From Aequorivita soesokkakensis (GTDB lineage Bacteria; Bacteroidota; Bacteroidia; Flavobacteriales; Flavobacteriaceae): a DNA stretch of 64,000 nt. Below the pieces are notes generated by a model. The model saw only the letters and a program-made list of their open reading frames with translations, had not been told where the DNA came from and searched no databases. Below, one piece after another: positions 1 to 64,000 of this stretch. The DNA lies in contig NZ_LXIE01000011.1 in NCBI RefSeq assembly GCF_001641085.1, forward strand, positions 1 through 64,000, in the 5' to 3' direction. The position numbers and the translations under genes are program-made. How positions within the stretch are numbered: the stretch's first letter is position 1; the number at the start of each line of letters is the position of its first letter.

Positions 1-21
1 TAGGTGTATAGCGTAGGTGGG

Positions 22-56
22 GACAACAGACAACAGACAACCGACAACCAACAACT
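22..56. repeat. Heptamer tandem array (GACAACM, about 5 copies)
   Basis: Five consecutive 7-bp units read GACAACA, GACAACA, GACAACC, GACAACC, AACAACT. The array lies upstream of the DoxX-like gene. It is one of several period-7 arrays in the window. No function is evident. Confidence 0.8.
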
Positions 57-80
57 GTCACCCTGAGAGAAGTCAATTTG
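55..80. repeat. Solo half of the dispersed REP-like element
   Basis: TGTCACCCTGAGAGAAGTC resembles the left arm of the dispersed palindrome found about ten times in this window (TGTCAGGTTGAGCGCAGTC form). It is diverged and has no matching right arm nearby. Confidence 0.5.
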
Positions 81-135
81 CTCTTGTATTTAGAAGAATA
101 TTTAAAAGACATTCAATAGCTTTATAAAAAAAAAC

Positions 136-504
136 GTGCTTAATAAAAACCTTAACTACCTCATCGCCCTAGTATGGCTAGTAAACGGCCTCTTTTGCAA
201 GGTCTTTAATCTTGTGCCCCGCCACCAAGAAATAGTAGAAACCATATTGCAAGTGTATAATGGCCGCCCGTTAACCATAGCAATCGGCCTTGCCGAAACG
301 GGTATGGCTTTGTGGATAGTCAGCAGGTATAAACGAAAACTTAATGCAATCACCCAGATTGTTATAATAGCCAGTATGAATATTTTGGAGGCCATTTATG
401 CGCCCCACATCCTGCTTGGGGGGAAATGGAACGGGGTGTTTGCGTTCCTTTTTATTTTGGTAATTTATGCAAACCAATTCCTTCTTAAAAAACGAGCGTA
501 TTAG
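136..504 (+). CDS. DoxX-like small integral membrane protein
   Basis: This 122-residue protein has about four hydrophobic segments, at roughly residues 7-25, 43-62, 69-88 and 98-116, which fits the DoxX-like family of small inner-membrane proteins. Its biochemical role is unknown. The reading frame opens with GTG at 136, and no ATG is available before the first membrane segment. It converges on the type IX cargo gene, with a shared bidirectional terminator between them. The DoxX assignment rests on the topology and general sequence feel, not on a catalytic motif, so a generic four-helix membrane protein remains possible. Confidence 0.6.
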   Translation: MLNKNLNYLIALVWLVNGLFCKVFNLVPRHQEIVETILQVYNGRPLTIAIGLAETGMALWIVSRYKRKLNAITQIVIIASMNILEAIYAPHILLGGKWNGVFAFLFILVIYANQFLLKKRAY

Positions 505-557
505 TTTATTTTCCTTTTTAAAAGACCCACGAACTGAAAGTGAAACAATTTAAAGCA

Positions 558-590
558 AAAACCCCCAAAAGAATATACTCTGGGGGTTTT
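558..590. terminator. Bidirectional rho-independent terminator
   Basis: A perfect 10-bp stem (AAAACCCCCA / TGGGGGTTTT) encloses a 13-nt loop. A-rich and T-rich flanks make it work in both directions between the convergent genes ending at 504 and 612. Confidence 0.85.
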
Positions 591-611
591 CAATTAATAT
601 CCAGAATTTAG

Positions 612-2093
612 TTATTCCACCATAATCTTTTTTACCATTGTTTGTCCGTTGTCCATTCCAATACTTAGAAAATAGATGCCATCTGCATATTGGGAAAGGT
701 CCAGACTGTGCGTATTAGTGTTTATTGCATTGTTTTCTAACAGCACTGCCCCCAATTGGTTTACGAGTGTTAGTTTGGTTATAACTCTACTTGAACTTAT
801 AGTTATAAATTTATTTGTTGGGTTGGGATAAACACTCACCGAAGCATTGTCTTGAAAGTCACCAACGGATAGTAATGGGTTTTGAAAAATATAAGCAGAC
901 CCCGCACGGTCCACTGTGTCTCCTCCTGCGGCATCCTCATCTTCCCAAGGTGCACCCACAATCAATTGATTTGCATCCATTTCAACATTCCAGCCGTAAA
1001 AATCCTCAGGTGCCAGGTCATTGCTCTCTACTTTTTGGATTTCAGCAAAGAGTCCACCAGTCTTTTCATACACGTAAACCTCTCCTTTTTCCGACCCGTA
1101 AGGGTGCGGAGCACTCACAACTAAATGGTTGTTTTGGAGAAGGCAATTCCAGCCAAAATTTGCTTCTAAGGAAGGGGAAGAAGCAGTAATTTTTTGGGTT
1201 TCGGTCCAATTGCCAGTGCCGTCATCCTCAAAAATATAGGTGGCACCCTCCCCGCCCGCATGGCCGTAGGCTCCTACCGCAATACTTGTATTGGATATGG
1301 AGACCGAGGTGCCAAAATAAGCTTGCCCCATAGCATCGGAAGCAATTATTCGCTGTACGTGTTCCCATACTCCACTGCTATTTTTCATGTATATATGGGC
1401 CGCTCCCTTAGTATTATCTTCCTCACTTGCTCCTATTACCATATAATCACCAGCAATGGCTACTCCTATTCCAAAAATATCATTTTGCTGCGGGTTCGGA
1501 CTCATTATTTTTTGAACCTCATTCCAGGTGCTGCCAGATTTTTCAAAAACATAGACACTTCCGGTCCATACATCTTCCCCAGGAGCGCCAACAACAATGG
1601 TAGTCCCTTCCACGTCAAGAGAAGTAGGATTCATTCCCATTTTGGCTTCTGCACTATAATCACTGGCAATAAGTTTGGTATCGTATTCCCAGGTAGAACC
1701 GTTAAGCTGATAAACATATAAAGCTCCGGTCCTGTCCAAGCCAGAAACATTTGCTCTCCCAGCAGCGATTACCATAAGGTTGTCTGTTAATTTAGCTCCT
1801 CCTCCATATTCAGCACCCATATTTGGATCCGGGGCAGTGAAACTTTGTTGAAAAGACCAATCGCCAGCAGCATCTTTATGATACACGTAGGCTGCACCCG
1901 AAGCAAAATTCTCCCGAGAGGTTCCCACTACAGCATAGGTATCAAGAATTGCAACAGAGGTTCCATATTCTGCGCGATCCTCACGATTTTCGCTAACTAC
2001 TTTCGCCTCTTGGCTGTATTGCGCTCTTAGGCCGGTAACACCCAATAAGCAGAAAAGGATAAAGAGATTTTTTGTAATGTTGGTTTTTGTCAT
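612..2093 (-). CDS. Secreted FG-GAP-like repeat protein with type IX sorting domain
   Basis: The protein (about 493 residues) begins with a signal peptide, MTKTNITKN then a hydrophobic stretch ending near LRAQ. Six or seven repeats of about 55 residues follow. Each contains patterns such as YFGTSVSISN, AVGAYG and AYIF, typical of FG-GAP/beta-propeller repeats. The last 75 residues hold a type A type IX secretion sorting domain, starting at SVYPNPTNK and ending in KKIMVE. It is therefore predicted to cross the outer membrane through the Gld/Spr machinery, whose core genes lie at 48.5-53.2 kb. The start at 2093 is preferred to an in-frame start 14 codons upstream because it places the signal peptide at the N-terminus. 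Ligand or substrate is unknown. Confidence 0.85.
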   Translation of the reverse strand: MTKTNITKNLFILFCLLGVTGLRAQYSQEAKVVSENREDRAEYGTSVAILDTYAVVGTSRENFASGAAYVYHKDAAGDWSFQQSFTAPDPNMGAEYGGGAKLTDNLMVIAAGRANVSGLDRTGALYVYQLNGSTWEYDTKLIASDYSAEAKMGMNPTSLDVEGTTIVVGAPGEDVWTGSVYVFEKSGSTWNEVQKIMSPNPQQNDIFGIGVAIAGDYMVIGASEEDNTKGAAHIYMKNSSGVWEHVQRIIASDAMGQAYFGTSVSISNTSIAVGAYGHAGGEGATYIFEDDGTGNWTETQKITASSPSLEANFGWNCLLQNNHLVVSAPHPYGSEKGEVYVYEKTGGLFAEIQKVESNDLAPEDFYGWNVEMDANQLIVGAPWEDEDAAGGDTVDRAGSAYIFQNPLLSVGDFQDNASVSVYPNPTNKFITISSSRVITKLTLVNQLGAVLLENNAINTNTHSLDLSQYADGIYFLSIGMDNGQTMVKKIMVE

Positions 2094-2267
2094 TGTATAA
2101 ATTTTAGAATTAGTATTGTTTAAAAAGAAAAACAAAGAGGATTCACTAAAACTTTTTTGAATCTTTCTTTTTTAATGCTGCCCTAAAAATAGTTACAACT
2201 GCATTTTAAGACTAAAAAAACAGTTGGACATTTTGTGACATGTGCCAATTAATTAAGTGACATACCC

Positions 2268-3920
2268 TTAAATGGAAGCCAAGTAGGTGTGAAGGGGAAG
2301 ATTGTCGGGCACATCCATCTTCTTTGAAATACGTTCCTTTCTTTTGCGACAGGATTGGGGGGTGATATTTAATAGGGAAGCAATTTCCTTATAACTCAAA
2401 TTCATATAAAGGAAAGTCAAAAAGCGGATATCATTGGAAGTTAATTGCGGATGTTTTGCCCTTAACCTATCCAAAAAGCCCTGGTTCAATTCTTCAAAGT
2501 GCACAAAAAAACTGTCCCATTGGGCATCCTTCTTTAAATGCTTTTTCAAATCGTTAATTTGGCTTTTTAAGGAGGTATTGGTTGTGATTTCAGTATTTTG
2601 TAATAGCGATTGAAGAACTTCCTCAATCAATTCATTTTTACTCGCCATATACATGGCTTTTGCTGTCAATTCACGATTTTTAACCTCCAGTTCGTTTTTA
2701 AGACGCTCCTTTTCCAATAACGCTGTTGCTTCCTTTTCACGGTGCTGTTCTTCCAATAATAAATGATCGCTTTTTTCCTTCTCCAGTTCCAACTCGATAA
2801 TCCGTTTTCGTTGCTTATGTTTAAGGGAATTATTTTTATACATCCAAATTAAAAAACCCATAAAAATTACAACAGCCGTAATGAGTAAATAGAAAAACTG
2901 CTTTTCGCTTTTTAAGGCCTTTTTGCTTTCCATTAGTTCGTGTTGGTAATTCTTGATTTGGAATTTTACCTTTTCACTTTTAAACAAAGCACTGTTTTTA
3001 ATAGCATACAGCGAATCTGTAGATATAATTACTGAGTCCTTATAGGCCATTGCCGTCTTAAAATCATCGGTTTTCCCGTAAAGAGTGGCTAGCCTATCAT
3101 AGACTTCAATACGCTCTTCTACATTATCCTGAAGGGAGCGTGCAAGCAAGGCGTAATCCTGAGCCGTCTTGAACTGATTTTGTTCTTCATATATTTTAGT
3201 TAAGATTAGCAGTAGCGTTATTTTATCGTTCACGGTAATCTGTTCCTTCAAAAGGGAAAGATTCTCCAGCTGTGGGAGAACTTCCAAGGCCAATTTTTCG
3301 GCCGCAAAGTATTGATGTTGCAGGAGGAGGTTTTCCGTCTTTGCTATTCTTGCCAATAATGAAACATTAGGCATATTTATTAATAATGGCAGTGCTTCCT
3401 CAATATAACGACTGGCAAGATCCACCTTTCCCAGTTTGTGAAGCACTAAAGCCAAGTTAATGCCATAGGTGCCTATCTGTTGGTTATCATCAAGTTTCTT
3501 CGCAATTTCATAAGCTTTTAAAAAAGATTCTTCTGCCTTAAGGAAATCCTTTTCCTCTACATATAAAACGCCAATGTTATTGAACACTGCCATTTCTTGG
3601 CGCGGCCCAAGGTGTTTTATGGCAATGTCATAGGCCTGTAGATAATACTGAAATGCCTCGCCATAATCCAACATTAAATAATAGTTGGTGCCAATATTCA
3701 AGGTGGCATTAAATGCCTTGAGATACCAATCATTGCGAATTGCGATTTCCTTTGCTCCAATGAGCTCTTCAATAGATTTAATATGTTCTTTTTCGGCCAA
3801 ATACTTTACCCCAAGATTGATTCGATCCGCGACCATTTCTTGGGTTTCGGATTGAGCAAAAAGTTGAAATGGCATTAAAACCAATAGCAACAAAAACAAG
3901 AGGTAATAAATCGCCTTCAT
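2268..3920 (-). CDS. TPR protein with transmembrane segment and C-terminal LuxR-like HTH
   Basis: This 550-residue protein has a signal peptide (to about residue 22, ending LFAQ), tetratricopeptide-type helical repeats over about residues 30-320, and one transmembrane helix near 345-365 (FFYLLITAVVIFMGFLIWMY). A charged coiled coil over about 370-430 follows. The C-terminal helix-turn-helix includes NDIRFLTFLYMNLSYKEIAS and then LLNITPQSCRKRKERISKKM. Such proteins in Bacteroidota are thought to be membrane-bound regulators, with a periplasmic TPR sensor joined to a cytoplasmic DNA-binding domain. A paralogue lies at 7153-9003. The target genes are not evident. Confidence 0.8.
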   Translation of the reverse strand: MKAIYYLLFLLLLVLMPFQLFAQSETQEMVADRINLGVKYLAEKEHIKSIEELIGAKEIAIRNDWYLKAFNATLNIGTNYYLMLDYGEAFQYYLQAYDIAIKHLGPRQEMAVFNNIGVLYVEEKDFLKAEESFLKAYEIAKKLDDNQQIGTYGINLALVLHKLGKVDLASRYIEEALPLLINMPNVSLLARIAKTENLLLQHQYFAAEKLALEVLPQLENLSLLKEQITVNDKITLLLILTKIYEEQNQFKTAQDYALLARSLQDNVEERIEVYDRLATLYGKTDDFKTAMAYKDSVIISTDSLYAIKNSALFKSEKVKFQIKNYQHELMESKKALKSEKQFFYLLITAVVIFMGFLIWMYKNNSLKHKQRKRIIELELEKEKSDHLLLEEQHREKEATALLEKERLKNELEVKNRELTAKAMYMASKNELIEEVLQSLLQNTEITTNTSLKSQINDLKKHLKKDAQWDSFFVHFEELNQGFLDRLRAKHPQLTSNDIRFLTFLYMNLSYKEIASLLNITPQSCRKRKERISKKMDVPDNLPLHTYLASI

Positions 3921-3987
3921 TATTTAGAGGTAAAATAGGATGTTTTATTTCTAGCGTAAACCTCCTTTAAGACTTTAAATAGCACAT

Positions 3988-4000
3988 TTGTGTTACACAA
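3988..4000. promoter_or_regulatory. 13-bp perfect palindrome upstream of the TPR-LuxR gene
   Basis: TTGTGTTACACAA is a perfect palindrome around a central T. It lies about 70 bp upstream of the start of the minus-strand TPR-LuxR gene and about 190 bp before the divergent DUF2071 gene. The 270-bp intergenic region holds no gene. The site could be an operator, but no cognate regulator can be assigned. Confidence 0.35.
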
Positions 4001-4190
4001 TAATTACAAATATATTAAACTAGGAACTTCTTTTTATTTGGAAAAATGATATAAAACGGCAAGCTTTGATTAAGTGAGATTATATTATATAGCTAACATT
4101 TTTTTAATCCGGCATCAATATCAGAGCATTTCTTGTATATTTTAGTAAATTACACCAATCTATACCCTCTAAAAAAACGCCTGGCGTAAT

Positions 4191-4931
4191 ATGTTTTCCT
4201 TTTTAAAAGACCATCCCTTTGCCGTGGAGGCTTTTTTTGAAAGCTCACTGGTGCTTACCTTTGCCGTGCCCAAAGAGCAATTAGTGCATTTGGTGCCCGA
4301 ATGTGTGGAGGTGGAAACTTTTGATGACACTTGGGGCTTTGTGGCCTTGGCCATGGTGCAGACCAAAAACTTACGCCCCAAAGGGTTTCCGGAATATTTG
4401 GGCAATGATTTTTTCCTAACGGGCTATAGAGTTTTTGTACGCTACACCAACGCAATAGGTAAGAAATATCGCGGACTTTACATATTGAAGTCTGAAACCA
4501 ACAAACGGAAGATGGAGTTTTTTGGGAATTTTTTCACCCATTACAACTATTCCACTACAGATATAACCGTAACGGAAACCGACAAACAGTTACAAATTGA
4601 TTCCAAAAAATCTGGACTGAAGGTAGTGGTATCAACCGAAACAACGGAAGTGCCCCTGCCCGAAAACTCTCCTTTTGAAAACTGGAAGGAAGCGCGCAAG
4701 TTTGCCGGCCCCTTGCCCTTTACATTTACCTATACTCCCGAAATTCAGGAAGTCTTGATTATTGAAGGGGTGCGGACAGCCTGGAAGCCACAGCCTGTAA
4801 AAGTGCTGGCGCAACACAGTGATTTTTTGGATTCGCTACAACTGGAAGGAATGGTGCTTGCCAATGCCTTTATCATTAAAAACATTCCCTATCGGTGGAA
4901 AAAAGGAAGGAAGGAACTATGGCAACCTTAA
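4191..4931 (+). CDS. DUF2071 (YqjF-like) family protein
   Basis: This 246-residue soluble protein matches the DUF2071/YqjF acetoacetate-decarboxylase-like fold by its general pattern: an N-terminal VPKEQLVHLVPECVEVETFD segment, then a YRVFVRY strand and a GLYILKSETN strand. The family has no settled function. It is the first gene of a tight three-gene set. The next start codon lies 13 bp inside its 3' end, which implies translational coupling with the membrane-anchored methyltransferase-like protein. No signal peptide is visible, so it is probably cytoplasmic. Confidence 0.7.
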   Translation: MFSFLKDHPFAVEAFFESSLVLTFAVPKEQLVHLVPECVEVETFDDTWGFVALAMVQTKNLRPKGFPEYLGNDFFLTGYRVFVRYTNAIGKKYRGLYILKSETNKRKMEFFGNFFTHYNYSTTDITVTETDKQLQIDSKKSGLKVVVSTETTEVPLPENSPFENWKEARKFAGPLPFTFTYTPEIQEVLIIEGVRTAWKPQPVKVLAQHSDFLDSLQLEGMVLANAFIIKNIPYRWKKGRKELWQP

Positions 4932-5683
4932 GAAAACCTTTTCAGGGCGTAACAAATATTGTTCGGTTTAATTGGCACTTTTATGTTTTGGCGCTTGCCA
5001 CAGTGGGGGTATTATTTTTTTTAGGATTCTTTTTCCAAAATTCTTTTGCCTGGATGGCTTTTGCCATAGCGATAGTGATTGCTGTAGTGACCTTGGTTTC
5101 TTTAAGTGTGTCCTGCTACATTTATGATTTCTCTGGGTTGTACTACTTTAAATGGATGAATGAATTTATTCCTGCAGAAGGAAATAGCATCGTAAACATA
5201 CACGCTGGGTTTGATGAGACCAGTGAAATTTTACATCAAAAGTTTCCCCAAAGCAAATTGACCGTTTTGGATTTCTATAATCCCGAAAAGCACCCCGAAG
5301 TCTCCATCAAAAGAGCCCGAAAGGATTATCCGCCTTATCCCGGCACCCAACAGATCACCACTACCACCATCCCGCTTGAAGACCAAAGTGCATATTCTGT
5401 TTTCCTGATTTTTGCAGCGCATGAAATACGTGACCCTAAAGAGCGGGAGCTGTTTTTTAAGGAATTGCGAAGAATTGTTTCAATTAATGGAAAGGTAGTG
5501 GTTACCGAGCACCTTCGGGATGTTCCAAATTTTATGGCCTATACGGTTGGCTTTTTTCACTTTTACAGCAAAGCTTCTTGGAAGAAACTTTTTAAAACTT
5601 CCGGGTTTAGGGTCTCTTCTCAATTTAAATGCACGCCTTTTATATCCACTTTTATACTTGAGCCCAATGGAACTTCATCTTAA
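4919..5683 (+). CDS. Membrane-anchored methyltransferase-like protein
   Basis: This protein (about 254 residues) has two N-terminal membrane helices, at about residues 17-36 and 40-63, followed by a class I SAM-methyltransferase-like domain. The region NIHAGFDETSEILHQKFP, then LTVLDFY, resembles motif I, but the usual GxGxG is degenerate. A later EIRDPKERELFFKELRRIV segment followed by GKVVVTEH fits the post-motif helix and strand. The start at 4919 is chosen because AAGGAAGG sits just upstream, an unusually good Shine-Dalgarno for this genome. It overlaps the DUF2071 gene by 13 bp and the next gene by 17 bp. Its substrate is unknown; a hydrophobic or membrane-bound target is an inference from the anchor. 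Confidence 0.65.
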   Translation: MATLRKPFQGVTNIVRFNWHFYVLALATVGVLFFLGFFFQNSFAWMAFAIAIVIAVVTLVSLSVSCYIYDFSGLYYFKWMNEFIPAEGNSIVNIHAGFDETSEILHQKFPQSKLTVLDFYNPEKHPEVSIKRARKDYPPYPGTQQITTTTIPLEDQSAYSVFLIFAAHEIRDPKERELFFKELRRIVSINGKVVVTEHLRDVPNFMAYTVGFFHFYSKASWKKLFKTSGFRVSSQFKCTPFISTFILEPNGTSS

Positions 5684-6065
5684 AATAATAGGAATTATTT
5701 TAATACTGCTTTCGGTAGTCCACGTTCGCTTTCCGAAGTATTTTAACTGGGCGAAGGAGCTGGGTGGAATGAGCCTTATAAACAGGCAGATGATGTATGT
5801 GCATACTTTTTTTGTAGCACTGGTAGTCTTTTTGATGGGGGTGCTTTGCGTTTCCTCGGCTGGTTTATTGGTTACTTCGGAATTGGGACATAGAATGTGT
5901 TTGGGCTTGGGTGTGTTTTGGGGATTACGATTGTTTTTTCAATTCTTTGTATATTCAAAAGAGCTTTGGAAAGGCAAGCGTTTTGAGAGCGTTGTGCATA
6001 TAGGGTTTTCGCTTCTATGGGTTTATTTTACGGTAGTATTTTGGATTGTTGGATTGTTAGACTAA
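5667..6065 (+). CDS. Small multi-pass membrane protein of unknown function
   Basis: This 132-residue protein has four predicted membrane helices, at roughly residues 3-18, 42-64, 72-90 and 108-128. No known enzymatic motif is seen. It starts at the ATG at 5667 inside the end of the methyltransferase-like gene (17-bp overlap). A longer frame reading back to 5520 would lie entirely inside the upstream gene and is unlikely. Its position suggests that it works with the DUF2071 and methyltransferase-like proteins. Confidence 0.65.
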   Translation: MELHLKIIGIILILLSVVHVRFPKYFNWAKELGGMSLINRQMMYVHTFFVALVVFLMGVLCVSSAGLLVTSELGHRMCLGLGVFWGLRLFFQFFVYSKELWKGKRFESVVHIGFSLLWVYFTVVFWIVGLLD

Positions 6066-6074
6066 TATTTCTTT

Positions 6075-6102
6075 TCGGTTCTGAGTTCTCGGTTATCGGT
6101 TG
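6075..6102. repeat. Heptamer tandem array (TCGGTTN, 4 copies)
   Basis: Four 7-bp units read TCGGTTC, TGAGTTC, TCGGTTA and TCGGTTG, just after the stop of the three-gene set. The unit is related to the complement of the array at 22-56. Confidence 0.7.
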
Positions 6103-6110
6103 TCCCCAGC

Positions 6111-6165
6111 TCTGCTGAAAAGGCTTGTGCCTCCGCTAAAGCTTCTGCGACACGCGGACGGCAGA
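6111..6165. repeat. GC-rich imperfect inverted-repeat element
   Basis: An outer stem TCTGC/GCAGA and an inner stem TCCGC/GCGGA can fold into a cruciform or RNA hairpin. The base composition is clearly more GC-rich than the flanks. It lies between convergent genes and could be a diverged mobile palindromic repeat or act as a terminator; no T-run follows. Confidence 0.4.
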
Positions 6166-6202
6166 TAAGGGTTATGGGGTGAAGAAGTGATAATCAAAAA
6201 TC

Positions 6203-6979
6203 TTATTTCCCTTCAAAACTTCTGTACCTCGTAAGCAACACATAGAAAGCGCCATAAGCAATAAAGCCCGCGGCAGTAAACGCCATTAAAATTCTACCAA
6301 CGAGAGATTGGTCCAAAAACGAGAAAGCATCCTGTATGCCTTTTATGTCGTGGTTGCCAGTATAAATACCTGCACGTAAAAAGAAATAAGCAATAATAAC
6401 TACCACAAAAGCACGGGCATAAAAACCGAATTGGCCAATAAGCCGGATGAAGGGGTGGTATTTATGGCCTTCCAAATTAAATTGATCCAGCAGCCCTCCT
6501 TTAAAAACCCCAACAATTAAAACGACCGATTGAATGGCCAATATAATACCCACGACAATAAAAATAATGGACAAGGTGGAGGAGCCCAAGAAGTTTAGAT
6601 AGCGAGTGCCGGAATTCCCTTCGGGTATGTAGGTGAAAACGTGGAAGAAAGCGAGAAGCGCAACGAAGGTATAGACCAGTCCTGTGGTGAAAAGCCCGAA
6701 ACGGCGCAGTTTTGCATTTCTGCTGTTGCCTAAATCTTCAGGGTCATTTATGCTTTGAACAAACATCCAAAACGAATAAAAGAGCAGCCCTACACCCAAA
6801 AGCATCAGGAGTACTTGACCAAAGGGTTGCTTTTTAAGAAATGCAAGGGCTTGGTTAGTGCCCGAACTTTCACCGCCCATATTAAGCGCTGCCAAAAAGG
6901 AAAGGATGCCTATTACCAAATAGATTACACCTTTTGAGGCAAAGCCTATGGTGGCAGCTATTTTATAGGATTTTTTCAC
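6203..6979 (-). CDS. DUF1206 family membrane protein
   Basis: This 258-residue protein has six predicted membrane helices arranged as three two-helix repeats. Each repeat opens with a glycine-containing segment (AATIGFASKGVIYLVIG, FGLFTTGLVYTFVALLAF, FGFYARAFVVVIIAYFFL), which is the hallmark of the DUF1206 repeat family. The function is unknown. Translation probably starts at the GTG at 6979. The gene stands alone between intergenic regions that carry repeat elements. Confidence 0.8.
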   Translation of the reverse strand: MKKSYKIAATIGFASKGVIYLVIGILSFLAALNMGGESSGTNQALAFLKKQPFGQVLLMLLGVGLLFYSFWMFVQSINDPEDLGNSRNAKLRRFGLFTTGLVYTFVALLAFFHVFTYIPEGNSGTRYLNFLGSSTLSIIFIVVGIILAIQSVVLIVGVFKGGLLDQFNLEGHKYHPFIRLIGQFGFYARAFVVVIIAYFFLRAGIYTGNHDIKGIQDAFSFLDQSLVGRILMAFTAAGFIAYGAFYVLLTRYRSFEGK

Positions 6980-7082
6980 TTAATGAGATTGGTTTTTTGG
7001 CAAATGGTGCGCAAAGGTACAATTAGAATGTGATTTTTTTGAAGGGATGAGGATTTGTGATTTATATCTTTCGTACACTGAT

Positions 7083-7131
7083 GTTTCGACAGGCTCAGCA
7101 TGACATTTGCTTCGGTAGGCCTAGCACGACA
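7083..7131. repeat. Variant copy of the dispersed REP-like element
   Basis: TTTCGACAGGCTCAGCATGACA, followed by a second related half (TTCGGTAGGCCTAGCACGACA), lies about 20 bp beyond the stop codon of the minus-strand gene at 7153. It is a diverged member of the family whose best copies lie at 19064 and 37549. Confidence 0.55.
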
Positions 7132-7152
7132 TCGTAGGGATTTAGGGTGGTA

Positions 7153-9003
7153 TTATTCCAAATGATCTATTAATTTTTCGAAGGAGAGTATATCATCCCC
7201 CAATCCCATTTTTCTGCGGAGGGTTGCTTTTTTTGAGTCCACCTGTTCATTGGTTATGCCCATAAGGGATGCTATTTCCTGAATGGAAAGTTGGAGTTTT
7301 AACATGCAACAGAAAGCTATATCATTATCAGATAAATTTGGAAACATTTCCGAGAGCTTTAATGCAAAAACAGGATGCACCTCTACAAATTTGCCTTTAA
7401 AGTATTTCCAGTAATTATTTTGACCCAAGATATCCTTTATTTTTTCAGCCAGTACCTGGGAACTAACTGGGTTTTCTCGACTGTCCAATAATTCCATCAA
7501 TCTATTTTGAAGGTCGGACATTTCCAAAGACACCTGTACTAATTCCTTTTCCTTATTGGCGAGGGTTCTCTCCCGCTCTATGCGTAGTTCGCCTTCCAAA
7601 GTGTTTTTCTCTTCTAATGCTTTTTTGGAGATTTCCAAGCTGGAGACAAGTTCTTGTTGCAGTTTAAGTTTGTTTCTATTTGATTTAAAGAGAACAAAAC
7701 CAATAGCAAGAATAAGCATAAAAATAAGGATACTCAGCAGAAGGATATTGTCCTTTTTATTGTTGTTTTCAACCAACAGTTCATTATTTTTTTTCAGCAC
7801 AATATTCTTCTCCCGTTGTATTCCATTTTGATATGTTTCCTGAAGCTCCAGTGCCTTTGCCTTATTGATAGCTGCGTTTATTGAGTCCTTTAAAAAATCC
7901 ATTCTTTCAAAAGATTGCAATGAATTTTCGACCATGCCTTTTTGACTATAAGTAGCGACAGCTTGCTTTAAAAAATCTATTTCGTTATCGGCATTCATTT
8001 TTAACCCTGGCTTTTTTGCATTAGACTTTACCCTGTTTATCACAGTTAGCGCCTGGCTGTATTGTTTATGGTTATTTAAAAACTCGAGATAGCGAACACT
8101 TATCTCCATAAACCTAGTTGAGTTTAGCTGAAAAGAGCCTTCATAGGCTTTTTGAAAAGCATCTTGGGCTTGCTGTGTTCTACCGGTAGCTTCATAAACC
8201 TGTGCCAAGTTACTTACGCTTAACCACATATACTCCATATTATTAATCTCCCGAAGACCGTTTTCTGCTTCTTTCAGCGCTTCTTCAGCACCTTTATAAT
8301 TCTCTTCTAGCTGAATGAGACAATCAGCATAAGAGAGCAATGTATAGTAATAATTTGGGCCTTTACTTTTTGCAAATATTGGCAGCACTTCTTCATATAT
8401 ATCCTTGGCAAAGGCATAATCTGTGTTATTATAATATAGGTTTGCCAGTTTTTGCTTCACTATATACAGCTCTCTCTTGTTTCCAGCTTCAGTTAGAATG
8501 GCAATGGCTTTTTTAAGATTTTCCAGTGCTTTTTCGCTGTTCATCATATAATTGTAGTTGGAACCTATTTCACCATAGGCCACTCCTTCTCCTACTCGGT
8601 TACCTGCCTTTTTATAAAATTGTATTGCACTATCCAGTGCTTCCAAAGACTCCTGATAACGAGCTACCATGCGATAGTTAATTGCCAGATTAAGATACAT
8701 TTTGGCATGTTCCAATGGAAATTCTTCAGTGTACTCCAATGCTTTTTTCATGTAGAATTCCGCAGAATCGGGAACAGCCAATCTATTGTACTGTATGCCT
8801 ATATTGCTGTATGTTTTGCCCACTAAAGTATCAGGAAGTTGTGAGGAATACTGCAAAAGACGAAACATATAAACTTTAGCAGAATCTGGATTTGAGCGAA
8901 TGCTTTTTTCTATTTGTTGCTTAAGTTTTTCTATCTCAGTGTTTTGCGCTTGAATACTTAAAAAAAGGCAAAGGAATAGAACTAGAGAAATTACTTTTTT
9001 CAT
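7153..9003 (-). CDS. TPR protein with transmembrane segment and C-terminal LuxR-like HTH
   Basis: This 616-residue protein has a signal peptide ending SIQAQ, TPR repeats over about residues 20-370, one membrane helix near 415-435 (ILLLSILIFMLILAIGFVLF) and a coiled coil. Its C-terminal helix-turn-helix includes NDIAFCCMLKLQLSIQEIAS and then LMGITNEQVDSKKATLRRKM. It has the same architecture as the protein at 2268-3920, so the two are distant paralogues. The start at 9003 is chosen because it exposes the signal peptide; the frame extends 40 codons further upstream without a plausible signal. It is divergent from the exonuclease/GIY-YIG gene, with a perfect inverted repeat between them. It is probably a membrane-tethered transcription regulator with unknown targets. 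Confidence 0.8.
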   Translation of the reverse strand: MKKVISLVLFLCLFLSIQAQNTEIEKLKQQIEKSIRSNPDSAKVYMFRLLQYSSQLPDTLVGKTYSNIGIQYNRLAVPDSAEFYMKKALEYTEEFPLEHAKMYLNLAINYRMVARYQESLEALDSAIQFYKKAGNRVGEGVAYGEIGSNYNYMMNSEKALENLKKAIAILTEAGNKRELYIVKQKLANLYYNNTDYAFAKDIYEEVLPIFAKSKGPNYYYTLLSYADCLIQLEENYKGAEEALKEAENGLREINNMEYMWLSVSNLAQVYEATGRTQQAQDAFQKAYEGSFQLNSTRFMEISVRYLEFLNNHKQYSQALTVINRVKSNAKKPGLKMNADNEIDFLKQAVATYSQKGMVENSLQSFERMDFLKDSINAAINKAKALELQETYQNGIQREKNIVLKKNNELLVENNNKKDNILLLSILIFMLILAIGFVLFKSNRNKLKLQQELVSSLEISKKALEEKNTLEGELRIERERTLANKEKELVQVSLEMSDLQNRLMELLDSRENPVSSQVLAEKIKDILGQNNYWKYFKGKFVEVHPVFALKLSEMFPNLSDNDIAFCCMLKLQLSIQEIASLMGITNEQVDSKKATLRRKMGLGDDILSFEKLIDHLE

Positions 9004-9136
9004 ACGTAGGTTTGGGGGTATAAATATAATTGTAAATACTTTAATCAGGAGAAGGGAGAGGATTTTTAACTTTGTTGTAGAAGGGAAATAAGTAAAAACA
9101 AATTGGTTGGTATACCTATACAAAGTATAGTATTGT

Positions 9137-9166
9137 GGAATATTTCCATTTAAAAGGAAATATTCC
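9137..9166. promoter_or_regulatory. Perfect 11-bp inverted repeat, putative operator
   Basis: GGAATATTTCC and GGAAATATTCC form a perfect inverted repeat with an 8-bp A/T spacer. It ends 21 bp before a TACATTTG -7 element, so a bound dimer would cover the -33 region of the plus-strand nuclease gene. It could also serve the divergent TPR-LuxR gene. The regulator is unknown. Confidence 0.6.
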
Positions 9167-9187
9167 TAATAATTGGATTTGTTTCCC

Positions 9188-9195
9188 TACATTTG
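9188..9195 (+). promoter_or_regulatory. -7 promoter element (TACATTTG) of the exonuclease/GIY-YIG gene
   Basis: TACATTTG matches the Bacteroidota TAnnTTTG consensus and lies 19 bp before the ATG at 9215. No clear TTTG sits at the usual -33 distance; that position is occupied by the inverted repeat, which would fit a promoter that needs activation. Confidence 0.5.
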
Positions 9196-9214
9196 TTTTC
9201 CCAGCAAAAAATAG

Positions 9215-10678
9215 ATGCATTCACAACTTTTCGCAATTATAGACGTAGAAACTACTGGTGGTGGCATTTCAGGAAATCGCATTACTGAAATCTGCATTGC
9301 TCTTTTGAAAGATGGCGAAGTAATTGATAAATACACCACACTTGTAAATCCCGAGCGAGACATTCCGTTTCATATTACAACGCTTACCGGTATTGACAAC
9401 GAAATGGTAGCAAACGCTCCCCGTTTTTTTGAAATTGCCGAAAAAATAGAGGAATTTACAAAGGACGCTATTTTTGTAGCGCACAACGTTAGCTTTGATT
9501 ATAATGTTATTAGGGGCGAGTTTCGGCTTTTGGGGCAGCATTACAACCGAAAGAAACTTTGTACCGTCCGCCTTTCGCGCAAATTGATTCCGGGGCATTT
9601 GTCCTATAGTTTGGGAAGGCTTTGCAACACCATCAACATTCCGCACCTCAACCGCCACCGTGCGGAGGGCGATGTGGATGCCACGGTAATTCTCTTTCAA
9701 CGATTGCTTTCGTTGGATGAAGATTTCAGCACTATTAATTCCTTTTTGAACCCGCGTTCCAAACAGGCAACGTTACCACCGCATATTCCTACAGAACAGA
9801 TAAACGAACTGCCAGAAGAAGCTGGTATCTATCTTTTCAAAAACCAAAAGCATCAAGTTATTTATGCGGGAAAGGCCAAGAATATTAAAAAGCGGGTATT
9901 GAGCCATTTTTATGATAAGAAAACAAAGGAATATCAACTTGGGCAAGAAACGCATTTTATAGATTATGAACTTACGGGGAATGAATTGTTGGCGCTTTTA
10001 GTGGAATCTGAACATATCAGAAAGCATTACCCAAAATTCAACCGGGCGCAGAAATGGCCTGCCACCACCTATCAAATCATAAGTTATGTAAACCAGCGCG
10101 GCATTATCCAACTTGCTTTGGGAAAAACAAAGGTGCTGCACGATTCAGTGGGCACGTTTTACAACAAGACCGAAGCCATTGAAAAGCTGGAGGAAATATG
10201 TGAGACTTTTAAATTATGTCCGCGGTTTTGCACCTTACAGAGCACTTCTGAAAAATGCTCCCACTACCGCATCAAGAATTGTGAAGGCATTTGTGAAGAA
10301 ACCGAAACCGTTGCGGCATATAATCTAAAAGTACAGGCTGCCATTCAATCTTTAAAGGAGAACAAACTAAGTTTTGCCATTCAAGGAAAAGGAAGAACGC
10401 AGGGTGAAATAGCTTTTGTTTTGGTTGCGGAAGGACAATACAAAGGTTTCGGTTTTTTTGACCGTAGTGAAGCTATTTGCAATATTGAAGATTACGAACC
10501 TTTTTTGAAACTTCAGCAGGCGAGTTACCATACTCACGCGATAATTCGCAGTCATCTTAAAAAGCATGGGGAGCGGAATGTGGTTTATTTTGAAGAACCT
10601 ATTCGGCTGACAGCCCATAGAATAAAAGCTATTAAGAAAAAATCACCGAAAGACAATATTTTCTCTGATTGGAGATGA
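9215..10678 (+). CDS. DnaQ-like 3'-5' exonuclease fused to a GIY-YIG nuclease domain
   Basis: This 487-residue protein starts with a DEDDh exonuclease domain (about residues 1-170). Motif I is IIDVETTG, motif II is VAHNVSFDYNVI, and motif III is HRAEGDVDAT with the catalytic histidine. A GIY-YIG nuclease domain follows at about 195-285, with AGIYLFKNQKHQVIYAGKAK and then NIKKRV, as in UvrC and Cho. The rest, about 200 residues, contains several cysteines (CPRFCTLQSTSEKC, CEGIC) that could bind a metal. The family is known in Bacteroidota and Actinobacteria and is presumed to act in DNA repair or processing. It is a cytosolic, single-gene unit with its own promoter. Confidence 0.85.
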   Translation: MHSQLFAIIDVETTGGGISGNRITEICIALLKDGEVIDKYTTLVNPERDIPFHITTLTGIDNEMVANAPRFFEIAEKIEEFTKDAIFVAHNVSFDYNVIRGEFRLLGQHYNRKKLCTVRLSRKLIPGHLSYSLGRLCNTINIPHLNRHRAEGDVDATVILFQRLLSLDEDFSTINSFLNPRSKQATLPPHIPTEQINELPEEAGIYLFKNQKHQVIYAGKAKNIKKRVLSHFYDKKTKEYQLGQETHFIDYELTGNELLALLVESEHIRKHYPKFNRAQKWPATTYQIISYVNQRGIIQLALGKTKVLHDSVGTFYNKTEAIEKLEEICETFKLCPRFCTLQSTSEKCSHYRIKNCEGICEETETVAAYNLKVQAAIQSLKENKLSFAIQGKGRTQGEIAFVLVAEGQYKGFGFFDRSEAICNIEDYEPFLKLQQASYHTHAIIRSHLKKHGERNVVYFEEPIRLTAHRIKAIKKKSPKDNIFSDWR

Positions 10679-10694
10679 AAACATCCCCTCCTAG

Positions 10695-10714
10695 CCTCCC
10701 CTTCAAAGGGGAGG
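10695..10714. repeat. Short hairpin repeat (CCTCCCC / GGGGAGG)
   Basis: A perfect 7-bp G/C stem with a TTCAAA loop lies between the convergent nuclease and HAD genes. It looks like a dispersed intergenic palindrome, not a classical terminator, since no T-run follows on either strand. It may still stop transcription from both sides. Confidence 0.5.
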
Positions 10715-10724
10715 AACTAATTAC

Positions 10725-11378
10725 CTAAAAATTCGTTAGATTCGAAAACGCAATTTCACCAAAACTCGTGATTACCCTATCCGCTTTGCTGTAATCCTGA
10801 TTTACGGAATGTGGGCTTTTAAAACCTACGCAATAAATATTTGCGGCTTTGGCAGCTTCAATTCCGTTGGTGGAATCTTCAATCACCATGCAATGGTCTG
10901 TGTGTTCCTCTGCAAGTTCAGCCGCTTTAAGGAAAATTTCTGGGTGTGGCTTTGAAGCTTTTAAATCGGCGCCGCTTATTTTCGCCTTAAAATATTTGTT
11001 GAGGTCGAAACGCTCAAAAATACGGTTGATGTTTGGCATAGATGCCGAAGAAGCCAAAACCAAAGTAAGGCCATTGGCGTGATAATCTTTTATTAATTCG
11101 CGTACACCTTCCAAAAGATCGAGATCTGAATCATTTTCAAAAAGATATTTAAAGTGTTTTCTTTTTGTTGAAACCAGATGTTCTGGAGTTTCAGAAAGAT
11201 TGAAATGCTCACAAAGTGTTCTGCAAATAGGCAATGTTGCCTGTCCTGTAAAGGAATCATACATTGCTTGGCTCACATCAATTTTCACATCATCAAACAT
11301 TTTGAAGTAAGCTTTTCGGTGCAATGGTTCGGTGTCTACAATAACCCCATCCATATCAAAAAGTACAGCTTTTAGCAT
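10725..11378 (-). CDS. HAD family hydrolase (beta-phosphoglucomutase-like)
   Basis: This 217-residue protein carries all HAD motifs: DMDGVIVDTEPLH (motif I, two aspartates, and a helical cap following), LASSAS (motif II), the lysine of LKASKPHPEIF (motif III) and MVIEDSTNGIEAAKAA (motif IV). Subfamily IA proteins of this type act on phosphosugars or other small phosphates. The substrate cannot be read from the sequence. The start at 11378 gives MLKAVLFDMDGV; a start nine codons earlier would add a poorly conserved N-terminus. Confidence 0.85.
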   Translation of the reverse strand: MLKAVLFDMDGVIVDTEPLHRKAYFKMFDDVKIDVSQAMYDSFTGQATLPICRTLCEHFNLSETPEHLVSTKRKHFKYLFENDSDLDLLEGVRELIKDYHANGLTLVLASSASMPNINRIFERFDLNKYFKAKISGADLKASKPHPEIFLKAAELAEEHTDHCMVIEDSTNGIEAAKAANIYCVGFKSPHSVNQDYSKADRVITSFGEIAFSNLTNF

Positions 11379-11468
11379 TTCTTTATTTTTTTGCGAAGGT
11401 AACATGGATTGTTGGAATTTTGGATTTTTGGATTTTTTTGGAATTTGGAATTTTATAACAATAAAGCA

Positions 11469-11491
11469 CTTCGACTGCGCTCAGTGTGACA
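11469..11491. repeat. Solo half of the dispersed REP-like element
   Basis: CTTCGACTGCGCTCAGTGTG followed by ACA matches the right arm of the dispersed palindrome. It ends 2 bp from the TAA stop codon of the NADPH dehydrogenase gene, as several other copies do. A period-7/8 T-rich stretch (TTTGGAA-type) lies just to its left. Confidence 0.75.
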
Positions 11492-11493
11492 TT

Positions 11494-12561
11494 TTATATT
11501 TTAGCACGTTGGTACTGTAGTGGCCATTCCACATCTACATTTAACTCTTTTGCAGCGTGCAAAGCAAAATACGGTTGTCTTAAACTTTCCCGTGCATAAA
11601 GAATTAAATCTGCTTTTCCTTGTTTTAAAATCTCTTCGGATTGCTTGGCGGTTGTAATTTGCCCAACGGCGCCGGTTAAAATATTCGCTTCTTTTTTAAT
11701 CTTTGCCGCAAAAGGAACTTGATAACCCGGTTCACTCGGAATGGTTGCTTTTGGAACATTTCCGCCGGAAGAGGTGTCGATTAAATCAACGCCCAATTCC
11801 TTTAGCTTAATTGAAAGCTTTACGGAATCTTCAATAGTCCAACCGCCTTCGGTCCAATCGGTTGCTGAAATTCTAACAAATAAAGGTTTTTCTTTGGGCC
11901 ATTCTTTGCGAACTACTTCCGTTACTTCCAGCAAAAACCGAATTCTATTTTCAAAACTTCCACCGTATTCATCCGTTCGCTCATTTGCCAAAGACGAATA
12001 AAATTGATGAAACAAATAACCGTGTGCCGCGTGGATTTCAACCACATCATAACCTGCTTTTTCTGCGCGAATAGTTGCTTCGGCATAATCTTTTTTCACT
12101 TTTTCAATTGCTTCTAAATCCATGGAAACCGGAGCAGGTTCTCCCTCACGAAATGGCAAAGCCGAAGCGGAAACAGTTTGCCAACCGTTTTCAGCATGAG
12201 GAGCAATTTTTCTAGCGCCATCCTTTGGTAATTGATAGCTTGCTTTTCTACCTGCGTGTGCGAGTTGAATTCCAATTAACGCGTTTTGGGAATGAACGAA
12301 ATCTACTATTTGTTTCGACTTTTCTATATGTTCATCTTTCCAAATCCCCATATCGCCGTGCGTAATTCTTCCTTCAGGCGAAACGGCAGTTGCTTCCTGA
12401 ATTATCAGTGCTGAACCACCAACGGCGCGACTTCCCAAATGCACAAGATGAAAATCATTCGCAAAGCCATCAACGCTGCTGTACATGCACATAGGCGAAA
12501 CGACCATTCGGTTTTTGAAAGTTGTGTTTTTTATTTTTAGTGGGGAAAAGAGGATGCTCAT
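11494..12561 (-). CDS. namA: NADPH dehydrogenase, old yellow enzyme family (NamA/YqjM type)
   Basis: This 355-residue TIM-barrel flavoprotein of the NamA/YqjM branch reduces activated C=C bonds (enoates, nitro compounds) using FMN and NADPH. Supporting motifs are NRMVVSPMCMYSS, with the class-defining cysteine, and HLVHLGSRAVGGSALIIQEA. VEIHAAHGYLFHQFYSSLAN contains the His-x-x-His substrate pair; RTDEYGGSFENRIRFLLE and the C-terminal GKADLILYARESLRQPYF complete the set. The length is normal. The enzyme is cytosolic. The next upstream gene is the small HExxH protein, with a REP-like half between them. Confidence 0.9.
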   Translation of the reverse strand: MSILFSPLKIKNTTFKNRMVVSPMCMYSSVDGFANDFHLVHLGSRAVGGSALIIQEATAVSPEGRITHGDMGIWKDEHIEKSKQIVDFVHSQNALIGIQLAHAGRKASYQLPKDGARKIAPHAENGWQTVSASALPFREGEPAPVSMDLEAIEKVKKDYAEATIRAEKAGYDVVEIHAAHGYLFHQFYSSLANERTDEYGGSFENRIRFLLEVTEVVRKEWPKEKPLFVRISATDWTEGGWTIEDSVKLSIKLKELGVDLIDTSSGGNVPKATIPSEPGYQVPFAAKIKKEANILTGAVGQITTAKQSEEILKQGKADLILYARESLRQPYFALHAAKELNVDVEWPLQYQRAKI

Positions 12562-12606
12562 ATTTATTATTAATTCTTTATTGCTATTATTTATTTTTTG
12601 ATTGGT

Positions 12607-12629
12607 CTTCGACTGCGCTCAGACTGACA
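12607..12629. repeat. Solo half of the REP-like element overlapping a gene end
   Basis: CTTCGACTGCGCTCAGACTG followed by ACA is the right arm of the dispersed element. Read on the minus strand its TGTCAGTCTGA supplies part of the last codons and the TGA stop of the gene at 12619-12951. The element has therefore become part of a coding sequence. Confidence 0.75.
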
Positions 12630-12951
12630 GAAATTTAAAAAATCCATACTTCTTTCTGTTTTTTAAATATTCTAAATCGTTTTCGAAGTGATATGCTTCT
12701 CTTTCAAAGGAAATATTCCTGTAAGCTTTATGGCGATCTTGATATTGAATTAATCGAAGCAAAAATTCAAGTCCGTAAAATAAATAGAAAAAAACAACCA
12801 ATAATTCTGCCTGTTGGCGAAGGTGAATTTGTTCGTGATTTAAAAAAACAACATCCTCCTTTTGACCGTGATGCTTTAAAACTATAAAAGGCCAAAGCGT
12901 CATTCCTGTGAAGTTTTTTCGGAGAAGTTTTGGACTGACTATTAGGATCAA
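12619..12951 (-). CDS. Small HExxH-containing membrane-associated protein
   Basis: This 110-residue protein has a zinc-metallopeptidase-like motif, LNHEQIHLRQQ, at about residues 38-48 and a hydrophobic segment AELLVVFFYLFYGLEFLL directly after it. This resembles the catalytic core of M56/BlaR1-type peptidases, where HExxH sits next to a membrane helix, but the protein is far shorter and lacks the other helices. Translation probably starts at a TTG at 12951; the next ATG would remove 16 residues. Its last residues and stop codon lie in a REP-like repeat. Whether it is catalytic is unknown. Confidence 0.6.
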   Translation of the reverse strand: MILIVSPKLLRKNFTGMTLWPFIVLKHHGQKEDVVFLNHEQIHLRQQAELLVVFFYLFYGLEFLLRLIQYQDRHKAYRNISFEREAYHFENDLEYLKNRKKYGFFKFLSV

Positions 12952-13008
12952 ATTGTTTCAGGTTTCAAATTATAAAAATTAAATATTTCTGATGGGTTAA
13001 TTTCCATT

Positions 13009-13043
13009 CACTCTTCGCTCTTCGCTAATTCCTATTCCCTATT
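13009..13043. repeat. Diverged heptamer array
   Basis: The run CACTCTT, CGCTCTT, CGCTAAT, TCCTATT, CCCTATT keeps a 7-bp period while changing sequence. It directly abuts the stop codon of the aconitase gene. Confidence 0.5.
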
Positions 13044-15824
13044 TTATTTTTTCAAAAATTGACGCAACACATATTGAAGAATCCCCTCGTGTTGATAATA
13101 TGCAACCTCAATGGGTGAATCCAAGCGTGCGATTGCCTTGAATTCAATTTCCTTGCCATCCTTGTTTTTGGCAGTCACAGTTACTTTTTTTGAAGGAGTT
13201 AAATCATTTTCAATTCCGGTAATATTGAAATGTTCATTTCCTGTCAGGCCGTGTGATTTTGCACTTTCACCTTCCAAATATTGAAGTGGCAGCACACCCA
13301 TCATAATCAAATTACTTCTATGGATACGTTCATAGCTTTCTGCCAAAACGGCTTTTATTCCCAAAAGAAAAGTTCCTTTTGCAGCCCAATCACGAGAGGA
13401 ACCGCTTCCGTATTCCTTTCCTGTTAGCACTATAAGCGGGGTTTTGTCGTTTATATATTTTTGGGCTGCTTCATAAACGGTCATTTCCTCACCTGTTGGG
13501 AGATAAGTTGTGTATCCGCCTTCTTGTTCTGCCAATTGGTTTTTGATGCGGACATTCGCAAAAGTTCCGCGAACCATCACTTCGTCATTCCCACGGCGCG
13601 AACCGTAACTGTTGAAATTTTTCTTTTCTACACCTCTCGATTTCAAATATTGTCCTGCAGCGGAATCTTCAGCAAAAGCTCCCGCTGGCGAAATATGATC
13701 AGTTGTAATACTATCTCCCAAAACCAAAAGTGCTCGTGCTCCTTTAATATTTTTCAGTTCCTTCGGTTCGTCGGAAAGATCACGGAAAAATGGAACTTCT
13801 TTTATATAAGTGGAATCGTCATCCCATTTGTAAATTTTGTCATCCGGCACTTCAAGATTTCGCCAAATTTCATTACCGTCGAATATTTCGTCATAGTTCT
13901 TTTTGAAATCTTTTGGCGTCAAAACTTTTTTCATCACCTCGTGGATTTCATCATCCGTTGGCCAAATATCCTTTAAATATACAGGCTTTCCGTTTCGATC
14001 GTTACTCAATGGCTCGGTAGTAAGATCAATATCCACTCTTCCCACAAGAGCAAAAGCCACGACCAACATTGGCGACATCAAAAAATTCATTTTTACCTGT
14101 GGATGGATTCGCGCTTCAAAGTTTCTGTTTCCTGAAAGTACTGAAGTTACTATTAAATCATTTTCTTCAACCGCTTTTGAAATTTCTGGAGGAAGTGGCC
14201 CTGAGTTTCCAATACAGGAAGTACAACCATAACCCACCAAATGGAACTGCAATGCCTCCAAATCCTTCAATAAATCTGCTTTTTCAAGATAATCCGTAAC
14301 CACTTTTGAACCTGGAGCAAGTGATGTTTTTACCCAAGGTTTTACGTCAATTCCGTGTTCTCTGGCCTTTTTGGCAACAAGTCCCGCGCCAATCATCACA
14401 AAAGGGTTGGAAGTATTGGTGCAGGAAGTAATTGCAGCAATTGCAACGGCACCATCTGAAACCATGAACTTTTCATTGCCGTGTGAAATCCAAACGGTTT
14501 TAAAACCGTTTTTCATTTTTGCCTCAATTTCTACATCGGGAGCTGGGTCGTGCGGCTGTTTTGCGGGCTGGCTTCCACCTTCCTCCTTCCAACGGACAAT
14601 GGCTTCTTCCCTTTCAGAAGGTTCTATATATTTTCTGCCGAAAGAACTATGTTCCAATTCAATAAACTTATTCTTTAAGTCTTTCAGTAATATTTTATCC
14701 TGTGGGCGTTTTGGGCCAGCAACGCTAGGTTGAATGGTTGAAATATCCAGTTCCAAAATATCTGTATAGTTTATTTCGTCTTCGTCTTTTCGCCATAACA
14801 TATTTGCTTTGCAATAATCTTCAACCAATTGGATTTGTTCCTCACTTCGGTTGCTGCTTCGCATATATTCCAAGGTTTTATTGTCAATAGGGAAATAGGT
14901 TATAGTACAACCAAATTCCGGCGACATATTGCCAATAGTTGCTCTATCCGGCACCGAAAGATTGTCCAAACCAGGGCCGAAAACCTCAACAAATTTCCCA
15001 ACTACGCCGTATTTTCGCAACAAGTTGGCGATGGTTAAAACCAAATCTGTTGCCGTTGTTCCCACGGGAAGTTTCCCCGTAAGTTTCAATCCAATTACTT
15101 CAGGACTTATAAAATATATAGGTTGACCGAGAATTGCGGCTTCGGCTTCAATTCCGCCAACGCCCCAAGCTACTACGCCAATTCCGTTTACCATCGGGGT
15201 GTGGCTATCGGTTCCCACCAAAGTATCTGGAAAAACCATGCCGTCGCGGGCAATGGCTCCTTTTGAAAAATATTCGAGGTTTACTTGGTGACAAATGCCC
15301 ATTCCGGGAGGAACGACGCTGAAATTATTAAAAGATTTCTGCGCCCATTTCAAAAAAGTATAACGCTCCTTGTTGCGCTTATACTCCTCTTCCATGTTTT
15401 GTTGATAGGCGTATTGGGCGGCAAAATAATCTACCTGCACACTGTGGTCTATCACCAAATCTACCGGAATCAGTGGATTTATTTTTGAGGCATCACCTCC
15501 TTTTCTCGCCATTTCAGAACGCAATGAAGCAATGTCAACAACTGCGGGAACACCTGTGAAATCTTGCATCAACACTCGGGCTGGTTTGAAAGCGATATCG
15601 TCCTCGCTCTGTTTTGGTTTCCAATTCAGAATAGATTCTAAATGATCTTTTGTTACTGAAAAATCGTCATAATTACGAAGTGCGTTTTCAAGAAGAATTC
15701 TAATGGAGAAAGGCATCTTTTTTATATTATGGCCTTGCTTTTCAAGTTCGGGAAGACTGTAATAGGTAAGTTTTTCTTTGGAAGTCTCGAGTGTTTTTTT
15801 GAGGTTGTAAATATCTTGCTGCAT
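13044..15824 (-). CDS. acnA: Aconitate hydratase A
   Basis: This protein (about 926 residues) is the TCA-cycle enzyme that interconverts citrate and isocitrate with a [4Fe-4S] cluster. The cluster cysteines are visible in ITSCTNTSNP and VGYGCTSCIGNSGPL. The VGTDSHTPMVNGIGVVAWGV segment and the swivel-domain GSSRDWAAKGTFLLGIKAVL are characteristic of the AcnA/IRP type. The start is uncertain: 15824 (MQQDIYNLKK) is preferred, and 15845 is possible. Expression is monocistronic, and a candidate promoter lies at 15878-15909. The enzyme is cytosolic. Confidence 0.95.
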   Translation of the reverse strand: MQQDIYNLKKTLETSKEKLTYYSLPELEKQGHNIKKMPFSIRILLENALRNYDDFSVTKDHLESILNWKPKQSEDDIAFKPARVLMQDFTGVPAVVDIASLRSEMARKGGDASKINPLIPVDLVIDHSVQVDYFAAQYAYQQNMEEEYKRNKERYTFLKWAQKSFNNFSVVPPGMGICHQVNLEYFSKGAIARDGMVFPDTLVGTDSHTPMVNGIGVVAWGVGGIEAEAAILGQPIYFISPEVIGLKLTGKLPVGTTATDLVLTIANLLRKYGVVGKFVEVFGPGLDNLSVPDRATIGNMSPEFGCTITYFPIDNKTLEYMRSSNRSEEQIQLVEDYCKANMLWRKDEDEINYTDILELDISTIQPSVAGPKRPQDKILLKDLKNKFIELEHSSFGRKYIEPSEREEAIVRWKEEGGSQPAKQPHDPAPDVEIEAKMKNGFKTVWISHGNEKFMVSDGAVAIAAITSCTNTSNPFVMIGAGLVAKKAREHGIDVKPWVKTSLAPGSKVVTDYLEKADLLKDLEALQFHLVGYGCTSCIGNSGPLPPEISKAVEENDLIVTSVLSGNRNFEARIHPQVKMNFLMSPMLVVAFALVGRVDIDLTTEPLSNDRNGKPVYLKDIWPTDDEIHEVMKKVLTPKDFKKNYDEIFDGNEIWRNLEVPDDKIYKWDDDSTYIKEVPFFRDLSDEPKELKNIKGARALLVLGDSITTDHISPAGAFAEDSAAGQYLKSRGVEKKNFNSYGSRRGNDEVMVRGTFANVRIKNQLAEQEGGYTTYLPTGEEMTVYEAAQKYINDKTPLIVLTGKEYGSGSSRDWAAKGTFLLGIKAVLAESYERIHRSNLIMMGVLPLQYLEGESAKSHGLTGNEHFNITGIENDLTPSKKVTVTAKNKDGKEIEFKAIARLDSPIEVAYYQHEGILQYVLRQFLKK

Positions 15825-15877
15825 GACAATGTGAATTTTGAACATTAAATTTAGACAATAAAAACGGCGTCAGCACG

Positions 15878-15909
15878 CAAAGAGACTGCTTTAACAGGGC
15901 GTTAACAAA
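15878..15909 (-). promoter_or_regulatory. Candidate acnA promoter
   Basis: On the minus strand TTTG, a 20-nt spacer and TCTCTTTG fit the Bacteroidota -33/-7 pattern with one mismatch (C for A in the -7 element). The predicted transcript would start about 26-47 nt before the possible start codons. Confidence 0.45.
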
Positions 15910-16067
15910 ATTCTTCACAATTAAAGAAATTGTATTTTTAAATAAAACCTTTTTAAATAATTATTTGCCCAAACGAATGTTATGCCATCCCAATAAATTA
16001 GCCGTAAAGACGACTGCTTTATTATTTTTATTTAAATTAGCCGACATTAATAAAAACATAGAACGCA

Positions 16068-16595
16068 TTGAAAAATGCTACCGCCTTTTTTCTACTTTTT
16101 ATTTTCAGCTTCAACCTTGGAGGGTCTTATGTTATCTTTAAAATCCAGCAACATCAAATCCGAAGGGAAATAATCCATCAAATAAAGAAAGGTATTTCTG
16201 AAAAAGATTTGACGCGCATTACCGTTTCTTCCGAAAATGAAAACCAACTTATCTGGAAAGACCGTGAAGAATTCAGCTATAAAGGAACAATGTACGATAT
16301 TGTTCACGTTGAAATTTTGAATGAAAACACCAAAGTTTACCATTGCATTTCAGACAGCCAGGAAACCAATTTGATCGCCAAATACAACAAAGAGCTTCAG
16401 AAAAAACGCAAGGATAAAAACAACCGGACCAATTCCGTAAAAACCGTAAAGTTTCTTCAGAAAATAAACCCGCTTCCACAGAAAGAAGAAGTGGCTTTTT
16501 CAAATAAAGTGATACGCCCCAATTATGTGTATCACGAAAATTATGCATCGCTTTCACTCGAAATCTCGAGCCCTCCACCCAAACAGGTTTTATAA
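16068..16595 (+). CDS. Hypothetical protein with N-terminal membrane segment
   Basis: I do not recognise this 175-residue protein. A hydrophobic segment at about residues 4-24 is either a signal anchor or a signal peptide. It is followed by a charged region and a lysine-rich linker (about 118-130). The frame starts with TTG at 16068 because no ATG lies before the hydrophobic segment. It is in the same direction as the TonB-dependent receptor, 90 bp upstream of it, so it may belong to the same transcription unit. A small hairpin (GAAGCG-ATTC-CGCTTC, 16614-16629) lies in that gap. Confidence 0.55.
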   Translation: MKNATAFFLLFIFSFNLGGSYVIFKIQQHQIRREIIHQIKKGISEKDLTRITVSSENENQLIWKDREEFSYKGTMYDIVHVEILNENTKVYHCISDSQETNLIAKYNKELQKKRKDKNNRTNSVKTVKFLQKINPLPQKEEVAFSNKVIRPNYVYHENYASLSLEISSPPPKQVL

Positions 16596-16685
16596 TTTAT
16601 TTTGAAGCGATTCCGCTTCCCTTAATGCTTTCGGCGAATTTATAGCGCTGGGTAGCACATTTCCCAATTATAAAACTTTTAAAAA

Positions 16686-19052
16686 ATGACAAAACTTTAT
16701 TTGTCCCTTTTGGGACTGCTTATTACTGTATCTGTATTTGGTCAAGACAAACTTTCTGGAAAAATATATGATGCAGCCAACAACACCCCTTTGGTCGGGG
16801 CCAAAATAGAAATGAACGGCGCAGAGGTTTCCAGCACAGATGCTAGCGGAAACTTTACAGTTCCTTGTTCTGGAAACCAAACGATCAACATCAGTTATAT
16901 TGGTTTTGAAACAACCAGCATTAATGTTAAAAACTGTTCGGAATTTTTGAATATTGGTTTAAAAACTTCTGTAAACGCGCTGGATGAAGTACAGCTTAGC
17001 GGAACTTTAGACAACAATAAAAAGGTGCTTGACAAACCCCTGTCCGTAATCCATCTTGAAGAAAAAGAGTTGAAACGAGGCACAGGATTATACCTAGACG
17101 ATGCTATAAACGCAAACGTTCCCGGGGTGATTATGACCCGAAGAGGGGTTTCCTCTGGACAACAATTCAACATTCGTGGTTATGGAAATGGCGTAGGCTT
17201 TAAAGGCGCGACCAACAACTTTGACGGTCAAGGCTACAAAGTGTATTACAACAATATTCCGCTTACCGATGCGGAAGGAATTACAATGCTGGATGATATC
17301 GATTTCGGCTCCGTAGGAAGTGTTGATGTAATTAAAGGTCCAGCAGGTTCCTTATATGGCTTTGCTATTGCAGGGGTTGTAAACCTGACAACTATTCGCC
17401 CAGAAAAAGGTCAATCTTCTTTAGGTGAAAAAGTGACTGTTGGAAGCTATGGTTTGGCGCGTTTTACCACCCAGTTGCAAATGGGCCTTGAAAAATCATC
17501 GGTTTTGTTGAACTACGGCCACCAAATTTCTGATGGATATTTGGACCACAATGCATCCACCAAAGACTTTTTGAATGCCGTTTTGGATTTTCACCCAAGT
17601 GAAAAGCAATCAGTTAGCACCTATTTCGGGTTTAGCAATAGTTACGACGAACGCGGTGGCGAGCTTACCATTGGCCAATACGACACCTTGGATTACAGTG
17701 GAAACGCGCGTTACATAAAAAACAACGCCCATAGTGAAGTGATAAGCTTCCGTGCAGGTTTAAGCCATAAATACGATTTTACAAAATGGCTTTCAAATAC
17801 AACCACGGTTTACGGTTCAGGTTTAAATACCAATGCTAGTTCTGCGGGTGGTTGGACAGATAAAGACCCAATTAATTATGGAACTCGTGTAACTTTTGAT
17901 CTTAATTTTGACTTAAGTGAAGACTTCAGTCTTTCGGGAGTTGCTGGTCTTGAATTTCAAGAGCAACGTTCACAATCCATTAGCTACGGAATGGTTGAAA
18001 ATCCAAACGATCCTGAAGGTTATAACATCATTGGCGCTGTGCGAAGCAACCAATATTCAAAATCGAAGAACAAATCGTTATTCACCGAATGGATTTTGAA
18101 AATGCCTTATGATATTTCCTTCACCGCCGGAGTTGGAAAAAGTTCTATGAACCTTGATCTTGAAGACCGCGCCTTCGATCCTACGAGTGGAAAGCCACAA
18201 ATAATTTCAGCAAATTATGAAGATTTGTTTTCGCCACATTTCGCGGTGAACAAAATCTTTAACGATAATATTTCAGTATATGCTTCTTATAGCAAGGGCT
18301 ACAAAGCGCCCGTTAGCGGTAACGTAATTATTGGAACTACTGGCGATTTAAATACAGGTTTGGAGCCAGAAGAAGGAGATCAGTTTGAAATCGGTTCGAA
18401 AGGAAATCTATTGGACAGCAAATTGCATTATGAAGTTGCTTTGTTTCAAGCGAAGTTCAAAAATAAATTCACCTCCGTTGCAGTTCCTGCTGGCGATGGC
18501 ACAACGCTTTACTCATACATAGCGAACGGCGGCGAATTGAACAATAAAGGCTTAGAAGCATTGGTAAAATATACCGCTTATGAGTCTGCAACTGGTTTCT
18601 TCGAAAATGTGAGCCCCTATGTTAACGTTGCCTATTCTGACTTTAAATATGAAGATTTTGTATATCAATCCGTTTCAAGAGAAGGTGAATTGGTAACTGC
18701 AGATTATAGTGGAAAAGCCGTTGCAGGCGTTGCTCCATGGGTTGTAAATGCTGGGGTTGATTTCAACACCAATCTTGGCCTATATGGAACTGTTAACTAT
18801 GCTTATCACGACCCAGTTCCGTTTACTTCAGATGGTTTAAATGTAGCGGACAGCTACAGTTTACTGAATGCAAAACTTGGTTACAGAATAAGTTTCGGCC
18901 ATTTTGACCTTGATGCTTATGCAGGCGCTGATAACATTACAGGCGAAAAATATTACATTATGCTTTTCTTAAACCAATTGGATGATGCATACATTCCTGC
19001 GCCTTTGGATACCGTTTTTTATGGTGGACTTAATTTGAAATATAATTTTTAA
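16686..19052 (+). CDS. TonB-dependent outer-membrane receptor (heme/iron-complex type)
   Basis: This 788-residue receptor starts with a signal peptide (to about residue 19, VSVFGQ). An N-terminal carboxypeptidase-D-regulatory-like domain follows (about 22-100, GKIYDAANNTPLVGAKIEM), then the plug (about 115-245, with VPGVIMTRRGV, FNIRGYGNGVGF and DVIKGPAGSLYGFAIAGVVN) and a beta-barrel ending in LNLKYNF. The barrel ends in an aromatic residue, as expected. Downstream genes encode a heme-type binding protein, permease and ATPase, so the likely substrate is heme or a ferric complex. The ligand cannot be fixed from the sequence. I saw no cobalamin riboswitch and no obvious Fur box in the 90-bp leader. 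Confidence 0.9.
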   Translation: MTKLYLSLLGLLITVSVFGQDKLSGKIYDAANNTPLVGAKIEMNGAEVSSTDASGNFTVPCSGNQTINISYIGFETTSINVKNCSEFLNIGLKTSVNALDEVQLSGTLDNNKKVLDKPLSVIHLEEKELKRGTGLYLDDAINANVPGVIMTRRGVSSGQQFNIRGYGNGVGFKGATNNFDGQGYKVYYNNIPLTDAEGITMLDDIDFGSVGSVDVIKGPAGSLYGFAIAGVVNLTTIRPEKGQSSLGEKVTVGSYGLARFTTQLQMGLEKSSVLLNYGHQISDGYLDHNASTKDFLNAVLDFHPSEKQSVSTYFGFSNSYDERGGELTIGQYDTLDYSGNARYIKNNAHSEVISFRAGLSHKYDFTKWLSNTTTVYGSGLNTNASSAGGWTDKDPINYGTRVTFDLNFDLSEDFSLSGVAGLEFQEQRSQSISYGMVENPNDPEGYNIIGAVRSNQYSKSKNKSLFTEWILKMPYDISFTAGVGKSSMNLDLEDRAFDPTSGKPQIISANYEDLFSPHFAVNKIFNDNISVYASYSKGYKAPVSGNVIIGTTGDLNTGLEPEEGDQFEIGSKGNLLDSKLHYEVALFQAKFKNKFTSVAVPAGDGTTLYSYIANGGELNNKGLEALVKYTAYESATGFFENVSPYVNVAYSDFKYEDFVYQSVSREGELVTADYSGKAVAGVAPWVVNAGVDFNTNLGLYGTVNYAYHDPVPFTSDGLNVADSYSLLNAKLGYRISFGHFDLDAYAGADNITGEKYYIMLFLNQLDDAYIPAPLDTVFYGGLNLKYNF

Positions 19053-19063
19053 AAGTTCAAATA

Positions 19064-19120
19064 TCAGGTTGAGCGCAGTCGAAACCAAATGGGTAGTTCT
19101 CGACTGCGCTCGAACTGACA
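19064..19120. repeat. Full dispersed REP-like palindrome
   Basis: Left arm TCAGGTTGAGCGCAGTCGAA and right arm TTCTCGACTGCGCTCGAACT-GACA are inverted repeats of over 20 bp around a short centre. It lies 12 bp after the receptor stop codon and 28 bp before the binding-protein gene, inside the uptake operon. It could attenuate transcription or set the 3' end of the receptor mRNA. Confidence 0.85.
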
Positions 19121-19147
19121 AATCAAAATATTTTTAATTTAGAAAAA

Positions 19148-20032
19148 ATGAAGAAAACAATCCTATCCATCATCTGCGTATTGTCCCTCGTTTCCTGCGG
19201 AAGATTTGGAAACGAAGACAAAAAGAAAGATAATGAAGAGCGCATTGTTTGTATCTCAAAACAATACAGCGAGATAATTTATGCGCTTGGAGCGGAAGAA
19301 AATATAGTTGCCGTTGATGTCTCCAGCACCTACCCTCCCGAAATAAAAGATTTGCCAACAATAGGCTATCACCGTGCGCTTGCCGCGGAACCCATTCTTT
19401 CCATGAAACCAACCTTGATTTTGGAAGACAACAACATTGGGCCAGAACATGTGGTTACACAGTTAAAGGATTTAAAAATTCCGATGAAACAATTCGGGCA
19501 ATATGAAAACACCATTGCAGGAACAGATTCGTTGATTCGCGAAATGGGCAACTATTTTCACAAAGAAAAAAAAGCCGAGGAACTCTGCAAAAAATTGGAT
19601 GCAGATATGAATTACGCCAAACAACAAGCGCTTTGGTATGAAAAGAAACCAAAGGTTTTGGTAATACATTTTGGACAGGCAAACAATATTTATTTGGTAA
19701 TGACCAAAAACAGTACCGCCGGAAAATTGATTGATTGGGCTGGCGGCGAAATGGCCGTTGATGGCGAACGCGGCATGATACAATTTTCACCCGAAGTGGT
19801 TGCGCAAAGCGACCCAGATGTAATCTTGCTGACAGATTTTGGTTACGATAAATTAGGTTCAACAGAAGGAGTGGGAACACTTCCTGGAATTTCAAGCACT
19901 CGAGCTTTTAAGGAAGGAAAAGTTTACCGTGTTGAGGAACACGATATGGTTTATTTAGGGCCAAGAACTGGGAAGAATATTATTGAATTACAAAATTTAA
20001 TACACGAAGGTGAAGAAAAAAAGCAACTATAA
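19148..20032 (+). CDS. hmuT: Heme/iron ABC transporter substrate-binding lipoprotein (HmuT-like)
   Basis: This 294-residue protein has a lipoprotein signal (hydrophobic stretch then LVSCG, cysteine at about residue 18). Its periplasmic-binding-protein class III fold includes RIVCISKQYSEIIYALGAEE, TIGYHRALAAEPILSMKPTL and SDPDVILLTDFGYDKLG. The GYHRALAAE-type segment is typical of HmuT-like hemin-binding proteins, which pass ligand from the receptor to the permease. It overlaps the permease gene by 23 bp, which suggests tight coupling. The alternative is a siderophore or cobalamin binder of the same fold. Confidence 0.8.
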   Translation: MKKTILSIICVLSLVSCGRFGNEDKKKDNEERIVCISKQYSEIIYALGAEENIVAVDVSSTYPPEIKDLPTIGYHRALAAEPILSMKPTLILEDNNIGPEHVVTQLKDLKIPMKQFGQYENTIAGTDSLIREMGNYFHKEKKAEELCKKLDADMNYAKQQALWYEKKPKVLVIHFGQANNIYLVMTKNSTAGKLIDWAGGEMAVDGERGMIQFSPEVVAQSDPDVILLTDFGYDKLGSTEGVGTLPGISSTRAFKEGKVYRVEEHDMVYLGPRTGKNIIELQNLIHEGEEKKQL

Positions 20033-21041
20033 AGGAACATTTCCAATTCTGTTGATCCTTTTGGTGATAATCACTTTTTTCTCCATTCGGTATGGCGCTG
20101 TTTCCATTTCGTTGGAAGAGATATTTTCTTCTTGCAGAAAATTCTTTACCGAACCCGAAAGTATGGATCTAACCGAACGTATTTTTATGGAAATACGTTT
20201 ACCGCGAGCAATACTCTGCATTTTTGTGGGTGCAAGTTTAGCAGTTGGCGGAACTTTATTACAAGCTCTTTTTCGAAATCCCATTGTAGAGCCCGGGCTT
20301 ATTGGTACTTCGTGCGGCGCGGCTTTTGGGGCGGCTTTGTATTTCGCTTTGGGAGCTACTTTTGGATTTAGTGTTGGAAAATGGACACTTCCTTTAGCTG
20401 CTTGTTTGGGAGCATTGCTATCAACAAGTTTGGTGTTTTTTCTTTCGCAATCGCGCAATAGTGGCAAAAGTTCCATTGTAGCTTTATTGCTTACGGGAAT
20501 TGCCATAAATGCACTCTTTTTAAGCGGCGTTGGATTTTTAAGTTACATAGCCCGCGATCCACAAGCGCGTTCCATTGTTTTTTGGAATCTCGGAACCTTG
20601 AGCGGTGCCAATTGGACTTCCGTTTTAATCGTTGGAATCTCTACTGTTGGAACCATTTTAATTTCCCTTCGCTATGCAAAACATTTAAATGCGCTGATGA
20701 TTGGCGAAGAAGAAGCTCAATTTCTCGGTGTAAATATAAAAAGCCTTAAATGGAAAGTCTTGCTCATCAACGTAATTATGGTAGCTGTGGCAACGGCTTT
20801 TGTAGGGGTTATCAGTTTTGTGGGCTTAATAGTACCGCATCTTTTAAGAATTATTAACGGCAGCGACAACCGTTTCCTTATTCGGAATAGTGCAATACTT
20901 GGCGGAATACTTTTGTGTGTGGCAGACTTAATTTCAAGAATGGTTTTGCGCCCTGCGGAACTGCCTATAGGTATTGTAACATCAGTGGTTGGTGTGCCGA
21001 TTTTTATCTTTTTGTTGCAACGGAAAAATTACTTTTTTTAA
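20010..21041 (+). CDS. hmuU: FecCD-family ABC transporter permease (HmuU-like)
   Basis: This 343-residue inner-membrane permease has about nine or ten helices. Signature segments of the FecCD/BtuC family are LPRAILCIFVGASLAVGGTL and LQALFRNPIVEPGLIGTSCG, followed later by GVISFVGLIVPHLLR, the coupling-helix region that contacts the ATPase. Start is a GTG at 20010 inside the end of the binding-protein gene. It forms the translocation pore for the heme-type importer. Neighbouring genes supply the ATPase and the periplasmic binding protein. Confidence 0.85.
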   Translation: MKKKSNYKGTFPILLILLVIITFFSIRYGAVSISLEEIFSSCRKFFTEPESMDLTERIFMEIRLPRAILCIFVGASLAVGGTLLQALFRNPIVEPGLIGTSCGAAFGAALYFALGATFGFSVGKWTLPLAACLGALLSTSLVFFLSQSRNSGKSSIVALLLTGIAINALFLSGVGFLSYIARDPQARSIVFWNLGTLSGANWTSVLIVGISTVGTILISLRYAKHLNALMIGEEEAQFLGVNIKSLKWKVLLINVIMVAVATAFVGVISFVGLIVPHLLRIINGSDNRFLIRNSAILGGILLCVADLISRMVLRPAELPIGIVTSVVGVPIFIFLLQRKNYFF

Positions 21042-21052
21042 ATATATAAACA

Positions 21053-21125
21053 TGTCCCTTCAAGCGCAGTCGAGAAGTCAATTAAATTTCAAAAGAGAAA
21101 GGTCTCGACTGTGCTCGACCTGACA
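21053..21125. repeat. Full REP-like palindrome with longer centre
   Basis: Left arm TGTCCCTTCAAGCGCAGTCG and right arm GTCTCGACTGTGCTCGACCT-GACA flank about 25 bp. It fills the gap between the permease and ATPase genes, so the uptake operon contains two copies of this element. Confidence 0.8.
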
Positions 21126-21133
21126 AAATAAGA

Positions 21134-21910
21134 ATGATTCAAGCAAACAACATAACATACCGAATAGGAAGCAAAACAATTCTGAAGAATATTTCAGTAA
21201 ACTTTGAAGCAGGAAAGATAAACCTTATCCTCGGGCCAAATGGCGCGGGAAAATCTACGCTTGTAAAAGTAATTTGCAACCAACTGAAACCACAGGAAGG
21301 TTCTGTTTTTTATGAAGGCATTGACATCAGAAAAGCTTCTGTAGCAGAACTCGCCAAAGTACGAGCAGTACTTTCCCAAAACACAGAGCTCGCTTTTCCC
21401 CTAAAAGTAAAAGAAGTAGTAATGATGGGCCGTTACCCACATTTCTCAGTAAATCCAACAGCAAAAGATGAGCAGGCCGTTGAAGAAGCAATGCATTTTT
21501 TTGATGTTGAAGGAATGGCAGAGCGTGATTACCTAACCCTGAGCGGCGGAGAAAAACAACGTGTTCACTTTGCGCGTGTGGTTTCGCAAATATGGTATCC
21601 TTCTGAAAATGGTTGTAGATATTTGTTTTTGGACGAGCCGTTAACTTTTTTGGATGTGCATTACCAGTTTCAGTTTATGCACAAACTACGTGAACTTTTA
21701 AAACAACAGGATTTGGTAATTGTTGGTGTGGTTCACGACCTTAATCTCGCCGCAAAGTTTGCAGATCATTTGGTTCTTTTAAATAACGGCGAACTTCTGT
21801 CCGCAGGTACAAAAACGGAAGTGCTTACCCAAGAAAACATGAAAACCGCCTACCGTTTGGAACCCGTAATCCATAATGACGAAAGGGGTATGTATTTATT
21901 TTTTGAATAA
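21134..21910 (+). CDS. hmuV: Heme ABC transporter ATP-binding protein (HmuV-like)
   Basis: This 258-residue ABC ATPase has Walker A GPNGAGKST (about residues 35-43), a Q-loop at SQNTELAFPLKVKEVVMMGR, the signature LSGGEKQRVHFARVV, Walker B YLFLDEPLTFLDV and the H-loop VVHDLNLA. The sequence around the Q-loop and the short C-terminus fit the HmuV group. It powers import through the HmuU-like permease. It is the last gene of the operon and is followed directly by a strong bidirectional terminator. Confidence 0.9.
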   Translation: MIQANNITYRIGSKTILKNISVNFEAGKINLILGPNGAGKSTLVKVICNQLKPQEGSVFYEGIDIRKASVAELAKVRAVLSQNTELAFPLKVKEVVMMGRYPHFSVNPTAKDEQAVEEAMHFFDVEGMAERDYLTLSGGEKQRVHFARVVSQIWYPSENGCRYLFLDEPLTFLDVHYQFQFMHKLRELLKQQDLVIVGVVHDLNLAAKFADHLVLLNNGELLSAGTKTEVLTQENMKTAYRLEPVIHNDERGMYLFFE

Positions 21911-21946
21911 AAAAGCCCCCGAGTCACAACATCCCGGGAGCTTTTT
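21911..21946. terminator. Bidirectional terminator after the heme-uptake operon
   Basis: AAAAGCCCCCGAG and CCCGGGAGCTTTTT form a long stem with minor mismatches and an 8-11-nt loop, with A and T runs on both sides. It separates the convergent ATPase and type IX cargo genes. Confidence 0.8.
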
Positions 21947-21970
21947 CCCCTCACACATATAAACCTAAAA

Positions 21971-23017
21971 CTACTCTTTTACTATCTTTTTTGTCATAGT
22001 GCCTTTTTCAGTTTCTAGCTGAAGTATATACATTCCTTTTGCAAGATTTTCAATATTCATTTCACCATTTTCAAGCGTTGTCCCAGTATTCCTTCCCAAC
22101 ATATCAAAAAGGCTCGCACCTTTTATTTGTAAACCTTGTGGGGTATCAATTTTAATTACTTTAGAGGCAGGATTTGGATACACGGAGAAAGATTGCAAAT
22201 TCTGGTCTTCCACCCCAAGAGAGTTTTCCTTAATGACAAACAAGCTGTATTTTCTGGAACCGCCAAAACCGAGTTCGGTAACGGTGCCGGTACTTGTATT
22301 TACCGTATTGAAATAAGACCAGATTACCCCATTTCTGTTCTGAAGCACTGCGTAGAGTACATTTGTACTATGGTCCACGGAAAACCCACTGCGCACCGGG
22401 TAAAGTCCGCCGGGGTACATATTTCCTACGCTAGTGCCCACACCCGTGGCAATGTCAATTGTAAAAAGATCGCCAGAAACCGCGTCAGCAGCATATACTA
22501 TTCCGTTGTTATCAATTTCCATTGCCACAACGTTTGGGATTCCCGTACCTGTGCCTATTTCGGTCAATACGCCCGTAGTGAGATTAAGCGAATAAAAATG
22601 TGACCCATTCTCGTTATTGGGATCTGAGCTTATGGCGTAAAAAGTATCGTTGGTATAATTATAAGATAATTGGTTCATAAACTGACCGCCCACAATCCCC
22701 GAAACCGTGGCCGCATAATTCACAGCCCCAGTATTAAGGTCAATAATTCCCAAAACAAAATCTGGGGATTGGAATATAAAAGTATACATCACCCCGGCGT
22801 TGTTGTAATCGCCTCCCAGCATCGTAAAGGCGTTACTTGTAATCACAGTACCAAGTGGAAAATAAGGCCCCGCAAGTGGAATGGTGCCAAACTGGCCGGG
22901 ATTGGTAAACGTTTCCATTACGTAAACATCTGTTGCTGGATTTCTAAAATCCTGTGCCTTGGCAGCATTAGAAGTCAGTATAAAACTGAAAGCAAAAAGA
23001 AAGATAATTTTTTTCAT
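21971..23017 (-). CDS. Secreted beta-propeller-like protein with type IX sorting domain
   Basis: This 348-residue protein has a signal peptide (ending NAAKAQ), a central region of repeated beta-strand segments of the form DLNTGAVNYAATV, LNLTTGVLTEIGT and DIATGVGTSVG (about 40-residue spacing), and a C-terminal type A sorting domain beginning at FSVYPNPASK and ending TKKIVKE. The repeats resemble DUF4394/propeller-type surface proteins. It is expected to be exported by the type IX system encoded at 48.5-53.2 kb. The ligand is unknown. Confidence 0.8.
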   Translation of the reverse strand: MKKIIFLFAFSFILTSNAAKAQDFRNPATDVYVMETFTNPGQFGTIPLAGPYFPLGTVITSNAFTMLGGDYNNAGVMYTFIFQSPDFVLGIIDLNTGAVNYAATVSGIVGGQFMNQLSYNYTNDTFYAISSDPNNENGSHFYSLNLTTGVLTEIGTGTGIPNVVAMEIDNNGIVYAADAVSGDLFTIDIATGVGTSVGNMYPGGLYPVRSGFSVDHSTNVLYAVLQNRNGVIWSYFNTVNTSTGTVTELGFGGSRKYSLFVIKENSLGVEDQNLQSFSVYPNPASKVIKIDTPQGLQIKGASLFDMLGRNTGTTLENGEMNIENLAKGMYILQLETEKGTMTKKIVKE

Positions 23018-23128
23018 GATTTATGGTTTTTAAAGGATTATAACCATACATCGCGGGTTGGATGGAAATGTCATCATTGGTTTAGGTGAAAAATTTTGTA
23101 GTTTTAATCACATTAATGAAACTCACGT

Positions 23129-23338
23129 ATGGACAAACTCATAAACTTTTTAAAAAAAAATGCTACACTCAGTACTGTATTTATAATAGCAATCGTTTAT
23201 GTTGGCATCAACTTCATTTTCAGGGAAAGAATGGGGGCTATAGAAATTATAATTTCAATATTGACCATCTTATTTATCGTTTGGGGTTTTAACCTGCAGT
23301 TTTGGAAAAATAAAAGAAAAATTGACAGAGAAGAATGA
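23129..23338 (+). CDS. Small two-helix membrane protein
   Basis: This 69-residue protein has two predicted membrane helices (about residues 15-29 and 36-56) and positively charged ends. I do not recognise a family. It lies 26 bp upstream of the TonB-C-domain protein; an ATG at 23335 overlaps its stop codon, so the two are probably co-transcribed. Confidence 0.55.
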   Translation: MDKLINFLKKNATLSTVFIIAIVYVGINFIFRERMGAIEIIISILTILFIVWGFNLQFWKNKRKIDREE

Positions 23339-23364
23339 GTTTAAATTTTATTCAATTTAAAAAT

Positions 23365-23823
23365 ATGAAAACCAAAATCACCCTTTTATTTGCTTTTATA
23401 CTAACTACAATAAGTTTCGCACAAACTGCTGAAATGGAAATTTCTACAGAAACAACAGTAAATGAACCTATACCGTTTCAGATTGTGGAAGTTCCACCTC
23501 TCGCGCCAGACTGTAAAGTAAAGTGGAAAGTTGAAAAGCAAAAAAAATGCACCCTGGATTTCATTCTTAATCACGTAAATAGAAAACTTAATACAAATCT
23601 TGTTTCAGAATTGGGCTTAACTGGTTTTTTTAGAATAGATGTTACTTTTACTATAGATAAAGAAGGAAAGCCAAAAAATGTAAGTGCTTCCGGAGCACCG
23701 GAAATAATGAATCAAAATGCGGTAGAAGTAATTCAAGCACTCCCTACATTTACCCCGGCAATGCATAAAGGCGAAGCAGCCGAGGTTTACTTTAAATTTC
23801 CAATTGCATTTGATATTCAATAA
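23365..23823 (+). CDS. Secreted protein with TonB C-terminal-like domain
   Basis: This protein (about 152 residues) starts with a signal peptide, MKTKITLLFAFILTTISFAQ. A TonB-C-like domain occupies about residues 70-150, seen in FRIDVTFTIDKEGKPKNVSA and VIQALPTFTPAMHKGEAAEV. Unlike true TonB it has a cleavable signal rather than an N-terminal anchor and a Pro-rich linker, so it is unlikely to energise receptors directly. The start at 23365 is preferred over the ATG at 23335 because it exposes the signal peptide. Confidence 0.7.
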   Translation: MKTKITLLFAFILTTISFAQTAEMEISTETTVNEPIPFQIVEVPPLAPDCKVKWKVEKQKKCTLDFILNHVNRKLNTNLVSELGLTGFFRIDVTFTIDKEGKPKNVSASGAPEIMNQNAVEVIQALPTFTPAMHKGEAAEVYFKFPIAFDIQ

Positions 23824-23847
23824 AGTTGCTTCAGAAATTATTTTAAC

Positions 23848-24396
23848 ATGCTTCAACAACATATATTTATCATCCTGATTATTGGCTCTTTCTTTTCATG
23901 TAAAAATAACAACGGGAACCCCACCGCCCTTCTTCAAAAGCAGAACGAAATAATCTGCACAGACAACAGTTGTCATGGAACTTACATTGGGCCCGAATTC
24001 ACAAATGGTTCAGATGTGGCACATCAATTCTCAAACAAAATGTCTGCTGAAGTTGGTAACCAATTAAAGCAACTTTACAAAGAAGAAAAATATTCCAAAG
24101 TAGATTTCCAAAACATTGAAATGTCTACAAAAGGCATGGGCTCGGGAAATGTTACATACACTTTAACCATTCCCTTCAAAACTGTTGAAAAACCTTGTCA
24201 AGCCTATACATCTTTTGACCATGTGGGCGGCTGGAACCACACTCCTGCATTGGCTTCAAGAAAAAACCAATTAGCTAAGGTTTTATTGGAAGGTGAAAAT
24301 CTTGATATAAGCGAATTAAAAACAACTTCAGAAGGTCTGCAGGAATATTGGATACAGTGGAAGAATAAAGAAATTCAGTTAGACTGTTTAAAATAG
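23848..24396 (+). CDS. Hypothetical lipoprotein
   Basis: This 182-residue protein has a short N-terminal hydrophobic segment ending in FFSCK, a lipobox-like site with the cysteine at about residue 18. The mature part has two further cysteine-bearing segments (IICTDNSCHGTYIGPEF and VEKPCQAYTSF). I do not recognise a family. The segment FDHVGGWNHTPALASRK is rich in H and W. It lies 24 bp after the TonB-C-like protein and is probably in the same transcription unit. Confidence 0.55.
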   Translation: MLQQHIFIILIIGSFFSCKNNNGNPTALLQKQNEIICTDNSCHGTYIGPEFTNGSDVAHQFSNKMSAEVGNQLKQLYKEEKYSKVDFQNIEMSTKGMGSGNVTYTLTIPFKTVEKPCQAYTSFDHVGGWNHTPALASRKNQLAKVLLEGENLDISELKTTSEGLQEYWIQWKNKEIQLDCLK

Positions 24397-24567
24397 AGGC
24401 AATAAATCTTTTTTGTAGCTTTAAACTTCAAAAAAATAATTTTCTGTTTGATAATGTTTTCGGGACACAACTTTAAGTTTTACAATAGAATAGAAAAAAA
24501 AGGAAATGCTTTCTCGGCGAGCAGATATGCGGCTTGGGAAGCAAAGAATAAAAAAAAACTTCAAAAA

Positions 24568-24957
24568 ATGATAAAAATTGATCCCATAATAGCCGTAAAA
24601 GATGTAGAAGCCAGCTCGCAGTGGTATCAATCCGTTTTTGGTTGTAAGAGAAAGCACGGCGGCGATGAATTTGCGGTTTTAGTTTCTGAAAAGGATGAAG
24701 TTTTTATCTGCCTGCACAAATGGGGCGCTCACGAACATCCTACTATGATTAATCCTTCAATTACTCCCGGCAATGGGTTACTACTTTATTTTAAGACCGA
24801 CAATATGGAGAAAATTCGTAAAAACGCTGACAAAACCGGTACTTCCATTGAAGAAGAAATTCACCTAAACCCAAACTCCACAAAAAAGGAATTTTCACTA
24901 CGGGATCCCGACGGTTATTTCTGGACGATAACTGAATATCACGAATATGAAGGCTGA
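24568..24957 (+). CDS. VOC (glyoxalase/bleomycin-resistance) family protein
   Basis: This 129-residue protein has the paired beta-alpha-beta-beta-beta pattern of the VOC superfamily: IDPIIAVKDVEASSQWYQSV at the start and EFSLRDPDGYFWTITEY at the end. The terminal E and H positions could bind a metal. The substrate is unknown; a lyase, dioxygenase or binding role are all possible. The open frame continues 40 codons upstream of 24568, but that extension has no family resemblance, and 24568 places the first strand at the N-terminus as usual. Confidence 0.75.
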   Translation: MIKIDPIIAVKDVEASSQWYQSVFGCKRKHGGDEFAVLVSEKDEVFICLHKWGAHEHPTMINPSITPGNGLLLYFKTDNMEKIRKNADKTGTSIEEEIHLNPNSTKKEFSLRDPDGYFWTITEYHEYEG

Positions 24958-25060
24958 GTAAATTATTCCAAATCAATTTTTGAATAGTTTTGATTTCTAT
25001 AATTTTCAACAAATATTTATCTTTAGGTTAAAAGAAAAACTAATCTAAAAAATAATTGCA

Positions 25061-25267
25061 ATGAAAGATTTTAAAGTAGGCGACCACGTTAAATGGAATT
25101 CCGAAGCAGGCCACGTAAGTGGAAAAATTATAAAAGTACACCATTCAGATTTTCAATACAAAGGTTATACACACCATGCGAGCAAGGACGACCCACAGTA
25201 CGAAATAAAAAGCGACAAGACAGACCATATAGCCGCCCACAAAGGTTCCGCGCTTTCAAAGGTTTAA
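25061..25267 (+). CDS. DUF2945 (hypervirulence-associated Tudor-like) protein
   Basis: This 68-residue protein matches the DUF2945 family: KVGDHVKWNSEAGHVSGKII, then YEIKSDKTDHIAAHKGSALS. The domain is a small SH3/Tudor-like barrel of unknown function that is common in Bacteroidota and Proteobacteria. It is cytosolic and stands alone. It converges on the DUF1697 gene with a 9-bp gap and no clear terminator. Confidence 0.8.
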   Translation: MKDFKVGDHVKWNSEAGHVSGKIIKVHHSDFQYKGYTHHASKDDPQYEIKSDKTDHIAAHKGSALSKV

Positions 25268-25276
25268 TAGCAAAAA

Positions 25277-25798
25277 TTATTTTGCGAGTTCAATAAGTTT
25301 CGCGAGGGTGCGGTAGTTTCGGGTGGTGGCTTCAACTTTCAGCTTTTTCTCAAAAAAGTTGTTGTTGCATTTGGCAACGCCATATCCTTTGGAAGCAAAA
25401 AGATACACGCAATTTTCAGTAATATTGAATTCTTCGCCGGGGTACGTCTCTTGGCTAACTTTTTCTGTCAAATTTTTTGCGGGCGGTTCATTGAGCAAGA
25501 TAAAATAGGAAGCCTTTTTCTTTTCTTCGGAAAATGGACAGGCCGCAAGAATCCTTTCAATTTCAGAAACTGTTTTTACCAATACGGGAACTTCAAAACC
25601 GAACGATTTCTGTATGCCCTTGCTGATTTTTTCAGTTAAACCGTTTTTAGATTCCGAAGCAAAAACAACGTTTCCGCTCTGTATATAAGTAACAACATCA
25701 GCAAACCCCAACTCCTCCACAAGAAGTTTTAGGTCCGTCATTTTCATCTGTTTGTTGCCCACGTTTATTCCGCGCAACAGGGCGATGTAGGTTTGCAT
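25277..25798 (-). CDS. DUF1697 family protein
   Basis: This 173-residue protein begins MQTYIALLRGINVGNKQMKM and contains VVTYIQSGNVVF, the defining segments of DUF1697. The C-terminal RNYRTLAKLIELA is also conserved. The function is unknown. It starts one base after the stop codon of the RelE/ParE-type toxin gene, so the three genes at 25277-26304 are likely one operon. Confidence 0.85.
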   Translation of the reverse strand: MQTYIALLRGINVGNKQMKMTDLKLLVEELGFADVVTYIQSGNVVFASESKNGLTEKISKGIQKSFGFEVPVLVKTVSEIERILAACPFSEEKKKASYFILLNEPPAKNLTEKVSQETYPGEEFNITENCVYLFASKGYGVAKCNNNFFEKKLKVEATTRNYRTLAKLIELAK

Positions 25799-25799
25799 A

Positions 25800-26069
25800 T
25801 TAATAGGATTGGTGTTGATTTAAAATTCTCAATACGGTTATTGTTTCATTCACAACGTTATAATGAATCGAATATTTAAAATCTTTTAAGTGAACAATCC
25901 GAATATCTCCATAACGCACTTGAAACTGGAATGGATTGGATTGTATCCGCATCATCTGCAAATGAAAATCCTTATGAAATCTTGCACCTACACCTATGGC
26001 ACAAAAAAAACAATCAATAGTATTAAATTCAATATCCGCCTCCCGAGAAAATTCTAAATTAAAATCCAT
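25800..26069 (-). CDS. RelE/ParE-family toxin
   Basis: This 89-residue protein has the RelE/ParE fold pattern: an N-terminal beta-strand and helix (FSREADIEFNTIDCFF), then beta strands QVRYGDIRIVHL, YSIHYNVVNETITVLRIL. It overlaps the upstream antitoxin gene by 11 bp, the usual arrangement of type II systems. The likely action is gyrase poisoning or ribosome-dependent mRNA cleavage; which one cannot be told. The start at 26069 gives a normal family length. Confidence 0.75.
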   Translation of the reverse strand: MDFNLEFSREADIEFNTIDCFFCAIGVGARFHKDFHLQMMRIQSNPFQFQVRYGDIRIVHLKDFKYSIHYNVVNETITVLRILNQHQSY

Positions 26070-26304
26070 ACTTTTTTCGGATTTCAGAATATGGAATTGT
26101 TTCTAATGTCCCATTCTTTTGCCTTTCCAGCATATCATCCATCATCGCTTTGTATTCTTCGGAAGGTTCCGCAAAGTGAAGCGCCCTATCTTCAATCATA
26201 AATTCAAGATAATTCTTTAAGGAACGTTTTTGAAGTTTTGCCTGCACTTCAAGAATTGCAATCGCCTTATCATCTAGCTCGATCAATTTTTTTGTCTTTC
26301 CCAT
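26059..26304 (-). CDS. Type II antitoxin of the RelE/ParE-like pair
   Basis: This 81-residue protein starts with a short DNA-binding-like segment (KLIELDDKAIAILEVQAKLQ). The acidic C-terminus (EPSEEYKAMMDDMLERQKNG, then TLETIPYSEIRKKYGF) probably wraps the toxin. The start at 26304 is chosen because it lies two bases from an inverted repeat that would act as the operator; the longer frame upstream to 26400 would run through the promoter. It presumably represses its own promoter together with the toxin. Confidence 0.75.
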   Translation of the reverse strand: MGKTKKLIELDDKAIAILEVQAKLQKRSLKNYLEFMIEDRALHFAEPSEEYKAMMDDMLERQKNGTLETIPYSEIRKKYGF

Positions 26305-26305
26305 T

Positions 26306-26324
26306 GTATATAGATTATATATAC
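26306..26324. promoter_or_regulatory. Putative operator of the toxin-antitoxin operon
   Basis: GTATATA-GATTA-TATATAC is a perfect 7-bp inverted repeat with a 5-bp spacer, located between the -7 element and the antitoxin start codon. It fits autoregulation by an antitoxin dimer. Confidence 0.6.
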
Positions 26325-26355
26325 CAAATATATACAAATAGAGAATAAAATACAA
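26325..26355 (-). promoter_or_regulatory. Toxin-antitoxin promoter
   Basis: On the minus strand TTG, a 20-nt spacer and TATATTTG match the Bacteroidota consensus (the -7 element is a full TAnnTTTG). Transcription would start within or next to the GTATATA inverted repeat. Confidence 0.65.
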
Positions 26356-26363
26356 TAGAATAT

Positions 26364-27581
26364 TTACAGATTTTGCGCAACAATAAACCCACCCGTCCAA
26401 GCATTCTGAAAATTAAAGCCACCGGTAATTGCATCAATATTAAGCACTTCTCCAGCGAAATAAACGTTTTTGCAAATTCGGCTTTCAAAGGTTTTAAAGT
26501 TCACTTCCTTTAAATCCACGCCGCCTGCCGTCACAAATTCTTCCTTAAAAGTACTCTTTCCTGCAACCTCGAAAATTCCGCCCGTCAATTGGTTTGCTAT
26601 ATTCTGAAGGTTTTCGCGAGTGGCATCGGCCCAAGTGAGCCGTTCATCAATCCCCGAAGATTTAATGATACTTTGCCAGAGACGTTTTGGCAAATCGAAC
26701 TGGGCGTATTTATAAATGGTTTGTTTTCCCTGCAAAAGTTTTAATTCTTTCAAAGCATCCAAAACTTCTTCTTCGGAAAGCGTGTTCAACCAATTCACCT
26801 CAATCTTAAAATGATAGTTTAAAGGCTCCAAAACACGAGCACCCCAAGCCGAAAGTTTTAATATGGCGGGACCGCTCATCCCCCAATGGGTAATCAATAA
26901 TGGACCGCTACTTTCCAAAACCGTTTTCCCCTTCTCATCCAGCACTTTCACAGAAGCATCAGTACTTAAACCAGGCAAATCAATAATTCGCGAATCCTTA
27001 ATATTAAACGTAAAAAGCGAAGGAACAGCAGGAATAATGGTATGTCCCAAACCTTCCAGCAATTGCCAAATCTTCGGATTGCTGCCGGTAGCGACCACAA
27101 TTTTTTCTGCTGAATAAGTATCTGTGGTTGTATTGATTATGAAATGATCTGCTTCTTTTTGAATCTTTTTTACAGATTGATTAAGAAGAATATCAATCCC
27201 AAATTTTTTCGCTTCAAAAAGAAAACAATTGATTATCGTTTGCGAAGAATCCGAAACTGGAAACATTCTGCCGTCTTCCTCTATTTTAAGTTCCACGCCG
27301 CGTTTTTCAAACCATTCAATGGTATCGCCCGTCATAAAAGTATGAAACGGACCCAAAAGTTCCTTTTCGCCACGCGGATAATTTTGCGTCAATTCCTTCG
27401 GAAGAAATTCGGCGTGGGTTACGTTGCACCTTCCGCCGCCGGAAACTTTTACTTTGGTGAGCACTTCCTTTCCACGTTCGAGAATTATAATTTTAAGTTT
27501 CGGATTTTTTTCAGCAGCATTTATTGCCGTGAAAAACCCTGCAGCACCGCCGCCAATTATTATGACATCGGCCTGTTTCAA
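26364..27581 (-). CDS. HI0933-type FAD-dependent oxidoreductase
   Basis: This 405-residue flavoprotein has an N-terminal Rossmann dinucleotide site, VIIGGGAAGFFTAINAA, and the HI0933-family segments VSGGGRCNVTHA and GGRMFPVSDSS-like DGRMFPVSDSSQTIINC. The C-terminal FAD segment is NVYFAGEVLNIDAITGGFN. The substrate is unknown. The start is a TTG at 27581 that overlaps the TGA of the decarboxylase gene (TTGA), so the two are translationally coupled. The only other ATG choices would delete the FAD site. Confidence 0.85.
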   Translation of the reverse strand: MKQADVIIIGGGAAGFFTAINAAEKNPKLKIIILERGKEVLTKVKVSGGGRCNVTHAEFLPKELTQNYPRGEKELLGPFHTFMTGDTIEWFEKRGVELKIEEDGRMFPVSDSSQTIINCFLFEAKKFGIDILLNQSVKKIQKEADHFIINTTTDTYSAEKIVVATGSNPKIWQLLEGLGHTIIPAVPSLFTFNIKDSRIIDLPGLSTDASVKVLDEKGKTVLESSGPLLITHWGMSGPAILKLSAWGARVLEPLNYHFKIEVNWLNTLSEEEVLDALKELKLLQGKQTIYKYAQFDLPKRLWQSIIKSSGIDERLTWADATRENLQNIANQLTGGIFEVAGKSTFKEEFVTAGGVDLKEVNFKTFESRICKNVYFAGEVLNIDAITGGFNFQNAWTGGFIVAQNL

Positions 27582-29017
27582 GCCAGGACTTTTTCTTCCG
27601 CAAATGATTCGCAGAGAGTGATGGTTTCCTTTACATCATCAAGTGTTGTTCGCGGATTTATCAAACACATTCTTAAAACAACTTGTCCGTTAAGTACAGT
27701 AGTTACAAGCAACGCTTGTTTTGAATCCACAACATTTTGTGAAATGCGTTGGTTCAACGCATCCAGTTTTTTCTCTGAAAGTTTGTTGCCAATTGGGTTA
27801 TATCTAAAGTTGATGACCGCCAAAGTTGCGGGAGAAATAACTTCCCAATTTGAGCTTTTCCGAAGAAAACTTTCCGTCGCTTCTGCAAGTTTTACGTTAT
27901 AGGTAATTGCTTTTCGGAATTCACCCATTCCAAAGGTTTTTACTGACATGTAAAACTTCAATGCCCGGAAACGGCGCGTCAACTCAATGCCGTGGTCGTA
28001 AAAATTTATTTTGGAAGTATTGCCTTCAATATCGCGAAGATATTCAGGCTTTTCGGTGAAAGTTCCCTTCAACCACTTATGGTTTTTAATCAAAAGACAG
28101 CCAATTTCATAAGGTTGAAAAAACCATTTATGCGGGTCAACGGTTAGTGAATCTGCTTTTTCAATTCCTTTTAAAAGTTGTTTTCCGTTTTCGGAAAGGA
28201 TTGCAAAACCGCCGTAAGCCCCATCAATGTGGAACCAAATATCTTCTTTTTTACAGATTTTCGCGATATCGGAAAGCGGATCAACCGTGCCGGTGTTTGT
28301 TGTTCCAGCAGTTGCAATCAAGCAAAAAGGCTGCAAGCCTTCAAGTCTATCTTTTGCGATTGCGTTTTTCAATTTATTCAATGAAAACTTGAATTCGCTG
28401 TCCGTTGGAATCACACGAATTTGCTCTTTTCGAAAACCGAGAACGCGGATTGCCTTTATATTTGAAGAATGCGCTTGGTCTGAAAGATAGATCACCGCAT
28501 TGCTAAAATCGTCGCCACATTTCACTTTTCGAGCGGTCACCAAAGCAGTCAAATTCGCCATAGAACCGCCACTTGTAAAAATTCCTCCGCCTTTTTTCTG
28601 CGGAAAACCGAACATTTTTAAAAGCCAGTTCATCGTTACGATTTCCATTTCGGCAGCAGCCGGAGAAGCCGCCCAACCCCCTGAAAATATATTGAAGCCA
28701 GAAGCCAAACTATCTGCCATCGCGCTAATATAATTGCTGGGTCCGGGAACGAAAGAATATGATTTTGGGTGTGAAACGATGTTACTTTTGGTCATCACTT
28801 CGTCCAAAACAAACTTTAAAATTTTTTGTGGATCGCTTGCTTTTTCTGGGGCATCTTCAAGAAACAAAGTTTCCATTTCTTCCCTTGAACCCGAAACCAC
28901 AGGGAGTTTTTCATTCTGCGTTGCAAAGTGTTCTACAATGGCATCAACCACTTCATAACCATAGGTTTTCATTTCCTCTTTACTCAATTCCAGCGTAGCT
29001 TTATTCTGAATTTTCAC
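27578..29017 (-). CDS. Group II pyridoxal-phosphate amino-acid decarboxylase
   Basis: This 479-residue enzyme belongs to the aromatic-L-amino-acid/glutamate decarboxylase group. The PLP-binding lysine lies in SLTVDPHKWFFQPYEIGCLL. Upstream, WFHIDGAYGGFA carries the aspartate that binds the pyridine nitrogen, and FTSGGSMANLTALVTARK is the phosphate-binding segment. Expected activity is decarboxylation of an aromatic amino acid such as tryptophan or tyrosine, but substrate is not proved. Translation probably starts at a GTG at 29017. It is cytosolic and coupled to the FAD oxidoreductase. Confidence 0.85.
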   Translation of the reverse strand: MKIQNKATLELSKEEMKTYGYEVVDAIVEHFATQNEKLPVVSGSREEMETLFLEDAPEKASDPQKILKFVLDEVMTKSNIVSHPKSYSFVPGPSNYISAMADSLASGFNIFSGGWAASPAAAEMEIVTMNWLLKMFGFPQKKGGGIFTSGGSMANLTALVTARKVKCGDDFSNAVIYLSDQAHSSNIKAIRVLGFRKEQIRVIPTDSEFKFSLNKLKNAIAKDRLEGLQPFCLIATAGTTNTGTVDPLSDIAKICKKEDIWFHIDGAYGGFAILSENGKQLLKGIEKADSLTVDPHKWFFQPYEIGCLLIKNHKWLKGTFTEKPEYLRDIEGNTSKINFYDHGIELTRRFRALKFYMSVKTFGMGEFRKAITYNVKLAEATESFLRKSSNWEVISPATLAVINFRYNPIGNKLSEKKLDALNQRISQNVVDSKQALLVTTVLNGQVVLRMCLINPRTTLDDVKETITLCESFAEEKVLA

Positions 29018-29090
29018 GTGTTTCTTTTTTGAATTTTTTGAAAGTGCAAAATTAAGGTTTTAACAAAGGAATTTCGATCTTTAAACCAAT

Positions 29091-29121
29091 AAAAAATACC
29101 TTGACAATAAAGCCAAGGCAT
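29091..29121 (-). terminator. Rho-independent terminator after the beta-helix gene
   Basis: On the minus strand ATGCCTTG and CAAGGTAT form an 8-bp stem (one G-U) with a 10-nt loop, followed by a T-run. It lies after the stop codon of the gene at 29206 and before the decarboxylase start. Confidence 0.7.
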
Positions 29122-29131
29122 TTTAAAAACT

Positions 29132-29199
29132 TGTCCGTTCGAGCGAAGTCGAGAACTTTTACCTGGAAAAAGGAGGTCTCGAGTGCGCTTGACCAGACA
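29132..29199. repeat. Full REP-like palindrome
   Basis: Left arm TGTCCGTTCGAGCGAAGTCG and right arm TCTCGAGTGCGCTTGACCAG-ACA flank about 20 bp. It ends 6 bp from the stop codon of the secreted beta-helix gene. Confidence 0.75.
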
Positions 29200-29205
29200 T
29201 TTGTT

Positions 29206-30675
29206 CTATTCCACTATCATTTTCTTAGTTACGGTTTGCACATCGTTGCTGAAATTCACAAAATACAAACCTGAAGGAAGATTTATATGCAAAGTGTTTT
29301 GCCCTTCAGAAATAATTTCCGAAGAAATCAAATTGCCCTGAATTCCATAGACCGCAACCTTTTCAAAAGAATAAATATTATTGAAATTGATTTCGTTTTT
29401 CACAGGATTTGGATAAAAACTGAAGTTTTCAATGGTGTTATCCGCAACGCCCAAAACGCCACATTCAAATGGATCAAAAATAACTTCTCCCAAAGCTGGA
29501 TTGTCAACTATGTGAAAAATAACATCTTCCACTTGCTGCTCTGTGCTTTGTTGGTTTTCAATCCAGCAATTGTGTTTTGCTGAAATTGTATTTGCAGTAT
29601 TGTTATATAGCGCATAAACTACACCCCCGTTTTCGTTTTCAGCAAAAACATTTAGCCCAGGATTGTTTGAATCATCTCCAAGATTTACGGAAGCCGAGCC
29701 TTGTAGCGTAATTCCCCATAGGTTTCTTCGTATTTCATTTCCAGAGACAATAACGTCTGCACTTACCGATGAACTATTAAGGTTAATCCCGCTCCCACCA
29801 AGATTAGGATCACCTTGGATATTGTTGTCTTCAATGACATTATTAGTGATTTCCGCAGAATCATTGGTTCCAAGAATGGTAATTCCATAGCGATTACCGC
29901 GAATAATGTTATTGTCTATAACCACATTTACATTGCCGCCAACAAAGTTAGCTATGGCAATACCGCCGGCTTGTTCCAAAGCAGGATCGCCGATGATTGT
30001 ATTTTGAATAATTTCCAAAGGTTCATTAGCCAAGGTTGTACCCAAATTTATTTGCGGACGGTTGCTATTGGCTTGGTTATTACCCTCAATCATATTATTG
30101 AAAATATAGGCTGAAACAACTGAATTTGCTGCAGAACCGATTGCAGGATTTTCATTGAAAGAAATAGTGTTATTTGTGATTTGAGGCAGTCCTCGGGAAA
30201 GTTGGATAACTGCACTTGTAGTTGCGCCAGAAACATTATTTGTCAGCGTACAATTATCTATCGAAAAAGTTTCCGTCAAAACCCGAAGTCCGCCGCCGTA
30301 TTCAATAGTTGTATTACTGATATCTATAGTTGAAAATTCCTCAAAAAGGAAACCTTCGTAAGGGGCATTTTCATCCAAAGCCGTAATGGTTACCGCGTTT
30401 GAATTTATCGTAAATGCACCAAAAACAGTGATCAATTTGTCAGTATCAATTAAGAGCGTTAAATCGGAATCTATAATTACAGTATCATTTTCTGAAATAG
30501 TGAGATTTCCCAAAAGGGTATAATCATTTCCCGAAATAGTGATGGTTGTTGGGCTGGCTGCCGCAATATCGGCCAGCGTCCAAGTTACACCCGTATTTGG
30601 GGTGGTGTAATCCTGCGCAATTGCAATTGTGAAAGTTAAAAAGACTAATAAAGTACTGAGGATAATTTTTTTCAT
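29206..30675 (-). CDS. Secreted right-handed beta-helix protein with type IX sorting domain
   Basis: This protein (about 489 residues) has a signal peptide (MKKIILSTLLVFLTFTIAIA). A region of short repeats follows, such as ITNNVIEDNNI, VIDNNIIRGNRYGITILG and VSGNEIRRNLWGITLQG, the pattern of parallel beta-helix (pectate-lyase-like/NosD-type) proteins. The C-terminal type A sorting domain starts at FSFYPNPVKNEINF and ends TKKMIVE. It is predicted to be surface-anchored or secreted. No catalytic residues of a polysaccharide lyase can be assigned. The start at 30675 exposes the signal peptide; 16 extra codons exist upstream. Confidence 0.85.
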   Translation of the reverse strand: MKKIILSTLLVFLTFTIAIAQDYTTPNTGVTWTLADIAAASPTTITISGNDYTLLGNLTISENDTVIIDSDLTLLIDTDKLITVFGAFTINSNAVTITALDENAPYEGFLFEEFSTIDISNTTIEYGGGLRVLTETFSIDNCTLTNNVSGATTSAVIQLSRGLPQITNNTISFNENPAIGSAANSVVSAYIFNNMIEGNNQANSNRPQINLGTTLANEPLEIIQNTIIGDPALEQAGGIAIANFVGGNVNVVIDNNIIRGNRYGITILGTNDSAEITNNVIEDNNIQGDPNLGGSGINLNSSSVSADVIVSGNEIRRNLWGITLQGSASVNLGDDSNNPGLNVFAENENGGVVYALYNNTANTISAKHNCWIENQQSTEQQVEDVIFHIVDNPALGEVIFDPFECGVLGVADNTIENFSFYPNPVKNEINFNNIYSFEKVAVYGIQGNLISSEIISEGQNTLHINLPSGLYFVNFSNDVQTVTKKMIVE

Positions 30676-30772
30676 GAGTTTGTTTTTTTGAAGCCGTAAA
30701 AGTAGGAATATGTGTTTAAGCAAAAAAGATATTTGTATGCTTTAGCATTTTGAAAAAAACTAACTTTGAAAA

Positions 30773-31813
30773 ATGGTTTTATACATTCTGATACTATTTT
30801 TTATCATCAGCCCCTTTTTCCCTGCTACCGGAAATCCGCATTGGTTTTTTAGAACTGCGGATTTTGTAAGGCTTCAATCGTTGTTTATTCAGTTTATTTT
30901 ACTGGGACTGTTTCTTTATTTTGAAGAAAACTTTACCGCTTTTAGCTGGATATTACTTGTGGCGCTGATTGCAACCATATTGTATCAACTTTATAAAGTA
31001 TTTCCATACAGTTCCCTTTTTCCTAGAAGAAGATCACACGCTGCGAGTGACGGCAATGTTTCAATTTTGGCGGGAAACGTACTTCAAACCAATTCGTGCT
31101 ATCCAGATTTTTTAAATGAAGTGAAACGCTTTGACCCAGATTTGGTTTTAACAATGGAATCCAACAAAGACTGGGAAAATTGTCTTTCAGAAATTGAAAA
31201 AGAGTATCCTTTCACTGTAAAAGTGCCTTTGGAAAATTTTTATGGAATGCATCTTTATTCTAAGAAAGAACTTGAAAATGTTGAGGTTAAATACCAAATT
31301 GAAGATGACAAACCTTCCATATTTTTCGATTTCCCAATTGAAGGGCAACAGCCTATTTTCTTTTGTTGTTTACATCCCGCGCCGCCCAGCCCAACCGAAA
31401 ATGAAACATCAAAAGAACGCGATGCCGAATTGATGCTTACCGGGAAAAGAATTAGAAAGCTAGATAAGCCCACCGTAGTTTGTGGAGATATGAATGATGT
31501 GGTTTGGAGCCGGACTACAAGGTTATTTAAAAAAATGACGGGAATGATTGACCCACGCGTAGGTCGTGGTTTCTTTTCAACTTATCATGCAGGTTATTTC
31601 TTTTTAAGGTTTCCTTTGGACCATCTTTTTCATACCCGAGATTTATATGTTGAAAAAATGGTTCGCTCCAAAGACTTTGGAAGCGACCATTTTGCGATGT
31701 ATTATGAGATTTTTCATAAAAAAAAAGTCAAAACCCCGGAAAATCCAAAACTAAACGGGGATGAGAAAGAGGAAGTTGAAGAATTGATCGAAAACGGAAA
31801 AGAGAATCAATAA
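30773..31813 (+). CDS. Endonuclease/exonuclease/phosphatase-family membrane protein
   Basis: This 346-residue protein has three N-terminal membrane helices (about residues 2-18, 33-52 and 57-75), then an EEP-fold domain. Motifs include VSILAGNVLQTN, FDPDLVLTMES, FFCCLHPAPPSP, VVCGDMNDVVWS and FGSDHFAMYYEIF, matching the catalytic N, E, H, D-x-N and terminal D-H residues. The EEP domain is placed in the periplasm by inference. The C-terminus is acidic. A -7 element TAACTTTG lies at 30761-30768, five bases before the ATG, so the transcript may be leaderless. Confidence 0.8.
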   Translation: MVLYILILFFIISPFFPATGNPHWFFRTADFVRLQSLFIQFILLGLFLYFEENFTAFSWILLVALIATILYQLYKVFPYSSLFPRRRSHAASDGNVSILAGNVLQTNSCYPDFLNEVKRFDPDLVLTMESNKDWENCLSEIEKEYPFTVKVPLENFYGMHLYSKKELENVEVKYQIEDDKPSIFFDFPIEGQQPIFFCCLHPAPPSPTENETSKERDAELMLTGKRIRKLDKPTVVCGDMNDVVWSRTTRLFKKMTGMIDPRVGRGFFSTYHAGYFFLRFPLDHLFHTRDLYVEKMVRSKDFGSDHFAMYYEIFHKKKVKTPENPKLNGDEKEEVEELIENGKENQ

Positions 31814-31841
31814 AAAGCCCTTCATTTCTGAAGAGCTTTTT
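31812..31841 (+). terminator. Rho-independent terminator after the EEP-family gene
   Basis: AAAAAGCCCTTCA and TGAAGAGCTTTTT form a 13-bp stem with one mismatch and a 4-nt loop, directly overlapping the stop codon. The T-run is on the plus strand, and the A-run allows the opposite direction too. Confidence 0.85.
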
Positions 31842-31844
31842 ACT

Positions 31845-31884
31845 CTGTATAGGCGGAGACCCCGAGGCTTCGGGAGAACTCTCA
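31845..31884 (-). pseudogene. Remnant of a tRNA-Leu 3' end interrupted by a palindrome
   Basis: On the minus strand TGAGAGTTC and TCTCCGCCTATAC match the T-arm and acceptor 3' half of the intact tRNA-Leu 62 bp away. They are separated by an insertion holding the palindrome CCCGAAGCCTCGGG. It cannot fold as a tRNA and is taken as a partial duplication. Confidence 0.55.
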
Positions 31885-31906
31885 GAACCAAATCTTTTTT
31901 AAAAAC

Positions 31907-31940
31907 AAAAAAGCTGACTCGTAAAAGTCAGCTTTTTTTT
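31907..31940 (-). terminator. Terminator of the tRNA-Leu gene
   Basis: AAAAAAGCTGACT and AGTCAGCTTTTTT form a perfect stem of 13 bp with a short CGTAAA loop, just after the tRNA 3' end on the minus strand. Confidence 0.85.
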
Positions 31941-31945
31941 ATTTG

Positions 31946-32027
31946 TACAGGCGGAGAGACTCGAACTCTCACACCTCACGGCACTAGATCCTAAGTCTAG
32001 CGTGTCTACCAATTCCACCACGCCTGC
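31946..32027 (-). tRNA. tRNA-Leu (anticodon UAG)
   Basis: An 82-nt class II tRNA on the minus strand. The acceptor stem is GCAGGCG / CGCCTGT (G-U at the end), the anticodon stem is CTAGA/TCTAG around the loop CTTAGGA, giving anticodon UAG, and the T-arm is GAGAG-TTCGAGT-CTCTC. The 3' CCA is not encoded. It reads CUA-type leucine codons. Confidence 0.95.
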
Positions 32028-32129
32028 ATCAAAATCCTTTACAACACTTAGGACATATTGTAAAAGGAGTGCAAATATAAATAATACTTACAAATGATTG
32101 CTAACTTATTTCAAAATTTTTTTGAAGCA

Positions 32130-32624
32130 CTATTCCCGAAGCCAAGACTTCATCTTTGGAAAGGCATTTTCGCCCTCTATATCAGTCAATCCCATCCATT
32201 GCAATAACGGAAGCCCAATATAGTTTTCACTTTCAAATTGTTCGGTAAGCCATTTCGCTTCGCCTTTGTAACCAGCTTCGTGAAAAACAATTTCTGTGGG
32301 CAATCCTATTTTCCGTGCAGCGGCAAACGACCAAAGCAAAACCGCCATTTCCTCCCCCGCTTTTTCGCTATTGTTTTCAATAACATTATCATTAAGGATC
32401 TCACGTTCCGCGGAAAGTGACACGGCAATATGTCCTGCTTCGTGGAGCAAATCGCCGGGATATTTCAGATTTTTTAAATCAATTTGCAAGCTTCCATTTT
32501 TAATCTGAATACCGGGCAAAAAGGTTTCTGTTTCAATTTCAGTGAAATTATACTGAATGGAAATTTCATCAAAAAACTGAAAAATCTGCTTCAAAACCAA
32601 ATCACGTTCTTTTCCCTTTTCCAT
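32130..32624 (-). CDS. Hypothetical HExxH-containing protein
   Basis: This 164-residue protein contains LLHEAGHIAVSL (about residues 59-70), a HExxH site of the type seen in zinc metallopeptidases. A second HEAG segment (IVFHEAGYKGEA) lies near residue 118. It has no signal peptide or clear membrane helix. Its ATG overlaps the TAA of the putative hydroxylase gene (TAATG), so the two are coupled. No family is recognised; peptidase activity is only suggested by the motif. Confidence 0.6.
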   Translation of the reverse strand: MEKGKERDLVLKQIFQFFDEISIQYNFTEIETETFLPGIQIKNGSLQIDLKNLKYPGDLLHEAGHIAVSLSAEREILNDNVIENNSEKAGEEMAVLLWSFAAARKIGLPTEIVFHEAGYKGEAKWLTEQFESENYIGLPLLQWMGLTDIEGENAFPKMKSWLRE

Positions 32625-33316
32625 TAAATTTCACTTTGTAATTTTGCAATCATCGCTTTGGAAGTCTCAGTACCCATCAGTTTCAATTGTTCTATCATTT
32701 GCAATTTTGTTTCGCGGGAATATTCGGGCGCTGCCTTTTCAGCTTCAAAATTATAACCGCATTCCGCAAATAAATTATCCGACCAATCATTGCGAATACA
32801 GTCCATTACCAAATGAATTCTATCGGCTTTTCCATCGTTTCGAACACTGTGAGGCAGATTGAAATTACCGTACCAACATTCTGTGGGAAGCATTTTCACT
32901 TCTTTTGAATCGATAAAAAAATGAACTTCTTCATTCGTAATAATTGGAATGTGGATTCTGAAAATACCATCTTCATACCCCAAATTATAATCTGTGTGCT
33001 CTTTAATAATGCTGCCCGGTTTTAAGTTTAAAAGCCGAATGGATTCTTTTTCACATTCAAAAAAATCAATGACTTCTTTAAAATAAGCACATTTTTGAAG
33101 CAGTTCCGTGTCTTTATATTTTTCCCCATTCTGCGGAAGCGCGAAAATATTGTTCATTTCACCGTTTTGAGAACGTAAAGCGATGGAAGTCCAATTGCCG
33201 GAATAATCATTTTTATTGAAGTGGGAAGTGAAATTATATTTTTTACAAATTGCCAAATCGTCCAAAAGTTTTTCTTCAGAAAAGTGAAAAGGCAATTTTA
33301 AAAAAGCATTTTCCAT
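32624..33316 (-). CDS. Aspartyl/asparaginyl beta-hydroxylase-like protein
   Basis: This protein (about 230 residues) resembles Fe(II)/2-oxoglutarate-dependent Asp/Asn hydroxylases of the cupin type. The facial triad is suggested by IIKEHTDYN (H-x-D) and LPHSVRNDGKADRIHLVMD (distal H and the 2-oxoglutarate-binding R). The target protein is unknown. It precedes and is coupled to the HExxH protein. The start at 33316 is an ATG; a GTG seven codons upstream is a weaker alternative. It is divergent from the M20 peptidase. Confidence 0.7.
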   Translation of the reverse strand: MENAFLKLPFHFSEEKLLDDLAICKKYNFTSHFNKNDYSGNWTSIALRSQNGEMNNIFALPQNGEKYKDTELLQKCAYFKEVIDFFECEKESIRLLNLKPGSIIKEHTDYNLGYEDGIFRIHIPIITNEEVHFFIDSKEVKMLPTECWYGNFNLPHSVRNDGKADRIHLVMDCIRNDWSDNLFAECGYNFEAEKAAPEYSRETKLQMIEQLKLMGTETSKAMIAKLQSEI

Positions 33317-33387
33317 AAAATGAAAGCGTTCGTTCACCTGCCAAATTACGGCATTTTTAGTACTTTTAGAAAAAATTGAAATACTTT

Positions 33388-34776
33388 ATGAAAAGTGCAA
33401 AATCTTACATTGAAAAAAACAAGGAACGATTCCTTGATGAATTGGTTGAACTATTAAAAATACCTTCCATCAGCGCCGATTCAGCCTATAAAAAAGACGT
33501 TTTAAAAACTGCTGAAGCAGTAAAAAAACAACTTGCAAAAGCAGGTTGTGATTCTGTTGAAATCTGCGAAACGCCCGGTTATCCAATTGTTTACGGCGAA
33601 AAAATGATCGATAAAAAATTGCCAACCATATTAGTTTACGGACATTACGACGTGCAACCACCAGATCCGCTGGATTTATGGGACAGTCCGCCGTTTGAAC
33701 CCGTAATCAAAAAAACAAAATTGCACCCTGAAGGCGCCATTTTCGCCCGCGGAAGTTGTGACGATAAAGGCCAAATGTATATGCACGTAAAGGCTTTGGA
33801 ATATATGACATCAACCAACCAACTGCCTTGCAACGTAAAATTTATGATTGAAGGCGAAGAGGAAGTTGGCAGTAGCAGTTTGGAATGGTTCGTTACCAAA
33901 AACAGAAAAAAACTCGCCAACGATGTAATATTGATAAGTGACACGGGAATGATTGCGAAAGATGTGCCGTCAATCACAACGGGACTTCGCGGCTTGAGTT
34001 ATGTAGAAGTTGAAGTTACGGGCCCCAACCGCGATCTACACAGTGGATTGTACGGAGGCGCAGTGGCAAACCCAATAAATATTTTGACCAAAATGATTGC
34101 CTCGCTTCACGATAAAAACAATCACATAACCATTCCTGGGTTTTATGATGATGTTCAAAATCTTTCTAAAAAGGAGCGCGAGAAAATGGCAGAAGCTCCT
34201 TTCAATTTAAAGGATTATGAAAAGGCATTGGATATTGACGCTGTTTATGGTGAAAAGGGATATTCAACTAATGAAAGGAATTCTATTCGTCCAACTTTGG
34301 ACGTAAACGGAATTTGGGGCGGCTATATTGGTGAAGGTGCAAAAACAGTTATTGCGAGTAAAGCTTTTGCTAAAATAAGTATGCGATTGGTACCTAACCA
34401 AGATTGGAAAAAGATTACGGAACTTTTCAAAAACCATTTTGAAAGTATTGCTCCGGAAGGCGTTCGCGTAAAAGTAAAACCGCATCATGGCGGGCAGGCT
34501 TACGTTACACCAATTGATAGTTTGGGTTATAAAGCTGCTGAAAAAGCATATGAGGAAACTTTTGGAAAAACCCCAATTCCGCAACGTAGCGGTGGAAGTA
34601 TTCCAATTGTGGCTTTGTTTGAAAAAGAGCTTAAAAGCAAAACAATCTTGATGGGTTTCGGCTTGGACAGTGACGCTATCCATTCGCCCAACGAGCATTT
34701 CGGGGTTTGGAACTATTTAAAAGGAATTGAAACCATTCCGCAGTTTTATCATTTTTTTACTGAAATGAGCAAGTAA
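33388..34776 (+). CDS. M20 family dipeptidase
   Basis: This 462-residue cytosolic metallopeptidase has all M20 zinc motifs: LVYGHYDVQPPDPLDLW (first H-x-D), GSCDDKGQMYMH (bridging D), MIEGEEEVGSSSL (catalytic and binding E), then DTGMIAKDVPS. The lid domain has HSGLYGGAVANP and the C-terminal ligand is DAIHSPNEHFG. Family members cleave dipeptides such as carnosine-like or Xaa-His. The ATG at 33388 is used; a TTG four codons earlier is unlikely. Confidence 0.9.
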   Translation: MKSAKSYIEKNKERFLDELVELLKIPSISADSAYKKDVLKTAEAVKKQLAKAGCDSVEICETPGYPIVYGEKMIDKKLPTILVYGHYDVQPPDPLDLWDSPPFEPVIKKTKLHPEGAIFARGSCDDKGQMYMHVKALEYMTSTNQLPCNVKFMIEGEEEVGSSSLEWFVTKNRKKLANDVILISDTGMIAKDVPSITTGLRGLSYVEVEVTGPNRDLHSGLYGGAVANPINILTKMIASLHDKNNHITIPGFYDDVQNLSKKEREKMAEAPFNLKDYEKALDIDAVYGEKGYSTNERNSIRPTLDVNGIWGGYIGEGAKTVIASKAFAKISMRLVPNQDWKKITELFKNHFESIAPEGVRVKVKPHHGGQAYVTPIDSLGYKAAEKAYEETFGKTPIPQRSGGSIPIVALFEKELKSKTILMGFGLDSDAIHSPNEHFGVWNYLKGIETIPQFYHFFTEMSK

Positions 34777-34778
34777 GT

Positions 34779-34832
34779 TTCAGATTGAGCGTAGCCGAGA
34801 ATTCTTAGTTCTCGACTGCGCTCGAACTGACA
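34779..34832. repeat. Full REP-like palindrome touching a stop codon
   Basis: Left arm CAGATTGAGCGTAGCCGAGA and right arm TTCTCGACTGCGCTCGAACT-GACA fill the gap between the convergent M20 and phnA genes. The right end touches the phnA TAA directly, giving TAA-TGTCAG on the minus strand. Confidence 0.85.
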
Positions 34833-35408
34833 TTATATTTTCTTCACAAAATCAGTAATGATCACAATCTGTTGTCCGTCAACTTTCCCTTCAATATATT
34901 TTTCGTTTTCGTGATCTAAGGAAATTCTGCGAACTGCCGTTCCCTGTTTGGCAACCATACTGCTACCTTTTACCTTTAAGTCTTTAATCAAAACCACAGA
35001 GTCACCCGCTTCCAAAATAACGCCATTGCTATCGCGATGTACTATTGCTTTACCTGTATTTTCAGCAAGACCGGCTTTTGCCCACGCTGCAGTTTCTTCA
35101 TCTAGGTACATCATATCCAGCAAATCCTGCGGCCAACCTTCAGCTTTCAATCTGTTCAACATGCGCCACGCCATAACCTGAACAGCCGGAACGGTGCTCC
35201 ACATACTGTCATTTAAACAACGCCAATGGTTTGGCTCTACTTTTTCGGGGTCTTCAATTTGCTCATTACAAGTATTGCAAATTAAAATGCTTACCTCAGC
35301 AACATCGGTAGGCGAGTTTGGTACTTCATAAACACTTAAATTTTCCTCGGAACCGCAAAGTTCACATTTGTTATCGCTTCGCTGTTGTAATTCTTTTTCA
35401 GAAATCAT
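34833..35408 (-). CDS. PhnA-domain zinc-ribbon protein
   Basis: This 191-residue protein has two CxxC zinc-ribbon pairs near the N-terminus (KCELCGSEE and ILICNTCNEQ) and a C-terminal SH3-like PhnA domain (SNGVILEAGDSVVLIKDLKV, then KGSSMVAKQGTAVRRI). Despite its name the PhnA family is not clearly linked to phosphonate use. The start at 35408 is an ATG; further in-frame codons upstream translate a REP-like repeat and are rejected. A -7 element TATATTTG lies at 35425-35432. Confidence 0.85.
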   Translation of the reverse strand: MISEKELQQRSDNKCELCGSEENLSVYEVPNSPTDVAEVSILICNTCNEQIEDPEKVEPNHWRCLNDSMWSTVPAVQVMAWRMLNRLKAEGWPQDLLDMMYLDEETAAWAKAGLAENTGKAIVHRDSNGVILEAGDSVVLIKDLKVKGSSMVAKQGTAVRRISLDHENEKYIEGKVDGQQIVIITDFVKKI

Positions 35409-35444
35409 TTTTTTAAAATTTGTGCAAATATAAACTATTCTGCT

Positions 35445-35484
35445 TTGAGTTAAGTCGAGCGCTTCGACTGCGCTCAGCAAGACA
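35445..35484. repeat. REP-like element in the phnA upstream region
   Basis: GTCGAGCGCTTCGACTGCGC followed by TCAGCAAGACA is a compact copy with both arms nearly fused. It lies just upstream of the phnA -7 box, between divergent phnA and the blaI-like gene. Confidence 0.7.
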
Positions 35485-35524
35485 AGTTTGGAATTTTGAA
35501 TTTGCTATTTGGAATTTTCTGACC

Positions 35525-35566
35525 TCTACATTTGTAGAATTAAAATATTTATTCTACGTTTGTAGA
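35525..35566 (+). promoter_or_regulatory. Promoter and paired operators of the blaI/blaR1-like operon
   Basis: Two 14-bp palindromes lie 28 bp apart centre to centre: TCTACATTTGTAGA (35525-35538, perfect) and TCTACGTTTGTAGA (35553-35566, one mismatch). They carry the TACA/TGTA core of BlaI/MecI operators. The first contains TTTG (35531-35534) and the second contains TACGTTTG (35555-35562), spaced 20 nt apart, so the operators exactly cover the -33 and -7 elements. Confidence 0.8.
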
Positions 35567-35581
35567 GCATAAATATTTTTA

Positions 35582-35950
35582 ATGATGACTTTATCTAATT
35601 CCGAAGAACAATTAATGCAGATTTTGTGGAAGCAGGAACGCGCTTTTATGAAAGATTTAATTGATGCGTATCCTGACCCAAAGCCAGCAACAACTACAGT
35701 CGCCACGCTTTTAAAGCGGATGCAGGATAAAAATTTTGTGGATTATGAACAAATTGGGCGCTCTCGTGAATATTTCCCATTGGTGAAAAAGAAGGATTAC
35801 TTTTCAAAACACGTAAATGGGTTGATTAAAAATTTCTTCAATAACAGTCCGTCGCAATTTGCTTCGTTTTTTACCGAAGAAACCAATCTTTCCAAAAAAG
35901 AGCTGGAAGACCTTAAAACATTGATAGATTCAGAAATTAAAAAGAAATGA
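35582..35950 (+). CDS. BlaI/MecI/CopY-family transcriptional repressor
   Basis: This 122-residue protein has the N-terminal winged helix of BlaI-type repressors: LSNSEEQLMQILWKQERAFM, then DPKPATTTVATLLKRMQDK and FVDYEQIGRSREYFPLV. The C-terminal half forms the dimerisation helices. It probably represses its own operon by binding the two palindromes at 35525-35566. It overlaps the BlaR1-like gene by 4 bp (ATGA). Two ATGs, at 35582 and 35585, are equally possible. The signal that lifts repression is unknown. Confidence 0.85.
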   Translation: MMTLSNSEEQLMQILWKQERAFMKDLIDAYPDPKPATTTVATLLKRMQDKNFVDYEQIGRSREYFPLVKKKDYFSKHVNGLIKNFFNNSPSQFASFFTEETNLSKKELEDLKTLIDSEIKKK

Positions 35951-37539
35951 TTATGGAACTATATCTTTTAAAATCTGCCGCCTGCCTTGTGTTGTTTTTC
36001 GCTTTTTACAAGCTGATTTTGGAACAGACCTCCATTCACAATTTTAAGCGTTTTTATTTATTTGGAAGTTTATTGGCTTCTTTTTTAATTCCGCTTATAA
36101 CCTTTACGAGTTATGTAGAAGTTTCGTCAATTGTTCCTATTTATTCAGAAGTAATTCCGCAACTAAATCATGCTGAAGTTGAAAAAACCGTCAATTATTG
36201 GCCGTTTGTTTTATGGACGATTTACGCATTGGGTGTTTTGTTTTTCAGCATAAAATTTTTCAGGAATCTATTCAGTTTAATTCAACAAATTCGGAAAAAT
36301 CCGAAATATAAAAACACCCCTTTTATAAATGTGCTTTTAAAGGAAACTATAATTCCGCATACATTTTTCAACTATATATTTCTGAACAAAAAGCAATTTG
36401 AAAACCACGAAATTCCGCAGGAAGTTATATTTCACGAAGAAACGCATGCCCGCCAAAAGCATAGTGTGGACATCCTTTTTGTAGAACTTTTACAAATTGT
36501 ATTTTGGTTCAATCCGTTGTTCTTTTTCATAAAAAGAAGCATCAAGCTGAACCATGAATTTTTGGCAGACCGTGCCGTTTTAAACGCTGGCGCTGAAACC
36601 TCTGACTATCAAAAAATATTACTAGCATTCTCATCAAATGCGGCTACGCCTTCACTGGCACATTCACTGAATTATTCATCAATCAAAAAACGATTTACAA
36701 TTATGAAAACACACACTTCAAAAAGAGCCATTTGGCTTAGAAGCTTATTGATTTTACCATTGCTATCGGTATTAATTTATGGATTTAGCACGAAGGAAGT
36801 TATTCAAAAGAACAAAGAAACAACTGAATTAAGCCATCAAAAAGCCACCAAAGCCGAAATTGCCGAATACAACAAACTGGCAAAAAAATACAATGCGGTG
36901 GATATTGAAAAACGGATTATCAAAAAGAATGATTTGGAACGATTGGAAACTATTTATAAAAAAATGACTGAGGAGCAGAAAGCAAGTGCTGAGCCATTTC
37001 CTGAGTGTATTCCGCCGCCTCCCGCTCCAGATGCTCCAAGAGTGAGAAAAGGTGAGAAAAGTGATATTCCACCAATACCCCCATCACCACCAGAACACAT
37101 TCAAGAAAATTCAACTCCACAACAGAATAAAAGTTTGCAGGATGTAACTATTTATTACAAAAACAAGATAATTACTTTAGATGAAGCTGAAGATATACTT
37201 AAAAATAATAAAGGATTAACGATGAATGTCTTCAAAAATGAAGGAAAAGGAAAAGTAATTTTATCTGAAAAACCCGTGTCAAGTTTTAAAGACTATATGG
37301 AAAAAGAAACAAAAGCACCATCAGCTGAAAACGGAAACTTATATATGGCAGCCGAGGCGCCACCGGCACCAATTGCCGATCCTGTGGAATATGTAAAGGA
37401 ATTGGGGAAACGGGGAGCTACTTTTTATATAGGCCCACATAAATACACCACAGATGAGGCGATTGAGTTAGTGCGAAAAAGCAAGGATGCTACTATTGAT
37501 GTGAGTAAATACCCAGAAGTACATTTGGGAGGTTGCTAA
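35947..37539 (+). CDS. BlaR1-like M56 family membrane metallopeptidase
   Basis: This 530-residue protein has N-terminal membrane helices (about residues 4-21, 35-54, 84-103), then a HExxH site in IFHEETHARQKHSVDILFVE (about 176-195) and the FNPLFFF helix. A fourth helix lies near 272-290. The C-terminal part is extracytoplasmic, with a Pro-rich stretch (IPPPPAPDAPRVRKGEKSD) and two similar repeats (KNKIITLDEAEDILKNNKGL and GPHKYTTDEAIELVRKSKDA). There is no penicillin-binding sensor domain, so it probably senses something other than a beta-lactam. It would inactivate the BlaI-type repressor. Confidence 0.85.
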   Translation: MIMELYLLKSAACLVLFFAFYKLILEQTSIHNFKRFYLFGSLLASFLIPLITFTSYVEVSSIVPIYSEVIPQLNHAEVEKTVNYWPFVLWTIYALGVLFFSIKFFRNLFSLIQQIRKNPKYKNTPFINVLLKETIIPHTFFNYIFLNKKQFENHEIPQEVIFHEETHARQKHSVDILFVELLQIVFWFNPLFFFIKRSIKLNHEFLADRAVLNAGAETSDYQKILLAFSSNAATPSLAHSLNYSSIKKRFTIMKTHTSKRAIWLRSLLILPLLSVLIYGFSTKEVIQKNKETTELSHQKATKAEIAEYNKLAKKYNAVDIEKRIIKKNDLERLETIYKKMTEEQKASAEPFPECIPPPPAPDAPRVRKGEKSDIPPIPPSPPEHIQENSTPQQNKSLQDVTIYYKNKIITLDEAEDILKNNKGLTMNVFKNEGKGKVILSEKPVSSFKDYMEKETKAPSAENGNLYMAAEAPPAPIADPVEYVKELGKRGATFYIGPHKYTTDEAIELVRKSKDATIDVSKYPEVHLGGC

Positions 37540-37548
37540 GTTTAAGGT

Positions 37549-37603
37549 TGTCAGGTTGAGCGCAGTCGAAACCTATTAGTTCTCGACTGCGCTCGAACAG
37601 ACA
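37549..37603. repeat. Full REP-like palindrome touching a stop codon
   Basis: TGTCAGGTTGAGCGCAGTCG and CGACTGCGCTCGAACAGACA are long inverted arms around ATTAGTT. The right end touches the M1 peptidase TAA (TAA-TGTCTG on the minus strand). It lies between convergent genes and could form a strong hairpin in both transcripts. Confidence 0.9.
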
Positions 37604-39538
37604 TTAAAGTTTATTCCAAGTATCGTTCAATGGATTTACGTCCGGTAACATTTTGTTAGGATCCAAAACCACTCGCTGCACTTGTTTGGCAGTTCTTAAA
37701 AGATGCTGCCAGCTATTGCCGCGTTGCCAAATTTCAACGGGAAGTTTAATATTTTCGGTTGTATTGTCTGTATAAATTACTTGCAATTCTACAGGCATTG
37801 GAATTTGTCCATCGTTTTCAACCGTAATCAAATAATTTCCCTGAGATGGTTTTACTTCCGAAATCCCCAAATCTATGTTTCCATTGCCATAAAACCAGCC
37901 TTTCCAAAACCAGGAAAGATCTTCGCCCGCAACATTTTCAATATGATTGAAAAAATCATTCGGTTGTGGATGTTTGTAAGCCCAAGTGTGGATATAGCTT
38001 TTAAAAGCATTGTCAAAACGTTCAGGCCCCAAAATGTATTCGCGAAGCAAATAAAGCCCAGCTGCTGGCTTATAATATGCCGTATAAGCAAGATTAAATG
38101 GATGGGCAACATCGGGATAGGTATCTATACTTTCCCGTTGGTCAAAGGATAAATAGCGAACCAAATTTTTCGGATTATCTTCAGTCGTTGGAAATTCACC
38201 ATTATTGAAAGCAGCAGTGCTGTAATGGTTTATAAAGGTATTAAAACCCTCGTCCATCCACGGATAGCGACGTTCGTTGCTGCCAACAATCATCGGGAAC
38301 CAGTTGTGGCCAAATTCGTGATCGGTAACATCCCAAAGGTCTGCTCCCTTACTTTGATAATGGCAAAAACTTACACCCGGATACTCCATTCCCCCTACGC
38401 TAGCAGCAACATTAATTGCATTTTGATACGGAAATGCAAAATAGGTTTTTGAATAAAATTCTATGGAAGCTTTAGTAAATTCCGTGGAACGCGACCAAGC
38501 TGTTTGTCCGCCACTTTCCTTGGGGTAAACCGATTGTGCCATTCCAGTTTTCCCTTCGGGAAGATTGATTTTTGCAGCATCCCAAATAAATGCTTTTGAA
38601 GCAGCCCAAGCTACATCGCGGGTGTTCTCCATTTTGAAATGCCACGTTAGCGTTCCGTTGGCTTTAGCATGCGCCTCAGGTTTACCCACTTCTTCAGGCT
38701 TTATAATATAAACCGTTTTGTCACTTTTAGCGGCTTGCGCCCAACGGTCTTGCTGGGTTTTGGTCAACACTTCGTTTGGGTTTTCAAGTTTTCCAGAGCA
38801 AATTACGGTTTGGTTTGCAGGAGCAGTAATTTTCACGTCATAATTTCCGTATTCGCAATAAAATTCGCCCGCGCCCAAATAGGGATCTGTATTCCAACCT
38901 ACCACATCGTCAAAAACCGCAACACGCGGATACCACTGCGCTATTGCGTAAATGGTTCCGTCTTTCACTTCCAGTCTTCCCATTCGGTCCATTCCTTCAA
39001 CGGGAACCTTAAATTTGAAATTCATTTTAATGTCAACTTCACCACCTTTTGCAGCCAAAGGCTTATCCAGCCAAAGTTGCATACGGGTATCTGTAATTAA
39101 ATATTTTGAAGAAGTCCCGGTTTTTGTTTTTGCTGAAACGTTACTTAATTCAAAACCGCCTTCCACGTCACCATTGTAGCGATTTCCCTGAACGGGTGTT
39201 GTTAAAGTTCCGCGGGAATTTTCAGTGAAACGATCTTGTTCCAAGTACAGCCAAATAAAATCCAAGGTTTCAGGACTATTGTTTGTGTAGTGAATGCTTA
39301 CATTCCCGGAAACGGTATGGGTTTTATCATCCAAGGTTGCTTCCAAATTGTAATCTGCGGAATTCTGCCAATATTCTGGCCCAGGTTTTCCAGAAGCGGT
39401 TCGGTAAACATTGCCCTGTCTGTATGAAAAGTTGTCGAAAAGATGTTGGTTGTCTGTCTTTACTTCCTGAGCATTAACAGCTACTGTGAAGATTAAAAGG
39501 AACAGCGATAGAAGCGTGCTGTTTTTGAAATATTTCAT
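37604..39538 (-). CDS. M1 family (aminopeptidase N-like) secreted metallopeptidase
   Basis: This 644-residue protein has a signal peptide ([17 protein letters not shown]..., ending VNAQ), an N-terminal beta-rich M1 domain and a catalytic domain. The zinc site is [20 protein letters not shown] then [12 protein letters not shown], where the E of DEG is the third ligand. [13 protein letters not shown] replaces the usual GAMEN exopeptidase motif. It is probably periplasmic or outer-membrane-associated and trims peptides from N-termini. ATG at 39538 is used rather than a TTG two codons upstream. Confidence 0.9.
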
Positions 39539-39544
39539 CTGCAA

Positions 39545-39810
39545 AAAATATTTTTAAAAATTGGAAGATGGAATGCCTTACTATACATCTTCATTTGGTT
39601 TATAATTTATAATGGGCATTTCATTAATAAAAATCTTAAAGAAGTGAGGCGAAGGTAGTAAACCAGATGTAAAAATGTTGTTAAATTGAACAATTATGAA
39701 GTGCTTAAAATTAGAAAAAAAATTAATAGAAATTTAAATTCAACTAAAGACTAATAATTTTAAAATAATAAAAACCCATTCATCATAATTCTAAATATTT
39801 CAAAGAAAAA
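39545..39810. other. Intergenic region, no gene seen
   Basis: The 338-bp space between the M1 peptidase start and the ArsR-like gene is very AT-rich with no coding potential. Its right end holds the arsR-type promoter and two operator-like repeats. The rest shows no structure I can name and probably includes the M1 gene promoter. Confidence 0.6.
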
Positions 39811-39855
39811 TTTGTGAAACCAAATAGTTGCGCTTATATTTGCAACCAAACAGTT
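39811..39855 (+). promoter_or_regulatory. Promoter and paired repeats of the ArsR/SRPBCC operon
   Basis: TTTG (39811-39814), a 20-nt spacer and TATATTTG (39835-39842) match the Bacteroidota promoter fully. Two near-identical direct repeats, AACCAAATAGTT (39818-39829) and AACCAAACAGTT (39844-39855), flank the -7 element and are likely binding sites of the ArsR-type repressor. Confidence 0.75.
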
Positions 39856-39876
39856 TCATAAATTATTACACGCAAA

Positions 39877-40197
39877 ATGAGAAGAGACATTTTTCAAGCA
39901 ATTGCAGATCCAACAAGACGGGGAATTATTGCTTTGATTGCATTGCAGGCAATGACCCCTAACGCTATTGCGGAAAATTTCAACACCAGCAGACAAGCCG
40001 TTTCAAAACACCTTCGCATACTTACCGAATGTGAATTGGTAAAACAGGAACAACAAGGGAGGGAAATTTATTACTCGCTTGAAATTGAAAAAATGAAGGA
40101 AATAGATCAATGGCTTGAACAATTCAGAAACATTTGGGAAACCCAATTTAATCAACTTGACAAAGTATTAACAAAACTTAAAAATCAGAAAAAATGA
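39877..40197 (+). CDS. ArsR-family transcriptional regulator (SdpR-like)
   Basis: This 106-residue winged-helix protein has [20 protein letters not shown] (helix 1-2), [20 protein letters not shown] (recognition helices) and [18 protein letters not shown] (wing). It lacks the CxC metal-binding motif of ArsR/SmtB sensors, so it is likely an autorepressor of the SdpR type paired with the SRPBCC protein. It overlaps that gene by 4 bp. The direct repeats around the promoter at 39835 are the expected target. Confidence 0.9.
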
Positions 40198-40694
40198 ACA
40201 ACAATTTGCAATTTGATTTTACCGTTGACAAAACAGCAAAAACGGTATTCATAACCAGGGAATTTGATGCTGAACTTTCACTTGTATGGGACGCATTTAC
40301 CAAAGCTGAAATTCTTGACCAATGGAATGCTCCCGCACCGTTTACTGCAAAAACAAAGTATATGAATTTTGAAGTTGGCGGGAAAAGATTTTATGCTATG
40401 GTAAGCCCCGAAGGCAAAGAGAGCTGGGTACTTCAGAAATATTCTTCCATTAGTCCGAAAACCAATTTTAAAATGTTTAATGCTTTTGCGGACGAAGACG
40501 GAAATCCTGAATCTACAGGTTCTGAATGGGATTATAGTTTCAGCGAACTAAACGGCATTACTAAAGTGAATATCACTATTTATAATGAATCCCTTGCGCG
40601 TTTGGAGCGGATGATTGAAATGGGCTTTAAAGAAGGATTTAATGCAACATTGACAAATCTGGAAAATGTATTGGCACGTTTGTCTCAGAAATAA
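40194..40694 (+). CDS. SRPBCC (AHSA1-like) domain protein
   Basis: This 166-residue protein has an AHSA1/SRPBCC fold with [20 protein letters not shown], then LDQWNAP and [16 protein letters not shown], and a C-terminal helix [18 protein letters not shown]. Such proteins bind hydrophobic ligands. ArsR-SRPBCC pairs are common in Bacteroidota and are thought to respond to or detoxify small molecules. It is cytosolic and translationally coupled to the regulator by an ATGA overlap. Confidence 0.85.
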
Positions 40695-40724
40695 TTTACA
40701 CTTTTAATCATATAAAAAACTCGA

Positions 40725-41609
40725 ATGAATAAAATTATAATTCTAATTTTTTTACTGTTTTCTGCTTTCATTCACGGACAAATTGAAAATAAAGACTTTG
40801 ACAATCTCGTAAAACTTGGCGAGATTTATTCGAAAAACGTCAATGCAACGGGTGATGAATTTAAAAATTCTGTAGAAAAATTGAGAACCCCCAATCTCAA
40901 TCATATAATTGACGCTTTGATTGCCGTTGGAGAAGAAGACGAAAAACTTTTGACAAAGGAATTTTTATCAAAACCGAGTGATCTCGAACTAAAATATTGG
41001 TATGTTATCCGAGAGATTCATTACAACAGAGTTTCAAAGGAAAAACAGCCAAGACCCAATAAAATTGTGGCAGAAGAAGTATTGGAAAGTGAAATTGATG
41101 AAAGGTGGCTTTTAGCTAATTACTATTATCGCATTCAAGGTGGAATTGCAAAAGTTTTCAATGATGCTGATTTAAGTGATTATAACTTTAACATCAATGA
41201 TTACGGATTAAAAAACGAAACCGAAAAAGCAATATTATATTTTTCATTAACAGGGGCAATGACACAGAGATTTATGGTTTTGCAGGTGCTTAAAAAGCCT
41301 GAAAAACTATTAGAATTTGCAGATAAATTACCGGCTTTTAATGGCAAGCCCTATTATGAATATACCTCCTTTGATTTTGAAGATTTTGATTGGGTTGGTT
41401 ATGACAAAACAGAATCGTATAAAAAAGTGCATATTGGAAATGTTTATCAATCAATTAATGCATACTTTTCAGCAATAGCTGATAAAAAAGATACTGAAAA
41501 AGCGCGGGATATTTATTTTAAATCAATTTTGTATATCCCCAAATATTTCAAGTATTCAGGTTTAATGGAAAGTGATTTAAATGAAATTTATAAAAAGTCT
41601 AAAGAATAA
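40725..41609 (+). CDS. Hypothetical secreted protein
   Basis: This 294-residue protein has a signal peptide (MNKIIILIFLLFSAFIHG) and a helical mature part. I do not recognise a domain. Acidic and aromatic segments such as YYEYTSFDFEDFDWVGYDK stand out near residue 215. It follows the SRPBCC gene by 30 bp and precedes the EF-hand lipoprotein by 7 bp, so the four genes at 39877-42399 may form one operon. Confidence 0.6.
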   Translation: MNKIIILIFLLFSAFIHGQIENKDFDNLVKLGEIYSKNVNATGDEFKNSVEKLRTPNLNHIIDALIAVGEEDEKLLTKEFLSKPSDLELKYWYVIREIHYNRVSKEKQPRPNKIVAEEVLESEIDERWLLANYYYRIQGGIAKVFNDADLSDYNFNINDYGLKNETEKAILYFSLTGAMTQRFMVLQVLKKPEKLLEFADKLPAFNGKPYYEYTSFDFEDFDWVGYDKTESYKKVHIGNVYQSINAYFSAIADKKDTEKARDIYFKSILYIPKYFKYSGLMESDLNEIYKKSKE

Positions 41610-41616
41610 AAACGAT

Positions 41617-42399
41617 ATGTACAGAATATTAATTATAGCATTTTTAGGAATCCTGACATTAAGTTGCTCGGATAATAAAATGGAGAAAAAAGGATTTCAA
41701 GTAAGTGAAATTACCGAAGATGAGAATGGTCAAAAAATTATTGGCCTGAATATCGATTCATTAAAACTTGAAACCAGACCGAATAATGTGCTACTCACAA
41801 GCAACCCAGAACATAGATTGACGCCCATTTACAAAGTAAATTACGACAAGAAAAAAAGACCTTTCATTGGTTCAAACGATTATTATGTAAATTGGGAAAG
41901 TGATTATAGTGATGGAAATAATTGGAACAATAATTTCATGCCGGGCTTTGAAGCTGTTTACGGATATAATTTTGTGAACATCTCTCACTACAACAACCAA
42001 ACTAAAATAGAGAATAAACTTTTTGATAAAGCCGTTTTGATAAAAACACTTTATTATCCAGCCTTCTCAAAAGACACTTTGAATTTTGAACCAATAAATA
42101 GAACATATTATATGGTTTCTGTTTATGATGAAGACTCAAACAAAGATGGATTTATAAATGTAAAAGATTTGAGAAGATTCTATCATTTTGACATTGATGG
42201 TCTTAACAAAAAGGCTCTAATTCCAAAAAACTATTCAGTAATGAGTTCTGAATATGACTCTGCAAATGATTTTATGTACATAATTGCTAAACAGGACAAA
42301 AACAAAAATGGACAGATGGAAGAATTTGAACCGACAGACATTTTTTGGATTGATTTAAAAAATCCTGAAAATACAGGAACACAATACATGTCGGAATAA
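41617..42399 (+). CDS. Hypothetical lipoprotein with EF-hand-like loops
   Basis: This protein (about 260 residues) has a lipoprotein signal (MYRILIIAFLGILTLSCSD, cysteine at about residue 17). Near residue 180 the loop DEDSNKDGFINVKD matches a calcium-binding DxDxNxDGxI pattern, and a second loop DKNKNGQMEEFE lies near residue 228. The pair may bind calcium as in EF-hand or dockerin modules. I do not recognise the rest. The start at 41617 is chosen because it places the lipobox correctly; an ATG at 41581 lies inside the upstream gene. Confidence 0.6.
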   Translation: MYRILIIAFLGILTLSCSDNKMEKKGFQVSEITEDENGQKIIGLNIDSLKLETRPNNVLLTSNPEHRLTPIYKVNYDKKKRPFIGSNDYYVNWESDYSDGNNWNNNFMPGFEAVYGYNFVNISHYNNQTKIENKLFDKAVLIKTLYYPAFSKDTLNFEPINRTYYMVSVYDEDSNKDGFINVKDLRRFYHFDIDGLNKKALIPKNYSVMSSEYDSANDFMYIIAKQDKNKNGQMEEFEPTDIFWIDLKNPENTGTQYMSE

Positions 42400-42425
42400 A
42401 AATTCAAGAAAAAAATCCATAAAAA

Positions 42426-42460
42426 AAACGGTTAGGAATGAACCTAGCCGTTTGTTTTTG
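42426..42460. terminator. Bidirectional terminator
   Basis: AAACGGTTAGG and CCTAGCCGTTT form an 11-bp stem with one G-U or mismatch and a short loop, flanked by A and T runs. It ends the lipoprotein transcript and the tRNA-fMet transcript on the opposite strand. Confidence 0.8.
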
Positions 42461-42475
42461 GCACTTTGACCTTAG

Positions 42476-42548
<73 letters not shown>

Positions 42549-42726
42549 ATATGGGTTTTCAATATTTCATTCTTAGCTTTTAACTTTCGGTTCATAATGC
42601 CGACAGAAATATTGGACTGCAAAGATACAAAGGATTTTGAACCCCGCAAGCCAGAGAACATAAATTTTTTGTGAAGTGCCCATTAAAGTGTTTTTTTGCA
42701 TTGCTATCTTTAGCTATCTTTAAATT

Positions 42727-44274
42727 ATGGACAAACCTTTCAGAAAAATAGTTTTTATTATTCTCGCCATCGGCGCGGTATTTATAATTGGTGCTATTTC
42801 CATAAATAGCATTTTAAAATCCAAGCTTGAAAAATTCATCCAAGAAAGATTGCCTGAAAATATGGCCCGCTCTTATGATGATATAACGGTGGGATCCTTT
42901 GGCGGTTCGCTGGTTGTTACAAATGCTTCACTAATTATTAAAAACAGCGAAGACAGTGTCAAGCACACTTTTATAAATGTTGAAAAGTTGAAAATTTCAG
43001 ATATTAAATATTGGGATTATTTGTTTAATAATGAAATTCACGTTGAAAACATTTCATTGGAAAACCCAAAAATTGTTTATTATAAAGACCGGCAGAAATC
43101 TTCAAAAGATACTGTTCGCAAGGCTGTAGCCCGAATTTACAAACCAATTTTTGTGGACCGAGTTCAAATTAAAAATACAAGATTGGTTATCTATGAAAAA
43201 GAAAAGGATTCCACAAAAGTTTATGCAACAGGATTGACCGTTGAAATAGACGGAATAAAAGTGGATAATGGAACGGTTCTGCGTAAAATTCCTTTTCAAT
43301 ATAAAGATTTTGAAGCCAAAAGCGATACTGTTTTTGTAAAAGTGAGTCCGTATGAAAATTTGAGTGTGGAAGATTTTTCAATAAAAAACAACACCGCCAT
43401 TTTTAAAAACCTGAAGCTTAAAACGAAATATTCCAAAAGGGAGCTTTCAAGAATCATAACAAAAGAGCGCGACCATTTCGATCTTACGCTAAAATCACTT
43501 TCCATTGCTGATTTCGATTTTGGCTTTAACAACAATCGGTTTTTCGCAAAAAGCAAAATGGTTTCTTTAAATGCGCCTTCATTAGAAGTTTACCGAGATA
43601 AATTAGTGGCTGACGACCCAAAAATAAAACTGCTCTACAGCAAAATGCTAAGGGATTTGCCTTTTGAATTAACCGTGGATTCCTTAAAAATTTCAGATGG
43701 CAACATACAGTATGAAGAAAGGCAAAAAGAAGAAAACATGGGCGGTTCCATAAATTTTAAAAATCTTGATGCAGCAATCTCAAATGTGAGCAACACTTAT
43801 AAAAGCCCGCAAAAAACTTCTTTAAATATCACCGCTGATTTTATGGAAAACACTCCCTTTTCTGTCGATTGGAATTTTGACGTGCAAAATAAAAGTGATG
43901 CCTTTATTTTTAAGGCTAACGTTGGCTCGCTAAACGCGAATAAAATGAACAGTTTTACTGAACCGAATTTAAACATAATGCTGGAAGGGAATACAAACAA
44001 AACTTTTTTCACGATAGACGGCAATCGTGAAGCTTCAAATACAGCCCTGAAAATAAGCTATTCCGATTTTAAGGTTACAGTATTACAAAAGGACGGAAAA
44101 AAGAAAAACAAGTTCCTTTCGACAATTACCGATATATTTATTTCGAAAGACAGCAAAAAACAAAATGATTATTACCGGGAAGGCAAAGCAGACGCTACTC
44201 GCGACCAGACCAAATCTGTATTCAATTTTTTATGGATTAGTGTGAAAAACGCACTTGTTAAAACGATGCTTTAG
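42727..44274 (+). CDS. AsmA/DUF748-like envelope protein
   Basis: This 515-residue protein has one N-terminal membrane helix (about residues 9-28) and a long beta-rich region with AsmA/DUF748-like repeats (FGGSLVVTNASLIIKNS, IHVENISLENPKIVYY, LTVDSLKISDGNIQYEE). These proteins form lipid-transfer or scaffold grooves between inner and outer membrane. The exact role here is unknown. The upstream sequence has two TATCTTTA boxes in direct repeat close to the ATG, one of which may be the -7 element. Confidence 0.65.
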   Translation: MDKPFRKIVFIILAIGAVFIIGAISINSILKSKLEKFIQERLPENMARSYDDITVGSFGGSLVVTNASLIIKNSEDSVKHTFINVEKLKISDIKYWDYLFNNEIHVENISLENPKIVYYKDRQKSSKDTVRKAVARIYKPIFVDRVQIKNTRLVIYEKEKDSTKVYATGLTVEIDGIKVDNGTVLRKIPFQYKDFEAKSDTVFVKVSPYENLSVEDFSIKNNTAIFKNLKLKTKYSKRELSRIITKERDHFDLTLKSLSIADFDFGFNNNRFFAKSKMVSLNAPSLEVYRDKLVADDPKIKLLYSKMLRDLPFELTVDSLKISDGNIQYEERQKEENMGGSINFKNLDAAISNVSNTYKSPQKTSLNITADFMENTPFSVDWNFDVQNKSDAFIFKANVGSLNANKMNSFTEPNLNIMLEGNTNKTFFTIDGNREASNTALKISYSDFKVTVLQKDGKKKNKFLSTITDIFISKDSKKQNDYYREGKADATRDQTKSVFNFLWISVKNALVKTML

Positions 44275-44287
44275 TAGAAAGAAAAAA

Positions 44288-44641
44288 TTAATGGCTAATC
44301 CATTGAATAGCCTCCAATCTTTGCTGGGATGAAAAAAGGCGAAGTTCTGCGTTGAAAAACAATTTTTCAAGATTACTAATTACTTGAAGCCATTTCCGGT
44401 CAGTAACTACCGCCACTCTTTCAAATCTATTTCCGGTTTTAATTTTAAAGGGAAGGCTTTTCAGTATCGCTTTCAAAGAAATATCAGCGTTTACGGTATC
44501 TTCAATATATAGGCTCACCTTTTCATACACCTCCAATTTTTCATTAACCTCAGATTGTATTTTTTCCACAGCGTGTTCATCATAAGGGCCATCAACAATA
44601 AAACCTATAATATTATCAGCAAGACTAAAAGTGGAGAGCAT
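44288..44641 (-). CDS. SpoIIAA-like (STAS-related) protein
   Basis: This 117-residue protein has the pattern of the SpoIIAA-like family: an N-terminal beta strand pair, LYIEDTVNADISLKAILKSL, then FERVAVVTDRKWLQVISNLEKLF and a C-terminal AIQWISH strand. These small proteins resemble anti-sigma antagonists but lack the STAS phosphorylation serine context. The function is unknown. It converges on the AsmA-like gene. Confidence 0.75.
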   Translation of the reverse strand: MLSTFSLADNIIGFIVDGPYDEHAVEKIQSEVNEKLEVYEKVSLYIEDTVNADISLKAILKSLPFKIKTGNRFERVAVVTDRKWLQVISNLEKLFFNAELRLFSSQQRLEAIQWISH

Positions 44642-44689
44642 ATTGGGGATATGGATTAGTTTGTTTTGTTAAAATTAACAAATTAAAAG

Positions 44690-44872
44690 TTATTGTCCAA
44701 TACCATCAGCTGAAAAACCAATAAGTTCCCCATCTTCAAAAGAAACGTCCAGTTCAATTGGGTTACAGCAAATCTCACAATCCTCAATATATTTTTGGTG
44801 CCGCACGGAAGAATCCAACAACATCGAAATTTCTTCCCAACAGTGGGGACATTGAAAAAAATGTTCGTACAT
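44690..44872 (-). CDS. CPXCG-motif cysteine-rich small protein
   Basis: This 60-residue protein has two zinc-binding-like pairs, CPHCWEEI and CEICCNPIEL. It belongs to the CPXCG cysteine-rich family of unknown function; the first pair is CPHCW rather than CPXCG. A heptamer repeat (10 copies of TTTGTGG, CCACAAA on the coding strand) ends two bases before its start codon, so any change in copy number would change its 5' leader or promoter spacing. Confidence 0.8.
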   Translation of the reverse strand: MYEHFFQCPHCWEEISMLLDSSVRHQKYIEDCEICCNPIELDVSFEDGELIGFSADGIGQ

Positions 44873-44873
44873 A

Positions 44874-44950
44874 CTTGTGGTTTGTGGTTTGTGGTTTGTG
44901 GTTTGTGGTTTGTGGTTTGTGGTTTGTGGTTTGTGGTTTGTGGTTTGTGG
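44874..44950. repeat. Heptamer tandem array (TTTGTGG, about 10.5 copies)
   Basis: Ten perfect TTTGTGG units run from 44881 to 44950, preceded by a partial unit. The array lies directly upstream of the CPXCG gene. It is the longest and most perfect heptamer array in the window. Such tracts can vary in length by slippage. The same unit occurs twice at 60732. Confidence 0.95.
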
Positions 44951-45020
44951 TTTACAATATTATAAGCTGTATTATTTAGAAAAAAGAAAATAGCCCAAAA
45001 AAGAATAAAACTTTAGTATG

Positions 45021-46931
45021 TTAGGATAGGGATTCCACACTTTCCTGAAGTATTTCCCATTCTTCCATTAGCTTTTTAAGCTTCTTTTTCTTTTCTTGAT
45101 ATTTGTCGAAAAAATGGGGCTTTGCAATGGTTTCTTCGTAATTGATAAGCAGTTCGGTATCAATAGTTGCAATCTCTTTTTCCAAAGTAGAAATGGAAGA
45201 TTCCACATTGCTCAGTTTATTTTTTACTGATTTAAGTTTTTTCTGAATTTCATATTCCTCGCCGGCACTTCTTTTTTCCTTTACTTCGGAAACAACTGTT
45301 CTTTTTTCAGCTTCACGTAGGTTTTGAAGATTTCGTTGTTCAAGAAAATAATCAATATCCCCCAAATATTCCTTTATATGATGATCTTTGAACTCGTAAA
45401 CTTTATTGGTCAAACCCTGAAGGAAATCACGGTCGTGGGAAACCAACAGCAAAGTACCTTCAAAGCTTTTCAAAGCATCCTTCAGCACGTTTTTAGATTT
45501 TATATCCAAATGGTTCGTGGGCTCATCCATCACCAAAACGTTGAATGGCTGCAACAATAGTTTTGCCAAGGCCAAACGATTTCGCTCTCCCCCACTCAAA
45601 ACGCGGACATATTTTTCAACTTCATCTCCTCGGAAAAGAAAAGAGCCCAGAATATCACGCACACGGCTTCGGTTTTTTTCGTTGGCAGCATCTATCATTG
45701 TATCAAGAACGGTTTTGCTGCCATCCAGATAATCTGCTTGATTTTGGGCAAAATAGCCAATCTGCACATTGTGGCCCAAAGCGAGTTTTCCACCGTATTC
45801 TATTTCTTTGACAATAATTTTCGCCAAAGTAGATTTTCCCTGCCCGTTTTGACCCACAAAAGCAATCTTGCTTTCACGCTCAACCAAAAGATCTACGCCG
45901 TTTAAAACGTTTTTATCGCCGTAACTTTTTGAAATATTTTCAGCTTCAATAACTACTTTTCCAGGAGTAATTGAAACAGGAAAACGCAAGGTCATTACAC
46001 TATTATCGTCTTCATCAACTTCTATGCGGTCAATTTTATCAAGCTTTTTTATAAGCGACTGCGCCATTGTAGCTTTACTTGCCTTTGCGCGAAATTTATC
46101 AATGAGCTTCTCAGTCTGTTCAATCTGTTTTTGTTGGTTTTTTTGTGAAGCCAATTGCTGCTCGCGCAATTCATTTCGAAGCACTAAATACTGCGTGTAT
46201 GGTTTGTTGAAATCATAAATCTTCCCAAGGGAGATTTCAATCGTTCGATTGGTCACATTATCTAAAAACATTTTATCGTGGGAAACGATTACAACAGCGC
46301 CGGCATATCCTTTCAGGAATTCTTCCAACCATAGAATGGATTCAATATCCAAGTGGTTTGTGGGCTCATCCAGCAAAAGAATATCGTTGTTTTGAAGTAA
46401 GAGTTTCGCCAATTCAATACGCATACGCCATCCGCCGGAAAAGGTTTCGGTAAGTTTTGTGAAATCTTCCCGTTGAAAACCTAAACCTTGCAAAATTCGT
46501 TCGGTTTCGCCTTGATAATTGTAGCCTCCGTGAATTTCGTATTGATGCTGGATTTCATTCAAATCGACCATCAATTGGTGGTAACCATCGCTTTCGTAAT
46601 CGGTTCGCTCAGCCAATTGCCTGTTAATTTCCGCAAGCTGTTTTTCGAGTTTTTTTATTTCAGTGAAAGCTTCGTAGGATTCTTCCAAAACACTGCGACC
46701 TTTTTCAAAATCGATATCCTGTTTCAGAAAACCGATTGAAATTTCCTTATCGGTTGCAATTTGGCCCGTGTCATATTCCTGTTCACCAGCAATAATTTTA
46801 AGCAAGGTAGATTTGCCCGCGCCATTTTTTCCAACCAAACCTACGCGATCACCAGGTTTTAATTGAAAAGTGATTTTCTCGAACAAATAGTCACCTTGAA
46901 AGGAAACTGAAAGATTGTGGATATTGACCAT
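45021..46931 (-). CDS. ABC-F family ATPase
   Basis: This 636-residue protein has two ABC domains and no membrane part, as in translation factors of the ABC-F class. The first has Walker A GKNGAGKST, signature LTETFSGGWRMRIELAKLLL and Walker B ILLLDEPTNHLD; the second has GQNGQGKSTLAKIIV, VLSGGERNRLALAKLLL and LVMDEPTNHLD. A linker of charged helices lies between them (about residues 240-300), and a coiled-coil C-terminus follows (about 540-636). It probably acts on the ribosome in translation control or antibiotic protection. The subclass cannot be fixed. Confidence 0.9.
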   Translation of the reverse strand: MVNIHNLSVSFQGDYLFEKITFQLKPGDRVGLVGKNGAGKSTLLKIIAGEQEYDTGQIATDKEISIGFLKQDIDFEKGRSVLEESYEAFTEIKKLEKQLAEINRQLAERTDYESDGYHQLMVDLNEIQHQYEIHGGYNYQGETERILQGLGFQREDFTKLTETFSGGWRMRIELAKLLLQNNDILLLDEPTNHLDIESILWLEEFLKGYAGAVVIVSHDKMFLDNVTNRTIEISLGKIYDFNKPYTQYLVLRNELREQQLASQKNQQKQIEQTEKLIDKFRAKASKATMAQSLIKKLDKIDRIEVDEDDNSVMTLRFPVSITPGKVVIEAENISKSYGDKNVLNGVDLLVERESKIAFVGQNGQGKSTLAKIIVKEIEYGGKLALGHNVQIGYFAQNQADYLDGSKTVLDTMIDAANEKNRSRVRDILGSFLFRGDEVEKYVRVLSGGERNRLALAKLLLQPFNVLVMDEPTNHLDIKSKNVLKDALKSFEGTLLLVSHDRDFLQGLTNKVYEFKDHHIKEYLGDIDYFLEQRNLQNLREAEKRTVVSEVKEKRSAGEEYEIQKKLKSVKNKLSNVESSISTLEKEIATIDTELLINYEETIAKPHFFDKYQEKKKKLKKLMEEWEILQESVESLS

Positions 46932-46990
46932 TTAAAAGGGCTAAAATTTTTGCAAAGATGCTTATTTTTGTGGTGCTAAAAAAACGCATT

Positions 46991-47374
46991 ATGCAATTCC
47001 TTAAAGGCACCAAACTCTACAGTATTTTTACAAGCAAATGTCCTGTGTGCCATAAAGGCGATATGTATTTAGAAAACAATCCCTATAAAATTTCCAAATT
47101 GATGGAAATGCACGACCATTGCAGTCATTGCGGTAAAAAATTTAAAATAGAACCTTCCTTCTTTTTTGGGGCTATGTACGTAAGTTACGGCGTGGGTGTG
47201 GCTATTGCAGTAGCGGCTTTTATTATTTCTTATTTCTTTATTGGCCTGGACAGAAATTACAGTTTTCTTGCCATCATTCTAACTTTAGCTGTTTTATTTC
47301 CGCTGATTGTTAGGATTTCACGAAATATATGGATTAACTTTTTTGTTGACTTTGACGAAAACAAAGCGAAATAA
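46991..47374 (+). CDS. DUF983 family protein
   Basis: This 127-residue protein has two zinc-ribbon-like CxxC pairs (CPVCHKGD and HCSHCGKKF) followed by PSFFFGAMYVSYGVGVAIAV and two membrane helices, the defining layout of DUF983. The function is unknown. The ATG at 46991 gives MQFLKGTKLYS as in other members; an upstream start is not needed. A -7 element TATTTTTG lies at 46963-46970. The gene is divergent from the ABC-F gene. Confidence 0.85.
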   Translation: MQFLKGTKLYSIFTSKCPVCHKGDMYLENNPYKISKLMEMHDHCSHCGKKFKIEPSFFFGAMYVSYGVGVAIAVAAFIISYFFIGLDRNYSFLAIILTLAVLFPLIVRISRNIWINFFVDFDENKAK

Positions 47375-47380
47375 CTAGTA

Positions 47381-48424
47381 TTACAACATTCTTTTAATGT
47401 CCATTTCCTTTGGAATTGGTTTTTCTTCTTCCAAATTTTCATAAAGAATTTCAGCAAGCAGCGGCGCCATCAAAAATCCGCGTGAGCCCAAACCGTTGAA
47501 AAATACAAGATTCGGGTTTTCGTCCAAACTTCCCAAAAGTGGTCTATGGTCCTTGGTCGTGGGCCGAACTCCAGCGGTTTGCCCAACTACTTCAAAAGGG
47601 CAATTAATAAAACTTTTTAGTTTTGAAAGGATTTCTTCTTTCGCTTCCTTCGTTGAATTAAGGCTGTAATCATCACGACTGTAGGTTGCGCCCACTTTAT
47701 ATTCATCATTTCCCATCGGGATAACGTACATGGAACCTTTTAAAAGCGTTTCCACTTTTAGGGAAGAAGCTTTAATGATTACGTATTCGCCTTTGTTTCC
47801 GACAATTGTCTGTTTCGGAAAAAATGGATTGTCAATTGCTTTTGAACCTTCCGCAAAAATGATTTTTTTAGCCGAATAGTTTTTATAAACTACCTTATTT
47901 TCTTTCTGTTGAATTAACCCGTATTGAAAATTTTCAGAAAGCAGTGCTTCAAGATTCAATAAATAATTTCGATATCCTTTAAGTAAGTTATCTGCATAAA
48001 TCTGCGCTGTTCCCAAAACCGCTCCAAAACCGAAAGGTGCTTCAATGGCTGCATTTGTATTTTTTAAAAAGTTCGAAGAAAGAAAACCTTGCAATTCCTT
48101 TTTATCGCTTGCGACTGTCCAATTGTTTTGTTCTTCAATACTTTTAAAAATTCTGAGAATTGGCGTTTCCGAAAAAATATTTTGCTGCAATTTTTCAGAA
48201 AGTTGATTATAAAAATTAACAGCCACAGGAAAAAAAGTAGAAGCATTCCAAGCCGCTGTGAAGCGTTTAAGCACCGTTGGGTTAAAAACACCACCAGACT
48301 TCGCTGTAGAACCTTCTTCGCCATTATCGATTACTACAAAGCTCTTCCCGCGCTTTTGAAGTTGCTCACAGAAACTGATGCCGGCAATACCAAGACCGAT
48401 GATTATATAATCTACCTTTTTCAT
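47381..48424 (-). CDS. DAO-type FAD-dependent oxidoreductase
   Basis: This 347-residue flavoprotein has an N-terminal Rossmann site, DYIIIGLGIAGISFCEQL, a middle FAD-binding domain, and a C-terminal GLGSRGFLMAPLLAEIL. VGQTAGVRPTTKDHRPLLGS is typical of the glycine oxidase/D-amino-acid oxidase (DAO) family. The MnmC C-terminal oxidase domain is a related possibility. The substrate is unknown. It converges on DUF983 with a 6-bp gap and lies beyond the gldN terminator. Confidence 0.8.
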   Translation of the reverse strand: MKKVDYIIIGLGIAGISFCEQLQKRGKSFVVIDNGEEGSTAKSGGVFNPTVLKRFTAAWNASTFFPVAVNFYNQLSEKLQQNIFSETPILRIFKSIEEQNNWTVASDKKELQGFLSSNFLKNTNAAIEAPFGFGAVLGTAQIYADNLLKGYRNYLLNLEALLSENFQYGLIQQKENKVVYKNYSAKKIIFAEGSKAIDNPFFPKQTIVGNKGEYVIIKASSLKVETLLKGSMYVIPMGNDEYKVGATYSRDDYSLNSTKEAKEEILSKLKSFINCPFEVVGQTAGVRPTTKDHRPLLGSLDENPNLVFFNGLGSRGFLMAPLLAEILYENLEEEKPIPKEMDIKRML

Positions 48425-48492
48425 TCTCAAACTTGGATTATCCAAAATTCCTTACTGTTTTCAATTAAAATATTCCCGTCTTCACGGTAATA

Positions 48493-48534
48493 AAAAAACC
48501 CTTCAGTTTCCGAAATGGAACTTGAAGGGTTTTC
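48493..48534 (-). terminator. Terminator of the gld operon
   Basis: AAAACCCTTCA-GTTTCC and GGAAC-TTGAAGGGTTTT form a long stem with a small loop, followed on the minus strand by a T-run. It lies 27 bp after the gldN stop codon. Confidence 0.8.
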
Positions 48535-48560
48535 TTCAAATTGTGGCTTTCATTAACTGA

Positions 48561-49460
48561 TTAATAATTCCACAAATCTATTTCAATATTTCGTATTTGT
48601 TCTTTGATCCTATCAGATTCCAACAGTTGCATAAGTGCGTTGTCATTGATGTAATCTTTCACGTTTCTATCACCTTGCACGTTGTCTTCTTTGTAAATAA
48701 CAGCGTTAAAGCGGCGTGAGTTCAACAAGTGATCATAAGAAATTGGCTGGGAAGTATTCTTTCGGTTGAAAGCTTTGGCTTCGTGCAAAACTTCGCGGGT
48801 TCCAGGGAACCAAACCCAAAATAATTCAACTTTAGAATCAATACCATCCTCTGGATATGCTTTGGAACGCGCTTCATTTGCTACTGGGCAAATACCCAGC
48901 ATTCTGTATTTAAGCTCGCCTTGGCGCTTATCCAAATACCAATAGCCTCTAATGTGCCATTCTTCAATATCACCTGCATCCAATGAAAAACGACGCACGT
49001 ATTGCGGGTCTACTGTTCCCTCGGCATTGTATTGCTCAATACCAAGATCTGTAGTATCACTGTAAACCAGTGAGGCCTCAATATCCTTTAAGGTACGTTT
49101 TTCGGTAAAATATGAATCTGCGTACACGTTTTCAATTTTTCCGTTTTTGATGTTTTTCACCAAAACGTCATAAAGCGAACGTCTGTCTGCCCCAATGTTG
49201 TTTGTGTCTATAGGATAGTACAACGGGAAGTTTACTCTTTCATCAAGATCGATAATTTCCCAAGTTGTTTTGGACCATAGCACATCACGTTCGTCCGTGT
49301 AGCCGTAAGGCAACGGCTCATCATTATCATAAGCAATTTGCGCTTCGGTCTTTTTACCTATATCCTCAGGGGTTTTGGCATTTAGAATATTTACCTGTGC
49401 AGAAGCACCAGTAATCATTCCAATTCCGAAAACACATAAAACAACATTTTTAAAATTCAT
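48561..49460 (-). CDS. gldN: Gliding motility/type IX secretion protein GldN
   Basis: This 299-residue periplasmic protein has a signal peptide (ending ASAQ), then the GldN/PorN segments DERDVLWSKTTWEIIDLDER, YDVLVKNIKNGKIENVYAD and GICPVANEARS. GldN forms part of the periplasmic ring with GldK beneath the outer membrane and is required for type IX secretion. It is the last gene of gldKLMN, 23 bp after gldM, and is followed by a terminator. Confidence 0.95.
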   Translation of the reverse strand: MNFKNVVLCVFGIGMITGASAQVNILNAKTPEDIGKKTEAQIAYDNDEPLPYGYTDERDVLWSKTTWEIIDLDERVNFPLYYPIDTNNIGADRRSLYDVLVKNIKNGKIENVYADSYFTEKRTLKDIEASLVYSDTTDLGIEQYNAEGTVDPQYVRRFSLDAGDIEEWHIRGYWYLDKRQGELKYRMLGICPVANEARSKAYPEDGIDSKVELFWVWFPGTREVLHEAKAFNRKNTSQPISYDHLLNSRRFNAVIYKEDNVQGDRNVKDYINDNALMQLLESDRIKEQIRNIEIDLWNY

Positions 49461-49483
49461 ACCGATAGGGTTTTATACGAATA

Positions 49484-51058
49484 CTAGTTTGTCAATTCAA
49501 TAATTACAGGAGAAATCTTTTTCAGTTTATAACCTGAATTTCCTGCAAGGTTTGCATTTATATCAAAAATTTGAACAGCATCTCCACGTTGTGCTCTTCT
49601 TAGCGCACCTTTAGCTGCTGAATCTAATTTTGTTCCGTTTACTTTAACCGTTGGTTGTCCAGAAACTTTAAAGCTGAATCCTGTAACGTTAATATTCAGT
49701 TCGAAATCAAAATCTTGCAATACAGCAGAGATTGTTGAAATTTCAAGACCTCCTCGTTCCATTCGAACGATTCCAGTTTCTCCACGGATGGCTCCCACTG
49801 GTGGTGGAATATCTTTAATACGGAATTCAGCTGGAGTTCTAACTCCTGTTCCATCAGGCAAAGTTCCACTTGCTGTAATTGTTACTGTTCTTCCAGCTCC
49901 TGGTCGCATAACATATTTACTTCCAGAAACCTTGGAAAGACCTGGAGCGGATGCATTTACTTTATTATCAGGAATACCAGGTATAGAAACCGTCATTGGG
50001 TTGTCTACACCGCGATACACTACATTCATTTTATCTGCAGCAATTACTGCTGAATTTGGTTTTGATATTGTTGAAAATCCTAAGCTAACTGGAATTTTTG
50101 TTTCTTTTTCATTTTCAAGGAAAATTAAATTCCCTTCAATTTTATGATCTCCAGGAGCACCAGCGCTTATTTTAAGCATTACTTTACCACTTTCAATAGC
50201 ATATTGATCTTCACTTAATGCTCTTCCATCTAAAGTAAGCTCTACACGGTTTGGCTTAGTATTTGGATCTTTACGTCCAAGAACAATACCGCCATCAAAT
50301 TCCTCACCAGCATAGTATGCAGTTTTAGAAGTTTCTAATAATGTGTTGTATTGCGTAAAAGACATAGCAGTAGCTTGTTGGCCAGCTAACATTTTTTGCA
50401 AAACTTCACTTTTGGTAGTCTTTATGTCAGCTTGAATCTGGGTAAGCTTAGTTAAAGATGCTATCAAAGGAAAACCTTCATAATTGTATTTTAACCACTC
50501 TTCTTTTTTTCCGTCTCTGTTTGTAACTTCATCTGTCGAAAAATTTGTTTCAATGGATTTTTTCACATCTTCAATACCAGCAAATTTTGTCAATGTTGTA
50601 TCAGACAAAATTTTAATCATTTCTGTACGATAATTATTTATCTTATCAAGAAATTCTTGACCTTCTGGCTTATAATTTTCTCCGGTAAAAAATAGATTGT
50701 TAAAAAAATCAGCTTTGTCCATTACTTCATAATCCCTTGGATCTTCGATATCTTTAATTGAAGCCGATTTTAGATTAGTAATATATAAATCTAAATCGTC
50801 AGAAACTTTAGAAATATCGTCAGCTTTTGCTTTTACACCAGCATACTGTGCCGATTGTTCAGAAGCTTTAACAGCTAAACCTTCCATAAAAGCGGTGTTG
50901 CGCTGTGTAGTTGCCACGTTGGCATCTGTTATTTTTTCATTCAATAATCCAAAAGCAGATAATACTTCTTTGGACATGTTTAATGCAAGCATCGCGATGA
51001 AAACCAGATACATCAGGTTAATCATCTTCTGCCTTGGGGATAGTTTTCCTCCTGCCAT
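49484..51058 (-). CDS. gldM: Gliding motility/type IX motor protein GldM
   Basis: This 524-residue protein has one N-terminal membrane helix (about residues 13-31, inside KMINLMYLVFIAMLALNMSK) and a long periplasmic part of stacked beta domains. GldM and GldL form the proton-driven motor that powers type IX secretion and gliding; GldM spans the periplasm. The IRGETGIVRMERGGLEI segment is typical. It lies 43 bp after gldL. Confidence 0.95.
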   Translation of the reverse strand: MAGGKLSPRQKMINLMYLVFIAMLALNMSKEVLSAFGLLNEKITDANVATTQRNTAFMEGLAVKASEQSAQYAGVKAKADDISKVSDDLDLYITNLKSASIKDIEDPRDYEVMDKADFFNNLFFTGENYKPEGQEFLDKINNYRTEMIKILSDTTLTKFAGIEDVKKSIETNFSTDEVTNRDGKKEEWLKYNYEGFPLIASLTKLTQIQADIKTTKSEVLQKMLAGQQATAMSFTQYNTLLETSKTAYYAGEEFDGGIVLGRKDPNTKPNRVELTLDGRALSEDQYAIESGKVMLKISAGAPGDHKIEGNLIFLENEKETKIPVSLGFSTISKPNSAVIAADKMNVVYRGVDNPMTVSIPGIPDNKVNASAPGLSKVSGSKYVMRPGAGRTVTITASGTLPDGTGVRTPAEFRIKDIPPPVGAIRGETGIVRMERGGLEISTISAVLQDFDFELNINVTGFSFKVSGQPTVKVNGTKLDSAAKGALRRAQRGDAVQIFDINANLAGNSGYKLKKISPVIIELTN

Positions 51059-51101
51059 TTTTATTCTTTTTAAAGATTAATAATTAAGGTGAAAACCTAT
51101 C

Positions 51102-51749
51102 TTAGTTTCTATTAGTCATTGCAGAAAGCATACCTCCGTAAACACCGTTCAATGAAGAAAGGTTGGTAGCCAAGTGCTGCATTTGTTGTTTTAATTGTTC
51201 CGCATTTTCAGCAACTTCTTTGTTTGCTTCTGCTTGACGGCTTGTTGATTCAATTTGTACTTTGTACAGACTGTTCAATGAATCCATTTGAGCTGCTGCA
51301 AGTGCCATTTCTTCACTGTATTTTTTAGTGGAGTTCATAGCTTCTGCTGTAGGCGCCATACTTTTTGTAGCTCCTTCAAATGAACGGATGCTTGTAGTAA
51401 GGCTGTTCATCAATTCTGAATCGATACGAGCATCTTTAAGCATTTCGTCTAGTTTTTTAGATAAAAGACCCTGTGCATCTTCTGGTTCTTTTTTCTTTCT
51501 GTCCTGTCCAACTCCACCAGCTAATTCTGGGTAAACCAATGACCAATCCAAATCGTCATCCACCGGTTCAAAAGCAGAAATAGCAAAAATAATTGCTTCT
51601 GTAATAAGTCCAACTGCTAAAAGAATACCGCCGTTTAGAGGACCTAGTTCCCAGTGAAGAATTTTGAAAAGTGCTCCTAATATTACAATGGATGCTCCAA
51701 GGCCATAGGCCATGTTAAAAAGTTTTTTTGATGATCTTGATTGTGCCAT
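51102..51749 (-). CDS. gldL: Gliding motility/type IX motor protein GldL
   Basis: This 215-residue inner-membrane protein has two helices (about residues 14-32 and 37-58), including YGLGASIVILGALFKILHW with a glutamate shortly after, at HWELGPL, implicated in proton flow in the family. The C-terminal half is cytosolic and coiled. It forms the motor with GldM. It lies 86 bp downstream of gldK. Confidence 0.95.
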   Translation of the reverse strand: MAQSRSSKKLFNMAYGLGASIVILGALFKILHWELGPLNGGILLAVGLITEAIIFAISAFEPVDDDLDWSLVYPELAGGVGQDRKKKEPEDAQGLLSKKLDEMLKDARIDSELMNSLTTSIRSFEGATKSMAPTAEAMNSTKKYSEEMALAAAQMDSLNSLYKVQIESTSRQAEANKEVAENAEQLKQQMQHLATNLSSLNGVYGGMLSAMTNRN

Positions 51750-51835
51750 AATTAGTTAATTTTTAAGTTGAGAAGTTTTTAGTTTTAGTTAAGGTTAAAT
51801 TAGTTTAAGGGTTGATTTGGTTTATTCGCTATTTT

Positions 51836-53209
51836 TTAACGTGCGTCGCCCAGCTTATCGTTAAGAGTTACATCTGTTCCCATATAATCCTGTACAGTTC
51901 TGAAGCCAATGTAACTTCTAGCAGAATCTGCATATTCATAGTCACGTGTACTTACTTGAAGAAAGTAAGCCACATCTTTCCACGAACCACCACGAACAAC
52001 TTTGCGCATATTGTCTTCGTCATTAACATTTGGGTTCATTGTGGAAGTATAATCATAAGAAGCAGGGTCATAGGAAGAAGCTACCCATTCAGATACGTTT
52101 CCTGCCATGTTATATAGATTATAGTCATTGGGCTCGTAAGCATCTGCTTCTACGGTATAAAGCGCTTGGTCAGCTGCATAATCACCGCGCAAAGGCTTAA
52201 AGTTTGCCATAAAGCATCCGCGGTCATTCTTAGCATAAGGTCCACCCCAAGGATAGGTTGCGGATTCTAGACCGCCTCGTGCAGCATATTCCCATTCAGC
52301 TTCACCCGGAAGACGGAATGAGTTAACAAAATTTTGTTTTTTAGATTTTTGGTAAGAATTTTTGTAAAGTGTTCTCCAAGCACAGAAAGCTTTTGCTTGT
52401 TTCCAGCTCACACCAACCACTGGATAATCTCCATAGGCTTCGTGCCAGAAATAGTCATTGTGCATTGGCTCGTTATAAGAATAGTTAAAGTCTTTAATCC
52501 AAACAGTTGTATCTGGATAGATATTAAGCTCTTCCTTCTTAATGAAATCTTTTCTTCTCTTCGTTTTATCTCTTGCGGCAGACTGGATATCCATATAAGT
52601 ATATTGGAAATTCAATTTGCTAACATCAATAGTGCGCTGCCCGTTATATGCTTCTTCAGTAGGAATATACATAGTATCCATAACTTCAGAATAGAACTCG
52701 TCTGGATATTCGGCAGTGTCCCAAATTAAATCAACTTTGTCGTTTAATTTTCTTCCGGCGTAATAATCTTCACCCATGCCGAAATAATTATCATACATAT
52801 ATTGCTGGTATGGGGTCATTTCTTCATTTTCTTGATCAACGAAGGCAAATTCACCAATTCCACCATCCCCGGGAGTTGCTCCATTTTCATCAGCCATAAT
52901 TGCAAGGCGCAATCTTACTGTAGAATCGCGTACCCAATTTACAAATTGGCGGTACTCCGCATTGGTTATTTCGGTTTCGTCCATATAGAACGAGCGTACG
53001 GTAACGGTCTTTGTTGGCGCATCATTTACAGCAACAAAATCGTCATCACTTTTACCCATGATGAAGGATCCACCTGGGATAAGCGTCATTCCGTAAGGCT
53101 TTTGAGGATACCATTTTTTACCTTTTGCCCCAACCAGTTCTCCCCGGTCTCCGGAGTTACAACTGAACAAAAAGGCAACAATCGCAGTTAATGCAATAAA
53201 CTTCTTCAT
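51836..53209 (-). CDS. gldK: Gliding motility lipoprotein GldK
   Basis: This 457-residue lipoprotein (signal MKKFIALTAIVAFLFSCN, cysteine at about residue 17) has a formylglycine-generating-enzyme-like (FGE-sulfatase) fold: GGSFIMGKSDDDF, YMDETEITNAEYRQFVNW, VVGVSWKQAKAFCAWRT, SFRLPGEAEWEYAARGG and KVVRGGSWKDVAYFLQ. GldK forms the outer-membrane-associated ring with GldN. It probably lacks FGE activity. A candidate promoter lies within the inverted repeat upstream (53229-53301). Confidence 0.95.
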   Translation of the reverse strand: MKKFIALTAIVAFLFSCNSGDRGELVGAKGKKWYPQKPYGMTLIPGGSFIMGKSDDDFVAVNDAPTKTVTVRSFYMDETEITNAEYRQFVNWVRDSTVRLRLAIMADENGATPGDGGIGEFAFVDQENEEMTPYQQYMYDNYFGMGEDYYAGRKLNDKVDLIWDTAEYPDEFYSEVMDTMYIPTEEAYNGQRTIDVSKLNFQYTYMDIQSAARDKTKRRKDFIKKEELNIYPDTTVWIKDFNYSYNEPMHNDYFWHEAYGDYPVVGVSWKQAKAFCAWRTLYKNSYQKSKKQNFVNSFRLPGEAEWEYAARGGLESATYPWGGPYAKNDRGCFMANFKPLRGDYAADQALYTVEADAYEPNDYNLYNMAGNVSEWVASSYDPASYDYTSTMNPNVNDEDNMRKVVRGGSWKDVAYFLQVSTRDYEYADSARSYIGFRTVQDYMGTDVTLNDKLGDAR

Positions 53210-53228
53210 AGGTATTTAGGTTAAATTT

Positions 53229-53301
53229 CGAGATTCAAGGGCGTAAACCTATCTATAAAATTTCAAAAAAACAATTTTTTTTTGAAAAACCCTTAATCTC
53301 G
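53229..53301. promoter_or_regulatory. Large inverted repeat enclosing the gldK promoter candidate
   Basis: CGAGATTCAAGGG (53229-53241) and CCCTTAATCTCG (53290-53301) pair with one bulge; TTTCAAAAAAA and TTTTTTTTTGAAA form an inner stem. Inside it, on the minus strand, TTG, a 20-nt spacer and TAGGTTTA (53244-53251) resemble a promoter. The structure could be a terminator for the upstream arginase-like gene or a regulatory site for gldK. Confidence 0.5.
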
Positions 53302-53321
53302 TTTTTACTTGGTTTATTTGA

Positions 53322-54485
53322 TTATACTTCATTCTTGTGGCGGGCCTTTAACCACCGCTCAGGAATCTCCTGATTACATGCACCAAAATATTCGCCATAA
53401 GTGCAAGGTAATAACGTTCGTCTTTTTAATTTATTATTAACATTTGAAATAAATGGCAAAACAATCCACCAGCGCTCCGTTTTATTACTTTTTTTGAATT
53501 CCAGAACCTCATCTTCCACTGGAACTTTATAGGAGGTAAAGAGCGTTTCATTGTCAAAATCATCATCTTCAACTCTAAAGTTATAGCCTTCTATAAAATA
53601 CCATAGTATTTGCGCAACCAACATTGATCCACTTTTGCTTTCAATGGAATCGCTTAATTCATAAACGCCAAAGGATTTAACTTTATTGCTAATACCTGCA
53701 TAACGCGAAATAGCACAAATTTCGCGTCCGTCAAAACCATTGGGGCTTTCGTTGTTTTTATAACTTAATTCTGCGCTTTTTATTGCGGTAACGTCCAATG
53801 TAACTATATCGGCATCGCGCATTACGGGCTCAACTATCGTAATATCTGCAGTAATTTCGCCTAATCTATAAGCATCAAAAAACAATTTATCCATCAAAGC
53901 AATTTCCTGGGGCGCATTGAAAAAAGACTGATACCCCAAAACACTGTAATTAAAAAGATTGTAGGGCTTATCTACAACCATTTTTCCCACGTATGATTTA
54001 TTTGAAATAGGCAATTCGGCATTTCCAAGGTCAAAACGATTGTCAACATTCACCATATTTACCATCTGATCCAAAGAATCATTTGCTCTATATTGTGCAT
54101 ATGCCAAATCCTGGCTCCCTCCCAAAATAAGAGGTACAATGTTTTTTTTCAAAAGCGCAGCAATAACTTCCTTTGCGGCAAAACGGGTATCTTCTGCAGT
54201 TTCGCCTTTTTCTATATCACCAAGGTCAATTATTTTTCCGTTCCAATTTCCGGGGTATAGTGAATAAAGCGCTTTTCTATATGCATCAAAAGAAATATCT
54301 GCCCCAATAAAATCTACATCGCCGCGATTTTCCTTAATTCCGAGGAGCGCAAATTTTACATCTTTTAAATTCGGTAATTCTCCTTTTTTGGAATGGGCTT
54401 CAATTTGTTTTCCCAAAGTTCCGGGCGGAAGAATTTCCCGGTTTGCCATTACCTTTTTTGAAACTGGGGATAAAAACTCTATCAT
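53322..54485 (-). CDS. Arginase-fold (formimidoylglutamase-like) protein, degenerate active site
   Basis: This 387-residue protein has the arginase/formimidoylglutamase fold but degenerate metal sites. The usual GGDHS is GGSQD, DAHxD is DNRFD, and DxDxxDP is LDVTAIKS. At least three of the expected metal ligands are lost, so hydrolysis is unlikely. It lies between topA (one-base TAATG overlap) and gldK, an order seen in other Bacteroidota. A structural or regulatory role tied to the gld system is an inference. Confidence 0.8.
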   Translation of the reverse strand: MIEFLSPVSKKVMANREILPPGTLGKQIEAHSKKGELPNLKDVKFALLGIKENRGDVDFIGADISFDAYRKALYSLYPGNWNGKIIDLGDIEKGETAEDTRFAAKEVIAALLKKNIVPLILGGSQDLAYAQYRANDSLDQMVNMVNVDNRFDLGNAELPISNKSYVGKMVVDKPYNLFNYSVLGYQSFFNAPQEIALMDKLFFDAYRLGEITADITIVEPVMRDADIVTLDVTAIKSAELSYKNNESPNGFDGREICAISRYAGISNKVKSFGVYELSDSIESKSGSMLVAQILWYFIEGYNFRVEDDDFDNETLFTSYKVPVEDEVLEFKKSNKTERWWIVLPFISNVNNKLKRRTLLPCTYGEYFGACNQEIPERWLKARHKNEV

Positions 54486-57001
54486 TATTTTTTCTTGGCT
54501 GTAGCTTTTTTCTTAGTTGTGGTTTTCTTTTTTGCAGTGGTTTTCTTCTTCGGACTTTTCTTTTCAAGCAAATCTTTTGCTTCTTCCAAAGTTATTTTAT
54601 CGGCTTCAGTGCCTTTTGGCAATTCCACTTTTGTTTTTCCTTTTATAAGATTGAAACGCCCCCAACGTGCTTTCTCGATGCGAATTTTCTCTTCGGGCCA
54701 TTCGTTGATTAGCTTATCAATTTCCTTTTGTTTTTTGTCTTCAATCAACTCTTCAATATCTTCATTGGAAAGATTGTCAAAATCATACTTTTTATTCACG
54801 TTGATGAACATATTGTTCCATTTTATGAATGGTCCAAAACGGCCAACCCCTTTTTGAACTGGCAGATCCTCATACATATATATAGGAGCATCGGCTTTTT
54901 TCTTTTCTTCAATCAACTCTTTCGCAAAAGCCATATCCACATCCAGCGGATCCATTCCTTTTGGAAGCGAAATAAAAGTTTTCCCGAAGCGAACATATGG
55001 TCCAAAACGGCCGTTGTTAACCTCAACTTCTTCTTTTTCAAAAATTCCCAAAGTCTTCGGAAGTTTAAAAAGATCCATCACCTCTTCAAAAGTAACCAAG
55101 TGCAATTGCTGGTCGGGACGAAGGCTTGCGAATTTTTTCTCTTCATCATCCGGGGCACCAATTTGTGCCATCGGGCCGTATTTTCCAAGGCGGACCAAAA
55201 CGGTTTTTCCAGTTTCTGGATCTTCGCCAAGAATGCGCTCACCACTTTCGCGGTCGGCGTTTTCTTCAACGTGTTCAACCCGAGGATGGAATTTTCCGTA
55301 GAAATCTTTCATCATTTTTGTCCATTCCTCTTTTCCTTCGGCTATGTCGTCAAAATCCTGCTCCACTTTTGCAGTGAAATTGTAATCAAGGATATTTTCA
55401 AAATGATCCACCAAAAAATCGTTCACGATCATCCCGATATCCGTGGGCACCAACTTCCCTTTATCTGAACCAACGGTTTCAGTCAAGGTTTTATCTTTTA
55501 TGTTTTCCTTTTGAAGCGTTAACTGAAGATATTTTCGCTCCACACCTTCCACAGTTCCCTTTTCAACATAATTTCTGCTAATAATGGTAGAAATAGTGGG
55601 CGCATAGGTTGACGGTCGACCAATACCAAGCTCTTCCAACTGTTTTACCAACGAAGCTTCCGTAAAACGATACGGCGGACGCGTAAAACGCTCGGTTGCG
55701 GTGATGTAATTATTTTCAAGTGAATCGCCATTTTTCATATTCGGCAACATACCTTCCTGCTCTTCCTCTTCAAAATCGGTTCCTTCCAAATACACTTTTA
55801 GGAAACCGTCAAATTTTATCATTTCACCGTTTGCAGTGAAATTTTCTGAAACCTTTTCTTTGGAAAGCACGTCAATCTTAACATTGGTGCGTTCCAATTG
55901 CGCATCGCTCATTTGCGAAGCCAGCGTCCGTTTCCAAATCAAATCATACAAACGCGCTTGGTCATGATCACCGGTAATATTGTGCTGGCTCATATCTGTA
56001 GGACGGATTGCCTCGTGAGCCTCCTGTGCACCTTTGCTCTTCCCCTTATAATCACGTGGTTTGCTATATTCTTTTCCGTAGGAAGAAGTAATTTCTTTCT
56101 GTGCTGCATTTTTAGCGTCGTTAGAAAGATTCACACTATCGGTACGCATATAGGTTATAAGTCCAGCTTCGTAAAGACGCTGTGCAATTGTCATCGTTTT
56201 TCCTACGGAAAAATATAATTTTCGGGCTGCTTCCTGTTGTAATGTTGAAGTTGTAAATGGCGCCGCCGGAGATTTGCTGGCGGGTTTCTTAGTTAAATCT
56301 GAAATTTTATAATTAGCGCCCAAATTCTTTCGAAGAAACTCGCGCGCTTCTTCTTCCGTATCAAAATTCTTTGGAAGTTTCGCTTTGAATTTACTGCCGT
56401 CAAGCGTTGTAAATTCTGCATCTATCCTATAAGAACCTACTGGATTAAAAGCTTCAATTTCACGCTCGCGCTCCACTATCAATCGCACTGCAACAGATTG
56501 CACACGGCCTGCTGAAAGTCCGCCTTTCACTTTTTTCCAAAGAACTGGCGAAAGCTCATAACCAACCAAACGGTCCAAAACACGACGGGCTTGTTGGGCG
56601 TTTACCAAATTATAATCAATCTGCCGTGGGTTTTCAATCGCTTTTAAAATGGCAGATTTGGTAATTTCGTGAAAAACAATACGCTTGGTTTTGTTTTTGT
56701 CAAGCTTCAATTCTTCGGCCAAATGCCATGCAATGGCTTCTCCCTCGCGGTCCTCATCACTCGCTAGCCAGACCATATCGGCATTTTTGGAAAGTGCCTT
56801 TAATTCTGCCACCAGCTTTTTCTTGTCGCTGCTCACTATATATTTAGGAGTGAAATCCCCTTCCACGTCCACGCCCAATTCCTTGGACGGAAGATCTGCA
56901 ATGTGCCCAAAACTGGAGGAAACCTTGAAATCTTTACCAAGAAATTTTTCAATGGTTTTTGCTTTTGCCGGGGACTCAACTATCACTAAATTCTTTGCCA
57001 T
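54485..57001 (-). CDS. topA: DNA topoisomerase I
   Basis: This 838-residue type IA topoisomerase relaxes negative supercoils. The toprim domain starts VIVESPAKAKTIEKFLG and contains ASDEDREGEAIAWHL. The active-site tyrosine lies in AGLITYMRTDSVNLS. Three C-terminal topoisomerase zinc-finger-like repeats (GRFGPYVRFGKTFIS, GRFGPFIKWNNMFIN) lack zinc cysteines. The tail is strongly Lys-rich (about the last 28 residues, KKK-TT/A repeats). A -7 element TACTTTTG lies on the minus strand at 57022-57029. Confidence 0.95.
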   Translation of the reverse strand: MAKNLVIVESPAKAKTIEKFLGKDFKVSSSFGHIADLPSKELGVDVEGDFTPKYIVSSDKKKLVAELKALSKNADMVWLASDEDREGEAIAWHLAEELKLDKNKTKRIVFHEITKSAILKAIENPRQIDYNLVNAQQARRVLDRLVGYELSPVLWKKVKGGLSAGRVQSVAVRLIVEREREIEAFNPVGSYRIDAEFTTLDGSKFKAKLPKNFDTEEEAREFLRKNLGANYKISDLTKKPASKSPAAPFTTSTLQQEAARKLYFSVGKTMTIAQRLYEAGLITYMRTDSVNLSNDAKNAAQKEITSSYGKEYSKPRDYKGKSKGAQEAHEAIRPTDMSQHNITGDHDQARLYDLIWKRTLASQMSDAQLERTNVKIDVLSKEKVSENFTANGEMIKFDGFLKVYLEGTDFEEEEQEGMLPNMKNGDSLENNYITATERFTRPPYRFTEASLVKQLEELGIGRPSTYAPTISTIISRNYVEKGTVEGVERKYLQLTLQKENIKDKTLTETVGSDKGKLVPTDIGMIVNDFLVDHFENILDYNFTAKVEQDFDDIAEGKEEWTKMMKDFYGKFHPRVEHVEENADRESGERILGEDPETGKTVLVRLGKYGPMAQIGAPDDEEKKFASLRPDQQLHLVTFEEVMDLFKLPKTLGIFEKEEVEVNNGRFGPYVRFGKTFISLPKGMDPLDVDMAFAKELIEEKKKADAPIYMYEDLPVQKGVGRFGPFIKWNNMFINVNKKYDFDNLSNEDIEELIEDKKQKEIDKLINEWPEEKIRIEKARWGRFNLIKGKTKVELPKGTEADKITLEEAKDLLEKKSPKKKTTAKKKTTTKKKATAKKK

Positions 57002-57101
57002 ATCCTATATTGTTATGATTGCAAAAGTATATGAATTTTTTAATACGAAACTTTTTCATACTAAAATTAGTCTCAGCAAACGCCAAATTCACTCGACAAA
57101 T

Positions 57102-57872
57102 CTAAAAGGAATTTGGAAGCACATCTGTTGGTGAATCGTCATCAAAACCAATGGTTTCCTTGTAAAAATAATACATCGGGATGTGTGTAAAAAAGACGGT
57201 AGCCAAAAGCCCGATTCCACATAAAATAATTCCCAATTGGGCAATCATTGACGAAATAATAATCAACCCAAAAGCAATTAGCCAAAACTTATTGCCCAAT
57301 TTGAAACCTGCTTTTACAATCTCAGAAACAGAAAGTTGTGGGTTAAAAGCGAAAATAACAAACATAAGTTGCAGCGGTACCATTACATAAAAGATTGGCA
57401 GATAACACAGAATAGCGGCTAACATTGTAATCCCAAAGGCAGCAAGCGACAATACAAGTATCTTTTGGAAATGATTTTTTAAATACACAAAATAGCCTCC
57501 AATTTCCACAGGAGTTCCTGTATCTGCTTTTTTACAAACCTGGAAAAAGTGGGCTGTTACAGCATACGCAATTGTTTGAATGATTATCATTATCACTAAA
57601 AATGCTAGAATATAAATTGCAATCCAAAGCACCGAATATTCCAAAAACGGATTGAAATCCGGTTGACCGCCATTGGCTTCAGCTTTAATCAAAATAGTTA
57701 TAAAGGGAATGTAAAGCACGGCTAACAGAGGCAAAATCACAGCCAATGTCACCAATAAATGCAACATTCCTTCCACCCATATTTTTTTGAAAAGCTCAAA
57801 ACTTTTGGTTAAAACATCACCAAAATCGGGGGCTTTTGCGGTTTCAATTCTCTGAAAAATCTGTGGTTCCAT
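57102..57872 (-). CDS. Multi-pass membrane protein of unknown function
   Basis: This 256-residue protein has about five or six membrane helices, at roughly residues 36-60, 80-108, 137-160, 163-175, 196-215 and 216-236. No motif allows naming. The repeated glycine-proline-free helices resemble DUF4013/YciC-type membrane proteins. A TAGATTTG -7 box lies on the minus strand at 57898-57905. It is divergent from miaB. Confidence 0.6.
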   Translation of the reverse strand: MEPQIFQRIETAKAPDFGDVLTKSFELFKKIWVEGMLHLLVTLAVILPLLAVLYIPFITILIKAEANGGQPDFNPFLEYSVLWIAIYILAFLVIMIIIQTIAYAVTAHFFQVCKKADTGTPVEIGGYFVYLKNHFQKILVLSLAAFGITMLAAILCYLPIFYVMVPLQLMFVIFAFNPQLSVSEIVKAGFKLGNKFWLIAFGLIIISSMIAQLGIILCGIGLLATVFFTHIPMYYFYKETIGFDDDSPTDVLPNSF

Positions 57873-57924
57873 ATTTCTTTATAATTTGGTTAGTCCACAA
57901 ATCTATGAAAAAGAAATCTGCCAC

Positions 57925-57955
57925 TTTGTCACCGTTGCTTAAAATTGTATCTTTG
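57925..57955 (+). promoter_or_regulatory. miaB promoter
   Basis: TTTG (57925-57928), a 19-nt spacer and TATCTTTG (57948-57955) match the Bacteroidota promoter consensus in full. It lies 48 bp before the miaB ATG and probably drives the operon. Confidence 0.8.
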
Positions 57956-58003
57956 CAGGTTCAATGGCTAAGTTATTGACCGCGATCATTATTTTAAATT
58001 TGC

Positions 58004-59449
58004 ATGGAAAAGATTATTGACGAAAAAACACAGGGAAACACGCTAACACTGGAAGCACGCGAAGGCAATTCCCGCAAACTATATATTGAAAGCTACGGCT
58101 GCGCTATGAATTTTAGCGATAGCGAGATTGTGGCTTCAATTCTTGCGGACCAAGGCTTTAACACTACAAATTCACTCGAAGAAGCCGATTTGGTTTTGGT
58201 AAACACCTGCTCCATCCGTGATAAAGCCGAGCAAACCGTTCGGAAACGTCTTGAAAAATACAACGCCGTAAAGCGAATAAATCCAAAAATGAAGGTTGGC
58301 GTTTTGGGCTGTATGGCTGAACGTTTAAAGGAAAAATTTCTTGAAGAGGAAAAAATTGTCGATTTGGTTGTTGGGCCTGACGCCTATAAAGACATTCCGA
58401 ATTTACTGAAAGAAGTTGAGGAAGGCCGGGATGCCGTGAACGTTATTCTTTCAAAAGAAGAAACCTATGGCGATATTTCACCCGTGCGTTTGGGTGGAAA
58501 TGGAATTACCGCTTTTGTGAGCATCACCCGCGGTTGTGATAATATGTGTACGTTTTGCGTCGTGCCTTTTACAAGAGGTCGCGAACGCAGCCGTGATCCG
58601 CAAAGTATTTTACGCGAAGTAAATGATTTGGCTGAAAAAGGGTATAAAGAAATTACGCTGCTCGGTCAAAACGTAGATAGCTATTTATGGTACGGCGGTG
58701 GACTGAAAAAAGATTTCAAAAATGCTTCGGAAATGCAAAAGGCAACCGCTACGGATTTTGCCGTATTGCTTGATATGGTTGCAACGGCTCACCCCAAAAT
58801 GCGAATTCGTTTTTCAACCAGCAATCCGCAGGATATGCACGAAGAAGTATTGCATATTGTAGCGAAACACGACAATATTTGCAACCACATTCACCTTCCC
58901 GTTCAAAGCGGAAGCACGCGGATTTTAAAGAAAATGAACCGCCAGCATACCCGGGAGGAATATATGAAGTTGATTGATAGGATTTGGGAAATCATTCCCG
59001 GTTGTTCCATTTCGCAGGATATGATTATTGGTTTTCCCACGGAAACTGAAGAAGACCATAAAGAAACGATGAGCTTGATGGAATATGTGAAATATGATTT
59101 TGGCTATATGTATAAATATTCCGAAAGGCCCGGCACCATGGCTGCCCGAAAACTGGAAGACGATGTGCCCGAAGAAATTAAAAGCCGAAGATTGACTGAG
59201 ATTGTTGATCTTCAGCAAAAACACAGCGCCATTCGCACAGCGGAATTTTTAGGAAAAATTGTTACTGTTTTGATTGAGAAAGAATCCAAAAAAAACAAAG
59301 ATGAATGGAGCGGAAGAACGGAGCATAATAATGTTGCTGTTTTTCCGAAGGAAAATTACAAAGCGGGAGATTTTGTAAAAGTAAAAGTAACCGATTGCAC
59401 TACGGCTACCCTAATTGGCAAAGCTGTAGGTTTTTCAGGCAACAATTAA
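58004..59449 (+). CDS. miaB: tRNA-2-methylthio-N6-dimethylallyladenosine synthase MiaB
   Basis: This 481-residue radical-SAM enzyme adds the methylthio group at position 37 of tRNAs that read UNN codons. The N-terminal UPF0004 domain has IESYGCAMNFSDSEIV and VLVNTCSIRDKAEQTVRKR and VLGCMAERLKE, each with a cluster cysteine. The radical-SAM site is ITRGCDNMCTFCVVPFTRGR (C-x3-C-x2-C). A TRAM domain closes the protein (about residues 410-478). It is the first gene of a set continuing into the sigma-54 activator three bases later. Confidence 0.95.
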   Translation: MEKIIDEKTQGNTLTLEAREGNSRKLYIESYGCAMNFSDSEIVASILADQGFNTTNSLEEADLVLVNTCSIRDKAEQTVRKRLEKYNAVKRINPKMKVGVLGCMAERLKEKFLEEEKIVDLVVGPDAYKDIPNLLKEVEEGRDAVNVILSKEETYGDISPVRLGGNGITAFVSITRGCDNMCTFCVVPFTRGRERSRDPQSILREVNDLAEKGYKEITLLGQNVDSYLWYGGGLKKDFKNASEMQKATATDFAVLLDMVATAHPKMRIRFSTSNPQDMHEEVLHIVAKHDNICNHIHLPVQSGSTRILKKMNRQHTREEYMKLIDRIWEIIPGCSISQDMIIGFPTETEEDHKETMSLMEYVKYDFGYMYKYSERPGTMAARKLEDDVPEEIKSRRLTEIVDLQQKHSAIRTAEFLGKIVTVLIEKESKKNKDEWSGRTEHNNVAVFPKENYKAGDFVKVKVTDCTTATLIGKAVGFSGNN

Positions 59450-59452
59450 TTT

Positions 59453-60730
59453 ATGGAAAGCATACAAGCAACAAAACAACGTTTCGGAATAATAGGCAAC
59501 GACCCAAAACTGAACCGTGCCGTTGAAAAAGCAATTCAGGTTGCACCTACTGATATTTCTGTATTGGTTACGGGCGAAAGCGGTGTGGGGAAAGAAAGTA
59601 TTCCGAAAATAATCCACTCACTTTCGCACAGAAAGCATGGAAAATACATTGCCGTAAACTGTGGCGCAATCCCCGAAGGAACTATTGATAGCGAACTTTT
59701 TGGTCACGAAAAAGGATCTTTTACGGGCGCAACCGCAACCAGAAGTGGTTATTTTGAAGTAGCCGATGGCGGAACTATTTTTCTTGATGAAGTTGGCGAA
59801 CTGCCGCTACCAACGCAAGTTCGCTTGCTTCGCGTTTTGGAAAATGGCGAATTTTTAAAAGTTGGTTCCTCCGCAGCGCAAAAAACCGATGTTCGTATTG
59901 TTGCCGCAACCAATGTAAAAATGGTCGATGCCATTGAAAAAGGAAAATTTCGCGAAGACCTTTATTATAGGCTGAGTACTGTGGAAATAAATTTGCCACC
60001 ACTTCGCGAACGGCAGGAAGACATACATTTGCTTTTCAGAAAATTTGCGGCGGATTTTGCGCAGAAATATAAAATGCCAACCATCCGTTTGGACGATCAC
60101 GCTACCGAGCTTTTGCTGAAATATCGCTGGAGTGGAAACATTCGCCAACTGCGGAATGTTGCCGAACAGATTTCGGTTTTGGAGCAGAATCGCGAAATTT
60201 CTTATGAAACCTTAAAGCATTATTTGCCAGACATGGGCAGCAATCTTCCCGCAATTGTAAACGCGAAGAAAGCCGAAAGTGATTTCAGTAGCGAGCGGGA
60301 AATTCTTTACAAAGTGCTTTTCGATATGAAACGTGACGTAAACGATCTAAAAAAACTTACTTTGGAATTGATGAAAACGGGAAATACTGCCAAAGTAAAA
60401 GAAGAGCAATCGTCGCTTATCAATAAAATATATTCCGAAGAAAATGAGGCAGAGGAAGAATTGGCATCAATAATTGAGGAAGAAAACAACGGCCAGGAAA
60501 GTGATGTGGAAGTTTTCAGCATTCCCGAAAATGCTTCTGAGACGAGAAAAGACAAATATGAATATGCTGAGGAAATACAAGAAGAAGAAAACCTTTCACT
60601 TCAACAAAAAGAATTGGAACTAATCAAGAAATCGCTGGAAAAATATCACGGAAAACGAAAGGATGCCGCGGATGAGCTGGGCATTTCCGAAAGAACTTTA
60701 TATAGAAAGATAAAGCAGTACGACTTATAG
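59453..60730 (+). CDS. Sigma-54-interacting transcriptional activator without receiver domain
   Basis: This 425-residue AAA+ activator has Walker A TGESGVGKESIPK, the sigma-54-contact loop GSFTGA (instead of GAFTGA) in FGHEKGSFTGATATRSGYFE, Walker B GGTIFLDEVGELPLPTQVRL and ENGEFLKVGSSAAQKTDVRI. The C-terminal Fis-type HTH is KDAADELGISERTLYRKIKQ. It lacks any N-terminal receiver or sensor domain; the AAA+ domain starts within the first 20 residues. A long acidic insert (about residues 265-385) separates it from the HTH. Its targets may include groES. Confidence 0.9.
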   Translation: MESIQATKQRFGIIGNDPKLNRAVEKAIQVAPTDISVLVTGESGVGKESIPKIIHSLSHRKHGKYIAVNCGAIPEGTIDSELFGHEKGSFTGATATRSGYFEVADGGTIFLDEVGELPLPTQVRLLRVLENGEFLKVGSSAAQKTDVRIVAATNVKMVDAIEKGKFREDLYYRLSTVEINLPPLRERQEDIHLLFRKFAADFAQKYKMPTIRLDDHATELLLKYRWSGNIRQLRNVAEQISVLEQNREISYETLKHYLPDMGSNLPAIVNAKKAESDFSSEREILYKVLFDMKRDVNDLKKLTLELMKTGNTAKVKEEQSSLINKIYSEENEAEEELASIIEEENNGQESDVEVFSIPENASETRKDKYEYAEEIQEEENLSLQQKELELIKKSLEKYHGKRKDAADELGISERTLYRKIKQYDL

Positions 60731-60731
60731 G

Positions 60732-60745
60732 TTTGTGGTTTGTGG
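60732..60745. repeat. Two copies of the TTTGTGG heptamer
   Basis: The unit is identical to that of the long array at 44881-44950. It lies in the 36-bp gap between the sigma-54 activator and lptE. Confidence 0.8.
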
Positions 60746-60766
60746 TTAAAAATTAAAATAACATAA

Positions 60767-61279
60767 ATGCGTAAAATATTATTAACAGTATTTCTTATTA
60801 CTTCAACTTTAATTTTGCAAAGTTGCGGCTCATATTCCTTTACGGGTGCGGATATTAATTATACTACCACCAAAACGGTGCAGGTAAACTATTTTCAAAA
60901 CAACGCTCCAATTGTTGAGCCGGGAATTGCACGGGATTTTACACAAAAATTACAGGATTTGTTGCTGAACCAAACCAGTTTGGATTTGGTTAACAGCAGT
61001 GGCGATTTGGTTTACGAGGGAGAAATTACCCAGTTTTATATTTCGCCAATTACTGCAACTTCAAACAGTACAGCTGCTCAAAACAGGTTGACTATTGCAA
61101 TAAATGTGAGATTTTACAACACAAAAGAGCCATTGAAGGATTTTGAGCAACCCTTCAGTTTTTATTACGATTACGATGGCCAGACTCAATTGACCGGCTC
61201 AAAATTGGACGCCGCTGTCGATATTATTTTTGAACGCCTGACGCAGGATATTTTTAACAAATCACTTGCAAATTGGTAG
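60767..61279 (+). CDS. lptE: LptE-like LPS assembly lipoprotein
   Basis: This 170-residue lipoprotein (signal ending LILQSCG, cysteine at about residue 20) has the LptE pattern of Bacteroidota: SFTGADINYTTTKTVQVNYF, FTQKLQDLLLNQTSLDLV and GEITQFYISPITA. LptE plugs the outer-membrane LptD translocon for lipopolysaccharide. It overlaps the next frame by 14 bp and lies in the miaB-to-secG gene set. Confidence 0.85.
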   Translation: MRKILLTVFLITSTLILQSCGSYSFTGADINYTTTKTVQVNYFQNNAPIVEPGIARDFTQKLQDLLLNQTSLDLVNSSGDLVYEGEITQFYISPITATSNSTAAQNRLTIAINVRFYNTKEPLKDFEQPFSFYYDYDGQTQLTGSKLDAAVDIIFERLTQDIFNKSLANW

Positions 61280-62183
61280 CATTTTGAACACATCAAACTT
61301 TACATATTTGCTCGCCAATCCTCAGAAAATAACAGCTGAGGATTTAGCTACTTTGGATTTACTCATTAAGAAATACCCCTATTTTCAGAGTGCTCGGGCA
61401 TTGCAGTTGAAAGGCTTGAAAAACAACGATAGTTTTTTATATAACGATGCGCTGAAGCTTACCGCTGCGCACACAACCGATCGTGATATTCTTTTTGAAT
61501 ATATCACTTCGGAAAAATTTATCCAGAATGAAATTTCGCAATCCATATTGCAGCACGACGCTACGGTTGATGAGATAAAAGTAGTTTCAGAAGATGTTTC
61601 GGAACAAATAAGTCTTGAAATTGATAGGCAACTGAAAGCCGAAATGCAAAAAGCTGAGAATATTCTGAACCCACAACTTTTCCAAAGAAAAGTAGAATCC
61701 GTAACCATTTTAGCTGAAAAAAAGGAAGAAAACCCAGAAGAAATACTTCAGCCAGACAAGCCATTGGAGTTTACTAAAAATGATACGCATTCCTTCTCCG
61801 AATGGTTAAAACTGACTAAGGCAAAACCCATTGAGCGTTTGGAAGATACTTCCGAAGGAAAAAATGACGAACCGAAAAAGGACGATAGAGAGCGAAAATT
61901 TGAATTGATTGATAAATTTATTCAGGAACGCCCAAAAATAATTCCTTCAGAAATAGAAAATAAAGCGCCCAAAGAAGAAAAAACCATTACAGCCAATCCA
62001 CATTCACAACCGTCTGATTCACTAATGACGGAGACTTTGGCGAAAGTTTACCTGCAACAAAAAAACTATAAAAAAGCAATTCAAGCATATAAAATTTTAA
62101 TTTTGAAAAATCCCGAAAAAAGTGGTTTCTTTGCAGACCAAATTCGGGCAATAGAAAAATTGATTAATTCAGAACAATCATGA
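61266..62183 (+). CDS. TPR-like protein of unknown function
   Basis: This protein of up to 305 residues has a TPR-like C-terminus (SLMTETLAKVYLQQKNYKKA, then IQAYKILILKNP). The middle is acidic and Lys/Glu-rich. The start is uncertain: TTG at 61266 overlaps lptE, and TTG at 61284 is also possible; no ATG fits. It is the gene between lptE and secG, with an ATGA overlap with secG. A role in outer-membrane assembly or translocation is only suggested by position. Confidence 0.65.
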   Translation: MQIGSILNTSNFTYLLANPQKITAEDLATLDLLIKKYPYFQSARALQLKGLKNNDSFLYNDALKLTAAHTTDRDILFEYITSEKFIQNEISQSILQHDATVDEIKVVSEDVSEQISLEIDRQLKAEMQKAENILNPQLFQRKVESVTILAEKKEENPEEILQPDKPLEFTKNDTHSFSEWLKLTKAKPIERLEDTSEGKNDEPKKDDRERKFELIDKFIQERPKIIPSEIENKAPKEEKTITANPHSQPSDSLMTETLAKVYLQQKNYKKAIQAYKILILKNPEKSGFFADQIRAIEKLINSEQS

Positions 62184-62512
62184 GTACCTTTACAATATTT
62201 TTAATTTTAATAATGATAGTGGCCTTTTTATTGGTCATAGTTATAATGGTTCAAAACCCAAAAGGCGGCGGGCTTTCATCGTCATTCGGCGGTGGCGGAG
62301 GCGCACAGATTGGTGGCGTTCAAAAAACAAGTGACTTTCTTGATAAAAGTACTTGGACGCTTGCAACCATTATGTTGGCGTTGATTTTATTTTCAAATGT
62401 TTTTATAATGGGCGGTAACAGTTTGCAATCAAAAACTTTTGATCCAAACAGCGTACCAGCAGTACCAACAACGGATACTCCTGCACCAACAGCACCTGAA
62501 ACTACAAACTAA
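62180..62512 (+). CDS. secG: Preprotein translocase subunit SecG
   Basis: This 110-residue protein has two membrane helices (about residues 3-23 and 56-75) joined by VQNPKGGGLSSSFGGGGGAQ, the typical SecG loop, and a short Pro/Thr-rich tail. SecG assists SecYE in export through the inner membrane. It overlaps the upstream gene by 4 bp (ATGA) and is followed by a perfect terminator hairpin, which separates it from groES. Confidence 0.9.
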   Translation: MSTFTIFLILIMIVAFLLVIVIMVQNPKGGGLSSSFGGGGGAQIGGVQKTSDFLDKSTWTLATIMLALILFSNVFIMGGNSLQSKTFDPNSVPAVPTTDTPAPTAPETTN

Positions 62513-62532
62513 TATTTAGTTACAATATATTT

Positions 62533-62566
62533 AAAAATGCCAGCTTCTGACAAGCTGGCATTTTTG
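62533..62566 (+). terminator. Rho-independent terminator after secG
   Basis: AAAAATGCCAGCTT and AAGCTGGCATTTTT form a perfect 14-bp stem with a 5-nt loop, then T-rich sequence. It ends the miaB-to-secG transcript and isolates groES transcription. Confidence 0.9.
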
Positions 62567-62593
62567 TTTTGTAATGTGTCAGTTTATGGGCAG

Positions 62594-62608
62594 TGGCACA
62601 ATTTCTGC
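62594..62608 (+). promoter_or_regulatory. Candidate sigma-54-type promoter of groES-groEL
   Basis: TGGCAC (62594-62599) and TGC (62606-62608) give GG, exactly 10 nt, then GC, the invariant -24/-12 spacing of sigma-54 promoters (consensus TGGCAC-N5-TTGC; here one mismatch in the -12 part). No good TAnnTTTG housekeeping box is evident in this leader. The groES ATG lies 56 bp downstream. Confidence 0.55.
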
Positions 62609-62626
62609 CAATTAGCAATCAAACAT

Positions 62627-62642
62627 TTAAACTCAAGTTTAA
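62627..62642. promoter_or_regulatory. Perfect inverted repeat in the groES leader
   Basis: TTAAACT-CA-AGTTTAA is a perfect 7-bp inverted repeat with a 2-bp spacer, about 20 bp after the -12 element and 21 bp before the groES ATG. It is not a CIRCE element. It may be an operator. Confidence 0.45.
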
Positions 62643-62663
62643 CAACTAAAAAATAAAATTGAA

Positions 62664-62939
62664 ATGGCATTAAAAATTCAACCACTTGCAGACCGCGTTT
62701 TAGTTCAGCCGCAAGAAGCTGAGACTAAGACCGCATCTGGAATTTACATTCCTGATTCCGCAAAGGAAAAACCGCAACAAGGTAAAGTAGTAGCTGTGGG
62801 CAAAGGCAAAGAAGACCACAAAATGACCGTGAAGGTTGGCGATACCGTTCTTTACGGAAAATACTCTGGCAGCGAATTAAAGTTTGATGGCAAAGACTAC
62901 CTGATTATGCGCGAGGATGATATTTTAGCCATCATCTAA
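62664..62939 (+). CDS. groES: Co-chaperonin GroES
   Basis: This 91-residue protein is the lid of the GroEL chaperonin. [20 protein letters not shown] is the conserved first strand, [20 protein letters not shown] the mobile loop (with the usual Ile-x-x-Pro-type contact), and GTGKE-like [20 protein letters not shown] completes it. The length is typical. It is the first gene of groES-groEL, with an unusually long 154-bp spacer that carries repeats and hairpins. Confidence 0.97.
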
Positions 62940-62958
62940 ATTCCAAATCACAAGTACC

Positions 62959-63014
62959 AAATTCCAAAATTTGGGATTTGGGATTTGGGATTTGGGATTT
63001 TTATTTTGGAATTT
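62959..63014. repeat. Heptamer array within an inverted repeat, groES-groEL spacer
   Basis: Four copies of TTTGGGA (62970-62997) lie between perfect 12-bp inverted arms, AAATTCCAAAAT (62959-62970) and ATTTTGGAATTT (63003-63014). In mRNA this would be a stem with a repeat-filled loop in the groES-groEL transcript. Confidence 0.85.
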
Positions 63015-63051
63015 CTTCAAAAACAAAAAGTTTAAAATTTATAAGTATTAA

Positions 63052-64000
<949 letters not shown>

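Follow-up and report, generated by a model that had tools for sequence, protein, structure and literature searches.

TGTC-tagged REP-like palindromes of Aequorivita soesokkakensis: a dispersed, probably mobile family with a preference for the 3' ends of genes

The palindromic repeats dispersed over the window, the whole 64,000-nt stretch of the A. soesokkakensis genome that was analysed, were found to be REPs of a family that carries a TGTC tag. The sites are not conserved in relatives, genes that flank a copy may be joined directly in other species, one unit has been inserted into another and units lie in frame within genes, and these observations together indicated that the REPs are mobile. 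It seems rather probable that a trans-acting activity other than a RAYT transposase copies the unit as a hairpin of single-stranded DNA, and that the sites at 3' ends and in protein linkers are the ones which survive selection.

Copies in the window and anatomy of the unit

An earlier note had listed ten positions in the window, and a copy or a remnant was present at all ten; the core GAGCGCAGTCGA was detected at eight of them when up to two mismatches were allowed. At up to one mismatch the window contains 11 cores against 0.09 expected, a number that none of 100 shuffles reached. The genome-wide count proposed in that note returned 84 exact cores in the genome holding the window (G000; 3.19 Mb, 51 contigs, 99.77% complete) and none with the reversed control, and as eight of the 84 fall in the window, this stretch is rich in cores. 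The copies in the window are as follows.

19062-19120, no single strand: head-to-head dimer of a plus-strand unit (19062-19087; tag mutated to TATC, stem GGTT/AACC) and a minus-strand unit (19095-19120; stem GTTC/GAAC)
21053-21125, no single strand: head-to-head dimer of a CTTC unit and a GGTC unit, between two co-directional transporter genes
29132-29199, no single strand: head-to-head dimer of a GTTC unit and a GGTC unit, slightly decayed, with 6 bp between its end and the stop codon of gene 29206-30723 on the minus strand
34778-34832, no single strand: head-to-head dimer in a convergent gap, with a decayed left unit (core GAGCGTAGCCGA) and a right unit with stem GTTC/GAAC
37549-37603, no single strand: head-to-head dimer of a GGTT unit and a GTTC unit, which takes up the whole gap between two convergent genes
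11466-11491, minus strand: single unit TGTC-A-CACT-core-AGTG; a stop codon lies 2 nt away
12604-12629, minus strand: single unit TGTC-A-GTCT-core-AGAC, overlapping the 3' end of the minus-strand ORF 12619-12951
35459-35484, minus strand: single unit with tag TGTC and stem TGCT/AGCG, a decayed partner lying just upstream on the plus strand; it falls upstream of, or in the N-terminal part of, the YjdM-like ORF 34833-35480 and is the sole 5' exception in the window
7084-7105, minus strand: half unit with the sister core GAGCCTGTCGA (other strand), by eye
56-76, plus strand: decayed left unit TGTCACCCTGAGAGAAGTCAA, by eye

The search of Rfam with window positions 18900-21300 gave no match up to E = 1. 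Tandem repeats of the heptamer GGTTTGT were also seen in the window, at 44879-44958 and 60730-60753.

The unit of ~25 nt consists of the TGTC tag, one base, a 4-bp stem arm, the 12-nt core and the complementary 4-base arm. Its anatomy was examined on 92 units (66 distinct) from the fetched stretches of G000, 84 with the exact core and eight with one mismatch, and the TGTC tag was found in 85 of the 92. The stems of the 66 distinct units occur in 22 arm combinations, yet 259 of 264 cells are paired, as compared with a mean of 158 and a maximum of 178 when the stem partners were shuffled, and with 97-152 when they were slid. The outermost fifth pair is formed in 23 of the 66 distinct units only, and the stem is thus 4 bp by covariation, a measure to which any further pairing inside the invariant core would be invisible. 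The maintenance of pairing across changing sequences indicated that the stem is conserved as structure, and the tag and the core as sequence. There are few stem types, with a skewed distribution (GGTC 23, GTTC 17 and GGTT 11 of the 92 units), and pyrimidines occupy the last two stem positions almost without exception; these features, together with the recurrence of the same types in another genus (G115), led us to reject the idea that stems are self-templated copies of the local target. When folded as DNA, the lone unit forms a weak hairpin that is not better than its shuffles, whereas the dimers fold better than shuffles, with single-strand z values of -7.7, -2.7, -3.0, -4.9 and -6.9 for the five window dimers from 19062 to 37549 in order. 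Sister units in which the 11-nt core GAGCTTGTCGA replaces the 12-nt core were observed at the 12607 and 37549 sites of G316, G317 and G319, and the stem of the sister unit of G316 at 12607 is identical to that of G000.

G000 contains 25 head-to-head dimers, five of them in the window. The stems within a dimer are unlike: no homodimer was found among the 24 that were scored (one with a degenerate partner was omitted), against 4.05 expected (P = 0.006). Identical stems would produce a long perfect palindrome, which is likely the reason for this rule. Contig C12 has two neighbouring dimers whose identity runs from the opening TGTC, across a unique spacer common to both, as far as four T beyond the final GACA. 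Their outer flanks differ, and identity that stops at these points marks the ends of the mobile unit. The remaining spacers in G000 are all different by eye, and because nearly every dimer spacer is unique, transposition of a whole dimer is rarely visible. An apparent restriction of the units to one strand in the complete genome G115 was discarded, since the surrounding stretches show ordinary head-to-head dimers. Tandem arrays of units were observed in G302 (C1:873500-875500, 1110000-1111500 and 3028500-3030500; L371, L373 and L374) and in G218 (C1:2576000-2579000; L370), with periods of ~115, 54, 100 and 40 bp.

Placement at gene ends and occupancy in relatives

When 64 loci of G000 were classified against the open frames of a simple ORF caller, 47 were intergenic (38 co-directional, eight convergent and one divergent) and 17 lay in open frames. 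The divergent gaps make up 29 of 165 intergenic regions and hold one of the 47 loci (binomial p = 0.0019). The preference for 3' ends, which the earlier note had described for the window, was confirmed genome-wide, with a median of 9 nt to the nearest stop and, overlaps being counted, 35 of 46 loci no farther than 30 nt from it. Of the 38 loci in co-directional gaps, 28 are closer to the stop than to the start (p = 0.005), and 25 lie at a distance of 15 nt or less against 18.0 expected, the maximum in 2000 simulations being 25; the lone units in such gaps have the tag on the strand of the gene in 14 of 17 cases. The family therefore shows the features of REPs in the general sense: a palindrome of 20-40 nt, a copy number in the tens to hundreds, and sites that are mostly intergenic and downstream of genes.

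The occupancy of eight window sites was monitored in the corresponding stretches of relatives, 20 or 29 per site. The unit was recognisable in 18 and absent in 75 of the 93 comparable relative-site pairs, in which both flanks lie close together. The detector accepted cores with up to two mismatches and passes over sister cores such as GAGCTTGTCGA. Inspection by eye revealed a sister-core unit in one of 12 relatives scored as empty at 37549 (G319) and in at least three of 17 at 12604 (G316, G312 and G317), and the 18 of 93 is therefore a minimum when the wider family is considered. Conservation of the copies in distant relatives would, according to the earlier note, have spoken for fixed regulatory elements; the sites are not conserved, and together with the multi-copy core this supported its description of the repeats as REP-like, dispersed and mobile.

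At site 21053 the unit is absent from nine of ten comparable relatives, G317 having a unit there, and seven relatives show a direct gene-gene junction, the two genes being separated by -9 to 3 nt. At site 37549 a terminator-like hairpin, in most cases with a T-run, was seen by eye in ten of the 12 relatives without a unit; the five relatives with a unit have both the unit and the terminator-like hairpin, and G000 has the dimer only. At this same site a 25-nt unit lies inside the core of another unit in G299 and G316, this core being uninterrupted in G317. Of the target-site duplication expected for a MITE, no trace was found at the nested site when the three were compared, and the flanks at 21053 are too diverged between relatives to show one. 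The dimer at 19062 is shared with G316 and, in decayed form, with G317, and the unit at 12604 is apparently clade-wide, some species having the same stem with a different core (by eye); units common to several species at these two sites suggest that the activity may be mostly old. At site 34779, another palindrome of the CCTCCCCTT..GGGGAGG type was seen in place of the TGTC units in G300, G303 and G315 (L096, L135 and L137).

Ten of the 17 open-frame loci were run against NCBIfam; three gave no match at threshold, and seven proved to be clear housekeeping proteins, namely PurL, LeuS, RNase R (rnr), GltX, MetG, 3-hydroxyacyl-CoA dehydrogenase and HemW. Nearly all the in-frame cases are single units, and the remaining open-frame loci, at frame ends or in short frames, may be non-coding. 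The metG gene exists in three states among 26 congeners including G000: without a unit (for example G311 and G314), with one unit (for example G218), and with the unit and an in-frame loop longer by 24 nt (G000, G024, G315, G306, G323 and G302), the DNA of G218 and G000 differing by a net 24 nt at the unit site. A different in-frame insert, PSGEMPLGRGG, was observed near this site in G319, G322 and G301. At the leuS site, G000 and G314 have the unit, and in eight relatives this place is taken by an in-frame DUF559-like domain, confirmed with Pfam in G304 (L297) and recognised by alignment in G319, G305, G317, G311, G312, G301 and G302. As a separate observation, RecG of G000 (C8:41500-45500; L372:637-3240, minus strand) has DUF559 (PF04480, residues 470-573) in frame between its helicase domains, and several of the 299 Flavobacteriaceae genomes have DUF559-bearing frames of 848-868 aa.

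The number of copies per genome varies from 4 to 104 among the 28 Aequorivita congeners, with 84 in G000, 42 in G299, 29 in G312 and 25 each in G218 and G310. The core is present in 181 of 299 Flavobacteriaceae genomes. A search with tag and core together matched 16 of 198 Bacteroidota genomes, most of them in the same family, and one genome from another family of the same class has 34 tagged copies. The tagged core was found in 19 stretches among 2.9 million viral contigs, and phages are thus not an obvious carrier.

Candidate mobilising activities and alternative explanations

In the reading that we prefer, the repeats would be non-autonomous DNA units of ~25 nt, which spread either singly or in head-to-head pairs. 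We infer a trans-acting activity which recognises and copies the unit as a single-stranded hairpin, presumably by reading the TGTC tag and the core and requiring the stem as structure only, and which would not be a RAYT/Y1 transposase encoded in G000. The distribution at 3' ends and in linkers would then be what survives selection, and a settled dimer could act as the 3'-end hairpin of a transcript; at 37549 it occupies the position of the terminator-like hairpin of the relatives.

The enzyme families examined as mobiliser were Y1_Tnp and DUF559. The search for a Y1 transposase, which the earlier note had proposed, gave no match in G000 with the PF01797 profile (Y1_Tnp) at E ≤ 1e-3, an absence seen in one draft genome of 51 contigs, with the controls, including E. 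coli, responding. The mobile REP-like nature and the 3'-end preference proposed in the note stood, and the RAYT as mobiliser did not. That these are RAYT-mobilised REPs whose transposase was lost from the lineage, or acts from other strains in a "hit and run" manner, is a possible but unlikely explanation. Y1-like matches at E ≤ 1e-3 occur in 19 of the 28 congeners, several strong and many weak (G000, G299, G218, G310, G312 and four others have none), and in 123 of the 299 Flavobacteriaceae, and the units may thus have been mobilised in trans in the past. A hairpin with a tetranucleotide on its 5' side, arranged in head-to-head dimers, is also what an HUH transposase would require, judging from passages of PMC6006769. 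However, the copy number does not track strong Y1 genes among the 299 Flavobacteriaceae (median of 3 copies with a match at E ≤ 1e-10 versus 1 without, p = 0.53; 4 versus 1 for any match at E ≤ 1e-3 versus none, p = 0.037), and the same-genus pairs discordant for Y1 are divided 12 to 11 with nine ties. Of the 49 Flavobacteriaceae genomes that reach 20 copies or more, 26 lack any Y1 match and 40 lack a strong one. No core with up to one mismatch was found within ~1.5 kb of the 35 best-scoring Y1 loci (three of 30 at two mismatches). The generalisation that such elements are usually mobilised by RAYT is a misfit here, as the tag is TGTC and not GTAG, G000 has no Y1 match and strong Y1 matches show no association with the copy number.

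A spread without any dedicated enzyme, by template switching in replication, gene conversion or repair between short homologous hairpins, was also considered and appears rather unlikely. The nested and core-swapped units, such as those at 12604 with the same stem and a different core, point to exchange at the core, and the metG stems that differ between species at one place and the tandem arrays of G302 and G218 agree with such a process. The clean, homology-free insertion at 21053, on the other hand, needs an activity that breaks and joins DNA, and ends that lie exactly at TGTC speak for a boundary that is recognised. More doubtful is some other, non-HUH route that inserts the 25-nt hairpin, prefers existing cores and remodels the linkers of essential proteins, possibly with the participation of mobile DUF559 domains; if it were true, the linkers of aminoacyl-tRNA synthetases would be continually remodelled.

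The participation of DUF559 (Vsr/MutH-like endonuclease domain) genes in the mobilisation is, taken by itself, quite improbable. The domain occurs in 154 of the 299 family genomes, and the carriers have more copies (median 4.5 versus 0, p = 1.5e-7; same-genus discordant pairs 18 to 5, p = 0.011), but it was chosen post hoc from the leuS alignment, where it stands in eight relatives at the site of the G000 unit, and phylogeny is only partly controlled in this comparison. Furthermore, 15 of the 49 genomes with at least 20 copies lack the domain, including G152 with its 104 copies, and cores with up to one mismatch lie near two of 30 DUF559 loci. Least probable is that the repeats are regulatory elements (terminators or stabilisers of the mRNA 3' end) fixed at their sites by selection. 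This would agree with the strong 3' placement, with the compensating changes that conserve the stem pairing and with the dimer at 37549 occupying the position of a terminator-like hairpin, but not with the 75 of 93 comparable pairs in which the unit is unrecognisable, with units between close co-directional genes, in coding frames and inside other units, or with the absence, by eye, of the T-run of an intrinsic terminator right after the hairpins at 19062 and 37549.

The REPs of Aequorivita, being present in 4-104 copies with empty and nested sites and in high-copy genomes without Y1, offer a workable test case for how such REPs are mobilised, and the metG and leuS series illustrate a stepwise reshaping of essential proteins by repeats. 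The mobiliser, the unlike-stem rule of the dimers, the nested insertion into the core and the in-frame insertion in essential genes are worth following.

Comparison with known REP systems

The units resemble the GTAG REPs/REPINs in the short hairpin with a 5' tetranucleotide, the head-to-head pairs and the 3'-end placement, but have TGTC where those have GT[AG]G at the 5' foot, and a cognate RAYT flanked by units was found neither in G000 nor at the 35 Y1 loci of relatives. The atypical structures of the Bacteroidetes subclass 2.6 TnpA-REP (PMC6006769) share the phylum and the repeated secondary structures, and differ in that G000 has no Y1 gene. The RepRanger survey (PMC12306157) includes Flavobacterium species and, in its accessible text, describes no such unit. 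Among open-licence papers, the core and sister-core strings were tied to no repeat paper as judged by the titles listed, and nothing was found on REPs with aminoacyl-tRNA synthetases in Bacteroidetes.

Of the known REP systems, the CGTC/TGTC-tagged superfamily comes closest. According to the consulted portion of the survey of Di Nocera, De Gregorio and Rocco (2013, PMC3733652), the CGTC repeats are apparently without a dedicated transposase, occur in Bacteroidetes and inside genes, are located 3' of genes and have a terminal unpaired CGTC often altered to TGTC; the head-to-head dimers predominate, heterodimers are common, and the stems are 8-9 bp with loops of 4-5 nt. Their mobiliser was left open in that portion, which also equates the Rickettsia palindromic elements RPE-4 and RPE-6 with CGTC REPs; these share with our units the in-frame insertion in genes and differ in host and core, and a further difference is that the in-frame copies seen here are nearly always single units. 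The unpaired tag, the head-to-head heterodimers and the 3' and in-gene sites were all found in G000, as was the lack of an associated transposase gene (here for Y1_Tnp and DUF559). The 8-9-bp stem with a 4-5-nt loop was not seen in the G000 units, a comparison based on the textual description in the survey. Because of this difference, the repeats of G000 are called a variant of the CGTC/TGTC-tagged REP superfamily, with a covarying stem of 4 bp and an invariant core of 12 nt, and not plain CGTC REPs.

Follow-up and report, generated by a model that had tools for sequence, protein, structure and literature searches.

A receiver-less activator encoded beside groES-groEL as the likely regulator of the sigma-54 heat-shock regulon in flavobacteria

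The groES-groEL locus and its promoter

The DNA considered here, called the window, is a stretch of 64,000 nucleotides from Aequorivita soesokkakensis, and the genes described below lie on its forward strand. They begin with a gene for a miaB-like tRNA methylthiotransferase (58004-59449; Pfam UPF0004, Radical_SAM and TRAM), the first gene of an operon, which is followed by an ORF encoding a receiver-less sigma-54 activator with an AAA+ domain, a GSFTGA loop and a C-terminal Fis-type HTH (59453-60730); this is the protein we propose as the activator of groES-groEL. Further downstream are lptE (60767-61279; Pfam LptE), an ORF of conserved position and uncertain start that matches no Pfam family (61266-62183), and secG (62180-62512; Pfam SecG). 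Then come groES (62664-62939; Pfam Cpn10) and groEL (63076-63999; Pfam Cpn60_TCP1), the latter cut off by the end of the window and with a likely true start at 63094. Among named genomes, those of Aequorivita are closest by groES.

The initial annotation had placed a perfect terminator between groES and the upstream genes, and this was borne out: an intrinsic terminator with 15 pairs and a T-run (62532-62566, forward strand) stands 3' of secG and insulates groES. The sequence of the hairpin differs among genera, and the hairpin itself is found in most loci. We rejected the idea that it acts solely as an enhancer of groES, since in several genera unrelated terminators replace the sequence while TGTCAG-N11-TGGCA stays. 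Extra DNA between secG and groES was seen in loci L010, L011, L013, L026, L028, L032, L033 and L037, where groES keeps its own promoter; several of these loci have a hairpin terminator directly 5' of groES. Small palindromic repeats are inserted downstream of the sigma-54 promoter, ahead of the groES start codon, in L009, L010, L012 (CCCGCC..GGCAGG type), L017, L033 and L037, and the groES-groEL gap of the window has a similar hairpin and GGGATTT repeats (63058-63077 and about 62970-63005).

A -24/-12 element, TGGCACAATTTCTGCC, is located at 62594-62609 on the forward strand. It contains TGGCAC-N6-TGC (62594-62608), so that the GG at 62595-62596 is separated by 10 bases from the GC at 62607-62608, just as had been read at first; this is the GG and G(C) of a sigma-54 promoter at the fixed N10 distance, in a TGGCAY-N5-TTG-like frame. 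Transcription is predicted to start at 62620, the position given by the sigma-54 rule, 12 nt past the -12 C and about 44 nt 5' of the groES ATG. The GG-N10-GC pair alone is weak evidence, because TGGCANNNNNNYTGC has 42 matches in the 3.19 Mb genome versus 27 for the reversed pattern. What lifts the groES promoter beyond chance is its conservation: TGGCAY is present upstream of groES in 80 of 81 loci (one from the window, 80 from relatives), and G occupies -13 in all 80 of the loci with TGGCAY, with a spacer between the two that drifts across loci. The base at -12, in contrast, is free among these 80 loci (A in 42, C in 31 and T in 7), and thus the family rule is GG-N10-G rather than the GG-N10-GC that was to be looked for in relatives; that check succeeded for TGGCAY and the -13 G and failed for the -12 C. 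The TAnnTTTG box of Bacteroidota sigma-A promoters, which the first reading had not clearly seen, has no exact match in 62513-62663, and one-mismatch matches are found at 62526, 62559, 62564 and 62654. Reading TGTCAG (62577-62582) together with TGGCATAAT as a -35/-10 pair or as TTTG/TAnnTTTG was rejected owing to the misfit of the -7 box and the invariant -13 G. Judged by its conservation, the sequence 5' of groES-groEL is a genuine sigma-54 promoter, of a kind already known in flavobacteria.

In a 2021 map of transcription start sites in Flavobacterium psychrophilum, Table 2A lists sigma-54 (SM4) promoters at groES-groEL, dnaK, grpE-dnaJ, htpG, lon and clpB, and groES has a mapped start with a -24/-12 motif (PMC9723704). 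The SM4 cluster B254 of that study (groES-groEL, lon, dnaK, grpE-dnaJ and htpG) corresponds in genes and in -24/-12 motif type to what we find, and the neighbourhood is the same, with the activator as 0733, lptE as 0732 and groES-groEL as 0729-0728 (PMC9723704). A sigma-54 regulon predicted in 2025 reports groEL, groES, grpE, dnaJ and dnaK as enriched in Flavobacteriia, Bacteroidia and Cytophagia (PMC12316311). The initial view of sigma-54-driven chaperonin expression as something unusual for this phylum is thus wrong: the F. psychrophilum map had already given groES-groEL such a promoter (PMC9723704), and the prediction extends it across Bacteroidota classes (PMC12316311).

HrcA/CIRCE and RpoH control the same kind of target genes in other bacteria, and the initial annotation could not see HrcA/CIRCE control here. 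Neither could we: HrcA was found in none of 30 genomes, against 7 of 14 controls, and CIRCE (TTAGCACTC-N9-GAGTGCTAA) is absent, with at least 7 mismatches out of 18 at groES (7 in the best match) and at least 5 at dnaK. TTAGCAATC at 62611 was considered as a CIRCE half-site and discarded, as the second half is missing and the sequence is not conserved. For F. psychrophilum, the sigma factors listed are sigma-A, sigma-54 and ECF factors, and RpoH is absent by that list (PMC9723704). With HrcA missing and RpoH not known in this group of Bacteroidota, the way in which chaperones are induced was an open question.

The TGNCA-N3-TGNCA dyad

The promoters of dnaK, grpE and htpG, in the genus and in other families, are of the sigma-54 type too, and each has a dyad, TGNCA-N3-TGNCA, 12-13 bp 5' of the -24 element. 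In the genome of the window the arrangements are TGCCATCATGGCA-N12-TGGCAC at dnaK, TGACATTTTGACA-N12-TGGCAG at grpE and TGACAAGGTGGCA-N13-TGGTAT at htpG. The composite TGNCA-N3-TGNCA-N12-TGGCAY gave at least 87 matches in at least 70 of 80 Flavobacteriaceae genomes, against 1 match for the reversed control; 30 of the matching loci were fetched, 28 of them were identified, and all 28 lie 5' of dnaK or htpG. Among 30 relatives the dyad was present upstream of dnaK in 21/29, of grpE in 23/30 and of htpG in 22/27 cases (shuffled sequences, at most 0.3%), and nearly all of these loci have a gap of 12-13 bp between dyad and TGG.

At groES the situation is less simple. The proximal position of the window holds a half-site, TGTCAG (62577-62582, forward strand), with the 12-bp gap to the -24 element that the dnaK and grpE dyads also show; it corresponds to the right half of the dyad and, counted from TGTCA, stands exactly 12 bp 5' of TGGCA in 61 of 80 groES loci. 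The full dyad is distal: TGACA-N3-TGGCA (TGACAAGCTGGCA, 62548-62560), a candidate distal activator site, is situated within the terminator hairpin. A dyad with spacing 3 occurs in 58 of 81 groES upstream regions, above every other spacing, and the hairpin could partly explain this conservation; 10 of the 81 loci have no dyad by the pattern used. Elsewhere in the window, a dyad at 50912 is regarded as fortuitous, with about 0.8 expected in 64 kb.

The regulon is not uniform, because the sigma-54-type promoter of lon, although highly conserved (within the genus it reads AACTGGCAYAACTCTTGAA; for instance L212 in the genome of the window, and L201-L228), is mostly without the dyad. Another activator, or a weaker or more distant site, may thus serve lon.

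The dyad was also found upstream of the operon that encodes the activator. There, TGCCACTTTGTCA (57919-57931), a proposed autoregulation operator 5' of miaB, is followed by TATCTTTG (57948-57955, forward strand), which matches the Bacteroidota sigma-A -7 box TAnnTTTG. This dyad is present in 60 of 60 family loci with a readable upstream region, as compared with a chance expectation, obtained by shuffling, of about 0.0015 per upstream region. Here as in the other comparisons, the genomes are related and do not count as independent samples. Its distance to the -7 box is 16-19 bp in 55 of the 60 loci, and nearly all order-level genomes that were read have the dyad as well. In genome G025 the activator was not found in the miaB-groES cluster, and a dyad still precedes the activator gene by about 70 bp (L378); in G028, a single-activator genome, no dyad was found near the activator operon. 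None was found near the other three sigma-54 activators of the genome to which the window belongs, with 3.5 kb examined for each. The miaB promoter is not the sole promoter of the activator, since an internal SM5 promoter was assigned to the unit of activator (locus tag 0733) and lptE in F. psychrophilum (PMC9723704).

The activator and the genomes that keep it

The ORF at 59453-60730 is what had been suspected, a sigma-54 AAA+ activator without a sensory domain, made up of AAA+ domain, lid and HTH. The AAA+ domain (PF00158, residues 13-179, E 2e-66) is followed by the lid, and the Fis-type HTH (PF02954) covers residues 386-423. No N-terminal regulatory domain or extension was found in this protein, whose AAA+ domain starts at residue 13, or in any aligned orthologue, as in the receiver-less subgroup around PspF. 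In the alignment the orthologues keep GESGVGKE, G(S/A)FTGA and TIFLDEVGELP, and the recognition region of the HTH is nearly invariant across families. Between lid and HTH the protein has a conserved segment, SEREILYKVLFDMKRDVNDLKK (residues about 280-301, window 60290-60355). It matches no Pfam family, most families retain it, the reduced genomes among them, and it may serve to sense a signal or to bind a partner.

The genome of the window encodes rpoN and four sigma-54 activators, and the other three, as read from their sequences, start with a receiver-like segment. In several families a second activator-like protein with receiver and AAA+ domains is encoded a few kb from grpE (L001 at G000:C4:47089-47589, and G018, G020 and G022). 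The copy in the genome of the window lacks an HTH and has GAFTSA instead of GAFTGA. This 387-aa receiver-type protein was considered as the heat-shock regulator and rejected, given the missing HTH, the GAFTSA loop and its loss in single-activator genomes.

Genomes with a single sigma-54 activator occur in families f8, f11, f12 and f16, and the activator that they retain is always the receiver-less type, 58-72% identical. Some of those in f16 measure 345 kb or about 620 kb and, going by size and family, may be insect endosymbionts of the Blattabacterium or Sulcia kind. The order miaB-activator-secG-groES-groEL survives in reduced genomes, and rpoN is encoded in two of them, G134 and G112. Because sigma-54 promoters need an activator, the receiver-less protein must serve those that are left in single-activator genomes. 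In G134, where 620.0 of 624.0 kb were scanned, six exact dyads were found: five lie 5' of grpE, groES, the activator operon, a transporter-like gene and one further gene, and one lies within a PNPase-like coding sequence. The 300 kb scanned out of the 345 kb of G112 contain two, one 5' of groES and one inside the PNPase-like coding gene, as in G134. No sigma-54 activator was found in G157 and G207, two genomes of f11 that are 95-96% complete.

Proposed regulation and its alternatives

We propose the following scenario. The groES-groEL genes would be transcribed from the sigma-54 promoter at 62594-62608 and activated by the protein encoded four genes upstream. Its Fis-type HTH would bind TGNCA-N3-TGNCA dyads, and the bound activator would open the sigma-54 holoenzyme at groES-groEL, dnaK, grpE and htpG. 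It may also bind the dyad at the upstream edge of its own sigma-A promoter and in this way adjust how much of it is made, probably through repression; as that dyad overlaps the upstream part of the promoter, binding there should limit synthesis of the activator. Since the protein has no N-terminal sensor, the signal would probably act through the amount of activator, through its interaction with a partner such as a chaperone, or by way of the SEREILYKVLFDMKRDVNDLKK segment. The activator is taken as the reader of the dyad because the dyad marks its own operon, because none was found in the 3.5 kb around each of the other activators, and because it is the sole activator left in reduced genomes. 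On these grounds we consider it highly likely that the sigma-54 heat-shock regulon of flavobacteria is under the control of a receiver-less activator that also regulates itself. The wider claim we hold to be likely: that the master regulator of the heat-shock response in Flavobacteriales is a single receiver-less activator, encoded next to groES, which reads the dyads at groES, dnaK, grpE, htpG and its own promoter, replaces RpoH and HrcA, and is the last sigma-54 activator even in genomes of 345 kb.

Of the original suggestion that sigma-54 controls groES-groEL through a nearby activator, the sigma-54 part is confirmed by conservation and by the start site mapped in F. psychrophilum (PMC9723704) and was already described in the family, and the part concerning the activator is strongly supported by genome comparison. 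That the nearby activator regulates groES-groEL is very probably right and is new within the literature searched: no publication naming the activator or its site was found in a search that reached few subscription papers. The main text on F. psychrophilum names neither an activator nor an upstream site for the SM4 promoters (PMC9723704), and the 2025 regulon is a promoter scan in which, in its available text, the activator is unassigned (PMC12316311); here we propose both an activator and a site.

Which protein reads the dyad is the point at which a different explanation deserves most attention. The sigma-54 promoter could be real and the dyad bound by another heat-shock regulator, with activation left to receiver-type or to several activators. 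Sites of sigma-54 activators are typically farther from -24 than 12 bp, and the unusual closeness of the dyads counts against reading them as activator sites; lon, with its promoter and mostly without a dyad, also fits this alternative, as does the first published account, which left the activators of the F. psychrophilum sigma-54 promoters open among three candidates (PMC9723704). We nevertheless regard it as unlikely, since single-activator genomes keep only the protein of the window's type and the dyad marks the promoter of that very protein and was not found in the 3.5 kb around any of the other three activators.

The constant gap of 12-13 bp to -24 at groES, dnaK, grpE and htpG would also suit an additional contact made by the sigma-54 holoenzyme, with TGTCAG and the dyad not being activator sites at all. 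Such a contact would hardly be expected at the sigma-A promoter of the activator operon, which is without -24/-12 elements, nor does it agree with dyads at other distances at groES of reduced genomes or with the mostly dyad-less lon promoters, and we find it very improbable. Least credible is transcription of groES by sigma-A, with GG-N10-GC as a chance match. The bare pattern is indeed common in the genome, as its counts against the reversed control show, but chance would not leave TGGCAY and the -13 G almost invariant over 80 loci around a drifting spacer; the region has no TAnnTTTG, and the start mapped in F. psychrophilum is of the sigma-54 type (PMC9723704).

Known regulators offer partial parallels to the dyad-reading activator that we favour. 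PspF of enterobacteria is a receiver-less enhancer-binding protein consisting of AAA+ and HTH, with negative autoregulation at a sigma-70-type promoter; PspF, NtrC and NorR are all known autorepressors. The activator of the window resembles PspF in having AAA+ and HTH parts only, in the sigma-54 target operon nearby and in the autoregulation proposed for it. It differs in the long linker ahead of the HTH and in its targets, which, as far as the sites indicate, would be cytosolic chaperones, whereas those of PspF are phage-shock genes and PspF is held back by PspA. NorR recognizes a GT-N7-AC dyad and thus likewise provides a short dyad, of about 11-13 bp, for the Fis-type HTH of a sigma-54 activator; unlike the protein described here, it senses nitric oxide through a GAF domain, its sites lie distal to -24, and their base content is different. 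Compared with HrcA/CIRCE, the targets are shared, but HrcA is missing in 30/30 genomes and CIRCE near groES.

Sigma-54 had already been implicated in chaperone expression, and the activator and its site now become concrete: one gene, one 13-bp dyad and a few promoters. If the proposal is true, sigma-54 in genomes of 345 kb would serve mainly proteostasis, which could explain why rpoN and one activator persist in extremely reduced genomes of the order. In G134, two further dyads, L335 (G134:C1, near 289264) and L332 (G134:C1, near 228296), stand ahead of the transporter-like gene and a 594-aa ORF, which are possible additional members of the regulon.
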